DNA from: Tubiluchus corallicola | Taxonomy: Eukaryota; Priapulida; Priapulimorpha; Priapulimorphida; Tubiluchidae | DNA: 64,000 bases | Assembly (NCBI GenBank): GCA_030141605.1 | Contig: JAQGDQ010000151.1 | Span: 310,001 to 374,000, forward strand | Direction: 5' to 3' | Part shown: piece by piece, positions 1-64,000 of the stretch | Numbering within the stretch: position 1 is the stretch's first letter | How the letters are laid out: each line of letters starts with the position of its first letter | The notes under the pieces: generated by a model | The model's input: only the letters and a program-made list of their open reading frames with translations | Database searches by the model: none | What the model was told of the DNA's origin: nothing | Position numbers and translations under genes: made by a program

Positions 1-5
1 TTTGC

Positions 6-3000
6 ATGGAGAAGCAACCGTGTTATCCCGACTGGGTAGCTTACTGCCAAAAAGCAATGGAGGTCTGCATTAGGCGACAAGTCAAATGTAATTTATCAAA
101 CTTGAACAAATGTGACATATATTTCAGGTACTGTGTGGATGGTTGCAAAGTGTTCTCGAATGACTCAACTTGTAGCTATTACTGCAGTCAAAGGAAAATT
201 AACTGTACTAATGCTGCGAACGGTACATGCGAATCGACTGCTGTTTGTTTAAGAAAGAGAAATTTGTTATGTGTTGAAACGCTTTTTCTCCTTCCTAAAA
301 GGCAGTATTGTAAGGACCTTTATTACAATTGCAGTGCAGAAGGCGAGGCGAGGTGTGATCGCGAACTTGCGAACTGCAACGGCGAGTGTCGTTTGTGTAA
401 GCCACGTTGTGATTCAGCACTCCTGGGTGACTGTCTTGCTTTCTGCGATCAGGAACATTTTAACTGTGCAAAAGCTAAACCGGAGAAATGCAAAAAATTT
501 ATGCAACAGTTTCACAATGTCTCTTTGTGCGATCAGATATTATGGCCAGAAGATGAGCTGACTAACGATGTGCAAGAGCCAGTACCTGCAGCAAATGGTA
601 TGTTTTGTTAGAAAGCTAAGCGGAATAATAACATGGCCTAACATTGGTACTCTCTAGCAAGGAGATCATGTTAGCATGTCATGAACCTCTTATTTTAAGT
701 ATCTTTTAAGGCAGGATTTCACAGGACTTCAACTTTTTTGAGGTAAATAAAAATTTCCTAAATCCAACTGTCACCAAAATATTTATGCGAATGTATTTTG
801 TCTCAAACCATTTGTGTGAAGTTTGTGTGACTTTCGTTGCACTTTTGCGAATTTCGTGTTTTTCTTGAGCAAAAATGTGGTGTGAAATTTGCAATTTTTT
901 GGTTATCTTTGCCGACTTTAGGGACACTTGTGCGACAAAGCGACTGTCACAAAACATTCGCAAAACAGTCAAAACATTATGATCACTACAATATCACGAA
1001 ATTTTCACAAGGTCCACCAAAATGCCACAAAATCTTTGCCAAGTTTTTGCAGATTCTGAAATTGTTCCAACGTTTGGCAACAAATTTTCACAGATCTGAT
1101 ACATGTTACTACAACTATGACAGTTTGGCGAAGCTTTGGCAAGGTATTGAATTTTGAGTAGTAGTGGGTGCGGTCATTTACAAGATTACTTCGATTACTT
1201 AATATCAATAGTATCAATTACTTTGTTAAGTGATTGAATATAAACAATTACTTTTGTGCCTATAAATTTATAATAAATTTTGAAATACAAAAAAATAAAA
1301 ATTTGTTTGAAATAATTTTTAACGTGGTAAAATCATGGAAGTGAACATAACTACACCTTCTCACACCGACTCCAGTTAAGTTTTATCAGTTTAGCATGAC
1401 CAGAAGCCTAACAAATTTGCTGACTATAAAAATAAGTATTTTAATGTAAGTTACTTCAGAAGTTTCTCGCAAATAAATTTAAGGAAACTTTTTAAATAAA
1501 ACGTGATAAGTGTCTCATACTCTATTATAGGGAAGGTCTATAATAACTAAAGTATATGCTGCTGAAGATTCTAGAGACTTGGGCGTTTATTCATTGCAAC
1601 TCTGAGTGACAGAAACACAAATCTGTATATAGACACCCATGTCAGGTACAGATGCCGAAGCCCAATCACAGTAATCGTTAATCGCCTCTTCATTAAATCA
1701 GCGGTATCACCCACCACTAGTCTTGCGACTTCGGTGACAAACTTCATACATCATTTAAAAAATTTCCAAAGTCGATAATTTTTCCACTTTTTTGCAACTG
1801 TCTGGCAAACTTTCGGTGCATCTTCGGCGACATCTTCGGATCACTGAAGTCGCGAACCCTGTGAAAGGCTTTAATGTGAATGTGCTCTAGCATCTATTGC
1901 TTTTAGAATGCTTGTTTTTTATCTTAGATTCAAATATCTGCCTCCTAACAGTTCATCTTGCTTATGGGCAGCAATAGCAGATTGAACTTTATCCCACTGT
2001 GAAGTTGCAGCTTGTGATTAAATATTAAACATGCTATATGTTAGCTGTTAAACTGTTTTTCTTAGTGCTAATAAAATACTGGAATAGCCTTGGCATTACG
2101 AAATTCTCACTTATTGTGAAGGGTCTTTATTATGCCTTTTGCAATGTAGAAAATCATTTATTTTCTTTTTTTACAGTTGGTAATGTTCTCTATCACATTG
2201 CATTGCTGACAGCTGATGTGCAGTTTAGTGGAACCGCTGCAACTGTGGCTGTTTCTCTTCATGGCAGTTTGAACAGTACTTATGGAAGAGCCTTGGACAG
2301 CACTATACGCGACTTCAGTCGAGGACAGTAAGTTTTAGTAGTGCTCAGTGAGCTTCAGGATCGTTATTCAGAGAGTTACTTTACACTGTAGAAACTGATT
2401 CTTTTAGCAAACGAAAACAGCAAATTATACGGTGATGAAAAGTTTTAAATGCTGTAATTTTAGTCGGAGTCCCAGGAAATACTACATTTAACCTACACGT
2501 GACTAACCTTCACCGGGCAGTGTAAGCTGCTACATTTTCACTGTATATTACATGATGTGTTTATTGTTTATTAATTTAAAAGAGCTGTAAAGCAGCTTAC
2601 AGTTCTGGTAATTGTTAACATGTACACAATCGAAATTTGGCTATTTTTTGGTAATAATATAGTGTAGTAATAATTTTTGGTAGCCTAATTTATACCAGTA
2701 TTATATGTGTTGTACCAGTATACATGTTTGGTGTATTTGATTGTACATTATAGAAGTAATTTTAAGCTCTTTTTTCACTTGGTATCACAACCAAATTTAT
2801 GATTTTATGTGGCATAATGGAAGAATACTGGGCTGTATGGCTTTTTTAAACAATTCGAAATCCTGCAAACATTCAATGGCATAAAATTCAAAAATGAATG
2901 GTCGTTGTGAAATAGGAATCTGAGTCATTATCAAGTCTATGACTCGAGATTTAGGACTAGTCAATAAACACATTTAGCTGTGTATACGTTCTCTCTCAGC

Positions 3001-6000
3001 ATGGTTAGAGTAAAACCTAATACAGTTGATCTATCCGCCCACTAATCAGCTTGGTTAGTCAGTTAGCCAGTCATTTTTAACTTCGGTTGCCAAGATGACA
3101 CCACATACACTAGGCCATGCATCTTGCTCCAAGGCGAGTTCTTTAAAAAGACACTTTGTTACTTTCAGAACCTCAAACAGGGATCTTTCAGCATTTTAAC
3201 AAATGCAGATTTGTATGAACAGACTTGAAAGAATTAATTTGGACATACATGTATACATGTTCAACAGCTTTGTGAGAGAAATGTATTTACAAGACTTAGT
3301 GTAACACGTTTAGACCCATATTGATATTGCCCACATCAGTGTTGTATTTGCATGTGTGTGTCTGGGGGGGGGGGGGTGCGTGCGTGCGTGTGTGTGTGTG
3401 TGCATGCGTGTGTGTGTGCGTACGTGCGTGCGTGTGTGATATATAGGTAGAATAGATTTTTAAACTCAGTATCTGTTATATCTGAAGATCTCTGTGGCAA
3501 GTCTCTCAGTTTTTTCTAGTCTCCTCACTTATCTTTTTTAGCCAAATTAGCAATATAAATATTTTATGGTGCTATTTACTTTCAGAGTTGACTGGTTTCA
3601 AATTGAGGAAACAGATGTGGGGCAAATAAACAGTATCAGTGTTTGGCATGACAATACCGGACCAGACCCAAAGTGGTTGCTCGAAAAGGTAGTCCCTGGT
3701 GGAGAAAACTAGTTTCACTAATCTCAAGCTCTGTGTTTTGAAAGGAGACATTACATGATTTACTCTTGCAATCTGACTATATAAATTTACTTTTTATGTA
3801 GATTTATAATAAATAAAAAGCAAAAGTAATTATTCTCATACATGCATGTATGTAAGCCAAAACCGTCCACAAGTTGTTATAGTTAAAACTTGGTTATGAT
3901 CGTTCAAACTAGAACAAGTCAATCAATGTTTTGCTTATCACTATACTAAATGCAAAACATATTGGGATTTAATATTCTTCTATCAAATTGTTAATAAAAT
4001 GTTTTAAAAATACTAAAAATTGAATAACTTTATAACTTCCATCCAGCTTCTCTGCCTAAAAGGGTAGTATTTCGGTTGCAAAAAACTTGTATTTTGTAAC
4101 TCATGGTATGTAGCTCATGGAAGCAGCCATTTTGCTTGCAGTGCTTCTTGTTGTCAAGCCAACTCTAACAACCATTTTCAAACGTGACTTCAAGACGCTC
4201 TTACAAAACCCATAGTACTGCATTTTTGTAATTTTACTAAAAGATTTTTTTTAGAAATGGGACAAAAACAATGCAAACTTTAACAGTGGTTTTTTTTTTT
4301 TGTAGACTAACTTTCAGTGTTCATCTCAAACAAAGATCATCTCAGGTCAGAAATGACATAGAGTGATGAGCTTGATATTAAAATGATCCTTATGAAACAT
4401 AAAGATTGAGGACATTTGCAATAATTAAAGTACAGTACGAACTATGAAGAATAAAAGTTGAACAACAAAAATATATTTATGTTCGTACAAGTTATTTGGT
4501 ATCAAATGGCCTGAAGTTATGAAGAAAGGCCTTTGGAGTAAGCAGATCCAAATAAGAAAACTGCTTTGGACTAGATGTGCATTACGATTGCCCAGAATCA
4601 TTTCTTCCTACAATGCTGCATAAAGCTCTTATGTCAACAATAGCCAACTACTCACATAATTAAATGTTCATAGTTAAAATCAACACAACCTTATTTAAAC
4701 TTTCACTTTACAAAGGTAAAAAGCTAATATTATGTCAAACGTTTCGATAGACTACTGCTGCCATCATCAGTGGTAATTTACGAACATACAACCAGTTTAT
4801 ATAGGCAGAGCAGATCAATGAAGAAATTGATACAATAACTTATGCACGAATCGATAGTAATGCATTAGTAACTAGCACTAAGCATTAAACAACATACTTG
4901 AATGCTAAGCTCTTCACAGTAAGAATTTGTGAGCATTTGGATATTTTGTCTAAAACTGGCAAAAAATTTAAAGTCTCCTCAGTTCAGGATTAATGACCAT
5001 AGTTGCGCCTCTAGCCACAAAGCTGGTTTTGATAATCTTAATGTTACGACCAGAGCTACAAATAACTGAGACTTACTAATAAAAGAAAGTTTATCTATAT
5101 ACCCTAATAAGCCTTATCTTAATGTACAAAGCAGTTCAATTCCTTTAACTTTATTTTCAAATTCTTAGCTATTTGTTACTGTATCAATTTCTTTACTGGT
5201 CTGCTTGTTCATTGCCTATTTGGCTTCTGTTAACTACCTTCTGTTAACTGCATAATGGGTTCTGCCTATATAAACTGTTTGTATGTTTGTAAATTTACCA
5301 TTGTTGGTGACAGCAGTAGTTTGTCAAAACGTTTGGCATGTTTTTAACTTTGTAAAGTAATAGTTTTAATGTAGTTGTGTCATTTTTAGCTATAAATGTT
5401 TTTAAGAGCCTAATAATTAATTGTTCTGCGAAAGGCTTAGCAAGTACAACTCCAAATTTAGTACAATCGTATGTAGTTGCAGCTGACAGGAGTATTTGGC
5501 ATCAACAAGTTGCATTGACATGTCGTGTTTTAGAACATCGAAGCACATAGATCACAAGTAACTAAGAAAGCATAATTGCTGATGTGCACATGTTTTTGCT
5601 TTGCAAGCACACTTGTGGTACTTTATGAAATGTTATTGTGAATGTGAAATTTGCCAATTAGATTGTCAGTCCATTACATTTACTTGTATTTGAAAGTGAA
5701 TTTTTGTGAATACTTTATTAGGTTATCTTGGTGAAACAATATCATCAGTTTACTTGTCCTTGCATGACATGGCTAGAGGGACCTCCTAACATCAATCTTC
5801 AGACAATACCGTGCTTTCTTAGTGCAGATTATACTCCTATAGGTATTCGTAAAATTTAATTTGTCATACTATTAATTAGACATGTATGCTTACCTTGCAT
5901 TTTCCTTCGACAACCATTTTATTTAAATTGCAAGTTTTTCTTGATGACTGTTTAAAGTATTGTAGTCGCCACTTAATAGACTCATTTTGGGATCGACGTG

Positions 6001-9000
6001 TTTTGACCCAATTAACCGACTGAGCCTATAAACCGATGGGTGTAGTATTACTGCTATAGAAGTATGAGTCATCAGGTTACTATGCACCGCAAAGCTTTTA
6101 ATTAATTTTAGAAACGAAGTAATGCCTAAATTCCTTTGTGCAGTTAAAAATTAGGAAAAAATATTTTAAAATATTAATTTATATAAGTGAATCAACAATA
6201 AATTAAAAATTATACTTTTCTAAATCACACTTTTCTCTTGCATTTGTAAACCACACTTATAACGCTGACTCCACTTCACAGTCGTTTCCTGTGCATCGCC
6301 TGTCAGATGCTAGATACTCATTTTGGCTTGCTGACTGCTCAATTTCTGATTGAATTTCGGATTGTTTTTTCACTATTCTGCCGTGAGTACTTTGAGAAAT
6401 TTTCAACTGTGCTGCTGCACACCTCTGCCCCATCTTTGGAAGTTTATTGTACTGCTCTAAAATATTCAGTTTCTCCTTAACTGCTAGATCTTTATGCTTA
6501 TGCTCCATTTTTCAAACTTCCTAACTCTATGCCCTTATTTGCTGTGTGATGTTTACTCTTGTAATTCACAACGAATACTGACTGATTACTGTAACTGCAT
6601 CTTTGGCTCTTAACTCATTATGCTGAAAGCATGGCTTGCAACAAGAGCATCAAAAGCTAACTGCTAGGCAAGTGATTCAATGTTTAGCTTCCAGAAATTC
6701 TTTGGGTAACGAGGTTAATTGCAGTGGGCGAGCAGGTAACAGATTCAAAGCAAAACCTAGCATATACTAACAAAACAAAACGGTACTTAACATGATTGTT
6801 GCTACATATATGATGCACAAATGGGAAGTAAAGATAACATAAAAGTAGGAAAGGTTGTTTGCGCACATTTTAAGTACATGAAAGAAAAATACTAAGTCAA
6901 TTAAGCGAAGTTATTTGAGTCAATTAAGAGATTGAGTCTATTAACCGTGAGTCTATTAAGCGGCGGCTATTGTAGTATGTTAGCAAAGCAATCATCAAAT
7001 TAGTCTCTCTTCCAGAAAAAATATACTCGGTTTCAAATTTAATAGCATGTCAGTTGAAATATTTCTTACATATGCTGGGTTAACGTTTTAAACTTTTCCA
7101 AGTCAGTATTGTATATTTACTATTAATATCAAATGTGAACTGTCGCATTATTTTTACTGAAAAGGGCGCTTCACTAGCTAGGACTTGCGGCGCCCTGCAT
7201 GGGCGATACTTGATGTTCATGGACACTTTTTTCCTTTTCCCTTTGAAAAATAATAGCATAGCAGCATCCTTGTGTGGTAATTGCTTTTAGATTTCTAAAA
7301 TTTAACAGTGTTGTCTCATAGTTGCAAGAAGCTGTGAAGATAACTTGAAAACTTTGTGGTGTGAAAATAAATGAGTTCTTCCTGTATGCTTTAGAGGTTT
7401 CTTCAAATGTTAATACAGGAAAGAGCTTGTTTATAAGTAATTATCACAGTTAATTCGAGATGCAGAAACTTTGAAAGTGAAGAAAACTGTAAGTTTTACA
7501 AAAATATTAAATTATAATTGTCTTCCACAAAAGGTGCCAGAAAATATTATTAATGTGAAGTGCTTGTTTGTCTATGAGAATCGTACTTATCACGTAAAAC
7601 TTCTGGATTTCTAATACTGTACATTACTATGGTTATAGTTAATAAAATCTCTTATAAACAGAAACCTGTTGTAATTACTTTTGTGTGAAAGTGTAAATAT
7701 TTACTTTTTTCAGATCCAGAACTGGCGCGTGTAAACTTCAAAATAAGTTTTGCTTCCTTTCAGTGTTTATTCTGGAATTTCACATTGGAACAATGGTCTT
7801 CTGAGAACTGTATGGTAATGCTGATTTTGTAATCATTAGCTTAACACTTTTGTTGATAAAAAGTGCAGTTACTGTTAAACACATATCAAAACTTTAAGTT
7901 CTAGTATTCACAATAAAATTTACTTCCCTCATTTGGTTATAATCACTGCGAGGTATCTGTCGATGAATGGAACTTCTTGCATGGATTTGTGCTAAAGAAA
8001 ACAGTTTCGCCCAATTAAAAATGCCTGCTGATCAAAATTTTTGCTTGTTCATGTATCCTGTAGAGTTTTCTGAACAAAGCTGTTGTGTTGCACCAAAACG
8101 TGATGTTAAATTGAAACCATGTTTTCCGTAGGAAATAGTATAAAAGCTTGCAGTTGTTATCAGAACCAGTGCAACTTTTTGTAGAAACGATAGTGTTAAA
8201 AGACAAGTAATTACTTTCAAATTTTATTTTTGAACTATTTTATTACTTATCCATAGGCACCTATATAATATAACAAACAAATTCATAAATCTCACAGCAG
8301 TTGAAAAAATGTTTGAAAAGTCATTTTTGGCCTTGTCAGCCTAATTTTGCCTAGTTCTGTTTGATTTACAATGCAATAATATCATAACACTTCATGAAGC
8401 CATTTTTACAGGTTGGGCCTAACAGGACATGGAACAAAATCCATTGTCAGTGCCTCCACATGTCTACATTTGCTGGACGTTTTTTTGTCATGCCAAACAA
8501 GATCCATCCTTTCAAAGACATTGTCTTGTTTGCCGAGTTTTTCAATAACCCCGTCATTGTCGTGTTTGTTTTGTTCATATGGATGCTGTACTTTGTTGTG
8601 TTGATTTATGCAAGAAGAAAGGATCGGGAGGATGTAATACGGGTTAGTTATTTATATGCTATTAAACTAGGTGGACATTTTGCCATTGTCTTTTTGTTTA
8701 AACTGTCTGCCTATTTATTTTACCTCAGATCATTAATTTTTAATGACTCCATTATACATTCGCTTGCTTATGTCTAAGAATTATGCTTGTGTTATAAAGT
8801 ATATTTCAGTTGCCATTGTTATTATGTTTCTGTTGTCAGATCTTTATTTCAGTTCTTGTTTGATGTTATAAGCAGATCATTTTAATGTCATTCGTAACAA
8901 TTAAATTTTTATTATAAGCAGTACTAACACTAATACATTGTAGCATAGCACCTATAAAAATATTCATCACTAACCAAAGGGCAGCTGAATAGATGCAAAT

Positions 9001-9132
9001 TGGTCTTTCGCTGCTCTTTCTTCACATTTTTGTTTCAAATTTAATTGCATTATAACTGTGCGTGTGTTGCAAGATAAATAAAAAGATTATTATTGTTGCT
9101 GTTGTTGTTGTTGCTGTTGCTGTTGTTGTTGT

Positions 9133-9166
<34 letters not shown>

Positions 9167-12100
9167 GTTGTTTTTATTAATATATAAGCCTTCACGATGT
9201 ACTTTCTTTATTAACATACTTACATCTATCCATGTGCACACTTGTTAGCTCTAGCTGTTACTTAAGCTGGAATTGAAAGATCAGATCTGATTCAGGATTT
9301 TTTTATTTTTGACAATAATATGAGGAGGAAAAGAAAGGCATTTACTTGCAAAAAAATAATGTTGTTATCTCGTCTAATAGTGATACAGTAACTTGAATTA
9401 ATTGGCCTTGAATAAGGAATAGATTCGAGAATAATGGAATAAACTTATACAGTATGATTTCAGTAAGCAGCATAGTACAGCTTAAGCAGTTAAACTTTGG
9501 AGTGAAATGCATTTTTTGTCATCAGTAGTAGTGAAATTAGCTTTTCAATTAAATTTTGTTTATATTTCCAGTTGGGTGTGACAGTTTTGGAAGAGAACAA
9601 TCTCTTTGACACGTACACATATCTTATAACAACACATACTGGTATGAGACAAGATGCCCAGACAACTGCTTTGGTTACAGTGGTTCTACAAGGTTCCTTA
9701 AAGTTTTTATATTGCTTAAATAAGATTATGATGAGATCACTAATGTTATCAATCTGTTGCTTGTAATTCATTGTATCAATTGTGGAACCAATCAAACAAA
9801 TGATTTGTTAAATGATATGAATAGCATAGATACCAGTGTTTGTTAGTAGATTATTTAGATAATATTACTTCAATAATGGTTACGAATGTGTTTAAAGGTT
9901 TGTGAAAAGTACTGGCCGCAAAACTACTTTTTAAGGAAATATATTACACTACAAATGTATTATATACTTGTTTTATTTTCTTAGGAGAAGTAGGACAAAG
10001 TTTGCCAATAGCACTTTTTGATAGAAATCGACCTATCATGACTAAAGCATCCCAGGACTCGTTTGTAATGACCACACCACATTGCCTGGGAAATTTGCAT
10101 TCTCTTCAAGTTTGGCATGACAATAAAGGAGACAATCCTTCTTGGTAAGTACATGCTTGGAATAGCACTCGATTTTACACAAGAAATGTTTTAACTGTTA
10201 TGTAGGGCAGGCATTTTGATATACAATTTATGTAGGATAAATTTTCCTGAATTGTTTTTTATGCAAATTATCATAAACAAAAGTGCTCTAGCTTTTATTA
10301 TTTGAACAAGAGTAACATGCCTGTCCTATATATTCATGCTGTAAATGCTTTAGTAATGTCTATTTTACAAGTTATGAAGCAGCATTTATCAAGAAAAGCA
10401 ACCTCTTCCTTGTGTAAAGTTTTAGTTTACAGATAATAAGCAGCTGGCCAATGACAACTGCTAAATGCACGATTTTTTTTGTTTCTCTGCAATAGAGCAA
10501 TGAGAGATAATAAGGATTGGTTACATAACAACAGTATTTACTTAAGGTTTTTGAGACAAATCATCATAAAGGATATACAGACAGACCATACTTGGTTTTT
10601 TATCTACAATAACTGGCTAGCCGTTGATCGTGGACCTAAGACCATTTATTGTACATTGAAGCCAGCTGGTGAAAATCAGTTGAAGGTAACTTTATAATCT
10701 TGCACAAGTATTTTTTATATACAATTTGCCATTTTATAAGTTGTTGTCTAACCATTCACAGCCAGTCTTGTTTCATGATAATGGTTTGCTGTGTGCGTGT
10801 GTGAGTGTCCTGTGTATGTGTATGAAGGTGCGTGTGCATGCATGACCATGTGTGAGTGTCCTATGTATGCGTATGAAGGTGCGTGTGCATGCATGACCAT
10901 GTGTGAGTGTCCTGTGTATGTGTATGAAGGTGCGTGTTTGTGTGCGTGTGCATGCATGACCATGTGTGAGTGTCCTGTGTATGTGTATGAACGTGTGTGT
11001 GTGCATGACCATGTGTGAATGTCTTGTGTATGTGTGTGCAAGCATGTGGATGGGCAGGCGCATGTGCGCATGCATGCATGAGAGAGAGACACAGAGGAAG
11101 ATATGAAATTGAACTCATTAATGGTAATAGTTTGTTGAACTGCCAAAAATGTCTTGACCATATTTGGGCACATATCCACCTGGGTGTTCTCAGTGAAATA
11201 AATAGTGGCTTTGTGAAACCACCCAAAAGCAGTTATTTTAGCAAGCACCATTTATTGTTTCAGTCAACCAGATCTGACTTTGCTTAACTTTACTGTTGCT
11301 TGAAACTAACATTTGAGAGGTTTTCAAGTAAAGAGAATACAATAATGGAGCTATTACAATAACATAGTATATCTTGTCAAATAATGTTTAAAATGCAAAA
11401 AACTAATAATCGTTCTGTCATTTAATAGTCAAAGTCAGTTAATTCTAATTATAATGTAGAAACACAAAATCTGCAAACTGAAATAAGTTTGTAGTAGAAA
11501 ATAGATAGTTGTTTGACAGTTTTTACACTACAACAGTATCAAACAATCGGATTATCAAGCTTGAAGAACTACTGAAGTTAATTAGCTCAGCTAACCAATC
11601 TTCTGTATTATATACATATATATATGATATATATACTTAAACTAGTACAAAATACTTGCACTAGCATTGTAAAAGCTATTTCATGATATAAACCTTAGTT
11701 ATTTACCTTATAAACTAATAAAAACTACAAATTTTAGTTGGTAACTACATGGTCACTAGAGCATGAAGACTCACATTTGTGTCACTATTTTGACAATTAT
11801 GCAACATATCACTGAGCTAAAAGCAAGCACATGCTTATTGGATTCAGTTTGAGCACCAGTATAGAATATATCACTATGACTATGCATAATGAAAAATGAA
11901 AATAAATGGAACATCTTCATCACAAGATCTACTCTCAGTGTTATGAGAAATAATGATTTGTTGTTAAAAATGATTATAATTTTTTGCAGCAATTCTCTCA
12001 CCTCTTCACAAATAAATTCGTGGGAGATTTGAGAGATGATCACCTGTGGGCCAGCATATTTTGGAGACCTCCACAAAGTGCTTTTACACGAGTCCAGGTT

Positions 12101-15100
12101 TGTGGTGCTTTCTTTTGTGGACTTTTTCTTTTTCACATTTCGTATTGCATTTGAATATAGTATTAGTTAAAGTACTCGAACTTTGAGTGAACCTCAATGC
12201 TTCACCTGACTAATAGACTCTCTTACCTTGGCAAACTCTTCTAAAGCTTTTCAGTTTTCTTTGTTGAGTTTGGTTGACTTGATTCATTAAGTTGAATTAG
12301 TTTTAGTTGGTTGTCCGGTGGTTTGAATTACAGATTCAGCATATGCACTTAGGTGAAATGATTGTAATTATCCATGGTTTGCTTATTATTATTATCCATG
12401 GTTTGCTTATTATTATTACTTTTATGTACTGTAAATCAATAATACAGAATGTGTGTTTCGTTTTTATTTAATAGTTCTCAAAACTTTTTAATAGTAGTTA
12501 ATCGATAAAATAATCAATAACTACCAACTCAAAATTTTCCAAAAAAATAAATGAACATTCATTTGATTAATACCAATACCAAATAAACATAGTATAAATG
12601 AACTAGATTTTATTTCGTATCATCTAACCGTGCTTTAAAAGGATTCATTACGTTTTTTCTGCGAATTTTATTTTCTGGGAAATGGCAGTTCTGCAAATAA
12701 CATTTGGGAAATGACTGTTCTTAGAAAAATCTTTTCTGGGAAGTAAATTTTTCTGAAAAAAACGTTTTCTGTGGTTTTTTTGTCGGGGGAAAAAATTAAG
12801 CTGGCAAAAACTTTTCTGGGAAACGAATCTACCCCATATTTTGAGGGACAGAGTATTGCAAATATAACAAGTTTTAAATAATAATGGCAATCATTAATGT
12901 TATGGTGATGAGACCTATATAAAAGATTTTGTAGATTCCTGTCCTAAATTTTGCAATCTTTTTAAAATTCTATGTCATATATTTGATCAATATTTGGTAT
13001 GTTTTCTTACTTCTTGTAAATCCTTGGTGCTGCGCTAACTATTTTGATGTTATGTACTGTTCATTGCATATTTTAATTGTCTGTTTTTTGGCTTTACAGA
13101 GATTGTCATGTGCCTTATCATTGTTGCTTCATGCTATGCTAGCCAGCATTATGTTTTATGGAATTACTGAGAAACCAGAAGATCAACTTGCCATAGGGGA
13201 GTTCAAAATTTCTATACAACAATTTCTTATTGGTACATCTTAATTTCTTCATAATTCTTATAATTAATTGACACTCTGTTACATTTAATCTTCACTATTT
13301 ATACAATTTTACAATATACAGTTTATACGTTATGTCATTCTTTTAACAATTGCCGTATTTATGGCTAAAAACATAAAGCTGTCATCTAGGTATACGTCTA
13401 ATGTTAGTATAGGATTGCATATACTCTTAATGTTAGGAATGTCTGTAGTGAATTGCTTGGTGAGTGGTCATTTCTTAATTTTTTTGTTTTTTTAATTGCA
13501 GGTATACAAACCAACTTAATCGTTTTTCCAATTAATTTGCTTGTAGTCCAGTTGTTCCGCAGGACAACTACCCATGAAGACAAGACCCCAGAATTTGTTA
13601 GAGAGCTGTAAGATTTATTAATCTTTTGTTAGTGATGCTGTTGCAAGCTAATTTGTTGACATGTGCTGGTTTTAAGTATACTAGCACTACTCGGCTATAA
13701 ATAAATTGTACAAGTTTCTCTACATGAATATACACATTCAATGTTCGTATAAATGTCAATATATACTGATATATTTAATCTTGCTTGACCTATTCCATTC
13801 TTCACTGGTTTCTACTAGTCTTAGGATCGGAAATTCTGCAGACAACTTTTTTGTCTGCATTCTCCACCAATTTCTCTCGGCTGCTACTATTGCACATTCT
13901 GTTAGTGCTTTTACTTAGCTTTTTCTTAATTATATTACACATCTATCCATCTCGGCTATCCCCAAGACCGCTTTTGCTTCATTTTGTCCTCAAAAGATAG
14001 ACACGTTCGTGCCAGTTACACTGCAAAATGAAACAGAGACTTCTGGGATGGATTGGTCTGCTTTTGGGCTCGACACCAGGTCCTCAACTGCTGATAAGTT
14101 GACTGAGCTGTAGAGATACATTTACCTGATCCAAAAAATGCTGCTTTCAGTCAGTTTAATACATTACTTTTTTTAAAATTATCCTTTTTTGGTTGGGAAT
14201 ATGCTAATTTTTATTTAATTTTAAACACATCCAAAACCTCAATAGTCTTCGACGATCTTTTTGAAGCAATCAGTTTAAAATCTCCAGGTTCTCAGATTTG
14301 TCATTTAGATGCAGTTTTAGTGAGTTTTATATTTTCACAGTAAAGAGAAAACTGCAGATGCAATTGAAAGAGTAGCGGAACAATTTCGGGACAAACAGAC
14401 GGGTTCACTTGCTGCCGAATCTTTTCTTAGAGTATCTTCATGGGTAAGTACAGCAACCAAATAATATTAAAGCGGTTTTTAGATTAAACTAACTTTTTTA
14501 AGTTGCTGATCAAACTAACCAAACTGGATGTTAACTAGTTTGCAACTAAGGCTACACATTGTGGTTTCATCATACTTAATAACTTGGGAAATTTCGTCTG
14601 CTTAGCAATTTGTCTATAAATCTTGACCAATAGCGGTTCAAGGAATTATTACCAATGTTAGAAAAAGTAAGGCCTAACCACAACTTTCTATACGCGTGGG
14701 TTCGTCATTTTGGGGCTGTTAAACGTGCTGTTTTTCCAAGTATTGTCAGGCTGTTATGTTTTTTTCTAAATTGGTCTCATCTGTTGGAAACGTTTTGGAA
14801 ACATTTCTGTGCTAAATAAATTAGGCATGTTTTTTCAGACTTGTTAATGTTGATGATATAGGTCATTCATGTTGTTCATGTAAATGATTTTCCAATACAA
14901 CACTCTCAACCAATTGGAATCTTAATTAGATTACTTGGTTTATCAGTATTATTGTACCAAAACTGCTTTTAAATAATAATGATATGTTGAATTGTTTATT
15001 TTGAGAAATATCAAAGTTACTGGCAAACCAATCTGCTACTTTGTGTGTTTGCATTAGTGCTTTTGAATGTTGACTGTTGATATCCAAAGAGCTATGCTAC

Positions 15101-18100
15101 ATTTTACAAATGTTACTACAGTAGTCACCTCTTAGTATACTCAAGGTTAATACACTCAATCGCTTAATTGACTCAAAAATACCTGGATATGGGCAGCTTC
15201 CTTTCAAATATGCATCAAAACTAACGGTAATTGACTCAAATAACTTCGCCTAATTGACTCAATATTTTTCCTTCACGTACTTAAAATAAGTCATTTGTAT
15301 GTGCCCAAACAGCCTTTCCTGCTTTTATGTCATCTGTACTTCGACTTTGTGCATTATTTAAGTAGAAACAATCATGTTAAGTACCGTTTTGTTTGTAAAC
15401 AGGTACGTTTATCATTTGCTAATATGCTAGCGTAGCGGTTTTTCTTTGAATCTGTTACATGCTCACCCACTGCAATTAACCTTGTTACCCAAAGAATTTC
15501 TGGAAGCTAAACATTAAATCACTTGCCTAGCGGTCAAAGATGCAGGTACAGTAATCAGCCAGTATTCCTTGTTTCCTATACAGCAAATAAGGGCATAGAG
15601 TTAAGAAGTTTGAAAAATGGTGTAAAGATAAGTGTAAAGATCTATCAGTTAAGGAGAAACTGAAAATTTTAGAGCAGTACAATAAACTTCCAAAGATGGG
15701 GCAGAGGTGTGCAGCAGCATAGTCGAAAATTTCTTAAAGTACTCTCAGCTGAATATTGAAAAAATGATCAGAAATTGAGCAGTCAGCAAGCCAAAATTAG
15801 AATCTTGCATCTAACAGGCGACGCACAGGAAAAGACTGTGAAGTGGTTTCAGCGTTAAAAGTGTGGTTTAAGAGAAAAGTGTGATTTAGAAAAGTATAAT
15901 TTTTAATTTATTGTTGATTCACTTATATAAATTAATATTTTAAAATATTTTTTCCTAATTTTTAACTGCACAAAGGAATTTAGGCAGTACTTCGTTTCTA
16001 AAATTAATTAAAAGCTTTGCAGTGCATAGTAACCTGATGACTCATACTTCTATAGCAGTAATACTACACCCATCGGTTAATAGGTTCAGTCGATTAATTG
16101 GGTCAAAACACGTCGGTACCAAAGTGAGTCTATTAAGCGGCGACTACTGTATTGCTGATTTGATTATTTCAACAATAACCATCTTGAAATATCATATATG
16201 AATAACAAAACTGTTTATCAACACTCATGTTTTAAAGTTTTGCACTTGTTCTTGCTTTCATTTGCAAAATCGTTTTTTTCAGGTAGGAAAAAGCGAAATA
16301 AAATTTGACCAGGAAGAGGATTGGTTAGCCTGGTTGCGGAATTCTAACCGTTCAGAAGATAAAGCTGAAAAAGAAATATATAAAAAACTCAAAACCGCAA
16401 ACAAAAAGCTGGTAAAGTTGGCAAAAATGTTTAGCAAAGGTGCACAGGAGGAGTTTAGAAAGGCTTATGTGGCTGAAAGTGAAATTCTGAAACGTAAAGC
16501 AGACCTGAGAAAGAGAGGCGCGAGCGTATACGGAACTGATGACTGGTGGGGATACAAACACACCTACATTAAAAAAGAACGAGGTTTTTGGGATGGCATC
16601 ACTGCCTTGTTTAATATTCGTCATAATGATCATAATAGTCATATTAATACTCGTGACCATGAATGTAAGTTACCCTGGTGGTGTCTCTATGTTGCCTGGA
16701 CAGTTCTTATTGTTTCCTCATTAATTTCTTCTTACCTAGTCATGCTTTATGGACTAAGTTACGGATATAACAAAAGCGTTGACTGGTTGATTTCCATGAT
16801 GACATCATTCTTTCAAAGCCTGTTTATCAGTGAACCAACAAAGGCTTTGTTTACGGCTGCATTTCTCGCTTTTCTATTTAGAAAGCCGCCAGAGTTGGAG
16901 GCAGAACCTTATAATGTTCCTTTGCAGGAAGATGAAGAGTATCGTCAACAAACTTATTTTGGTACCTATCAAAGGTGAGAAAAAATATTCCATTATAAAA
17001 ATAAGTGTCACAATTACGTGCACCGTGTGAGCAATCCCTATTGCAACTGTGTTATAGATATTTGTTCACACTCTTGCTCAAGCATAGTCTGTAAATAGGA
17101 TGTTTTTCTCTTTCTGAATTTTGATGTAACAGTCTGATAGCCATTTGATTCTCTTGGCCACTTCTTATGTTTTGAGTGCAGATGAACGTCTACTTTTTTA
17201 AATATTCACCATAAACCTACTTGCAGAGAATGCCACTGACTGTATAGGCCTTCTGGCCACCCACAAAAATTTATTATGCAAGTTGGTGTTTCAGCTTCTT
17301 GGAATTTTGGAAATAAGGCCTATAGTTATATCTGATATTGTTCAAACATATATAAAAAGTACTTGTTGATTCGTTTATTAGTGTGGCACATTTTTATGCT
17401 TTTGCTTATTAGTGCATAACATATTGTACTAATATACGTATTATATTGTATAGTAATTTATTTCTATGCATATCATTTTTATTAATTATCCCACCTGTAT
17501 ATCATTTCTTATTAATGAGGCCTCTTTATCAGCGTTAACTATGGCCAACTTTTTTTGTTGTTCCTTTGACACTAATAGAAATATTATTACATATATAAAG
17601 TAATAGAGTGTTCTAACTGAAATTTCTGAGATGCAAATAATCCTGGCCTTGAACAGTTTATGCAAAATCACCCAGTATAACTACTAAACACATTAACTAG
17701 AAATTGTACTTTCATTTTCAACTATTTGCTATAACCTGATAAAAATATACCCAGGTATTGGACCTCGGATTCCATCAGTATCAATTAGTGCACAACCAAA
17801 TTTGTCTAAATCAGCTCATACTTCAAGTTTTTTAAAGTTAGTTAATTTTCTTGTCCTGAAAAATTTATAAAAAGTTATTAAAAAATTTATTTGTTTGCTT
17901 ATGCTTACCTTGTAGATTTTGTAGTTTCCATAATTACAGAAAACATTCCCAGTTTTGTTGATCTGAGAAAATGTAAATGCTGACTTGAAAAATGAACACC
18001 GTGTAGCAACATTCCACTATACTCATACATTTTGTTTAACTTTGTGTGTATTTTGCCCACAGCTATTTTAGCTTTCTACATTTTTAGCTTGCTTCAGCGT

Positions 18101-21100
18101 CGGGAGAAATACCAACCTCCAGATGAGAGGCAAATTGCTGCCACCAGGGAACGCCTCGTTTACCGACGAAAAATGCGGCGGCTTCTTAATGATATTGCAC
18201 TATACTTTTGTTATGCTTTGGTACTATCCAGATTCATCTACCATGTTGTTGATAGTAGGTAAGATTTTCCATACTAACATAGTATTAATTCTCATAAAAA
18301 TTTTATTTCTCTAAATAAACGAACTCAAACAGTATATGTGAACTAGACCATTAGTGTGATAGACTCTATTGTACCTTCATAGTGAGAAGTATTGCATGAA
18401 AAGATTTTCACTTTTTAGATAATTTTGGATTTGAAGCTTAACCTTGTTTTACTATTTGTGCCATCACCTGTCCATTATTAGAAGTCAAACAGTCTGGTAA
18501 CTTGAAATAGGCCTTGCTTACCCTAAGCCAGCTGAAGATTGTTGGAAGTCAGTAATTTTGGTTTTTCTAAAATTTTATTTCCATCTGAAATATGGTATGT
18601 TATCATATGAGATACAAAGCTTAAATATTGTTTCAGTGACAGGAACACTTAATGGGATTTCAGCAATAACTGCATTATAATTAAGTTGCTAGCGCTTCTA
18701 ATTTCACATGAAAATTTCACGTGGCAAAGTTGAATAACTAGAATATGAGAAAGAGAGAGTACAGAAGAGAGAGAGAAGTAAGGAGCAAGAAAAGAGGAAT
18801 GTGTTAAAGAGAGAGGGGGGGAGAAAGAGAGAGGGATCAAGAGAGTAAAGAAGAGAGATGAGTGATCTAAAAATCAGCATGCAAACAACTGAGGAGTAAT
18901 GCAAGTCTTTTTGTCAGTTTATGTATATTTTAAAGATTCACTTCATTCTAAGCTTTGGGTATTAAGGTTTATTTATTTGCTTTAAAATCTGAAGAATTTT
19001 TTATTAAATGAATTGATTGTGGTATTACAAACTATGAACAGTGAGTAACAGTGAACAACAATTTCGTAGAATAAAATTTTCTGTAATAATAAGCTTTCTG
19101 TGTATATGTAGTACTGAATACACATGCTGTAAAAGCAATTCTAGATTATTTAGTGTCTTTTTTGCAGAGCTTATTTGGTAACGAAGTCGGTTGAAGATCT
19201 TGTTATTAATCCTAAAATGCCTGGACAAACCAAATTTAGTCAGGTATCCATATTATTAGTTGATATTAATGTGACAAACGTGCTTAATCTTATAGCACCT
19301 GTTGTGTATAAGTATGAAATTTATTGTAACACAAATTGTGAATCTTCTTGTGCACTTTGCCTTGCCAATTTTATTTTTTTCGAATATTATTCGTGTTAAT
19401 ATTATTTTTGTTTTGTACAAAAAATACAATATTTCATGTATTGTTATTTCGAACGCAGAGTTAAGTCATCATAATGTGCTTGCTTTTCATCCAGGGTTCA
19501 TTTCCTGACCAAAGCCTTGAAAAATGGTACTGCCAATGGAAACTAGTATTAAAATATTTTGGATATTAGGCCTACCCCTAGACTGTGTCCTAGACATACT
19601 TACTAAATATCAAAATACTTGATTTTCTTTTCAGATTAAGGATGTGAATAGTATGTGGGACTACATGAACAACACTCTGGTACCAAATCTATTTTTAGAC
19701 ACTATGTATGATGGAAGTTTAGCACCACCTGGCTTTTCAGTTAACTTAGTAAGCAGATTGGTAGGAGTTATAAGATTACGTCAACTTCGAACTAAAGCAG
19801 GTAGATTTCTCTCTGTCTTGCGACGCATCAAAAGCCTTTGATCACTGTTGACATTCAGCATTCAAATGTTTTCAAAGTTGGCAATGGAGTCAGGCAAGGG
19901 GGTAAAATGTCCTCGATTCTATTTAATTTAAATTTTAAAGATTTGAGTTTGAAACTGGCATCTACACAACTCGGTTGCCAAATTGCAAACATTTCTGTAA
20001 ACTATTTTATGTAAATTGATGATGTATGTCTCAGGCAATGTTGCATCATACCTTTGGTACAGTGAATTATGTAATTTGGTTTTAATACCAAATGAGAAAG
20101 AAAAATACCTTGGCCACATCATGTCTCAAGATAATAGAGATGATTTAGATATTATTCGTCAGAGGTCTTTGTTCTATTGCAAAGCGAACAAACTTATTAG
20201 AAAATTTGCTTATTGTACAAATGATGTAAAGAAACAGTTATTTATCTCCTTCTGTAACAGTTTTTATTGCATGTCCACGTGGAGAAATTTTTATGATTAT
20301 AATCTACAAAAGTTAAAAGTAGCATAGAATATATCGATGAGGAAGCTCTTCAGTTATGACTATGATTTTAGTGCTAGATCTATGTGTGTACAACTAAATT
20401 TAAAATATTTTGGTGTAATACACAGAAAATGTGTGTACAGCTTGTTAACCCGTTTGAATAGCAGTTCTAATGTAATCTGCATGACGATGTTTAAAAGCGA
20501 TGTCCGTTTCAAATCAGAAAATATTGGCGAACTTTATTATATAGGCAACAAAGTGCGTAATGCGTTTTTGGTAACACTGTGAAATAAAAAGTAATCGTGA
20601 CTTAGCTAACTAAAACTTTATACTAGCACCAAGTTATTTAATTATTTATTTATGTATATAATTGTGTGGCCTTGTAATGGTATGAACAAAATTGTTCAAA
20701 ATGAAGTAAATCTTTCTCTCTCTCACTCTCTCGCTTTCTGTCTTTTCCTTTTTTCTCTTCGCTGTACTATAACGAAACAGTGAAATTACCACATTGCTGA
20801 CTTGTAGCTTTTTCTTGACTAGGTCAGTGCTCCATAGACCCAAGAGTTCAACCATTTGGTCGACGGTGTACGTCTTATTATTACTGGCCATTTGAAGACA
20901 ATAAGTCATACAGGTCAGGATGGAGGTATATTAAATATCCTATGTATCCTCCAGACCAATGGACATTTCAGTCAACACTTGAGCTGCGAGCACCTCCATT
21001 TCCAGGTACGTGATGCACTTTATATCACAGAAAGGTTTAAGTAGGTGTACTACAAGTTCTTCGCATTATGACACAAAAAACGTGGTATAACGTTTAATAT

Positions 21101-23269
21101 TGTTTATTGATCATTACTGATATTGATTATTACTTGACTCATAATAGACAGCTAGAGAAATTAATTAACGTTGATCTGTAGCATGATTTGTATGCTATCA
21201 TAAACAGTTACATTTTCATATTTTTATTTCAACTTGAAATGAAATATTAATATTTAAGTCAAAATTATAGTAACAATTTTGTTAGTTTCTGGTAATTTTA
21301 TTTTCGTTTTCTTAGTTAAAAAGTATGTACTGAAAAACACAGGCAAATGAAATACATAACTTAATGAAATAACTTTTTTCTTTTTTAATATTACTATAGT
21401 ACATGTATTTACGGTATATATATTTATAGTACATATATATATATATATATATATATGGGTAAACTTCAGTTTATATACAATTAATATGTAATTACAGCAC
21501 TGCATAATACTAATTTAATACTCGGTTTTGGGTGGCTGATCCGATAACTGATGTTTTTCACCCCTTCCCATTTGTTTGGCTTTTTTTATTTATACCTATT
21601 TTTCTTTGTATTGTTTTTGGGATGAAAAATAAATGATTTGATTTGATTAGATATGAACATTTGACTGTGAGACAAATAAAAGTATGATAGTTATGGTAGA
21701 TTTGCATTACTAGTGGGTTTTTCTAATCGTCTACCTGACAAAAACAGTTTTATGCTTGTCACTAATCAAGAATTCATTGTTAGTGGGAATCAAGTTAAGT
21801 GAGATAATTGATAGCAAAATATCATTATCTTTAAAAGCGTTGCTTTCATTAGTTGCTGATTTACATGTTTACCTGTACTGCACCTAATGTCTATCATCGA
21901 TTGGCTCTGACTAATTAACTAAGATTGTAACTAAACAAAAGAACTATGTACGTATGTTTACATAATCGTCTCTTTTGTAGGTACATATGGCTTATAATGT
22001 GCAAAATATTGTCAAATTATATACATGCATAACCTTATTTATCGATACAACCAAAATGTAATCATTTTGCTTGCAGGTAAATTTGCCTTATACAGTGGTG
22101 GAGGCTTCGTTAAGGAATTTACAGACAACAGCACAAACAACATTGCAATTATTGAATCTCTTATTGATTCCCGATGGATAAATGATCTCACTCGCGCAGT
22201 ATTCGTGGAATTCACTTTGTACAATTCCAACTCTCATATCTTTAGTGTCGTCATAATGCTCGTGGAATTTACTCAAGAGGGCAGACTGTATTCCAAGTAC
22301 GACATCACCACTCTGAATATACTCCGCTACTGGCAGAGCATCGAATGGTCTTTTATTACTACGCATTTCATATATGTTGTCATAATGATCGTTTTTATCT
22401 TCAGAGTGCTTAGAAATGCTTTCCTTCATCGCTTAGCCTACTTCACTTACTTTAGGGAATGTTTTGAGCTTTCCGTTGTTGTTCTGTCCCTCGCAAGCAT
22501 GGTATTGTTCATAAGAAAAACAGTAGTAATCAGCAATCTGTTGAATTATCAGTTACCAGGCAAAAATGGAGCCACTAGTCAGTTATTTGGTAAAAGTGAT
22601 GTAGCCACTCGGTTGCAAGACATGAGTGATATACCTGAACTCATATACAGTACCGAGAGTGCCTTTATCAATTTCTATGAGGTGGCAGTATGGGACACCA
22701 CGCTTAGATACCTTCTGGCTGTACAGGTGTTTCTGATTACAGTTAAAGTTGTGGAGTTCACGTCTTTTACAAAACTATTGGGGAAATACTTTTACACTAT
22801 CAAGGCTGCACTGCCTGTGATATTTAACTACCTGATAATCGTTTTCTTTTCCTTCGTTCTCTTCACTCATGTGGGTATACTTGTTTTCGGTACGCAAGTA
22901 GATGATTTTAAGAATGTTCCCAGTGCTCTATTTACATTAATGAACATGCTTGTGCGAATTGGAGATTTCCATGCCATTATTTATGCTACCGGTTCTATAA
23001 CTGGCCCTTTGTTCTTTGGATTGTTCATGTTCTTTGCCTTCATTTATGTGATGTCCATCTTCCGCTCTGTATTAATGCAAGCTTACACAGCCGTGTTTAC
23101 ACTGTGGACTATAAAACCCATTAAACTTGATGTTATTGAGTACGTCAGGCGTGAGATGGGTGGAACTGCTAACCTACAAGTAGTAAAACAAAAAGTAGAG
23201 CACATGAGTGCAATGAGACGAATGCGCCGAGCAACTATACATGAAAAGATTGATCCAGAATGGTTTTAG
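6..23269 (+). CDS. Polycystin-1-like receptor/channel protein (5' end outside window)
   Basis: Exons: <6-597, 2177-2327, 3586-3688, 5722-5842, 7714-7814, 8412-8642, 9572-9692, 9985-10144, 10547-10685, 11990-12097, 13100-13232, 13502-13607, 14341-14443, 16283-16974, 18088-18258, 19168-19243, 19635-19800, 20823-21005, 22077-23269. All junctions are GT-AG and phases agree, giving 1549 aa from the first visible Met. Order: Cys-rich region (residues 1-197, 25 Cys); PLAT (about 198-322; WHDNTGPDPKW); GPS (about 339-385; CLFWNF, then CQCLHMSTF); first membrane helix (about 400-420); second PLAT (about 434-573; WHDNKGDNPSW, WFFIYNNWLAVDRG); membrane helices from LPWWCLYVAW onward; polycystin extracellular domain (ALYSGGGFVKEF, WINDLTRAVFVEF) and channel region with RIGDF. 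Family knowledge: polycystin-1 proteins are 11-helix membrane proteins that pair with polycystin-2. Residue 1 has no signal peptide and the frame is open to the window edge, so the N-terminus is missing. Which PKD1 subfamily it belongs to is unclear. Family assignment is firm; inclusion of the first exon rests on phase and reading frame. Confidence 0.9.
712..1861. mobile_element. Possible non-autonomous hAT-like DNA transposon
   Basis: The left end (CAGGATTTCACAGGACTTCA) and the reverse complement of the right end (CAGGGTTCGCGACTTCAG) look alike. Interior stretches near 1160-1200 and 1680-1720 also resemble each other in inverted orientation (GTAGTGGGTG and TAGTGGTGGGTG). Bases 705-712 (TTTAAGGC) and 1862-1869 (TGAAAGGC) match at six of eight positions, which could be a decayed 8-bp target duplication of hAT type. 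No transposase is visible. It lies in the first intron of the polycystin gene. Confidence 0.35.
3363..3438. repeat. Poly-G followed by GT/GCGT microsatellite
   Basis: A run of about 14 G is followed by alternating GT, TGCG and TGCA units up to 3438. It sits in the second visible intron of the polycystin gene, about 150 bp before the 3586 exon. Confidence 0.9.
4681..5385. repeat. Inverted-arm repeat, about 160-205 bp arms
   Basis: The left arm (about 4681-4840) and the right arm (about 5175-5385) are diverged reverse complements. Both carry, in order, a CTTTACAAAG block, a CAAACGTTT block, an ACTACTGCTG block, a block reading through CATACAA.CAGTTTATATAG, and GAAATTGATACA.TAAC. The roughly 335-bp centre shows no coding potential. 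The arms could be long terminal inverted repeats or two copies of one element inserted head to head. It lies in the polycystin intron between 3688 and 5722. Confidence 0.7.
5960..6972 (-). mobile_element. Tigger/pogo-like DNA transposon, internally deleted, copy 1
   Basis: The element is 1013 bp, bounded by TA at 5958-5959 and 6973-6974. The terminal inverted repeats resemble CAGTAGTCGCCGCTTAATAG, as read from the better preserved second copy. TA target duplication and CAGT-type ends are typical of the pogo/Tigger group. Near both ends the motif TTAATAGACTCA or its variant TTAATTGACTCA recurs several times. The minus strand carries a CENP-B-like helix-turn-helix ORF (6257-6508). The DDE catalytic part of a transposase is absent, so this copy cannot move itself. 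It lies in the polycystin intron between the first PLAT and the GPS exons. Confidence 0.85.
6257..6508 (-). pseudogene. N-terminal HTH fragment of a Tigger/CENP-B-like transposase
   Basis: The 83-codon ORF begins MEHKHKDLAVKEKLNILEQY and continues NKLPKMGQRCAAAQLKISQS. This has the pattern of the CENP-B/Psq helix-turn-helix at the N-terminus of pogo/Tigger transposases: basic start, EKL.ILEQY, then a second helix with AA.QLKISQST. The protein ends soon after the HTH and lacks a second DNA-binding domain and the DDE domain, so it is a relic. It could in principle still bind the element's ends, but expression is unknown. The same region in the second copy (about 15617-15860, + strand) is broken by stops and substitutions. 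Confidence 0.7.
9092..9171. repeat. GTT/GCT trinucleotide microsatellite
   Basis: About 80 bp of GTT triplets with interspersed GCT and one GTC lie in the polycystin intron before the second PLAT exon. The minus strand reads as a poly-Asn/Ser ORF, which is an artefact of the repeat. Confidence 0.95.
10797..11040. repeat. 51-bp minisatellite, about five units
   Basis: Units begin GTGTGAGTGTCCTGTGTATG and end GCATGCATGACCAT. The clearest units are 51 bp; the third is longer through an inserted GTGT stretch, and the last two are degenerate. The array lies in the polycystin intron between 10685 and 11990. The unit is a multiple of three, which is why long ORFs run through it on both strands; these have no splice or family support as exons. 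Confidence 0.9.
12367..12414. repeat. Perfect 24-bp tandem duplication
   Basis: The unit ATTATCCATGGTTTGCTTATTATT (first 20 bases ATTATCCATGGTTTGCTTAT) occurs twice head to tail in a polycystin intron. No function is evident. Confidence 0.85.
15119..16149 (+). mobile_element. Tigger/pogo-like DNA transposon, internally deleted, copy 2
   Basis: The element is 1031 bp, flanked by TA at 15117-15118 and 16150-16151. The left end is CAGTAGTCACCTCTTAGTAT and the reverse complement of the right end is CAGTAGTCGCCGCTTAATAG. It is the same element as the 5960-6972 copy in the opposite orientation, similar along its whole length including the HTH-coding region (about 15617-15860). That region here carries stops and small changes. 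It lies in the polycystin intron between 14443 and 16283. Confidence 0.85.
18740..18866. repeat. GA-rich low-complexity tract
   Basis: A purine-rich stretch of GAGA/GAAA units (AGAGAGAGAAG, GAGAGGGGGGGAGAAAGAGA) lies in the polycystin intron between 18258 and 19168. Confidence 0.85.
19806..20590 (+). mobile_element. Non-LTR retrotransposon (LINE) reverse-transcriptase fragment
   Basis: Translation in shifting frames gives reverse-transcriptase landmarks: CDASKAFD near 19821-19845, GNGVRQGGKMSSILFNL near 19880-19930, a decayed F(Y/M).DD box near 20005-20025, then EKYLGHIMSQDNRDDLDIIR (about 20096-20165). The last piece continues through RKFAYCTNDVKKQLFISFCN to about 20580. The segment between the first two motifs is missing and stops interrupt the frame. 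The order matches the C-terminal half of CR1/L2-type LINE polymerases. It fills the polycystin intron that begins at 19801. It is a dead 5'-truncated copy. Confidence 0.85.
20711..20760. repeat. CT-rich low-complexity tract
   Basis: TCTCTCTCTCACTCTCTCGC followed by further CT-rich sequence lies about 60 bp before the 20823 exon. It may also serve as part of a distal pyrimidine-rich stretch for that splice acceptor. Confidence 0.7.
21431..21456. repeat. AT dinucleotide microsatellite
   Basis: An alternating AT tract of about 26 bp lies in the last intron of the polycystin gene. An AT-rich intron stretch surrounds it. Confidence 0.9.
21590..21655 (+). repeat. Possible LINE 3' tail
   Basis: GATGAAAAATAAATGATTTG followed by ATTTGATT resembles the 3' ends of CR1/L2-type non-LTR elements: a polyadenylation-like AATAAA followed by a short repeated word. 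No coding part is attached here, so this may be an independent 5'-truncated insertion. The call rests only on the tail pattern. Confidence 0.35.
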
Positions 23270-23734
23270 CATTACTTAGGGTGCATAATGAGCTTCGTTT
23301 TAGGCTGCACTACATGACGAACTGCCCTGAACAATTTTTGTGCTACTTAGTGGTGTAGAGTTGCCCAACCTAGAAAATTTTACAGCCTTTTGTTCATTGG
23401 CTTTTAGTGTTGTGTAATCCATCGATTGCTCTTATAAACTTAAGAATATTCAATTTACAACAGTGTTTTGTTGTTTCTTATGAATTAAATTAATTTTTCC
23501 CTGGGAATTTTTACCATTTGATGTATTGTTTACTATTTACTCTATTGTTTTGCGAATTTGGTCAATTTTTTCCAATGATTTTTTTGTTATTTATTTGTAG
23601 TAGCAAAATAATGATATGCAATCAATTCAGAATTATGTGATAAATGCTACATATTTTATTATTGTGTTCACTTATTCTTTTGTATTTGTCATAAAATGTC
23701 TGTTCATAGTTTTGTTCACCGAAGTTCATGATCA

Positions 23735-23740
23735 AATAAA
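23735..23740 (+). terminator. Polyadenylation signal of the polycystin gene
   Basis: An AATAAA hexamer lies about 470 bp after the stop codon at 23267-23269. It is the first perfect hexamer I noticed downstream of the stop. A T-rich stretch follows. Confidence 0.55.
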
Positions 23741-25934
23741 ATAGATATTCCTTTCCCTAATTAATTCCTTTAAGATGTTTTCTTTAGAAGCACTTTACAT
23801 ACTTACATTACAGAGCATTAATGTCCAATCGTGTGATCAAGGAAAAGACTACGCAGACTGATGAAAATGGACTAATTTGCTCCTATTATCTATCAGTGGA
23901 TGTTTATAGGCGATACAATTAATATAAGCCTTACTGCAAGACTTGAGCTGAGGCATTCAGCATAGGAGGAAATTACACACAAGTACCATACGTGTTAAAA
24001 GAGGAAATATAACTTTCTCAATTGCAAAACATAAGTTTTAAAGTAATGTAATTTGCTTGAAGAGTTCAGCAAGCGACGTTTGTCCTTGTTTGCATTCTAA
24101 ACGCTTTCGAAGAGTCATCAGCCATATTTTCATGATGTCTGTTCATCAAATGCAAAGTAATGCAAACAATCTATTAAGAATAGATTCACTCTGCAAAAAC
24201 TACAGAGATCTAACTCAGCCGAACCCATTATAGGATGAAGTCAATTGGCCTTTGCGATCAGATTTTGATCTAATATTGTAAGTGCTTGATTATATGGTAG
24301 GTATTATTTCTAGTCTTTTAACACCCACGATTATATTTGGGTGATTATATTATCTAACTGCAAAAGTGAGCAGTCTATTACTTGCACCTTACTGAAGGCC
24401 CAAATTTCTACAAAACTGCAGCACACTTCAGAACCTTGAAACAGCTTTTTCATTGAAGACAACTATTTATGCCTGGACTCACAATGACATTTAAAAGCCA
24501 ATTAAATTGAAATGTAGAAGAAAAATCTTCATTTTAAATTTTTAGACATATTATAAAACATGTGCACTTCATTTTCAACAATCGCATCTGTATATCTTAT
24601 TTTACTGGTATGTATACATTGGTAACACAATTCAAAACAATAGTAGTGGTGCAAATGTATGCTTAAGCTTAACTGTCTTGCCGGTTGAAAGTTTTACATT
24701 TAAGTTAATGCATAATCCACAATAATAACAAATTTTATAAAATCCTTATTATGTAAAAATATTCTGTTGAGCAAAACCTTAATTTTGCCTTAAAGCCAAA
24801 TTAGAATTTTTACATTAAGACGGATTCAACTGTATCCCATCTTGTTGTCAAAATATAATTTCGACTTAATTAATTAATTTACTAATCATTAATGATAGAT
24901 TTGGTAATATCGTTTAATAAAAATGTTATAAAATTTGTTGATATTGTGGGCTATTTATCAAATTGATACCATTATTGTTATTACGAATTTTATTTAGCTT
25001 TAGGATGACATTAGTGTTTCAAATTTCACCACAAAAGTTTGCAATAACTAAAGATTCTTACTTTAAAACAGGTAAGCAATTTAAGCAACTTTTATTCTAA
25101 CTGCTTTAAATCTCTTTACTTACTGAATGTAGTTTATGCACTCTTTAATAAATCTTTGTGGTAAAATTCGTAAGATAACCAATGAATATCCTAACTAAAC
25201 GTAGATGTTTTTTTTTTGTTTTAGCCTTCCTTCATGAAAATTTTTAAATATTAATAATTAATTATTACTACTTATTAAGCACTCAGGTATGCTTCAGTTT
25301 TTGTCAAATGAAACCAAAGCTTTTGCATAATTTATATATTGCGTTTAATTGGCCCCAAACACTTAAAGCTGCTAAATTTCATAAACAGCCCACTATATAA
25401 TAAATCTTATTTCACTTTTATTAGGATAATTCATGTATTGTACTTCCAGCATATGTCACTGTTTAAATGTTTTCTTCAATAATTTTTCTTATAACATGCT
25501 TTGGATTCCTGTCAATGAAAGCTATTCATATATTTTAAACTACAATATGTAGCAGAGTAGTTAAATTACTGTGTAACTATTACATCTAGCACTTAATTCA
25601 GAAAAGGTTAAACTTTTGTTCTTTTTGACAGAATATACCACTTCCAACTCAAAATAAATTGCAGCAAAATTAATATTAGTTTTCTTTTTTAAGAATTTCT
25701 CTTTAACACAAATGATATTTTTGTAATTTACCTGAAAGATCATAGGTACTCTAACATTTGATACTTGGGTTCAGTAATAGTGATCCAGTCCTTAACCAAA
25801 AATTTTTGTAATTCCACAACTCATGCCCAAAAGAAAGCTAATCTGCAGTAGGCACACACTGTACTTCAGTCCAAATCCTTAAACAAGTCATATGAAAAAA
25901 ACGATAACGTAAAAATTATTTCACAAAGCGTAAA
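23741..25934. other. Intergenic DNA between convergent polycystin and TACO1
   Basis: AT-rich sequence without a supported ORF, RNA gene or recognisable element. The right part should contain the TACO1 3' UTR; a minus-strand AATAAA (plus-strand TTTATT at 25417-25422) about 515 bp after the TACO1 stop is a candidate end. I see nothing else that can be named. Confidence 0.6.
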
Positions 25935-28900
25935 TCACACAATATTGTCTACAATTTTTACTACATCTTCCTCCTCTTCTAACTTTTCAATCATCTTTGA
26001 TAGAACTGACATTGTTTCATCACTTAGTTCAATACGACTGATGGGTAAATATTCTAGTTGTGCTGATCGCAGACCGTCTCCCAGCGTTGATTCCAAATTC
26101 TTTTTAACAGCATAGAAATCCGCCGCATCACATGCAAACTAGAACAGAACAGTAGCTCTTATTCAAAAGCAAAATGGCTGCTGACAGCAAAAGAAAATTT
26201 ACAACTGTAAAATAAAAAAAGAGTTAAATTCAGTATCATGAACGATTTCATCATGTGACAGATAGCAAAAAAATGGTTTAATCACATTTCATATTAACTT
26301 GTATGTTTATGCAAAACTTTGCTTTTTGACTATTGGTTGCAAAGATGACATCACTCTGCGATTAATCAGGCATTCTGCTACAGTACAGCATTAGTTTTTG
26401 ATGAAGTGCCAGCCCAGTGTCATTTCAACCCGATACTATTATACACTTCGTATGACTGTTCCAAAAAAATGATTAATCTGATATTGAGTTACAAAAAGTA
26501 CTGGTAACACTGCACAATTAACAAAATACACTATCTAGAGTATTCCTTTCTATTCGACAAATAGCTTCAAGGGAAGAATAGCTGAATAATAAACGTGTAA
26601 TATAATGGTTGGTAATTTTATTCCTAGTGCATACTAGTTTGCTTACTAGTGCAGTAAAATAACTTTACTGTTTACTATAGGACATTGGCAGCCCAATTTT
26701 TAATAGTAGGTGTTTGCTACAATTAATATTTTATATAACAGAAAAACTGAAACTTGCACAAAGTACAAAAATTAAATTTTGTACTTTTATGATGCCTCAA
26801 AAATATCAATGAAACAACGAAAAGGCACAGTGTAGAGATGACATCACTTAAGTTTGCTGATTAATCAGGCATTCTACTACAACATGCAACCACTTTTGCA
26901 TGAAGTGTCAGTCTGGTCTCATTGCTATAGCAATGAGACTTTTGATGGATGAAACTGTCCCAAAATCATACCAAGTTGGCTTTGACTATGCAGGGCTTAT
27001 TATTTAACAGCTGCCTAGGTTTCAACGTTACTGAAAGAGAAACTGGTAACTAGGTATTGATAAGAAAGATAGGTTGTTTCAAACAAGCAGAACAAAATTA
27101 GTCAGCAGAGACATGAACAAATCTTATAAAACGTTTAATTTGCGTGATTCAAACAGCATTGATTTTTGCAGAAATGTATCTCAATTCTTTTACATTACTT
27201 TAATTGGAAGTCTTGGATTCGTTTAACGACATTTCGCTTAGCGTCACATTTTGCTGAAACGTATTAGCATCGTTAAACTAGAACTTATTGAATTTTTATG
27301 CATAAATGATATTTAAAAAAAATTTAACTACGGCACATGGCCACTTCCTCTTGTTCTTTGTTTTGTTTTATCTAATATGTTGCACATTTGTACATTTATG
27401 TCGCGCAGTACTCTTTGGGATTTCATTATACGCCTCCACAATAAGCTTCTTCATTATAGAGAAGGAGTCATGACAAATTTTTTGTCCCAAAAACATGCAG
27501 AATGGTTTCAAAGTGGAATAACTTTCTAGGTATTCTACTTGATCAGATTTAACAAAATCGCGCAATGCACAAATTTATAATATAGTAAAAGAAATGAAGC
27601 AACAAAATTATGACTACATATCAATTACAAGAGTAAAATTAAGTTTTACCTGTATGAGTTCACTATTTTCATTCTCTGGATCTGGTATTTTTTGGACTTC
27701 TTCCACACCAGCTTCAATTGCAATTTCCTCGGCAGCATCCAAAGTCATAATATCACTGGCCATGAAAATGCCTTTATGTTCAAACGAGCTCTTGATATTA
27801 CTCATATCAACTAACTTAACTCTGAAATAAAAAAACAGATTAATAATCATTGTAGTAATTCCAAAACTCGAAGCTTCCGTTTATTTGTTATGTATACAGA
27901 CAATAGATGACGCTAACAATAATTAGGTTTTCCATGACTAGGATACTACAATCATTGCGTATGCAATTAAACTGTCCCATTCTTAGAACAAGTGCGCAGT
28001 AGATAGCTACACACAAATTCGTGTAGGTCCTACATATATTTAAACATCAGTAAGCAGTATCTATTTTTAGTATAAGTATGTTTACTCTTTTTTCAAAGGA
28101 ATCCATATTATCATATAGCCCCACTCTTTCAAAAAAGCCATACATTTTCCTCTAAGACCTTTTCCAAGAAACAATTTCTTTATGATATACCGGCAAAAGT
28201 TAAAAAAAACTGGGTTTACAAATGTACAATGTCAAAAAGTTGAATATTATTTAGCTTATTCACAAAGTAATGTAATTTCTAATTTAATAAATTGTGCACT
28301 GTGCCTATTTTTAGCAGAATGTCGTTAGATATATCAACAGTATTCAGCTTGTCTTCATAACATACGAGCAGGCATTAAAATGGCAGCTTTAATGGCTGTG
28401 TCCTGTAATGGATGTGAGACATTAAAATTTCAAGTTTTACACTGAATTCCAAACTATTCAGAACAGTAATTACAACACTGTAGTATACTAGTAGCTGCTT
28501 TGACATGATAGGACTTCCTGTTAAGAGTACTACTGTTCCATTTTAAAAAGGCCATTAAGTATGCAAATTACAAACCCATATTTACTCATGATGAAAGTCA
28601 ATGTCTGCCTCGTTCGTTGAGTTTTTTCAGTTTCAGTTTCAACGACAAAAAATGAGCCATTTGGCCCATGGCCACCCACGATATACTGCTGTGTACCAGT
28701 TTTGCTCGACGCCTATAAAAATATGCAAATTATTTTAATCGCAATAAACTGCAACCTGTAATGGTAGAACTTAAATTTCGCCTTACCAGCAAAAAACTTA
28801 CAGTTTCAGAATCTCTACTAGGTTATTGCACTGAAGACATTGCCCTAAATGCACACTTAAAACAGAAAACAAGACAGAAAGCAACAATATAAACTTATCT

Positions 28901-31249
28901 AAATGAAAAACAAGCTTTAATTACTGAAGTACCTAAGCAGCTACTGGTACAAGTAAAATAATATGAAATGAGCTTGAGGAAGAAAATATACTGTAATTTG
29001 ACACATTTTTTCAGGCCTATAATGGGACACTTCAATCAAATAACTTTGACTAGGAAAACAAATTAACAACTTTACAATCTTTTTTTAAAATAGTCTTGCC
29101 TCGGGAACTGAACATTCTTGACCATGAGATATCATACCAGACTTGAAGCATTTGCATCAGTCAACTCTCAACAACTATAGTAGTAACTTTTAAAGCATCC
29201 AAAAATCAAAAAGAAACATTAGGCACATTTTTCAATGTCAATAATCATGTAACATGGTAAAAAATTGAAAAAGAGTCACTTTTTAAACTTTTTTTATCTT
29301 GTTTCACACCACATGTATCATGTTGCAGAAGTGTTTACTACACCTATGATTTCTATGATGACCATTCAACACTATGCAATAAAAACTACCACACTGAAAC
29401 ACATTGAGAAGTTTTTACAACTTTGTTTCTAGTACCTAGCTTTTGGGTAGGTTCAGTACTAAATCCCTGAAACTTAAGTGGCAATTTAAAAAATCAGGAC
29501 TGAGCCTAGATTTGCACCAAGACTTTTGGATTATAAATTTAGTTCCACAACTATATAACTACAAAACTGCATAGCCAGTTTTGAGCATGATAAGTCACAA
29601 TCCGGGTGCAAACCTTAATTTTTCACATCTTTCTTTTGATCAAGTTTGTTTCCAAAAATTTATTAGTATGATAAGAGAAAAAAAGATCATATAAATTGAT
29701 ATAATAGTGATAATATTAAAAGGTATATTCTATTGTTAAGTGATAATATGAAATAAGGGTTATAAATAATTAATTACTAACCCAAAAATTATTCCATGCT
29801 TTATATTAATTACAAAAAAACAGTGAAATTTGTTAGCGTGGGCATATAGCTTGAAAATACTGGTTGGAGTATCAGGACTGAATTACGATTGTTATGACTA
29901 CAAAGGGCTGTGCAGCTTAGTATTCACAGTGTTAGACTCATTCTGGAAATGCAGAATGCTGATGCTCAGAAACGACTTTTTCACGTTCTTCAATTGGTTT
30001 CGAAAGCTTAATAAAAGTGTTAGATTACACATCATAGACTATAACTTCAAAATAAGCAATATACGTTATACTGCTACACATTGAAAAACATGTAAATCAA
30101 AGAAAAGTGCAAAATGCAAAAGTTGCCGAGGCTTTCTGTGCTGCTGTTTTTAAAAATAAGAAACAAAAAACAACTTACAAATCTCTTTAGAGCCTCATTA
30201 ATCGTGTTATGTGGAACATCATGACTTTTCGCTTGCTCTATCAGTGTCGCTAAAGCCCTGTTCTGATTCGGATTAGCTGATTTACCTTCTGCATTAAAAT
30301 GTCTATATTGAATAATTAGCATTAGACGAGCAAAATTAAGTATTAAGATTTAGTATTAAGTGCTTTATAAAGGAGCAAAATACACTTATGCATATGAAAA
30401 ATTACAATCTAAGTTCATACTACATAAAATTCGATGTCCTAATTTTATCACTAAACAACATTACAAGCTATGCAAAAGTCACACCATACCGACTGTGTTC
30501 CTAACTAGACTGAAAAATATAAAATTTGAAGTAAGAAATTAAAGTCCAATGTGAATTCAGTACAAAAAATGTGGCATGCTCAAATATCAAACATTATAAA
30601 AGATGTTTTCACGTCAAAATAATCTGAATTTTATTTTATGTGTGTAAAATATGTGTAGCCTTGCTGCACTTTGGCCAGCCATATTTCTAGGTAAGATAAG
30701 AAAAGATATGTATTGAGGATGAACTTGACTGAGCAAAGCTCGTTTACAACAAGATCCTGATTGGTGGTAATGGGGTGATGAAAACTTGAAATTTCACTAA
30801 GAGAGTAGTTATACAAGTACAGTTAATTGTCTTATAATTGCTTCCATTCATGTAAACAGCAAAATTTATTCTCTATCTACACACATTTATGCTCTAATGC
30901 TGCACAGTGCACAAATGTTACTTCACAAGAAAGTTACACACATTTACTAAAAATAAGAAAAATCAAACAGTGTACAGAAATTTTGGAGATTTGTGTGTAA
31001 ATGAGAAAATCATACGTGCATAGCAGCAGTATACAGCTATTTTTTAAAACTGATATTTCGTACATTCAAACACTTACCTCTGACAGCAACTTTCATACTG
31101 TTGATATATTTTGAAATCACAGATGCTCGAGCTTTGTCCTTTGCTGCCTTTATGTGACGAATGTTCTGCCATTTACTGTGTCCTGCTAGCATGCAGCAAC
31201 TCGTATATAGTTTACACTTCCAGGTTAAGTTATACAAAGAGTTTGACAT
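25935..31249 (-). CDS. TACO1: TACO1, YebC-family mitochondrial translational activator
   Basis: Minus-strand exons: 31249-31078, 30288-30179, 28712-28576, 27821-27650, 26138-25935. The total is 795 nt, encoding 264 aa, with GT-AG introns in phases 1, 0, 2 and 0. Exon 1 holds the family start AGHSKWQNIRHIKAAKDKAR. Exon 2 holds the segment from EGKSANPNQNRALATLIEQA to ALKRF. Exon 3 carries YIVGGHGPNGSFFVVETETE, exon 4 VKLVDMSNIKSSFEHKG, and exon 5 the acidic C-terminus ending EEEEDVVKIVDNIV. The length fits animal TACO1, which in mitochondria activates translation of cytochrome c oxidase subunit I; bacterial YebC relatives act on ribosomes or transcription. The 20 residues before MLAGHSKW are basic and lack acids, plausible for mitochondrial import. 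A start at the internal Met is possible but would remove that leader. The gene is convergent with the polycystin gene. Confidence 0.93.
26330..26480. repeat. Dispersed repeat, copy A (TACO1 intron 4)
   Basis: Shares in the same order GATGACATCACT, GATTAATCAGGCATTCT, GAAGTG.CAG and ACTGT.CCAAAA with the stretch at about 26,825-26,975. The match is about 140 bp long with many substitutions. No coding capacity is seen; it is probably an old non-autonomous element. Confidence 0.6.
26825..26975. repeat. Dispersed repeat, copy B (TACO1 intron 4)
   Basis: Direct-orientation relative of copy A about 495 bp away in the same intron. It contains the same ordered blocks (GATGACATCACT, GATTAATCAGGCATTCT, GAAGTGTCAG). 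Copy B also contains a short palindrome, CTCATTGCTATAGCAATGAG. Confidence 0.6.
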
Positions 31250-34221
31250 ATTTTCTAGTATTGCATTTATACATTGGATGAATCACCTGAAAATTCTCTT
31301 AGAAAAGCATTATGCGTAAGCCTAGTTTTGGAAATCAACCATCCGTGGCACACAACATATTCTAGCAGATCCAATTACAAATTTGGCTTAAATCTTAAAA
31401 AGTGTCACTAATCTCAAGAACTGATTACTAAGATCTATTACGGCATGTCCGGACTAGCGAGTTTTTTTGCAAGTGTGTTCAGACTAGAGAGCTAGCAAAA
31501 CGTAAGCATGTAAATTACTCTCTGACAGCATGTGCGACTCACTTCTCTGTTCCCTGCAAGATGTGTTGAGAGTAACTCACCAAGGCATTCATAGTAGTAA
31601 ATCAAATCGCAACAAATGTAATTTCTGACCGACGATAATACGCAAGCAGGTCACACTTCTGAGTTTGAGGTTAGAGAGTGTCACGCAGTATAAATGTCCT
31701 ACAATTATAAAAGCGTGGGTGAGCTCTCCCGAAATTTTATTAGCAAGAGTGGTTACCCTCAGTGGTTGTCTTTCAAAAACGGCATGAGATTCAACTCACT
31801 TTATTTGCCAAAGCAGTATGAATCCTGCGTTTTTAACTCGAGACGCTGCGTAATGCGTTACACCTTCTTCTTACTCTATGGTATACACTATGTTATTTGC
31901 AGAAAAAACAGTTACAACCGATGTAGGTATCATAATTTAATTTCAGCCTTTTATTTTCGTCATTGTGTACTCTGCAAGAGCAAAGAAGCTGCTGCTACTT
32001 CACACGCCTATGTGTTTGTGTGGCTTGCATAGCAATTGGTTACGGATAGACTCAGACGTACTCATCAGATACTTTTTCAAATACCTTAGGTTTGGATGTC
32101 ACTGGCCAGTAGTCAAACAGGCAAGTTCTGTCGGGAAATATTTCCCGAAGATAAATTTAATTTTATGTGTCTATAAAATCCCCCCCCCTAAATTCTCTAG
32201 CATTTTTCTTAATGAATTTTCCTTTAACTACAGTCTTGTAATATAGCCTTGAATGTCAGACTTAGATTTGCCGTTAGAATAGGTCTGTAGGTAGTTTCAG
32301 ACCATACAAGTATGCATTGCATGAAGCCCACTATTTAGATTAATTTATGAAGGAAAAGTTTATATAAAGCCGCTCTACATACGCAACGAGGACGACTCTC
32401 GTAGCTTTTACTGGCTAATAGGGCAAGCCCCTCCATATAGGCCTATGGTGCTAAATTATAGTTAATATTATGGTGCATCTAAATTGAATTTATATTGTGC
32501 CTCATAAGGTGATTATTGTACTTTAGTACATTGTGCTGTAATAAATATGCTATTCATGTAAATGGTAGTAAGTAAATATTTATTAAACTAACGCTTTATA
32601 TTTGTGAAATTTGTGATTTGTGAATCATACTATTGTTCTCAAGTTATAAGTGAATGGAAATGTTACTTGAATGAAATAATGATGTATTTTATTGTGGCCA
32701 CATTTTAATCAAATCTTGTCTGCTTTTTATTGTTGGTTAATGAACATTTGAAATAGGAAGTAAAATGACTAAATGAAAAAGATTGATTAAATGTTCAAAG
32801 TAGTGAGACACAAACAATCAAAGAAATACATATCAAGGTTTACTTTAAAAATGGATAATCGCATAACCCCATATTAACAACAATCATAAAAAGAATTCTG
32901 ACAGTTTCAGTCCTGTTACAAATAGATAACCAGGTTAACGTACCATAGGTTTCTCCCCTGAGTTTTATTAATGTAAAATCACATACTATAAAACAAATTT
33001 TCGATAAGTTCCTCCAATCATTGCTGCTGGCATTTTCCTTTTGTCAGAATATGTATTATGACATATGAACACTGAACATTGATAAACAACAAATAGTTGT
33101 AAAATCAGTTCAAAAATTTAAAATATAACAACCAGAGTAGTCAGCAATAAAAAATGTTTGATTATCATCATTACAAAGTACATGCGAGGTTTATTATACA
33201 GAATTGCAGGAAAAGCTGTATTACTACAAGCTTTGTACATAAATATAAAATATCAAAACGATTAAGTGTTCGCATTTCCCTGTAGCATTAAAGTGTACAT
33301 CAAAATTAATTGAATGGGATCAACAATATATAGAAGACATGAAAGCAAACAGTCAACAACATTCACGTAAGTTTTCCTGCTTTTAAACTAATACAAACAA
33401 TTTATAATGCATCACAAATACAGTTAAAACTTCTGTGCCCTAGTTTTTTTAAATGGTTTTGAAATTTGTCACAATTAAAACACACTTAAATAGAATTATA
33501 GTATTACCTCAGTACCAATTACAGCAATAGCTGTCCATCAGCAAGTTTACGATTCGTTTGCATGCTTATCCATTCTAAAAAATGGTACACGCCACCTGTT
33601 GATGTCAAGAACTCCTATCTCTGCTACTGTCCAGATGCATCTTTCCTTGAATTTACAGCTGTATTTCTTAAATGGTTTTGCAGGATATCTGTATACATCA
33701 GTAGATGACCACCTCACAGCTTTTTGTTGTTTCAACAGCTTCACATAATGCTATAGAGGAAGAGATTCCTGACGTCGTGTTAGTACATGAAGTCTTTACC
33801 TCGTCATACAGAGCAAGAACTGAATAGTCATTTAATTCATAATAATTTTCTGCACAGATATTTTTGTCAATGTCACATAAACATACAAGTTTACCATTGA
33901 TGATCATGAAAACACAGAAACACAGTTTCCACATTGCCTTGATAATTACACTGTCTAATTGACCTGTTTACATTACAACTGCAAGTTCAAATTGACATCT
34001 TTAACCAATAAGAAGCAAGCAAATTAGAGCTACAGTGCAGTACAATGGTAGTAGCTTCACTCACCTGCGCTTTCATTTTCAAGAAATGTACAACTCTTTC
34101 ACTTGCAAAACAAGCATACACATTGCAATCTTTGCTACATCAGCTTCTGGCACAAACGCAAGGATAATTATTGCCCAGTGTAGATAACACAGTGTGATGT
34201 AGCCTTCTCTATGCTAACATC
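31250..34221. other. Intergenic DNA between TACO1 and the OATP gene
   Basis: Both neighbours are on the minus strand, so the left part should hold the TACO1 promoter and the right part the OATP 3' UTR. A 112-codon plus-strand ORF (31694-32032) shows no family resemblance and no splice support. A minus-strand AATAAA (plus TTTATT at 33190-33195) is a candidate OATP polyadenylation signal about 1 kb after its stop. A short poly-C run lies near 32180. Nothing else is recognisable. Confidence 0.5.
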
Positions 34222-37200
34222 TCAAAATCTCAAGACATCATCAACTGACACTTCATTTGGACAAGCCAAGCAATCAGAATTATCTTTGCATGTAGTACTG
34301 ATATTTTCTCCTTCCCCAGTCTGACTTGAATCACCATCTGAACCTGGCACATTATCAACTTTGCTATGGTCATCTGGAGGTTTGTACAGCCACCAAGCCA
34401 AAAAGAAAAAGACAGTAGAAAAAGATTTCAGTGTAATAGCAAGTGCAAACATATACAGTGTCATCTTATGATTGTCATAGAAATGGCAAGATCCTTTAGA
34501 ATCTTCAATGCAAGAATCAGACCATTGCTGACAGGACATGTCAATGACCCATCCAAAGAGTAAAGGTGCAGGAATGGTACCTGAAATGCAGCAGATAATT
34601 AAAAATACTACAAAATTCACGACTAAGCACCGACCAGTGAGTTAGTGTTTAACCGGATTCATCTGTCTAATCGTGATACGTTAGCATAGTATAAATTAGC
34701 TTTCGAACTACGTGCAACAAAAATTTCGGAAATTAATCTCCCACAGAGAAGATTTTAAAATTGTTAATAATAATATTTTGACTTCCTTGCAGGAGTCATC
34801 ATCAAGTTTTGGCGCATAATTTAACACATCTGACCGTGACTCTTGCAGATGATAATCTCTGCTCAATTATAATTTATTTATGAGTACAGAGACAAAGAAT
34901 AGAGATTTTAACAAGTTCCTGGGAAATAAAGTTTACATTGATTTCTTTTGGGAATTTATGTGAAGGAAAATACGTACAGTGCAACATCGATATAGCGAAC
35001 CTGCTAGGGACCCTGGAAAGTGATCTATAACCAAGGTACTCTATAAGCATATGCAGCTAATCCTATGTATATAATTATTAGATGGACAAACATGTATTAA
35101 TAGTAAAAGTGTATAAATAATGCACAATGTGTAGCTTCATAAAAGGTAAAGCATTAAGCTTTTTGTCAGACAAATATGCACATACCATTGTTTATATCCG
35201 CTATACCACCCATACTTTTTTTAAATCCACTATGCCACCCATACTTTTTTATATCTACTATACTACCCTTACTTTTCAAGTTTTATATTGTTTATTGACA
35301 TTTTTTATTGTTTCACTTATAAAATCATCACTGTACCAACAGACAATCAATTAAAGAAAAATTGTAATGTTACATTGCTTGAAACTCACTGCCAGGTAAT
35401 AAAAGACAATAGGTAAAAGTAAAGCAATCAAAGATCAAATGAATCCGTGCATTCTATTGTATTTGTTTTTACTGCTTTTTTTCACTTACCTAAACATCTA
35501 ATATATATCCATTGGTTTCCAAGTGCAAAAGATCTTTGCTTTGGTGCAACACATCTAAAGAATTAAACAAATAACTGTCAGCCAAAACTGTATAATACGT
35601 GTAAAAAGCTTTGGTAAAAATCTCAAATAGCTGTAATTTTATCTTGAATTTATCTGCAGTGTCAAAAGATCTAATGACATATAATTTATGTAATAGCTTT
35701 TAACATTATAAATTTATACACCATACAATGAGCTGACTTTTTTTAATCAATTCACCATTATTTTATACAAGCCAGAATGCCTGCACTCAATAATAGGGCC
35801 TAAACAGATGAAAGTGGCAAGACCAGAACATGGCTAATTATCAAGAGTGACCTCTAACATAACCCACTGAACCAACAGAGGTACATTGGCCTGCACATAT
35901 TCCCTCAAACACATAAACAGCCAGAATCAGCATGGTGAACAAAATAACACGACTAAATTCAGGCAGTCCAGAATCATTCAGTGACCAGCCTTAGCATTGC
36001 TTAATGTTGGAAACGAATCATACACCATGACCACTCAGATATTCACTTCCACTTCGCACTTATTGTATTGGTTAATACACTCGCATCATCCTCTAACAGA
36101 ATATAGTAATCTATGCACGAGAAAATAGAAAAAATATCAATCAATATTAATCTAATAGTGTCAATCAATTGTTGTACAAATTGCAAATAAAAGAAACATA
36201 ACAATAAACATTGCCAATAAAAGCAAGGTAACATCGCTTTACATTTCATTGCACATAGTGAATAGGTGAAAATGACAAATTTATAGTTCTGTTAATAATA
36301 CATTCACTCACTTGTAGTGCACAGTAAAGAATGATCTAACCTTTGAAACTAATAATTTATAATGCAATAACTTTCCTACCTTATACTAGCAGACAGAGCT
36401 GGCATGCCACACCCGAATGTTTGTACCATTTCGACAAACAAAAGCATCAGAAACATGGCAAGTTCCAATTCACAATATGGTTCACAAAAATTATCAACTG
36501 CCTCTGACGGAAAACCATTGATACATGTTGCGTTGGCCTGGATGCAAGCACACTCACCATAGATCTATAGAAATAAATGCATTTTAGATATAACCTAAAA
36601 AAGAGAAATAGAACCCAAAGCTAATTACTTTTCAAGCCATCCTGAAAACTGAAATTCAAAAAAAATTGATAATATAATTTCAAAAATTGCCAAAACAGGA
36701 ACAAGGTCTAGAAAGGGCTGCACTTGAAGACGTATTCAACGCTGTGTCTGGGTGATCCTAGAGAAGCTTCACGCAATTTGCAATAACATTCTGCATCTAT
36801 AGTCAGTGCCATAACCATATTTCTATATTTAATAGAAATACAAACACAAAAATTAAGACAAAATCCTGCCACCTAGTACTAGTCAGAGCAAAAATTAGAC
36901 AGCTAAAACTGCAGTTGCAGCACAAATGGTGCTTCTGTACTATAAAGGCATTGTCATGAGAATCATGTAGAACAACTAACATGCATTTATCTCACCTCCA
37001 TCTCGTCTTCATCAAATGACTTTGTTTTGCAGCCGGCATAACAAGGAGAATAATAACTGATACCATCATTACCACAAATTGGATTATAAGTGGCCTCGGT
37101 GCAAAGACAATCCATGTTACAAGGTCTGGTCAAGTTTACTGTACCAGTTGCACTGCAAAAGCATAAAAATTATAAACAAAAGAAAATAGACAATCCTCTA

Positions 37201-40200
37201 CTTATTTAGCACACCACACCCTACTCTCAATTGTGAACTGTTTCTTCCACGGTAGTACACTCCTATTCAGAATTATACGCAAGGGGTATTCAAGCTTCTC
37301 ACTTCATGGTGCTATTTTGCCTGGGCTGTACTTAACAATATGCACTTAAAATATGGCTACGTTCGCATCTCAAATGTTGACGGTTATAACCTCAAGCAGA
37401 AAAACTATGGAAATAGAATAGTACTATAATTTTATCAGCAAAGAGGGTTATAATGAAAACATGTAGAAAAAGTGTTAACATCTCTGGCACTCCATGCTGT
37501 GAGAGTAAAATGTCTTAAATCTGTTTTTTGTCAGCTAAAACAACTTTCTATCATAACCTTATGAGTAGAATAAGACAGAATAAGAATAATCTATTTTTCA
37601 AGCAGATCAAATTGATGCCAACAATTTTACTGAAGAGCAAACCGTTGCTTATTAAAAATTAACATTACTAAGGACACGAGGATAGCTACAAGTGTTCACA
37701 ATATGTGCATAGCAACCAAAGTTAAGCAATGTTGAGGCAGGACAGTAAATTGATGGAAAACCATTTCGGTTATTTTAAGCCACACTTCAGCTAGATTCCA
37801 GTCCCTCAAGAAACACATATGCATTAAATACAGTATTGGATCCAGGCTTGCAGAGTGCTGAACTACATAAAAAACAGTAAAGTGTTCACCTCTTCATATC
37901 GGTGAAACCAGCTACAGGTCCCTGTTCACATTGTATCATAAATACAAAGCAAACAAATATGGCAGTGAAGCTGACAACCCAACAGAATCGGATGGCATCT
38001 TGGCAAGACATTTTAAATCTTTTAACCAGCCATCCGCTGACGAAACTACTTCCACCACCAGCAGGGATCACAACAAACCCTGAAAATTACACTATCCTAA
38101 ACATCAAATGAACGCAATTTCCTGAAAATTTCATATTAAAAATTAAAATCGTATAATAAAAACATATTTACTTATAATAAGGCCATGCTTACATATGGTT
38201 AATATGCAAACACGAATTACCGATTATTATGGCTGCTGCACTAGCTGTCATCTTGTACTGCACTTCAACGTATTTGGGCAAAAAAACAGTAAATCCAGCA
38301 ACCAGCATACCTAAAATAAAAGTGCAGATTTGCTGTATTAAACGTGAAAGGTGAAATCATACTTGAAAATTCTCACTGCGTCCATATTACGGCATTCTTG
38401 TGAGAAGAATGGCAGTGTGATAAATCGATATGTGTGCGTGTTCTCAATGTATATGCTCAGCTGCAAAGCAATATCAAGATCAAGCAGAACAACTCTGCTT
38501 CTCAGGCTTGGCTAAGATGTCTCATCCATTCATTGTCTCAACTCAAAAAATTATCCTTGACACAGCCCTGCCTCAACCATCTACATTAAGTGGTCCTAGT
38601 ACTGCACTTAGTATAGGAATGCGGCTTGCAAATGACCAAACCATGCTAAAAACTGACTCAAAAAGGGTTGAATAGTAATTTTAGTAGATCACAGCACAGG
38701 TTCTCGCACTGATCAATTGTTTAAGGCTATGAAAACAATAATCGTGGATAAAATGTGATTTAATCATTTTTAACTTAAATATTTTAGAAACACTAGCAAG
38801 CATCACAACGTAAAACTTAAATGAATATGATGAAGAACACCTCAAGTTGCAAGTTCTATTGGTCAAAACGTTAGAGCATAAAATGAGTAAAACTAGTGGT
38901 AAAATAAAAACAAAGAGCTTATACACCATGAATGTCCTTCCGTTTTCCAAGACTACCAAAGGCAAAAGACATCTTTGACACTAAATTTTGTAATATTTTT
39001 TTTCCAAAACATGAATTCAAGAGGTACTAATTTTTATAGATTATAGGTGCCTTGGCTTAACGTAATGCCCAAAGAGGCAGTTATTCCATAATTACCTTAT
39101 AGCAGAAAGTATGTGATTTTCACCTTGACAACATTTTAACAAACAAAAACTTTGGAGAATATACTCAATTATACACTCACTTTTCAAACTAGGCAGAGCA
39201 CATTCTATTATAGATAATTTACCTTCAGTAGCACCAGCAAGATTTATGAACATGAATGTCGGATTTGACATCAAGTTTTTAAAAGCCTTGGGCACATCCT
39301 TGTAGGACTCTCCAAAATGTGCCCTGGTAACCGCCTCCTCATCTCCTTTCTTATGCACCTCACAAATTCTTTCTGCTCTTGCTTGTTCAGCACCTTTGAA
39401 TGAACAAATAATCACACATATTAATTTTTTTAAGCAAAACACCTTAAGTCATTTATTTACGATATTAACAAAATTACATTTAAGCAACAGTAAACACACA
39501 ATTTAGTCAGAAGTAAAGCAGGCCATCACTATTTCTATGACCTAACACATTTATATGTAATTGTTATGTTACATGTTATTTATGGAAATCTTTACTTTAT
39601 CTGTCAAGCTATCCAAGAAAGAAACAAGCCTTAACTATGCAATTTGGCGCAAAAATATCTAAATATTAGAGATATGAAGAAAAAGAAGATGCACATTCAC
39701 ACTGAGGTTACATCCCAACTCAGGAAAATTTGATGAGAAAATTTGCAAAACACATATTGCGAAATTTGGTAGGAGATTACTAGTCTACAAGAAACTATTA
39801 TATTTTCAAAACCAACAGAACAAAATCAAGATCACTTAGCAATGCATTTGAAGACAGGTGCATGAGTCTCCTCCAACCTGCCTAGTACTTTTCTAAAAAA
39901 CACACAGTAATGCCAAAGCATATAGCCTTTTAACAATAAAAAAATGTCATTAAGTTGCCAAATTAGTTCTGCAAAAAAGTTTTCAAAAGCCACAATGCTT
40001 TTGTGAATTTCGCGCATTTGTTCCATTTCATTTCCTAGTTTTTCGCACTCTAGTTATGATTTTTCAAGAGCAAACTTTTACAATTTTTTTTATATTCCTC
40101 TCCTTACGACGCAGCAGAAGTGCAGGATTTTTTGCTCCGCCCGTTTCCGCTATCTTTTGTTTCTACAAACATTTTTTCCATTTTCAGAAATCTTCGGCAC

Positions 40201-42171
40201 TTCTGAAGTTAGAATGTTGTTGTTCTCGTGTGCACGACTTTATTCACGAATTTATTCACAACAAAATGCACGAAAAATATATATAATGACATACCTGGTA
40301 AGTCACGGGGCATTCCAAACAATGGAAGTGCACCAATCCAACACAAAAATGAGCACAGGAAAACTCCTATCCACCATGCCCCAATCCAGGCACTACTGGA
40401 TGGTGTCAGATTAAAACTAGAAACAAAATTTTAAGTAACAAACTTATTTGCAGCCAGCACTTGTTACCTGCATCAAGCACAACCTCAAAATCGCAAGAGC
40501 ACAAAAGGGCAGGTATAATGTTTCAATTTCTGTGTTAATGCTCTTTATCTTAGAAGGTAAACATGTCAGGTAATTCACATCAGTCAGCACTTTCAATAAC
40601 TGGGAAACAAAAAATGCCTTTGCCACTTGCAAAAAAATTCAAGATTCAATCTCACAAGCATACGGACACTACCACACCCCAATGTTCATTATTCTATGCA
40701 TTTTGTTAAATGACTGAAAAATAAAACAATTGTGCACAGTAACAAAATGAGATACCACTACAAATAAAAACAGTTCACTAACAAGTAAGATATTACTTAC
40801 TCTGCTGGGTCTCTAGCAGGTGCATCAACGTAAACTGCTAACAAAAACCCACCAGCCAAAAAACCAACAGCAGGTCCTAAAAGGTTCATCATGCAAAAGA
40901 TGCCTAAAACAAGAAACAAGAACAAATTCAACAAAGAGCAAATCTGCACATGCATGTTGTTAGAAAAAAAGCACAAATCACAAAATGCTGATAAATTTTG
41001 TTACTAGAAATCTTTTGTTACTACTTACTGATCAATTTTACTATTAAAGCTGCAATATACCGGCATTTATATTACAAATCACAAGTTAGATTAGGCCGAT
41101 AACAATAAAATACTTTAATATATATTAACCGCTATTAATATAGAGGTTAACAGGTGTAACTGCTTTGGTTGCATTTCATTTAGATAACATAACTTATTTA
41201 TAAATTTTCATGTAGAAATAAGCAATACATTTTCATTTTCACAACATCCAAGTCAAGCCAATCGAGCTAAAGAGCTTTAAAACAGCAAATAGTAAGGAAA
41301 TATACACAGCAAGTTCATGTCCATATAGAGTAATAATGATACAAAATAACTATTTAAAGCAATTTGTAGTATTGACACTATAAACTCCGAAAAAAGACAT
41401 TTATTTTATATAATCAATAATCAACTTTAGGTGAGCATGTCCCTTCCACCATAAAAAGTTACAATGGAAAAATGTGTCATCTGCTTAAAATATAATTATA
41501 TTCTTACCGTAATATAAAGAGACTACTTTTGGTCGTACATTATCATCCAGGAATGCAATTCCAAGCGTGTTGAAACTCGATGAGCCAGCTCCAATTACCA
41601 CCAGTGCAAAGTAAAAAATATATTTGTAATTACTTAAGTCTAATTCATAAATTTCCTCGCATGGATCATATATGCTTCTATTGTCACACAAATGTTCTGA
41701 ACTGTTAGAGGAAGGTGGTGAGTAATAATCTGTTATAAAATGAGGTAAACTAAATGTAAAAGCACCAATGCCCATTAGCACCATTCCAATGCTGAGAAAA
41801 CGAGGCTTGTTTCTTGTTGCACCAATGTAGCTCACCGGTAAAAGGCATACTGTAGAAGCAATGTCATAGCAACTAGCAATAAGCCCTGACTCAGAGCTGC
41901 TCATAGAGAATCGCTGCTCAAGTGTAGTAATCACAACTGGGAGCAGTCCATTCACGATCATATTTTGAAGGCCAACAGGCCAACAAAACCAAAACAGAAA
42001 CCACCTAGGATGACTAAAGCTTTGCAGACAGCGTGGCTTATAAGAAAAGCATCCAAACGAATGATCAACCATATCCAGATCGTCAGGTGAGCCATGTTTT
42101 TTTGCAAACTCATCCTGTGCAGCAGCGTTATTTCCAGTGGCCACTTTCTTTTCATCATTATCTGATACCAT
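34222..42171 (-). CDS. Organic anion transporting polypeptide (OATP/SLCO family)
   Basis: Minus-strand exons: 42171-41508, 40903-40801, 40416-40295, 39393-39223, 38310-38221, 38079-37890, 37152-36996, 36564-36380, 35554-35490, 34580-34222. They join in phase to 2106 nt, 701 aa, a normal OATP length. Evidence: GLQNMIVNGLLPVVITTLEQ and GATRNKP in the first exon; the OATP signature region AWIGAWWIGVFLC (about residues 265-277); LPKYVEVQY; the large extracellular loop 5 with a Kazal-like pattern (CNMDCLC, PICGNDGISYYSPCYAGC, about residues 460-520) carrying 11 cysteines; and GTIPAPLLFGWVIDMSC near the C-terminus. The family are 12-helix plasma-membrane transporters taking up amphipathic organic anions such as conjugated steroids, eicosanoids and drugs. 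Substrate cannot be told here. The Met at 42171 is in good context (ACCACAATGG) and is conserved in the decayed copy upstream; an alternative Met at 42201 has weak context. Confidence 0.93.
34776..34808 (-). other. Hammerhead-like core motif, degenerate
   Basis: The minus strand reads TTGATGA, then a hairpin-capable segment GACTCCTGCAAGGAAGTC, then AAAAT. This resembles the CTGATGA / stem II / GAAA layout of hammerhead ribozymes found in Penelope-like retroelements. The core differs at key places (TTGATGA, AAAA), so activity is unlikely. It lies between the last two OATP coding exons and is probably a retroelement relic. Confidence 0.3.
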
Positions 42172-42322
42172 TGTGGTCCGAACGAAAGTGTATGTCCACA
42201 CACATTCATACAGTTACCCTTGTAGATCATACTGACTTTTATCATGTAGTTACTGCAGCTCAGCAAATCATACTTTCGACACATTTTAGGCCTGTTGAGC
42301 AAACACTCTAATCTTGCTAAGT
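42172..42322 (-). other. Probable 5' UTR part of the OATP first coding exon
   Basis: A splice acceptor (TTGTTTTAG on the minus strand) ends at 42323. The 150 bp from it to the ATG resemble the equivalent stretch of the decayed upstream copy, where an acceptor is also kept (exon edge at 45617). This suggests that one or more non-coding exons lie further upstream. The reading frame of the ATG has a TGA just before the alternative Met at 42201, so this segment is not coding for the transporter. Confidence 0.5.
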
Positions 42323-44824
42323 CTAAAACAAATATTAATAAAAAATGTAACGCCTGAAAGCAACCAAGTTAACAAGAGACACACAAAGCTTAGAAAACAT
42401 TTTTTATCTTTCATAGCTGAGTACAAATGCACTGAACTGCAAGGCTCAGCTACATACACATCTCATTCACAATATCCTAGATACCTCTGAACTTTCAGAA
42501 TACAGTTAAAGCAACAAGCTGATCCACAAAAAGTTGTTTTCCACACATTGCTTTTCCTGTGACTTTATGCACTTGGAAAATTAGAACAATTGCCTATTCA
42601 TCAATACGTCATCATGTATAAAATTATGTCTAATGGCAACATTCTAAATGTTTTTACAGAAAACACAGACTTCTATGTCAACATGTGATGTGGAACGCTT
42701 ACAAAATTAAATGTAAAAACAAGCAGTTAATTAAATAATTAAAAATAAAATTTAATAAAAAAATTGCAACAAAAGCTAAGTTACCATAACAATTGTTCTT
42801 CCAAAAATAACCACAAAATTGCAAAGCAAGTTAAGTTTAAGTTAAAGAGTCATTGAAAGGCAATAATAAAACCAGATTTCCTGCTAGTTTTCCTGTAAAT
42901 TTAACTGAGGTAGTCAGGAATATATAAACACAGAGTTCTATAGGACACAGTATAAAAAGCATTCACAGAGAATATGCAAATGAACAACACAATAATTTAT
43001 GTTTTACAAATTAAAAACAGTTATGCACTACAAATTTGTGCCAGGCCAGTTGAATAAACACTGCAAAAAAATTTTTGGCATCAATTAGTTCCATTGTATT
43101 TCACAAAGACAGGAAGCTATATCTGTACTATCAAATTAGCTACATCCCTAAAATTTACAGCTTACACACTCTACGGGTATGTACACATGCAGCAGTTACA
43201 AAACACCAAACTGGTGATCAAGTTTCAGAAAAAGGTAAGTTGTGACCATCACGAATTTGGCTAAAATTTCTTGGATAAGTTGCATGAGTATTCAATAGAG
43301 TCTTTGAAGTAAATGTATTGCGTTTAATCTAAAAGTTTGCACCTGGATAAACTATAAATTGCACACTTGAAATAAGCAAATGACAAAGGATTTCACATAA
43401 AAAATTAAACTTAAGGGAATATCCCTTCAGGGCTTAAAGGGCTGCCAATTATGGCCCGAAACAATTAATACCAATTTTGCTAGGGTTTTTTGCACAAAAA
43501 CTTGTGCAGATCACAATTCTGAGTTTTGTAATTGGTACATGTGTACATATGTACAAATAAAGAATGCATGCTGCAAATTTCAGGCCTGCAGTTAATTTGG
43601 TAATAAATATATAGTTAATTAAAATTTACTCTAAGAAAAAAATGCACTAGCGAAGTACCAAAATAATTAACAATCTGTTTTCATTGCTTAGTTAATAACT
43701 TGAAAAATATTAATTATATTAAGCCAGTTTTCTGTGTCTTTCATTAATAATAACAGCAGAACTCATTTTGAAAGTATGAAGCAAATCTGAGATGTGTTAT
43801 GCGTATCAAATACAGCACTCTCATGTAGATGAGTCAACAGCTACAAGCACTGCTGTAATTGTACATAACTTACAGACAGAATAAAGCAAGCAGGATAGTT
43901 AAGAAAAGAATAAGTTTGTCAACAGGTTGAAAAGTTGTCAGGCGACGACTATCAGTAAACTTGACAGCTTTTAGAATAAATTGGTATAAAAGAGTGGCAT
44001 TTAACAAGAAGCAGGCAATAACGATGGAGATTTTTTTAAAATAAACTGTTCTGCTTTTCCAAAATAAATAATTCTGTGACCTTTCAAACTTTAATTTTTA
44101 CTGAAAACGCTGCTTTAAATAAACACGGTTATTTTCCATTAAACAACTCATAAGCTAGCCAGAATGTAGATTTAATTATTAGGCGATGTTTCAGCCCCTG
44201 CTGAAATGCTCATAATCAGTCATACTAAGTCTATACAGCTATAAAAACAAAACAAAAACCTGTCATATTTCCACCCACGGAGACATCCCGGGCCTTATGC
44301 GAGTTTATTACAACAACCGAAACACTCTCGACTGTCAGCAGACGCCGCAATGAATAACAGTGGGGTTTAGAAAAGCATCTCGAGTAGCGTTTTAAGCAGA
44401 AATTTATTGCATACATAACATCTACATTAATAATCGAAATAATGGAGTTTAAACATTAAAAGTTTGCTATTTTATGACAAAACAGTTTCTGAACAGTGGG
44501 ACTCTTAAAAGAAAGTTACCGCTGTGCATATCAGCCTTATAGGCTTTATTTCTACATAACACATAACTCACACAACACTATAACAGAGTTTCAGAGATAG
44601 CAAGCAAATTTTATTGGTCCCTTGAAGTTCATTACAAGTGGATTATTAGTGGAAATCAATAATAAATTCCATTGGTCAAAATTACACTAAATATATTGTA
44701 AGTACAGCTTTTTAAACAAGTTTAGGAGCACTGCTCTACAGACTACTTGTGAAGCTGCCACCTTAAAATCTAAAAAATCGCAATGAATTAACATATTACC
44801 TGTAAATTTTAAATTTATTCTCAC
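42323..44824. other. Upstream/intronic DNA of the OATP gene
   Basis: AT-rich with no supported ORF. A hammerhead-like element motif lies at 44182-44221. I find no OATP exons here, so the decayed copy at 44825 is not followed by a second transporter gene. Confidence 0.5.
44182..44221 (-). other. Hammerhead-like / Penelope-type repeat motif
   Basis: The minus strand reads CTGATTATGAG, then the hairpin TTTCAGC-AGGG-GCTGAAA, then ACATCGCC. CTGATGA and GAAAC words around a short hairpin are the signature of Penelope-associated hammerheads; here TTA replaces part of the core. It is probably a fragment of a retroelement end. No polymerase is nearby. Confidence 0.3.
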
Positions 44825-45617
44825 CTAAATATACAGGAGCTACTTTCAGACACACATTATCATCTAGAAGTGTGTAAAAACTTGATGACTCAGCACCCCA
44901 CCAGCAAAGTACCGAGATAGAAAGCATATTTGTGAGCAACATAGCTTGAATGAAATCTTTCTTTGCATGGATCATATATGCTTGTATTATCATACAAATG
45001 TTCTGATGCATTGGAGAGGGGTGAACAATAATCTGTGGTAAACTAAATGTAAAAGCACCAAAGAGCATTAGCACCATTCCAATGCTGAGAGAATGAGGTT
45101 TATTCCTTGTAGCACCAATATAACTTACCGGTAAACCTGAAATCACAGATGCGATATCATAGCAAGTAACAATAAGCCCTGATTCAGAGCTACTCATTGA
45201 GAATCATTGCTCGAGTGTAGTAATCACAACTCGTAGGAAGCCATTCACTATCATACCTTGAAGTCTGCCGGTCCAACAAAATCAAAACAGAAACCATCTA
45301 GGATGGCGAAACTTTTACAGACAGCGTGGCTTATAAGAAAAGCACCCAAATGAGTGATCAACCATATGCACATCCTCATCACTTGAACCATGTTTCTCAG
45401 AAAACTCATCCTGTGGTATAACATTGTTTTCATTTGGCACTTCCTTTTCATCATTACTATGCGAAACCATTGTGGTCTAATATACAAAAATGTATGGCCA
45501 AAATCCACACACGCAGGTAAATAGTCGCCTTTGTATATTACACGATCAGTGTAGCTTAGCAAGCAATCCATTGTGCACATTTCAGCAATGTTGGTAAACA
45601 TTCTAATCTTTCTATGC
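44825..45617 (-). pseudogene. Decayed copy of the OATP first coding exon
   Basis: Homologous to 41508-42322: it starts with a conserved acceptor, has ACCACAATGG at the ATG (45470), then VDHSFGCFSYKPRC, SMSSSESGLI and SYIGATRNKP, and ends with a preserved phase-1 donor (TTTAG|GTGAG). At least three stop codons lie in frame (after KPRCL, in place of a Trp, and in place of an Arg before SMSSSES), and the second half has frameshifts. The presence of flanking splice signals shows a genomic duplication rather than retroposition. No further OATP exons follow, so the copy was truncated or never complete. Confidence 0.85.
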
Positions 45618-46965
45618 CTAAAACAAACAAAATGACAGCAAAGTAACAAATTCTCAACAAAGTGGAAGCTAACAATTGCCAACAAACCAGTGAATTATTA
45701 AAGAAAAATACGAACAATATTTATTAACTCTGAACACCTTTAACACTTCATAATTTATCAAAAAGTTTCCCAATTTGAAGCAATAGTTGGGTCGTTTTCA
45801 GTAGTTTCATGGCCACAGAAAGCAAAGGTGTCTCGTATCTTAGTGGATTTGTCTTCTATAAAGGCTAAATAACAAATTTACATGTATTACCCTCCCAAAA
45901 ACACAGGCAATCTACGAAAAAGCCTCAAAATCTATAATGGCTGCCGTCTGTCATTTTGAAAGTTATCTTTTTATTGATTTGGATAATGGTGCCGCACAAC
46001 ATATTTCTAGGATTTTTGCACCAGGGAATTCATTTTTAATGTATTTTTTATTATTTGACCCACTTTAGACCTTCAAATACAAAATTACTGATGTCAGCCA
46101 TTTGGATTTTATCTCTTAAGCAATTTGGCCCGCAAAACTGCACAATATATATTTTTTGGGATATCTGGGATCGACAAAATCACGTTTGCTGTTCTTTTAG
46201 CAATTTGACTATTTTTGATCTTTAGGTCGAAGAAGATGGCAGATTTATACGTCTGGGAACTTCATATAGTCTGCGTAACTAAGCGATTTGATTTTTCATT
46301 GAAGAGAAATCACTGAAAACTGTCTTCAAGCTGAGTTATGCAGAGTCACTCTACAAGTGAACAAGAAAATTACAAAGACATCCACCATGTCTGAATTTGT
46401 CAGATACATAATTGTGGGTAAATCTGAAACATGTTAGGTTACCAACAACCGACCTGCAAACCTAACAGCTGAAGACAGAAACAGTGTGCGTAATACTGTT
46501 GTCAGCACCACAATGGGTTATGGTGTTCACATTGTTCAACTACGATGAGGCCCAGTATTTGGGACTTAAGCAAGGTGGTTTCTTTTGGGAGTTTTTTGTT
46601 TTTGTTTTTGACGTTTTAGCAACAAAATATAACTTACTCAATATGGTAAGGATGACTGTACTTGATCCGAACCTGATGACTCTCCGCAATTTTTCTTTAC
46701 ATTATCACCACAGCTGTTGCCAGTATTGTCATCTGAAGAATATTAACGAGGTGTGAACTGCTGGTGGTGCAAAGGTTCAAAAATGTGGCACACTGGTTAA
46801 CGAGTACATTGAATTCTTTGATTCTAAATATAATAATAATATCAGTCAAATAAGTAAAAAAAAGTTACGTAGAACAGAGATCAAAGAAAATCAACTGTTA
46901 AGATGATTGATCACTTTCAAGAAAGAGAGATCAAGAGCATGGTTTAACATTAATTCTTGTTATTG
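45618..46965. other. Intergenic DNA without a supported gene
   Basis: Unique-looking AT-rich DNA. A 90-codon plus-strand ORF (46484-46756) has no recognisable similarity. Nothing can be named. Confidence 0.4.
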
Positions 46966-47326
46966 TTGTATTTCTTTCTCTCGGACGGCTCGTAGAGAAA
47001 ACAAGAAAAAACGTCGTCAAATTGAACTAGTTTATTGCGTGAGAATTCCACAACACAAAGTATGAAGGAACGCAAAACATATATAGTCAAGTTATAATCT
47101 GGAAACTTGAAATTAAACTGAGAATATGAGAATAAACTTGAGCGGCCAGCTCCGCCTTATATATCAGTGCAAATCGACAACACCAGAACAACCTAGAAAC
47201 TACTACACGCATCGCGTATAGAAAGTTCTAGAATCTACGATTGCTTCTACAAGGTAAAAAGATTGTTCTACTATACTATAGAACATTCTACAATTTTCTA
47301 TTTAATTCTAATGGATCTCCACAACA
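46966..47326 (-). mobile_element. Solo LTR of an LTR retrotransposon
   Basis: The 361-bp element begins TGTTGTGGAGATCCATTAGA and ends AAATACAACA on the minus strand, the TG...CA ends of an LTR. It is flanked by a perfect 5-bp duplication, GTTAT, at 46961-46965 and 47327-47331. On the minus strand a TATATAAGG box lies at about 47156-47164 and an AATAAA at 47031-47036, in the order expected for U3-R-U5. No internal gag/pol sequence adjoins, so this is a solo LTR left by recombination. The 5-bp duplication fits Ty3/gypsy or Bel/Pao types; I cannot separate them. Confidence 0.85.
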
Positions 47327-47689
47327 GTTATATAACACAATGATTTGACCCGTGAGGGAACTACATAAAATCCCGCACAGATTCTGTAATCAACAAACAA
47401 ACCTGAAAAATAGGTAAATTGAGTACATTCTCAATAATGTAGTAAATTACATGCAAATCATATGCGAACAATTAGCATTCTAGGACGTTCCATGTAGTGT
47501 ATCAGGCTAAAAATGGTAATGCTCTGACTTTGTATTGTTATTAGCTTGTGCATTGAAATTTTTTATAATATTATTAAATTCTTAAATCTGCATGGAGATT
47601 GCCAAGTATTTTGTAGATGTTACACATAGGCATGCTTCTTTCACTAAATTCAATGTTGGCTTCTTCTTCTTCTTCATCTGTTGCCCTAA

Positions 47690-48170
47690 TCATCTATTGT
47701 ACACATTGAGGCTCTCTCTAGGACTACCTTTCATTAGAGCACCCTACTGTTTCTTGTCTGTGGCTAAAAGTTTCAACTCCTGTGATGCTATTGTTAAGTT
47801 TGTTCTAAGCTGTTGTAAATATTTATTATTTCATGATATCAAAGTTGCTTTTGGTTTGCTGGGAGGTCATTTAGCAGTCTCGTTTAATGCTAATCTTATT
47901 GGCGTTGTTTCTGGCAGTCTCATTAAATGTCCTACCCATCTTAGTCTTCAAATTCTAATTTTAGTACTCCGACGTTCCTCTTTGGTTCTGTTATACAGTT
48001 GCTCCTTTGAAATGATATACTGCCATTTCATTTTTAAATTTCTCAAAGAAGGACTCTGTGAATCACAGTTATTTCTGTTACCGTCATTGCACTCAAACTC
48101 CACATTTCACGCTTGTACATGAAGATACCAGTTATATATGCACTGAAAAACTGCAGCCTTGTTTTGAGTG
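47690..48170 (-). mobile_element. LINE C-terminal fragment A
   Basis: Minus-strand translation gives ITGIFMYKREMWSLSAMTV and then, frame-shifted, SKEQLYNRTKEERRSTKIR with (R/K)(R/*)RLRWVGHLMRLPET. This is the pattern of the conserved C-terminal region of many non-LTR polymerases (YGCE.WSL..., then I..RRLRW.GH..R). Stops and frameshifts show it is dead. The plus-strand 176-codon ORF over the same stretch is a shadow. Confidence 0.65.
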
Positions 48171-48704
48171 ATAATTTCTTGCTGTTTAGAAATTATTTTT
48201 ATTTTAGATAAAACCAAACACTGCCCGTTGTTTCTATTTTTGATATCATCTTTTGTGTTAAGTAGCTATCCCACTATTGGTATTAAGTATCGTTATTATC
48301 TAACAATGAATCATACATCTAGGGACACAATTCTGTTTACCTCTTTATGCTTACCATAACGGTGAGCACGTAAGGACTCGCTATAATGTCGCAAGTGCAT
48401 TTATCTCTAAGGATCAGTGCTGACGTGTTTAAATCTTTCAGTGCAAAATCTAAATAAGTTAATATCTATCCTCCTGCTGGTGCTATTGCTTGCTGAAGAG
48501 TTGTCTTCACTGGACTATCTTGAAATAGTCTAAGCACATTGCGCGTGTGATGCTTGACTATCTCCACCTATCAAAGGCAGGCATCTTTATAAGGTGCAAA
48601 GTCTATTTTTCAGTAATGCTGATCTTTTGGTTGTCTTTTCCCACTTTACTGTCTTTATAAATTTGTCTTTATCCTGTATTACATGCATTTGTTCACTAGA
48701 TTTC

Positions 48705-49595
48705 TATTAGAAATCCACTCTATTAGAATCCAGGTCCCACTCGATTTTCGCCGAGCGGTCACCTATTCAATACTTGGCTTGCCGCATTACGACGATCCGC
48801 GTTACTTTCACAAGTGCTCGTCAATACTTTTTGTATAGAATTCTATAAAAATACACATTATTATTTATTTAATAATTGAGATAATGCTAAACATGACTTT
48901 GTTCAGTCGAAATGTTGGTTCATCTGAATGAATAAATAAATTGTTGGCTTAAGTGACGTAAAATTAATAGCTATATAATTATTTAAACTAAATTTACTTG
49001 TTATGTTTACGTTTAGTTCACCCCCTCAACTAAAATTTAATGTAAACAACCTCCTGTGCCAGACAATGCACAAGGCTCAAAAAATTGTCTGGGAGCATAA
49101 CATTGAAAATCAGGTATGAAGAGTTTAAAGATACGCACAAAAATGTTATAAACTTGACGGCTGTGGAAATTGAAATCTGATTGTGATGCGCTTAGTTATT
49201 AATAATAATGCGGATGATAATGAAGATGACTAATAATTATAATTATGAAAAATTACTTAGTTTATTTCAATAAAAATCAGCATAAACACAGTTCTCAAAA
49301 AATTATTTCCACTGCTTGTAACAATTTAATTATTTATTCAGGTTAAAATACATTTTATACGATCGTGCGCATCAAAAACTTGGGTCAAATATCAATTTTT
49401 CCTTTTTTATATAAACGAATATTAAACTTGTTGGACTCTTATTCTATTATTTCATTAACTTATTCCACAACTGGTGAAACTCGGGCACTGACCAATCATC
49501 GTATCGTAAGAGCAGCGCTGCTCGTCATAATGGCCATCGAAATAGGCGATTGATCGACGAAAATTGAGCACAACCTGATTCTAACAGAGTGCCGT
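48705..49595. mobile_element. Inverted-repeat element, probably a non-autonomous DNA transposon
   Basis: The left end has TCTATTAGAATCCAGGT and TCGATTTTCGCC; the right end, read on the other strand, has TCTGTTAGAATCAGGTT and TCAATTTTCGTC. Similarity continues inward for about 100 bp (ACCTATT / GCCTATT, GCATTACGACGA / CCATTATGACGA). The roughly 700-bp centre is AT-rich without a transposase. I could not find a clear target-site duplication, so the class is open. Confidence 0.55.
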
Positions 49596-49786
49596 TCCAC
49601 TAGGTATGTCTTAATTTAATGCTGCTCCTGTATTTTTCTGCACATTCATTTTTTACAAAACATTATTCTTACACTTTATTTCTTTTTTCCATTCAGACTT
49701 TTTCATGATTTTCACCTTTCCTTATTTGCATCTATGGCATATTTTTATGCAGCCTCAACTTCTTTATTATACCATGACCTTTCAAT

Positions 49787-50045
49787 TCATGTGCATTGTC
49801 TATTTGCATTTCGAGCACTTCTGATGCTAATCATAAAACTATGCTTAATCCATCTTAGGCGATGCCATTTGATTTTTCTAGTCCAATGCTCTTCTTTTAT
49901 TTTTTCATACAGATCTTTATTTGAGATTTTGTTTAGCTGTCTGATACCTAAAATATGTTTCTGTAATTTCAACGCTGGCGGGAATTGAATTGAGCTATCG
50001 CAATAGAGGCTATCTTCCATCAGGCTGTAAAGTTTTAAGGCAGAA
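49787..50045 (-). mobile_element. LINE C-terminal fragment B
   Basis: A 77-codon minus-strand ORF includes LQKHILGIRQLNKISNKDLY and TRKIKWHRLRWIKHS. This corresponds to the same C-terminal block as fragment A (hydrophobic LRIL.I....RISN.DLY, then I..RRLRW.GH). Both fragments are on the minus strand and cover overlapping parts of the polymerase, so they are two copies, not one element split in two. Confidence 0.55.
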
Positions 50046-52624
50046 CGACCAAGACCAGGAAAGACAGCCAGTTAGCCTTATGTATGGTCCGACGCCGTTA
50101 CATCATATTAACAAGTTAAAGATGACCATTGAATGTTCGAGCTCTAACTTTCGAGTTCGATTCGAAAAAGTTTGTTTAATCAAATTCAATTCCAGGTCAA
50201 ATTATTCATCACTTTGATCCACTAAACCACTAGTGCACTACATACTTTCTTTATTACTAAGATGTTTGAAACAGCATAAAATGAGTGCAATATATACGTG
50301 TGCTCAATTTTTAAACAAAATATTGGTCTTTCTCCTGCAGAACAAGATCAATAAATATGAACGATTTATGTGAACGTGATTATTAATTTTTTTATTAATT
50401 TTATCTTTCAAAAATTTATTTGAAAATCTTTAAATTTTGAATTTGATTCGGATTCATAATCTTGAAATTTGGTTTGATACTAGTTTAAAAATGAAAAAAT
50501 TGACTAGATTCAAAATTTTCTTTCCAATAGAGAAAGGTCGGGTATGTTATAACACCCATTAGCTGCAGTTCACATGGCTATAAAAGGACATAATTTAGAC
50601 AGATTGTAAAGTTCGTATTTGGATAAGGCAGGTTTTGGAAAGGTCAAGATGCTGAGATTGAACAGCTTGCAGAAGTCAACTATGACTCGGTGTATTTATT
50701 ATAAAAAGCTTCAAGGTTAATATGTCTTTAATTCATAATGTACATTAATTTTGCGAGAGCGAATTTGTGGAAAGACGTTGGACCCATAATAATTTAAGTA
50801 TGGAAAATGGCAACTATAATGCGTTACATGTATACCGCAAGTGATGCAGTACATATTTGGATCTTATATTTGGATTCATTAAAAATTACTTTATTAAGTT
50901 TATTGAGAAAATATACTTACATACTTTACTTTATCGTCTAGAACAGATTAACAGTAAACTAAAAATTAAGTAAAAAATTAAGCTATACAGGTCTACAGAA
51001 CAATCTAAAGTTTAGATATAATGCATCTAAAAATCTAGTGTATCATGCATACATAATTTATACAGGAAAATTATTTATTATAACACTAGCACTGTTATGT
51101 GTATACAGTAATTATCCCACGTAAGGTATCTTTAACAGGTGTGCTGCACAAAAATCTTGTGATGTCTGACCTGCCTAACTTTGTGCTGACTGAAATGTTC
51201 TATGATTTCAGGTGAAATATAAGCAATAAATAAAATGTTATCAGTAATACATGTCTCACAGAATATTGACACGTTGAACTAAAATTACTACTTTAGACAA
51301 TTTTATTTATTAATCAATTAACGTACAAATTGATTTTCAAAGAAAGCATGCCAAATCAGTCTTGTAAGATTTTTATCGACAGCTATGTAAAGGAAACAGC
51401 AACAATAAAAGTTTCGATTTATAGGGAGCCATATTGAGTAATTATTGCTTATTGGGACTTATAGAAGTGTCCTGCTTTGGCTAGTGGCATACTCCGTGCC
51501 CTACACAGGGTATGTCGATGTGGTCACAGAAAACACACACATCAGTAAAGTGGCGTTTATGTAGCATCTGGATGCTCGTGCACTTTGGGAGAGCGAAATA
51601 GATAACACCTGTTTGTGTTGTTCTCAGTGTACCCGTTTATGCAGGCTGCATATGCATTATTCTTTTTCTGGAGGGATTCTTATATTTTGATTTTTTCGGC
51701 AAGTTGAAAGCTAGTAGCTACTTACCAGCTAGTACAAGTCTCACTGATCGCATAAAATTATCCTAGAATCACAGCCAATTATACCATTCTGCAGCATAAA
51801 CAATTAATGTGAAACAAAGTATTTGTTGTAGTTAACACTGTCTGCCTTTTTCACACAAGAATTTAGTTACTGCTGCAAAGTTTGCAATGACTGTGTCAAA
51901 AGGATTATTGCAACAACAACAACAATAGTGCAACAGCAACATGATAGCAATAGGAAAAACAGCAACATACAGCTATAGCTACTACAATGACAACAGCCAA
52001 ATAGAGCAACAGCTTGCAACTTTATACACAGCAACAAAGAGTGATGTGTGCTGTATCATATGATAGATATGTATCAATCATTCAAGGACATTTTTCCCTC
52101 GAGACAGTGGGCACTCTCCAGTCTCGCAATGAAGTATTTCTTTAAATTAGAACTGTTCCATTGAGATCCTTTTATATGAAATCCAACAATGTGATCAATC
52201 TACCTTTGGCTTCTTTGATGGTATAATTGATTAATGAAAAACTTAAATAACTGGACTGTCTTCAGTTGTGATCTGAGCGTGACACACCCAGTCTAGTTTT
52301 CTGCATTTTAGTTTCCGACTACATTTTGCTATAAATCATATTGCTGTAGAAATGTTTCTTTATTATTACCACAATTGCTACAATAAACGTCATTAATTTT
52401 TAACAATATTAAAAGGTGAAAACTACAAAAACTATTTTTGTTACAACATAATTATTAATATTGATTATTGTTTTTATCAAATTAGGTCTTTAACGAAAAT
52501 TGGGAAATGAAAATAATTATCTTTCTCATACAGTTAATAGAATTAGTTTCTCCGGTCGCCAACATAAAAACAGGTCGCGAGCAAAGACTAAAATCATTGT
52601 GAAGAATTTTATAAAAAAGGAAAG
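50046..52624. other. Intergenic DNA upstream of ASXL
   Basis: AT-rich, with no supported gene. A CAA/CAG-rich low-complexity stretch lies at about 51909-52030. The ASXL promoter is expected in the right part; no TATA box in a convincing position was seen. Confidence 0.5.
51909..52030. repeat. CAA/CAG-rich degenerate trinucleotide tract
   Basis: GCAACAACAACAACAATAG is followed by scattered CAACAG and GCAACA units. It is an old degenerate microsatellite in the ASXL upstream region. Confidence 0.65.
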
Positions 52625-52714
52625 ATGGCGAATGTAGCTGAAAAGTTTTTCGAAAACAAAAACCATTTCCTTGTTATAATGCGTTTAAAACGGTCATGGG
52701 TCTTGAATTATTAA
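52625..52714 (+). promoter_or_regulatory. Upstream ORF in the ASXL leader
   Basis: A 29-codon ORF (MANVAEKFFENKNHFLVIMR...) begins with AAGATGG, a strong start context, and ends with TAA one base before the A of the ASXL ATG at 52716. It is in a different frame from ASXL. If the transcript starts upstream, ribosomes would meet this ORF first and would have to reinitiate or leak past it. The 5' end of the transcript is not known from the sequence. Confidence 0.5.
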
Positions 52715-52715
52715 A

Positions 52716-55700
52716 ATGCAAGCCGAAGACAAGCACAATAAGGAGAGCATGAAGAAAAGTACTGATTTGACGTGGGTGGAGGCAGCTAAGATGGTGAGCT
52801 AATTTTGGCCCCCATAGCTTGTGTTCTAACTTGCCAGTTCGTTCTTACAGAGTGTAAAATACGCCCTCAGTTTCGTGCCAAAATTTGCCTAGTCTGGCTT
52901 TAAGGCAGTTAACAGTGGTTGCAACAACCACATTATTTGGCAATTCCAGAAATTCAAATTCCGTCAGTGCTGTGCTGTTTTTGGTGATGTAGACTGTGTT
53001 CACATCCTTTCCTTTTCCCTGGTTTCTTAAATTATAAAATGCTATTATAATTGTGATTGTAATTTATTGTCCACTTCAGGATCGCATTGTAACTATATAT
53101 CAAATCAATTACTTGTATTACATTTCAAATCAATGTAATCACAATAATTATAACACTTAAAACTAAAAGAACTATATTAATATAGTTACTAACTACATGA
53201 TAATTTATCAACAGGAAAAATATGCTGCATGGTGGTCAAGAAGCAAAGCTTGTAAGACCACCATGGAAAGTGGAGAAAAACTTCTTAACAAGCGAAAAAA
53301 TAGGAAAACAGAGAATAGTTAAAATAACATAATAGACAAAGGTAGAGAAAAAGAGAAGAGAAATGAAATAGAAAGGAGTTCAGCAGTGACGCGATGCAAA
53401 CGTATGAAAATATAAACTGTAATGTAACCAGTCGCGGGATGTACAGTAACTGGCTCGACATACGTGAAGAATTAGCAATTGTTTTGTGAATTACTGACTT
53501 GGTCAGCTCTTTGATTTCAAGTATTGCTATTTCTAGCTCTTCAAGTTTTAACCAATATATGCGAGGGAAAATATCACATTTATGTGGAACTGAGTTGCTA
53601 TTCCTTAGCATAACAATAAGACAAAGTTAAGCAAATTTAATTTTATAAATTGTTGTACATCATTTGGTTTACAACATTTAAATTATTAATATTTTTTTCC
53701 AGTTACATTTCCATAATATAACTTTGTATGAAAAGTTTTTTGGGACACACTTAACTTTGGAGTTGTTAGAGCAATAGTAACCTCCAGACAAGTAGCTATT
53801 TAGGTTGAGTGAATTAAGTCCTTTGGCCAAAAATTATGTAAATAATGTATAATGAAATGGCTTTTAAATCTGCATTGTTGTTTTACTAGCTCAATTGAAT
53901 AAATTAGGTTCTTGCCACATATTTTCGCATTATAAAATTTGTATGCAAACATTTTAGGTCCTTAAAGCAAATCCTGCAACTCCCATGAGTCACAAAGAAA
54001 TCCTGAAGGTGATAGAAGCTGAAAATTTGAAGCAGATGCGGTAAGTTTAGGGTTGTCACAAATCTGGATCTACCCTGAATCTCATTTTCGAACCTGGTTC
54101 AAATCTGAATCTCAGTTTAAAAGATTTTCGACTCTACATCGAATTTGAATCTCAATTTAAAATAATTTTTGAATTGATAAAGAGCAAAACATTTTTAAGA
54201 GGAAAGCTGGTGAATAAGTAATTTAAAACGTATGGAGGATGTCCATGTCTTGTGTGCCACTGAGTTTATTGTAAATCTTAAATCCAGAAGATGCTTTTAT
54301 TGTCTTATAAATGTTGTGCAAGTGACCGGAATCACCCACGGTCATCATCCAAATTTTTGCCAAAGAGCTAACGATTCTGAACATTGTGAGATGTCATGAA
54401 CAAAATTACACACCGGTGTTTGGATATGAGAGTGTAGGTAACCATTTTATTTAATTTAGTGTTTTGTTTTATTAATAGTGGTACGGCACCATTGCCGTGT
54501 CTCAATGCACTGCTTAATGCCATGTCACATGGCCCGGACAGCATTTTCTACAAGGTGGCTGGAAGGATGGGCGTCTATGGATTAAAGGTAAAATAAACTT
54601 TAGTATAGCACTTTGTTTGAATCTGCCTAGTTAACCCATTTCCATTTGCTTTAACACAGTTAGAATTACTTTGTTCATGTTCTCACTACTGATAGTGCTT
54701 AGGGTATCATCAGTTGTTTACATTTTAGTGCATCTCAATTGTATAATATGAAGTGTATTGTTGACGGAAAGTGTTTCTCATTCATTGCAAAACACAGGCT
54801 TTTTAGACAGTTTCTTTTTTTGGGAATTTCTTTACAATTATTGAGAATCAAGTCTGTTTGTAGGATGACCTGCCAGAGGGAGTTGTGCTTTTAGAAATGG
54901 AGGAAGAGCAAACCACTGAATTGAACCTTGACGAGACTGGAGAACCGTTAGATGGGCAACCCCTTAAAGAATGTTCTTCGACAGAATTTCAAAAACAAAA
55001 GGGTACATAATTTGAGTTTTATAACTTGGCATAAATTCATAAAGTAAATAATTCATAATTACTATTCATCTTCACCATCATATACCCATCACGTCTGTTG
55101 TACACATTAGGCTGGCTGAATTCTAAAATAAAAGGTATCTACCCTTCAGACAGGTAAACACAACAGTTGATCCAGCAAAAAAAGCTAGACACTGCTATGC
55201 CAGTGGCCTGTCAGCACCATTTCGGATCAGTGATTTTAATTACAAAAATGTCACAAACACTATTTTGGCTGTTATGTCATTTTGCGTAATGTACATGATA
55301 AAAATTGGCGCGTTTTTGTGCCTATATAGTAAACTACTGTAGCGAAGTTGTGAAAATACTGCTGCTATATGTTAGAAAAACAGTAGTTTTTGAAAACTAC
55401 GTATAAAAATGTGTTGGTGAATTGTTATAAGTTATGATTTCACAATCTGGCAGTGATTTTGTTTTATTTTATGCAGTGTATTATGCGCAACTGCCTCCTG
55501 GTGTAAAGACCATACCTCCTCCACCTGTGCCAAAGCCACCACTAGGAGTAGCTGTCCAGGAGAACCTGGAGAACCAACCAACTAGATCTGTCCAAGATGC
55601 TACGGCTGGTGTGTTTTTATCAAAATGGAAATCATTTGTATTTCTGTTCCGCATGTGTTATTAGTGTAATAATAGTCATTCATAAAATACATTTAACACA

Positions 55701-58700
55701 AATATTTATTATGGAATATTTATTTAACTAGTTTGATTTACCATTTATTCGTTATTCACTAAAAAGTTTTGCATCGTAATTTTATAGAGAGTACTCCAAA
55801 TCAAACACAAGGCCATCCTGTCAGTCAAGTGCAGCCGCTAAGACGATCTCTTCGAGCTAGGAAGATGCGTAGAGGGTTTCCTCGAATTATAGTAAAGACG
55901 CTACCTCCAAGGCCTTCTAGAAGTTCACCAACAAGTAGGAATTTTCCATCTTTATGCTGTGATTTATATATTTCATTTAAATTTTTGAATGGTTTAATGC
56001 ACGGGACATCCATTTATTGCTTAATTTGTACATTTTTATAGCAGTCTTTCACACGTCTACTACAACAACCAGCATTTCGGAGATGACGTGCATGACGTCT
56101 ATGATGCAGTCAACCCCAGTGACCATCTCATCAGTCGCTGTTCAGCCTGTCCCAAAGTCTGTTATCTTGCCGCCACCTAGAAACATTGTGACGGCACTTC
56201 GCAGCAGTGCAGTGGCTAATACGCGATCACGTACCAGTCTTAAGGATTCAGTTGTGAAAAATGGTGTACTTCAACCAAACGAAAGGGAGAAGGTAAACAA
56301 TGACAAGGGAGCTGCATTAAAGAAAACTGAGGAAAAGGAAGGCCAGAAAGATGACAAATTAACTTACATGTCTGCAAAGGTAAATAAAATTAAAATTGTT
56401 GTTTGTTAAATTACATTTTCTGATTTTGTCATTTTTGATAGTTTTTTTATGTGAGCTTATTTGTACTTTTGAAATCTGTATTTGTATTTTATGATGTTGA
56501 AACTTGTATTACTTTTGTATTGAGCATTCTAATAGTATGAGCATGGAAAGTAGTGATTTTTATAGTAGTTTTACTTCACTTTGAAGAGTTGCATTAAAGC
56601 AATCGTTATGTGTCTTACCTATCTAGTATGAATGACAGAAAAATCATTTATACTTTTGATGCTCACTAACATTTAAATTTCTTTTGTAGAAAAAATACAG
56701 GAGGTATAAGAAACAAACCAATAAAACTGCTGAGCAGAGTGATGTTTATACTCCACAAGAGACCGTCGACCTTTCAACACCTGATTCTGTACTCATACAT
56801 ACAACGCTCAGGGTAATCACATGATTTTTCCAAATCCTAAAATGATCTAGGCTTTACCAATGTATTTGCTTTAGCAAAGAAGCTTAAATGAATTTTGAAA
56901 ATTTTGATAGTCTGAGGAAAATGTTTACTGAGTTTGTGGTGGCGAAAAAAGGTCAGAACACGATGCATGCCTGTCTCGTATTTAACTGTGATTTAAAAGA
57001 GGTTGTAAATATTGATGAATCATTTCACAATTGTCTTTAATTCTGCTTTTCTATGTTCAATGGAATTGCAATTATAAATTAAGAAGATTTTTTTTTGCAT
57101 TTTAGAATTTGATCAATAAACACACGTTGATGCAACTACCTCCTTCTTGTCAACTGAAACTCATCAAGAAACTTCCGGAAGTTGACCAACTAGAATGCGG
57201 GGGAATTCCAAAGTAATTCTGCTAAGTTTTAGTTTACTGGTACCACAGAAATGTGAAACAGTACTGACAAAGTTTCGATAAAGCAAACTCAAAATCTTTT
57301 TTAGTCTAGAAGTTAGTGTTTTCATGTGTCACTTTAATTAAAGGAAAAGACAAGTCGCCTCAGCATGCTGGATTTATGTTATTGTTATCACTAAACTTGC
57401 AAAGAACTGTCTGTAAAAATAGATTTAAAATATACTGTCTCTGAATAGAAATGTTCAGACATGGTAGTTGCCGCCATTACTTGAAAATCGTGCTGTAACT
57501 GGGAAATTTCATGACTTTTCGTAAGCTTGCACTGCTTAAACTAATTCAAACTTCTACAGCTTCCAATGTTCATGCAAAATATTACAAAATTAGCTATCTA
57601 TTTTTTAAATTTATTATGCTTTTGGCATGGACATTGGCATCGAAAATTAAAATGGCGCTACTTTTCTTCAGGACGAATGTTGTCATTAGAAGAAAAATAG
57701 GCATTGAAAATGGGAGTGTCAGAGCATGAAGTGATCGTGACTTTAAAGTGATTTTACTAATCACACGAGGCGCTTATTGCAGTCAGTTTTTTACTAAATT
57801 CTTCTAACAGTTTTTGCAAACTTCCCAGAGGGCTTCACCTTTCTTTTTATGTTTGGTTTTCACAACATCTTTGTTTTTGCACAGAAATATTTCTGGTTCA
57901 GTACTGAACAATGAGTTCTTCGCTAGTGCCCTACATGAGTGGCAGGAGAAACTGGCTACCGGAGAGTTTTTACCTGATAGCAAACAGCGAGTGAAGCTGG
58001 AACGCGAAAAGGATCTGGGGAAGTTAGATCCGTGGAAACTCAAACATTTTGAACCTGTCTGGGGCCAAACGTAAGTTTATTCCTTGACTGTTAACTTACT
58101 GCTGCATTAAAGCTTATGGTGAGTGTTTTTGCAATTTAGTTTTAACTCCTGGAACTTTTCATGACTTTATTAATTCTTGTGCTAAATTTAAAATGCTGAA
58201 TGTTATGTATTAGGTTGCATACTTGAACATTTGAAATGTTCGATAAGCCCAAGGAAATTTTTTTTTAGTAACCACATCTTTTTTGGTCCTAGGCATTTGG
58301 CTTGGCTTTTTCGTCAAAGATGGGTGACATTTTTTTTTTATGGCATTGTGCCTGAAGTCATTTAATGTCAACTTTATTTATAGGTCTAAGCGGCTCAGTT
58401 TTATCGTATTGGAATCTTTTTCAACAGTTTTTGTTTAAACATGTATTTTTGGCAGAGATAAAATTCCCAATTTTGTATTTTTATGTTGAACGTATTTTTA
58501 AAGTGTATTGACCTAACCTATAATTGAATTACCTAACTAACTGACTGTTAGGGACATCGTGTTTAAATAGTGAGTAGTGGACAGTTGATAAAGCTTTAAT
58601 CCTTTAATTTTTTATTTAAAGTTGTGCTTCTCGGCGATATGATCCTGCCGAATTTTCCTCCATTAACAAGCTGTCAAAACGTTCTGCAGCAAAACTTAAT

Positions 58701-61700
58701 CGCTCTGAGAGAAAGATACCTGCTGCTGTGAAGAAATCTTCCCGCATTGCCGCATCTCTGGCTAAACGAAGAGCAGCTCGTTTAGGTAATCAGTATATTT
58801 GTTCATTAAGATACCATGCAAAATTTACAGTTCTAAATTGATATTAAATCAAATATAAAATTGAAGAAAAATCATTGTCATGTTTTATAGTTCTGTAGTT
58901 AACAGGTAGTAAATTTTTTTTTTAACAAATTGGATAGATTAACTCTACATAATAAATTACGGGATACTGACAATTTATCTTTGGAAATATTTAACTAGAC
59001 AAATCTGGGAATCCTATTTTCTTAACTACTCTCAGAGTCCCAATATGTGATTCATTTCTTCTATAGCAAGTGGTGTCGCTAAGCAAGAAGCAGAAGGAAT
59101 TGACAAAAAAGATGATGTTAAGTCAAATGTTGTCTGCAAAATTTCTACACAAGCAGAGGAAGAAGAAGAAAAGAGGTCTATTGGTAGTAGTGAAGCACCT
59201 ATGAAAGCTTCTAAGGTCGAATCGACTGTGGATGGTGAACCCGTTCCTGTAAAGTTGCCAGTGTGGCAACAGTCAAGTACACAGTCTCCTTTATCAGAAG
59301 CAAAGGACGTTGCCAATGATGCCGAAAGAAATGTGCCAAGTTCTCCTCCACGAATTGACAGTGATGTGACAAAAATGGAGCAAGTGGAGGCTGAACTGGA
59401 GAGTGGAGGAGCTGCGAAGCGTGTCCTGCCAGTAAGTGTGAGCGCTTTTAGCTTCACATCCTTGCTTCAAGTTTTTCTTTTCTTTATTTTTGAAAGCTGA
59501 AAGCATCCTACTGCACAGTGAAGTTATGTATTACTCACTTGTACTTTTTGTACTATCAAAGTTTACTCGGGTAGTAAACAGAATTGTCCCATTTATGTTT
59601 TAGTTGCAACAAATGTTTACCATCATCTTTTCATTTAGATACCAAAATTTGCTCTCCTGTTCCCTCACAGATAAATTAGTTTTTTGGCTACTTATGTTTT
59701 ACCTTGGTAATTATGTTCAGGCATTGGAAATAGCTCAAAAGACTGTTATTTGCTACTGTAAGTTTGTTGTAGTTTTGCTGACCCTTTGTCAACATTAGCT
59801 AATTCGCCACAGTTGACCAGTTAGCAAAGTTAACATTGCTACTTAATTTTTGTCCAGTAGTGACTGCACGTAGTTTACTAATTTGTTGAATTTCTTGTTA
59901 ATAATTAGTGTAGTGTACAGGAAATGATTGTTTCTTGCCTTTTTTGCATGTTTTCTAGATATTTCCACTGCTTACTGTAGCACATTATACTTACAAATTG
60001 CAATATAATTTCACATTATAACATTGTAAAGTGGTTAGCATCTTTTCATAGCTTTATAAATGATATTCCACTAAAAATTTTCCCCTGCCAAAAATTGATA
60101 ACATGAGTTTTAAACATAACAGTGTACGCTAAACCTACTCAAGCATCGACTATGCATGCTTGTAAAATTTGCTGTTTCTGGGCCTAAACTGCTTTATTAG
60201 TTTTTTGGAGCTTTACAGTCTTCTGTCTTAGTTTTAATCTAGTTGATTTAAAAGGGCTATTAGTCCCTTTCTCAAAGCGTCATTTGTCTTGAGTGGAAAG
60301 ACTAACATAAAAAAATTAAACTGTGCCAGAATTTTCTTTCATGCTGTGCTCCTTAGTGCAACATATGTAACATTTTTTCAGACTGAGGTACCTAAAGACG
60401 AAGCTAGTGCCAAACGATTAAAATCCATATCAGAAGTTCCAGTAAGCAGTAATCCTACAGTGACAATAGTGAGACCTGCATCACCTTTTGCGCATCCCAC
60501 AACCACGATTGCTAACAAGGCAGCCATGTTTACACAGCAGCTAAAAACCTACTCTGCTTTGCGTGCACAAGCGGAAAAATACGTGCCATTCAGCATGGCA
60601 TCAGGTAGAGCTTTTCCAAGCATTATACGACCACCGCGGACAGGGCAAACACGAACACTGGCACAGATAAAAGCAAGGACAAAGGCAAAATTGGCAGCAA
60701 CTAGTCAATCTCTGCCTCAGGTAACTGTTAAATTGTTTGATTCGCACTTGTACTTTAATTCTTATGAACAGTGAAAAAGTTTTAGTGGAAAATATTTCAT
60801 TCAATGTAACATAAAGCTGATGTAATAGAACCAAATGCACAATCAGACTGTGGCTCAATGATTTTGTTGTTAGGTTGACTGTCTACATGTTGTTCATAGT
60901 TATGGTGCTGTACACACTAAAAGCTTGTTCTGTGTCTTTTCAGGCTAGACTGCAGCAAAATATTGCTAACAGGGTACAACATCTAAGTCAGCCAAAGCCT
61001 TTAAACTCCGATTCTCCTGCACTAAGAGTACAGCATCATTTCCCAACACCTGTTCAAATAGTACAGCAATCACAGCTTAGCTCAACTGACCAATCATCTG
61101 TTATGGGTACAGGAAAAACCCCCGATCCATTTCTTGCACAGATTGTTGAACAGAAATCTGGTGGCGTGAACCTTCAGCGGTCTTACCAGATTTGTGAGGC
61201 GGTGCTGAAATCAAGCAAAGCAAAAGATTCGGAGAGTCTTCTCAGTAAGAATAAGAAGCCAGATAGTGGGTCACCTCCAAAAATAACCCCTTCTATTTTG
61301 ATCAATGGCAACATATCCTTGGATAATGCCTCAGTTTCTAACGAGGTGGTGTCTGGCTTGGCCGGAAATGTCACACTTGCCAATAGTTTAACGACAGCAT
61401 CAGTAACTTCTGTTATTTCAGGCTCGATGCCACCACCTAGTGGAAGCAACAATAACTTAATTAACACACTTCCACGAGCCGTTGCCTCTACAACAGTCTC
61501 ACCTTCAGATAATGGGAATTTACAAGGTATTATTGCAAGCAGTGGTAGTAAGATACTGAAAGCTTATCCCTCATCTGTGAGACAAAATGCAGGACTCCCT
61601 GGTAAAACTTATTATTATGTGGTGTCTTCTGGTGATGGAAACAAAGACATTCAACGTGCGTCAAGTGCGCCACCTGTGTCAGCTGAGTCACATGATCAGT

Positions 61701-62197
61701 CGGCCCTGCGTTGTGCGAGCGCTGACGATATAAAACCTTCATGTTCTGTGCATGCTATTGGTCATTCAGTGCCTAGTGCTTCAGTCAGTGGTCAATCGGC
61801 CAACACAGTTTTGCAGAACACTTCCATGAGTAATGGTGATATTCAGGTGGTCAGTTTGATTCCTGGCAAACCTGTTCCTAATGGTATGCTAGTGGGAAAT
61901 GCGATTAAACCTTTTTCTGCACAGACTATAGTAGATGGTCAGCGGCCTGTGGTGTTCACACAAGAGCAGCAAGTCCTTGTGCAAAACCAACCAAATGGTG
62001 CGGTTATGGTTGTGGCAACGCCTGGTCGACCAGCTCAACTACCTCAGACTGTGGTAGTCAATGAACAGCAGAATACTGATCAGTCTAATTGTGTGTGTAA
62101 CTTAAAACCTATGCACATATGTAAAAATTGCGGTGCCTTTTGTCATGATGATTGTATTGGACCCTCAAAACTTTGTGTGACTTGTTTAATACGGTAG
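52716..62197 (+). CDS. ASXL: ASXL (Additional sex combs-like) chromatin protein
   Basis: Exons: 52716-52793, 53958-54040, 54479-54587, 54864-55002, 55477-55608, 55788-55934, 56042-56379, 56690-56812, 57106-57212, 57885-58070, 58622-58785, 59067-59431, 60382-60720, 60944-62197. They sum to 3564 nt, 1187 aa, all GT-AG and in phase. Residues 1-90 form the HARE-HTH domain ([51 protein letters not shown]). Residues about 357-481 are the ASXH/DEUBAD domain ([48 protein letters not shown]). [10 protein letters not shown] is a conserved ASXL motif, and the last 37 residues are the atypical PHD ([29 protein letters not shown]). Known role: ASX/ASXL binds the deubiquitinase BAP1/Calypso through DEUBAD and stimulates removal of ubiquitin from histone H2A in the nucleus. 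Start: first in-frame Met after a TGA at 52704-52706. Between domains the protein is Ser/Pro-rich and probably disordered. Confidence 0.95.
52845..53040 (-). mobile_element. LINE C-terminal relic in ASXL intron 1
   Basis: Minus-strand translation reads [20 protein letters not shown], then [18 protein letters not shown] and [13 protein letters not shown], ending in TAA at 52845-52847. The pattern LP..VV.A..VN..K.RL.KFW is characteristic of the C-terminus of CR1/Rex-type non-LTR polymerases. The relic begins only 52 bp after the ASXL exon-1 donor. Nothing upstream of this tail is preserved. Confidence 0.6.
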
Positions 62198-64000
62198 CAG
62201 AAAAGCCACAGTTTAGAAAAGCTTCACCGTATTAGTGTGTTACGTGTTTTTATATCGGGACATACTTATATTTATTAGACTGGCACTCAACTGCTATACA
62301 TAATTAATATAACAGCAGAAATCTTTATGCAAAAGCCTTGATTGTGTTTATAGGAACTGGCATTGCCTATCAAATCAATTGTGTTGATAACAAAACTGTG
62401 ATGATAATTTCAATTATTATTTTCATGCTGTAAACCTATGTTGTGTGGTGACAACATGTAGTTCATTGTAGCCTTATTATTGTAATAATTTTATTCAGTT
62501 GGTTTTCACTTACTGTGAATTCTTTATTGCTGCACAATGACCTATAGATTGAAGGATACTCAAACTATCTTTATTTTTGCTTGTATTTAATTATTCCTGC
62601 CACCACAATTTTACTTTAGCCATCATTTTAGAAATGTTTTATTATGGTTGGTTGTTTTTAACTGTGACCAAGTTGCACATTGGGTAGTAGCGCTCTCTGA
62701 GAGAAGCACTGGTTGAGCAATTTTTGCATCTGAATTTGTTGTGTAGTACAAATGTTTTTATTCATAACAACCAATTTTCTTAAGACAATGAGGTAACTTT
62801 ATTCAGTTTTGTGAGCTTTCTCAGGTTAGACATGTTTTTCCTCATGCATATTTTAGACATCTAGAGTTTGATTTCTTTTTCGTTTAAGGAAAGTAGTGCT
62901 GTTGAAACATTTCCTGTAAATTTTAGCAATGCAATTCTGTGAGGATATTTAGTATAGTAGTCCAAATGACAATTATGTTGCCTCGATCATTTGTCCGTTT
63001 GAAGCATTGTTGTACACTTAAAATACAAATTAATTGGCTAAACTAGAAGTCATTTTTTATGAACATCTCATGGGCTGGCATGTAAGTGTTGTGATGCAGT
63101 CTACTGGATAGAAAAATAATCAGCAAAACGACTTCACCGGTGCAACAGTTAGTAAACCAGTAAAGTAGCATTTGAAATAGTTAGGTAGAGATCACTATGT
63201 TATCTTGTTTTGGCACTAGCTGTACTGCATAAATTTAGTTACATCTGTAGTATTCCCCTCAACACTGTTGTTTTGTACACACATATTTTTGCTTATACCC
63301 AGCTTACATAAATCGTTAATTAAGGCTAGTTATATGGCGCTGTATTCGCAAAGGTAATCCAGTAATTAATGTTTTCATGTTAAACAGCAAATGCGTTGAA
63401 AGGCCTTCATTGCACACAACTTTGTGCATATTCTCTTACATATAAATTAACAACATAATAGCAATTCTTACAACTATGTGCAATTTTTTGCTGTTGTAAT
63501 AAACTGACTAAAAGTGACACTATATATCACGACGTCAGTGCCACCTCCAAATTGCAGAAAGCCATATTCATATAAAAAACAAGTTAAAATTGCAGAATTT
63601 TGTTCATTTTAATTCCGAAATGGTGATATGCATTTTGTAAATATTGTATTTATTATAATTTCCTCTATTTGTTATGTAGACGATCTTCCCAATATTGTTT
63701 TAGTTATATCCACTTTTTAGTCAAACAATCTTATTTTAGTTATGAACAAATTTTTGTAAATAGCTGTACTATAATTGTGTGATATAACTTAACTGGATTC
63801 TTTCTGGGTTTTTTACTAGGAATTCTGAGTATTTTTCATATCTTTTTCTGTTAGCATTTTGGCATTCAAAGTATAATAATAATATTAATATAGTTTTCAT
63901 ATCATGAACAACTTTATTGTTTATTGTTTTATTACAGAAAAGTCTTCGTAGAAAAAGGGGAACTTTATATAACTTGTTTACGTCACTTAAAACATCCTCA
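62198..64000 (+). other. ASXL 3' UTR and downstream DNA
   Basis: AT-rich, no supported ORF. The 3' UTR probably runs to the polyadenylation signal at 63498 or an earlier variant site. No further gene starts before the window ends. Confidence 0.5.
63498..63503 (+). terminator. Candidate ASXL polyadenylation signal
   Basis: An AATAAA hexamer lies about 1.3 kb after the ASXL stop. Earlier variant signals are possible, so the real end of the transcript is not fixed. Confidence 0.4.

Follow-up and report, generated by a model that had tools for sequence, protein, structure and literature searches.

A polycystin-1-like gene family of Tubiluchus corallicola with a second PLAT domain ahead of the GPS

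Does this locus of the priapulid Tubiluchus corallicola encode one polycystin-1-like protein with a full PLAT domain on each side of its first membrane helix, as a sequence-only reading had proposed, and, if so, on which side of the membrane does the additional domain lie and from where was it acquired? The SpREJ paper describes the PLAT domain as always intracellular (PMC1934368).

Gene structure and predicted topology

Within the window (the whole stretch of 64,000 nucleotides analysed), the gene extends over positions 3-23269 of the forward strand and was modeled as 19 exons, with GT-AG boundaries at every intron, compatible phases and a single, terminal stop. The domain order of the spliced model is Cys-rich region, PLAT1, GPS, one helix, PLAT2, Polycystin_dom and PKD_channel; an HMM search of the predicted protein (Pfam) recovered the two PLATs, the GPS and both C-terminal domains, in agreement with the proposed architecture. 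The first exon (3-597) is the 3' part of a long exon that encodes the Cys-rich, predicted extracellular region and starts outside the window, near C485:309676, its frame remaining open into the upstream DNA. PLAT1 is encoded, according to the spliced model and Pfam, by exons 2177-2327, 3586-3688 (with the motif WHDNTGPDPKW) and 5722-5842 (with the motif TCPCMTWLEG). The pre-GPS strand and first half of the GPS motif follow at 7714-7814 and the second half (C.C.HMS), together with the first membrane helix, at 8412-8642, the latter exon being supported by hydropathy as well as by the model and Pfam; the GPS spans model residues 340-378, ahead of the helix, and scores 28 bits against PF01825 (cut-off 22.5).

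PLAT2 occupies exons 9572-9692, 9985-10144 and 10547-10685 (spliced model and Pfam). It is the better of the two PLAT stretches found by Pfam in the whole window model (residues 451-559, directly after the first helix), and its best PDB match is human polycystin-1 (1.1e-18). Further membrane helices and a loop are encoded by five GT-AG, phase-compatible exons placed by similarity to the frame of the paralog L001 (11990-12097, 13100-13232, 13502-13607, 14341-14443 and 16283-16974), and these are followed by exons 18088-18258, 19168-19243, 19635-19800 and 20823-21005, which lead up to and include part of Polycystin_dom (model and Pfam). The last exon (22077-23269, stop codon 23267-23269) holds the remainder of Polycystin_dom as well as PKD_channel; these domains score 126.7 and 85.8 bits, respectively, at the C terminus. 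A simple hydropathy scan of the protein gives 11 peaks, two of which overlap, where polycystin-1 proteins have 11 membrane helices.

Taken alone, the PLAT1 region matches Pfam at E 1.9e-14 (54.8 bits, cut-off 23). A lone PLAT1 exon scores only 15.3 bits (E 7.1) in a six-frame search of the genome, so that the evidence for this domain lies in the spliced domain and its paralogs. Between PLAT1 and PLAT2 the hydropathy profile contains one strong helix, at residues 405-423, and all eight full-length PLAT1 copies counted contain three Cys and one or more N-x-S/T sequons, which together place PLAT1 outside the cell; PLAT2 lacks a sequon in four of six. The predicted topology thus favors the extracellular position that had been proposed for the extra PLAT, and the Cys-rich block and PLAT1 would both be extracellular, beside the GPS.

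A large family with a single architecture

The order PLAT-GPS-helix-PLAT also occurs without introns in a single frame, as read in both L001 (2739 aa) and L004 (2748 aa). Single-frame paralogs of 2437-2748 codons are found at five loci by match position, these being near copies of each other rather than independent cases, and a GPS match is flanked by two PLAT matches of the same strand in six contigs that bear introns (C1705, C207, C1862, C1724, C225 and C2160). Homologues of the Cys-rich exon occur at 37 places in the genome, and PLAT1 lies downstream of that exon at each of the 34 places examined (25 by table, 3 by reading and 6 of 6 further fetched, by HMM); five of these last six have PLAT1 complete with its three exons, and at C1210 the 5 kb retrieved contain exons 1 and 2. 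Three loci considered as members without PLAT1 (C859, C862 and C1409) all carry it. These observations bear on whether two neighboring genes, or an assembly join, could mimic one gene, a reading for which the length of the intron at 5843-7713 speaks. It is contradicted for the family by the identical order within single uninterrupted paralog frames, and the succession of Cys-rich exon and PLAT1 on many contigs and the fitting exon phases in the window also stand against it; we regard it as highly improbable. We take the window locus to be a single gene belonging to a large family of polycystin-1-like receptor/channel subunits that has expanded in this genome.

About 30 Cys are invariant in the Cys-rich block among six aligned copies, and the block matched no Pfam family. 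A near copy of the window gene lies at C485:166537, where exons B-E are 95-98% identical and the aligned pieces containing them 77-92%; over these four exons 10 codon differences are non-synonymous and 7 synonymous, with no strong signal of purifying selection. The ordinary form is present in the genome as well, C1787 having REJ and GPS in one frame of 670 aa with no PLAT within it.

In common with the polycystin-1/PKD1 family (human PC1, sea urchin SpREJ), the present family has a REJ region (here in a single-exon paralog), a GPS before the first helix, a PLAT after it, Polycystin_dom and PKD_channel, to which it adds a Cys-rich block and a PLAT ahead of the GPS. The published generalization, not a defining one, that PLAT occurs only inside the cell does not hold here, with a second PLAT ahead of the GPS and first helix, and this addition is a new form within the known polycystin-1 family. 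Nematostella polycystin-1 and a coral skeletal REJ protein are described, in the portions of the reports consulted, with WSC, PKD repeats, REJ and a PLAT, and the report on the coral protein also names a GPS (PMC8846589, PMC4890752); the same portions name one PLAT, intracellular in PMC8846589, and describe no second. The order PLAT-GPS-PLAT is not described in the literature found, in which subscription journals are thinly covered, so that absence in print is not implied. The GPS region of the window gene also matches that of the adhesion GPCR ADGRG6 (E 9e-4); in contrast to the adhesion GPCRs, the window gene is without the 7TM receptor part, and a PLAT and Cys-rich block adjoin its GPS.

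The Cys-rich/PLAT1 block and the GAIN domain

The sequence-only reading had also held that some 17 residues separate PLAT1 from the first GPS Cys (about 18 in the spliced model), with no REJ or GAIN module in between. This holds for the interval itself, but upstream of the Cys-rich block the L001 paralog carries REJ (E 9.2e-45 in Pfam) as well as a GAIN-like stretch. This upstream position makes it probable that the Cys-rich region and PLAT1 together interrupt the GAIN domain, as a putative insert of about 360 residues placed immediately ahead of the strand entering the GPS. With the block subtracted, REJ and GPS of L001 lie by arithmetic about 419 residues apart, compared with about 372 in C1787. 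All ten aligned copies have, ahead of the Cys-rich block, a stretch of the pattern YY.GILFDSY..P.C, in which the last Cys is invariant and the other positions vary.

Direct comparison with ordinary GAIN regions gave E 0.12, which is not significant, for a seven-row profile of the pre-insert segment. A ten-row profile gave E 0.006, 0.056 and 0.61 against three ordinary genes, where only the first score (19.4) exceeds the best of 90 shuffles (16.4) and two of the three ordinary sequences (C1831 and C2047) are exon pieces joined by eye. Joining the flanks across the insert yields a match at 98.7% probability, to which the GPS part contributes most, and GAIN has no Pfam match in either the insert-bearing or the ordinary form. 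The lack of a significant upstream GAIN match, together with the short gap between PLAT1 and the GPS, is what would be seen if PLAT1 had taken the place of the GAIN B sheet and left the GPS as an uncleaved relic. We consider such a replacement rather unlikely, since the motif H-[LM]-[ST] is retained in all seven family loci whose second GPS exon was read (window, C1882, C225, C2160, C1705, C859 and C207), the stretch ahead of the Cys-rich block is conserved and the residue spacing is compatible with a GAIN domain plus an insert.

Origin and possible role of PLAT1

The WHDN.G..P.W block common to both PLATs, and a supposedly similar exon structure, had suggested that PLAT1 is an internal duplicate of the PLAT2 of its own gene. 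The intron positions, however, are not shared: PLAT1 is interrupted at FSRGQ^VDW in phase 2 and at LLEK^V in phase 0, and PLAT2 at VLQG^EVG in phase 1 and at PSW^FLR in phase 2. A tree of 29 rows unites PLAT2 with the PLATs of ordinary polycystins, the human one among them (100/98), and leaves PLAT1 outside; another tree has the corresponding branch at 96/98. PLAT1 resembles PLAT2 at a mean of 30.8%, ordinary polycystin PLATs at 30.3% and other PLATs at 31.2%, so that it is no closer to PLAT2 than to the others. For duplication, a profile of five PLAT1 sequences finds the human polycystin-1 PLAT as its best PDB match (2e-14), ahead of lipoxygenases (6.5e-11), and a forced PLAT1+PLAT2 clade, although 14.3 log units worse, is not rejected by the AU test (p 0.054 with 29 rows, 0.246 with 22 rows; a further p on PLAT1 origin from the same test as the 0.054 is 0.086).

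The window PLAT1 alone has a coral lipoxygenase as its best match (7e-7), and PLAT1 clusters in the tree with one PLAT fragment of C2184 (93/87, not starred). One of the four C2184 PLATs read (L022) has apparent exon pieces that break at a PLAT1 intron place, a further point against duplication. C2184 has many PLAT matches, from which we take it to be LOXHD1-like; no GPS or channel was seen with such tandem-PLAT proteins or with lipoxygenases. Internal duplication is therefore disfavored and, in our judgment, unlikely; an origin from a non-polycystin PLAT appears more likely.

In the mechanism that we propose, the GPS, with its H-M-S site, would self-cleave as in polycystin-1 and both halves would remain associated. 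The Cys-rich/PLAT1 block, joined next to the cleavage strand, may bind a partner outside the cell (a lipid, a membrane or a matrix protein), and binding or pulling by that partner would alter the exposure of the tethered segment and so gate the channel part, with PLAT2 presumably retaining its usual intracellular role. This explanation as a whole, in which a family gene carries the block within GAIN, GPS cleavage, a channel gated by the block and a PLAT1 of non-polycystin descent, is likely to be correct. More tentatively, and with somewhat less than even confidence, the self-cleaving GAIN, with its Cys-rich and PLAT module between the last strands, may serve as an extracellular lipid or membrane sensor wired to the cleavage strand, and the dozens of loci as a sensory or recognition repertoire.

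A second, extracellular PLAT would break the published rule that polycystin PLATs are intracellular, and would provide a natural test of the coupling between GPS/GAIN and an extracellular binding module, while the tens of loci suggest ligand diversification. The activation of polycystin-1 is a long-standing question in kidney disease, and a possible sensor beside the cleavage site would make parts of that activation testable.

Gene model and single-frame paralogs

Nineteen exons between window positions 3 and 23269 (+) were joined by script into a gene model in which 18 of 18 introns are GT-AG and all phases are compatible; the spliced frame comprises 1,551 codons with the sole stop at its end, and the first exon extends upstream beyond the window start. 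In Pfam searches the spliced protein contains a GPS (28 bits), two PLAT stretches, a Polycystin_dom (126.7 bits) and a PKD_channel (85.8 bits). The PLAT preceding the GPS and first helix (PLAT1; exons at 2177-5842, +; 54.8 bits, E 1.9e-14 when searched alone) and the PLAT following this helix (PLAT2; exons at 9572-10685, +) lie where the sequence-only reading had placed them. PLAT1 is itself preceded by a Cys-rich block of ~220 aa (window 1-597 and upstream, C485:309676-310597, C485 being the window's contig), which matches nothing in Pfam and in which ~30 Cys are invariant across an alignment of six copies.

A search of the same genome with PLAT and GPS models identified five loci (on contigs C1882, C2172, C198, C1923 and C1930) at which one uninterrupted frame of 2437-2748 codons encodes a PLAT, then a GPS, then another PLAT. 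Two of the five, L001 (C1882) and L004 (C2172), were read. L001 proceeds from a hydrophobic start through REJ (residues 284-681, E 9.2e-45), a helical/strand-like stretch, the Cys-rich block, PLAT, GPS, a helix, PLAT and helices to Polycystin_dom and PKD_channel, with the GPS scoring 26 bits in the genome profile search and absent from the Pfam listing of this locus. Since the paralogs carry this order in one frame, the window order of Cys-rich block, PLAT1, GPS and PLAT2 should likewise belong to one protein; the single-frame copies are dependent proofs, because an 8.6-kb stretch shared by L001 and L004 is 96% alike. Reading the PLAT and GPS match tables together also reveals PLAT, GPS and PLAT matches in succession on the same strand of six intron-bearing contigs (C1705, C207, C1862, C1724, C225 and C2160). 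The five intronless polycystin frames stand beside intron-rich paralogs and are possibly retrocopies that spread.

The window gene has a near copy ~143 kb upstream (C485:166537 onward, L034), in which the splice sites of the four exons compared are intact. Elsewhere in the window are exons of OATP-type organic anion transporters (34225-45203, -), two pieces of which align to a common part of the model and perhaps represent two tandem copies, and an exon with an Asx-type PHD_3 domain (61.7 bits; 60821-62194, +), presumably of an ASXL-like gene.

Predicted topology and the proposed inserted block

All eight full-length PLAT1 sequences counted contain three Cys (TCPC...C), no more and no fewer, together with one or more N-x-S/T sequons; the ninth row of this count, a 48-aa fragment of the first exon, has neither, and four PLAT1 sequences assembled later for the tree stand outside it, including C859b, with a fourth Cys by eye. 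A sequon is absent from four of six PLAT2 sequences (three of the six being incomplete), and a hydropathy scan reveals one strong helix (residues 405-423) between the two PLATs of the window protein. On the basis of the Cys/sequon pattern and this single helix, PLAT1 is predicted to be extracellular and PLAT2 intracellular.

The gap between PLAT1 and the GPS leaves room for one strand only, as had been stated from the sequence alone, and Pfam gives no GAIN match in either the family or the ordinary form without PLAT1. Each of the 10 aligned copies has, ahead of the Cys-rich block, a conserved segment of the form YY.GILFDSY..P.C (the last Cys invariant, other positions variable), and among three ordinary members (C1787, C1831 and C2047) YYLGV or YYIGV occurs shortly before the GPS-leading strand in C1787 and C1831. 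Without the block (about residues 1150-1509), L001 has ~419 residues from REJ end to GPS and C1787 has ~372, by arithmetic with both REJ ends extended to the model end. A first, weak profile comparison of the pre-insert segment with ordinary GAIN regions gave E 0.12; a 10-row profile, again a weak comparison, gave E 0.006 to C1831, 0.056 to C1787 and 0.61 to C2047 (scores 19.4, 14.5 and 8.3, respectively; maximum of 90 shuffles, 16.4). Once the insert is left out and its two flanks are joined, the ordinary set is matched with 98.7% probability, mainly via the GPS part. The best reading of the arrangement is a putative GAIN domain split by the Cys-rich and PLAT1 block.

Origin of PLAT1

In a tree of 29 PLAT sequences, PLAT1 and PLAT2 each form one group (100/100 and 99/98, respectively); a 100/98 branch separates PLAT2 plus three ordinary polycystin PLATs (the human one among them) from the rest, and PLAT1 joins one 78-aa PLAT fragment from C2184 (93/87, branch not starred). 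An internal duplication, with similar exon structure of the two PLATs, had been suggested, yet their intron places differ and a tree constrained to unite PLAT1 with PLAT2 is worse by 14.3 log units (AU p 0.054), so that copying of PLAT2 is tentatively disfavored. With all polycystin PLATs constrained to one group the loss is 5.0 log units (p 0.086), and in an earlier tree of 22 rows the two constraints cost 6.9 (p 0.246) and 3.0 (p 0.141), respectively. The best PDB match of the PLAT1 profile is human polycystin-1. Given the tree grouping, the forced-tree costs and the differing intron places, capture of another PLAT is tentatively favored as the source of PLAT1.

Extent of the family and its proposed action

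In those intron-bearing members that were read, a single exon carries the Cys-rich block. When its C1705 copy was used as query, 42 matches reached E ≤0.001, or at least 37 places after subtraction of five second pieces of the same exon; some of these places are likely haplotype copies, so that the count is one of places rather than of genes. Two contigs, C1442 and C1633, each contain an inverted pair of the same exon with identical scores, perhaps palindromic assembly artefacts. In a table of 77 of the 106 genome PLAT rows (the 29 omitted lying on C2184, C2055, C44, C2105 and C2125, contigs without a Cys-rich match), a PLAT match starting at profile position ≤6 lies ≤8 kb downstream at 25 of the 37 places, and at 20 of them a mid-profile PLAT follows further on, no more than 20 kb away. 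Among the other 12, PLAT1 is present by reading at C859:565597, C862 and C1409, and a PLAT1 HMM located its exons at six of six further places (E 7e-9 or better), with all three in order at five and the first two at C1210 within the 5 kb searched. PLAT1 thus follows the Cys-rich exon at 34 of 37 places, C2061, C2157 and C2114 being outside the examined set, and no Cys-rich member without PLAT1 was found among these 34. The ordinary form coexists, as in C1787, where REJ and GPS share one 670-aa frame without a PLAT inside and PLAT exons come afterwards.

According to an excerpt of a sea urchin study, PLAT ‘is always found intracellularly' (PMC1934368), whereas the Tubiluchus family has an additional PLAT before the GPS; the parts available of two reports (PMC8846589, PMC4890752) ascribe one PLAT to cnidarian proteins, in contrast to two here. 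No description of the PLAT-GPS-PLAT order was found in the literature searched, although it may exist in databases of other animal genomes, and judged against that literature the PLAT1-GPS-PLAT2 proteins are filed as a new variant within the polycystin-1 family.

On C2040 (387-2127, L041), an 87-bp unit containing the first half of a GPS exon (QCVYWDEHLEKWSDKGCK) and its apparent splice donor is repeated 20 times with 96% matches, a tandem array grown from a GPS exon; a second array, at C1210:13779-15663, is seen only as spaced GPS matches.

As summarized in the portion of a review available (PMC4810088), the polycystin-1 GPS undergoes self-cleavage within the GAIN fold, both parts staying associated, and residues around H-L*T are required. 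Wherever the second GPS exon of a family locus was read (seven loci), H-[LM]-[ST] is retained. PLAT domains of other proteins bind lipids and membranes, as is generally known and noted in an excerpt of PMC6299612. By analogy, the family proteins may cleave and signal as polycystin-1 does, and the Cys-rich and PLAT1 block, adjoining the cleavage strand, would be the part that meets an extracellular partner.
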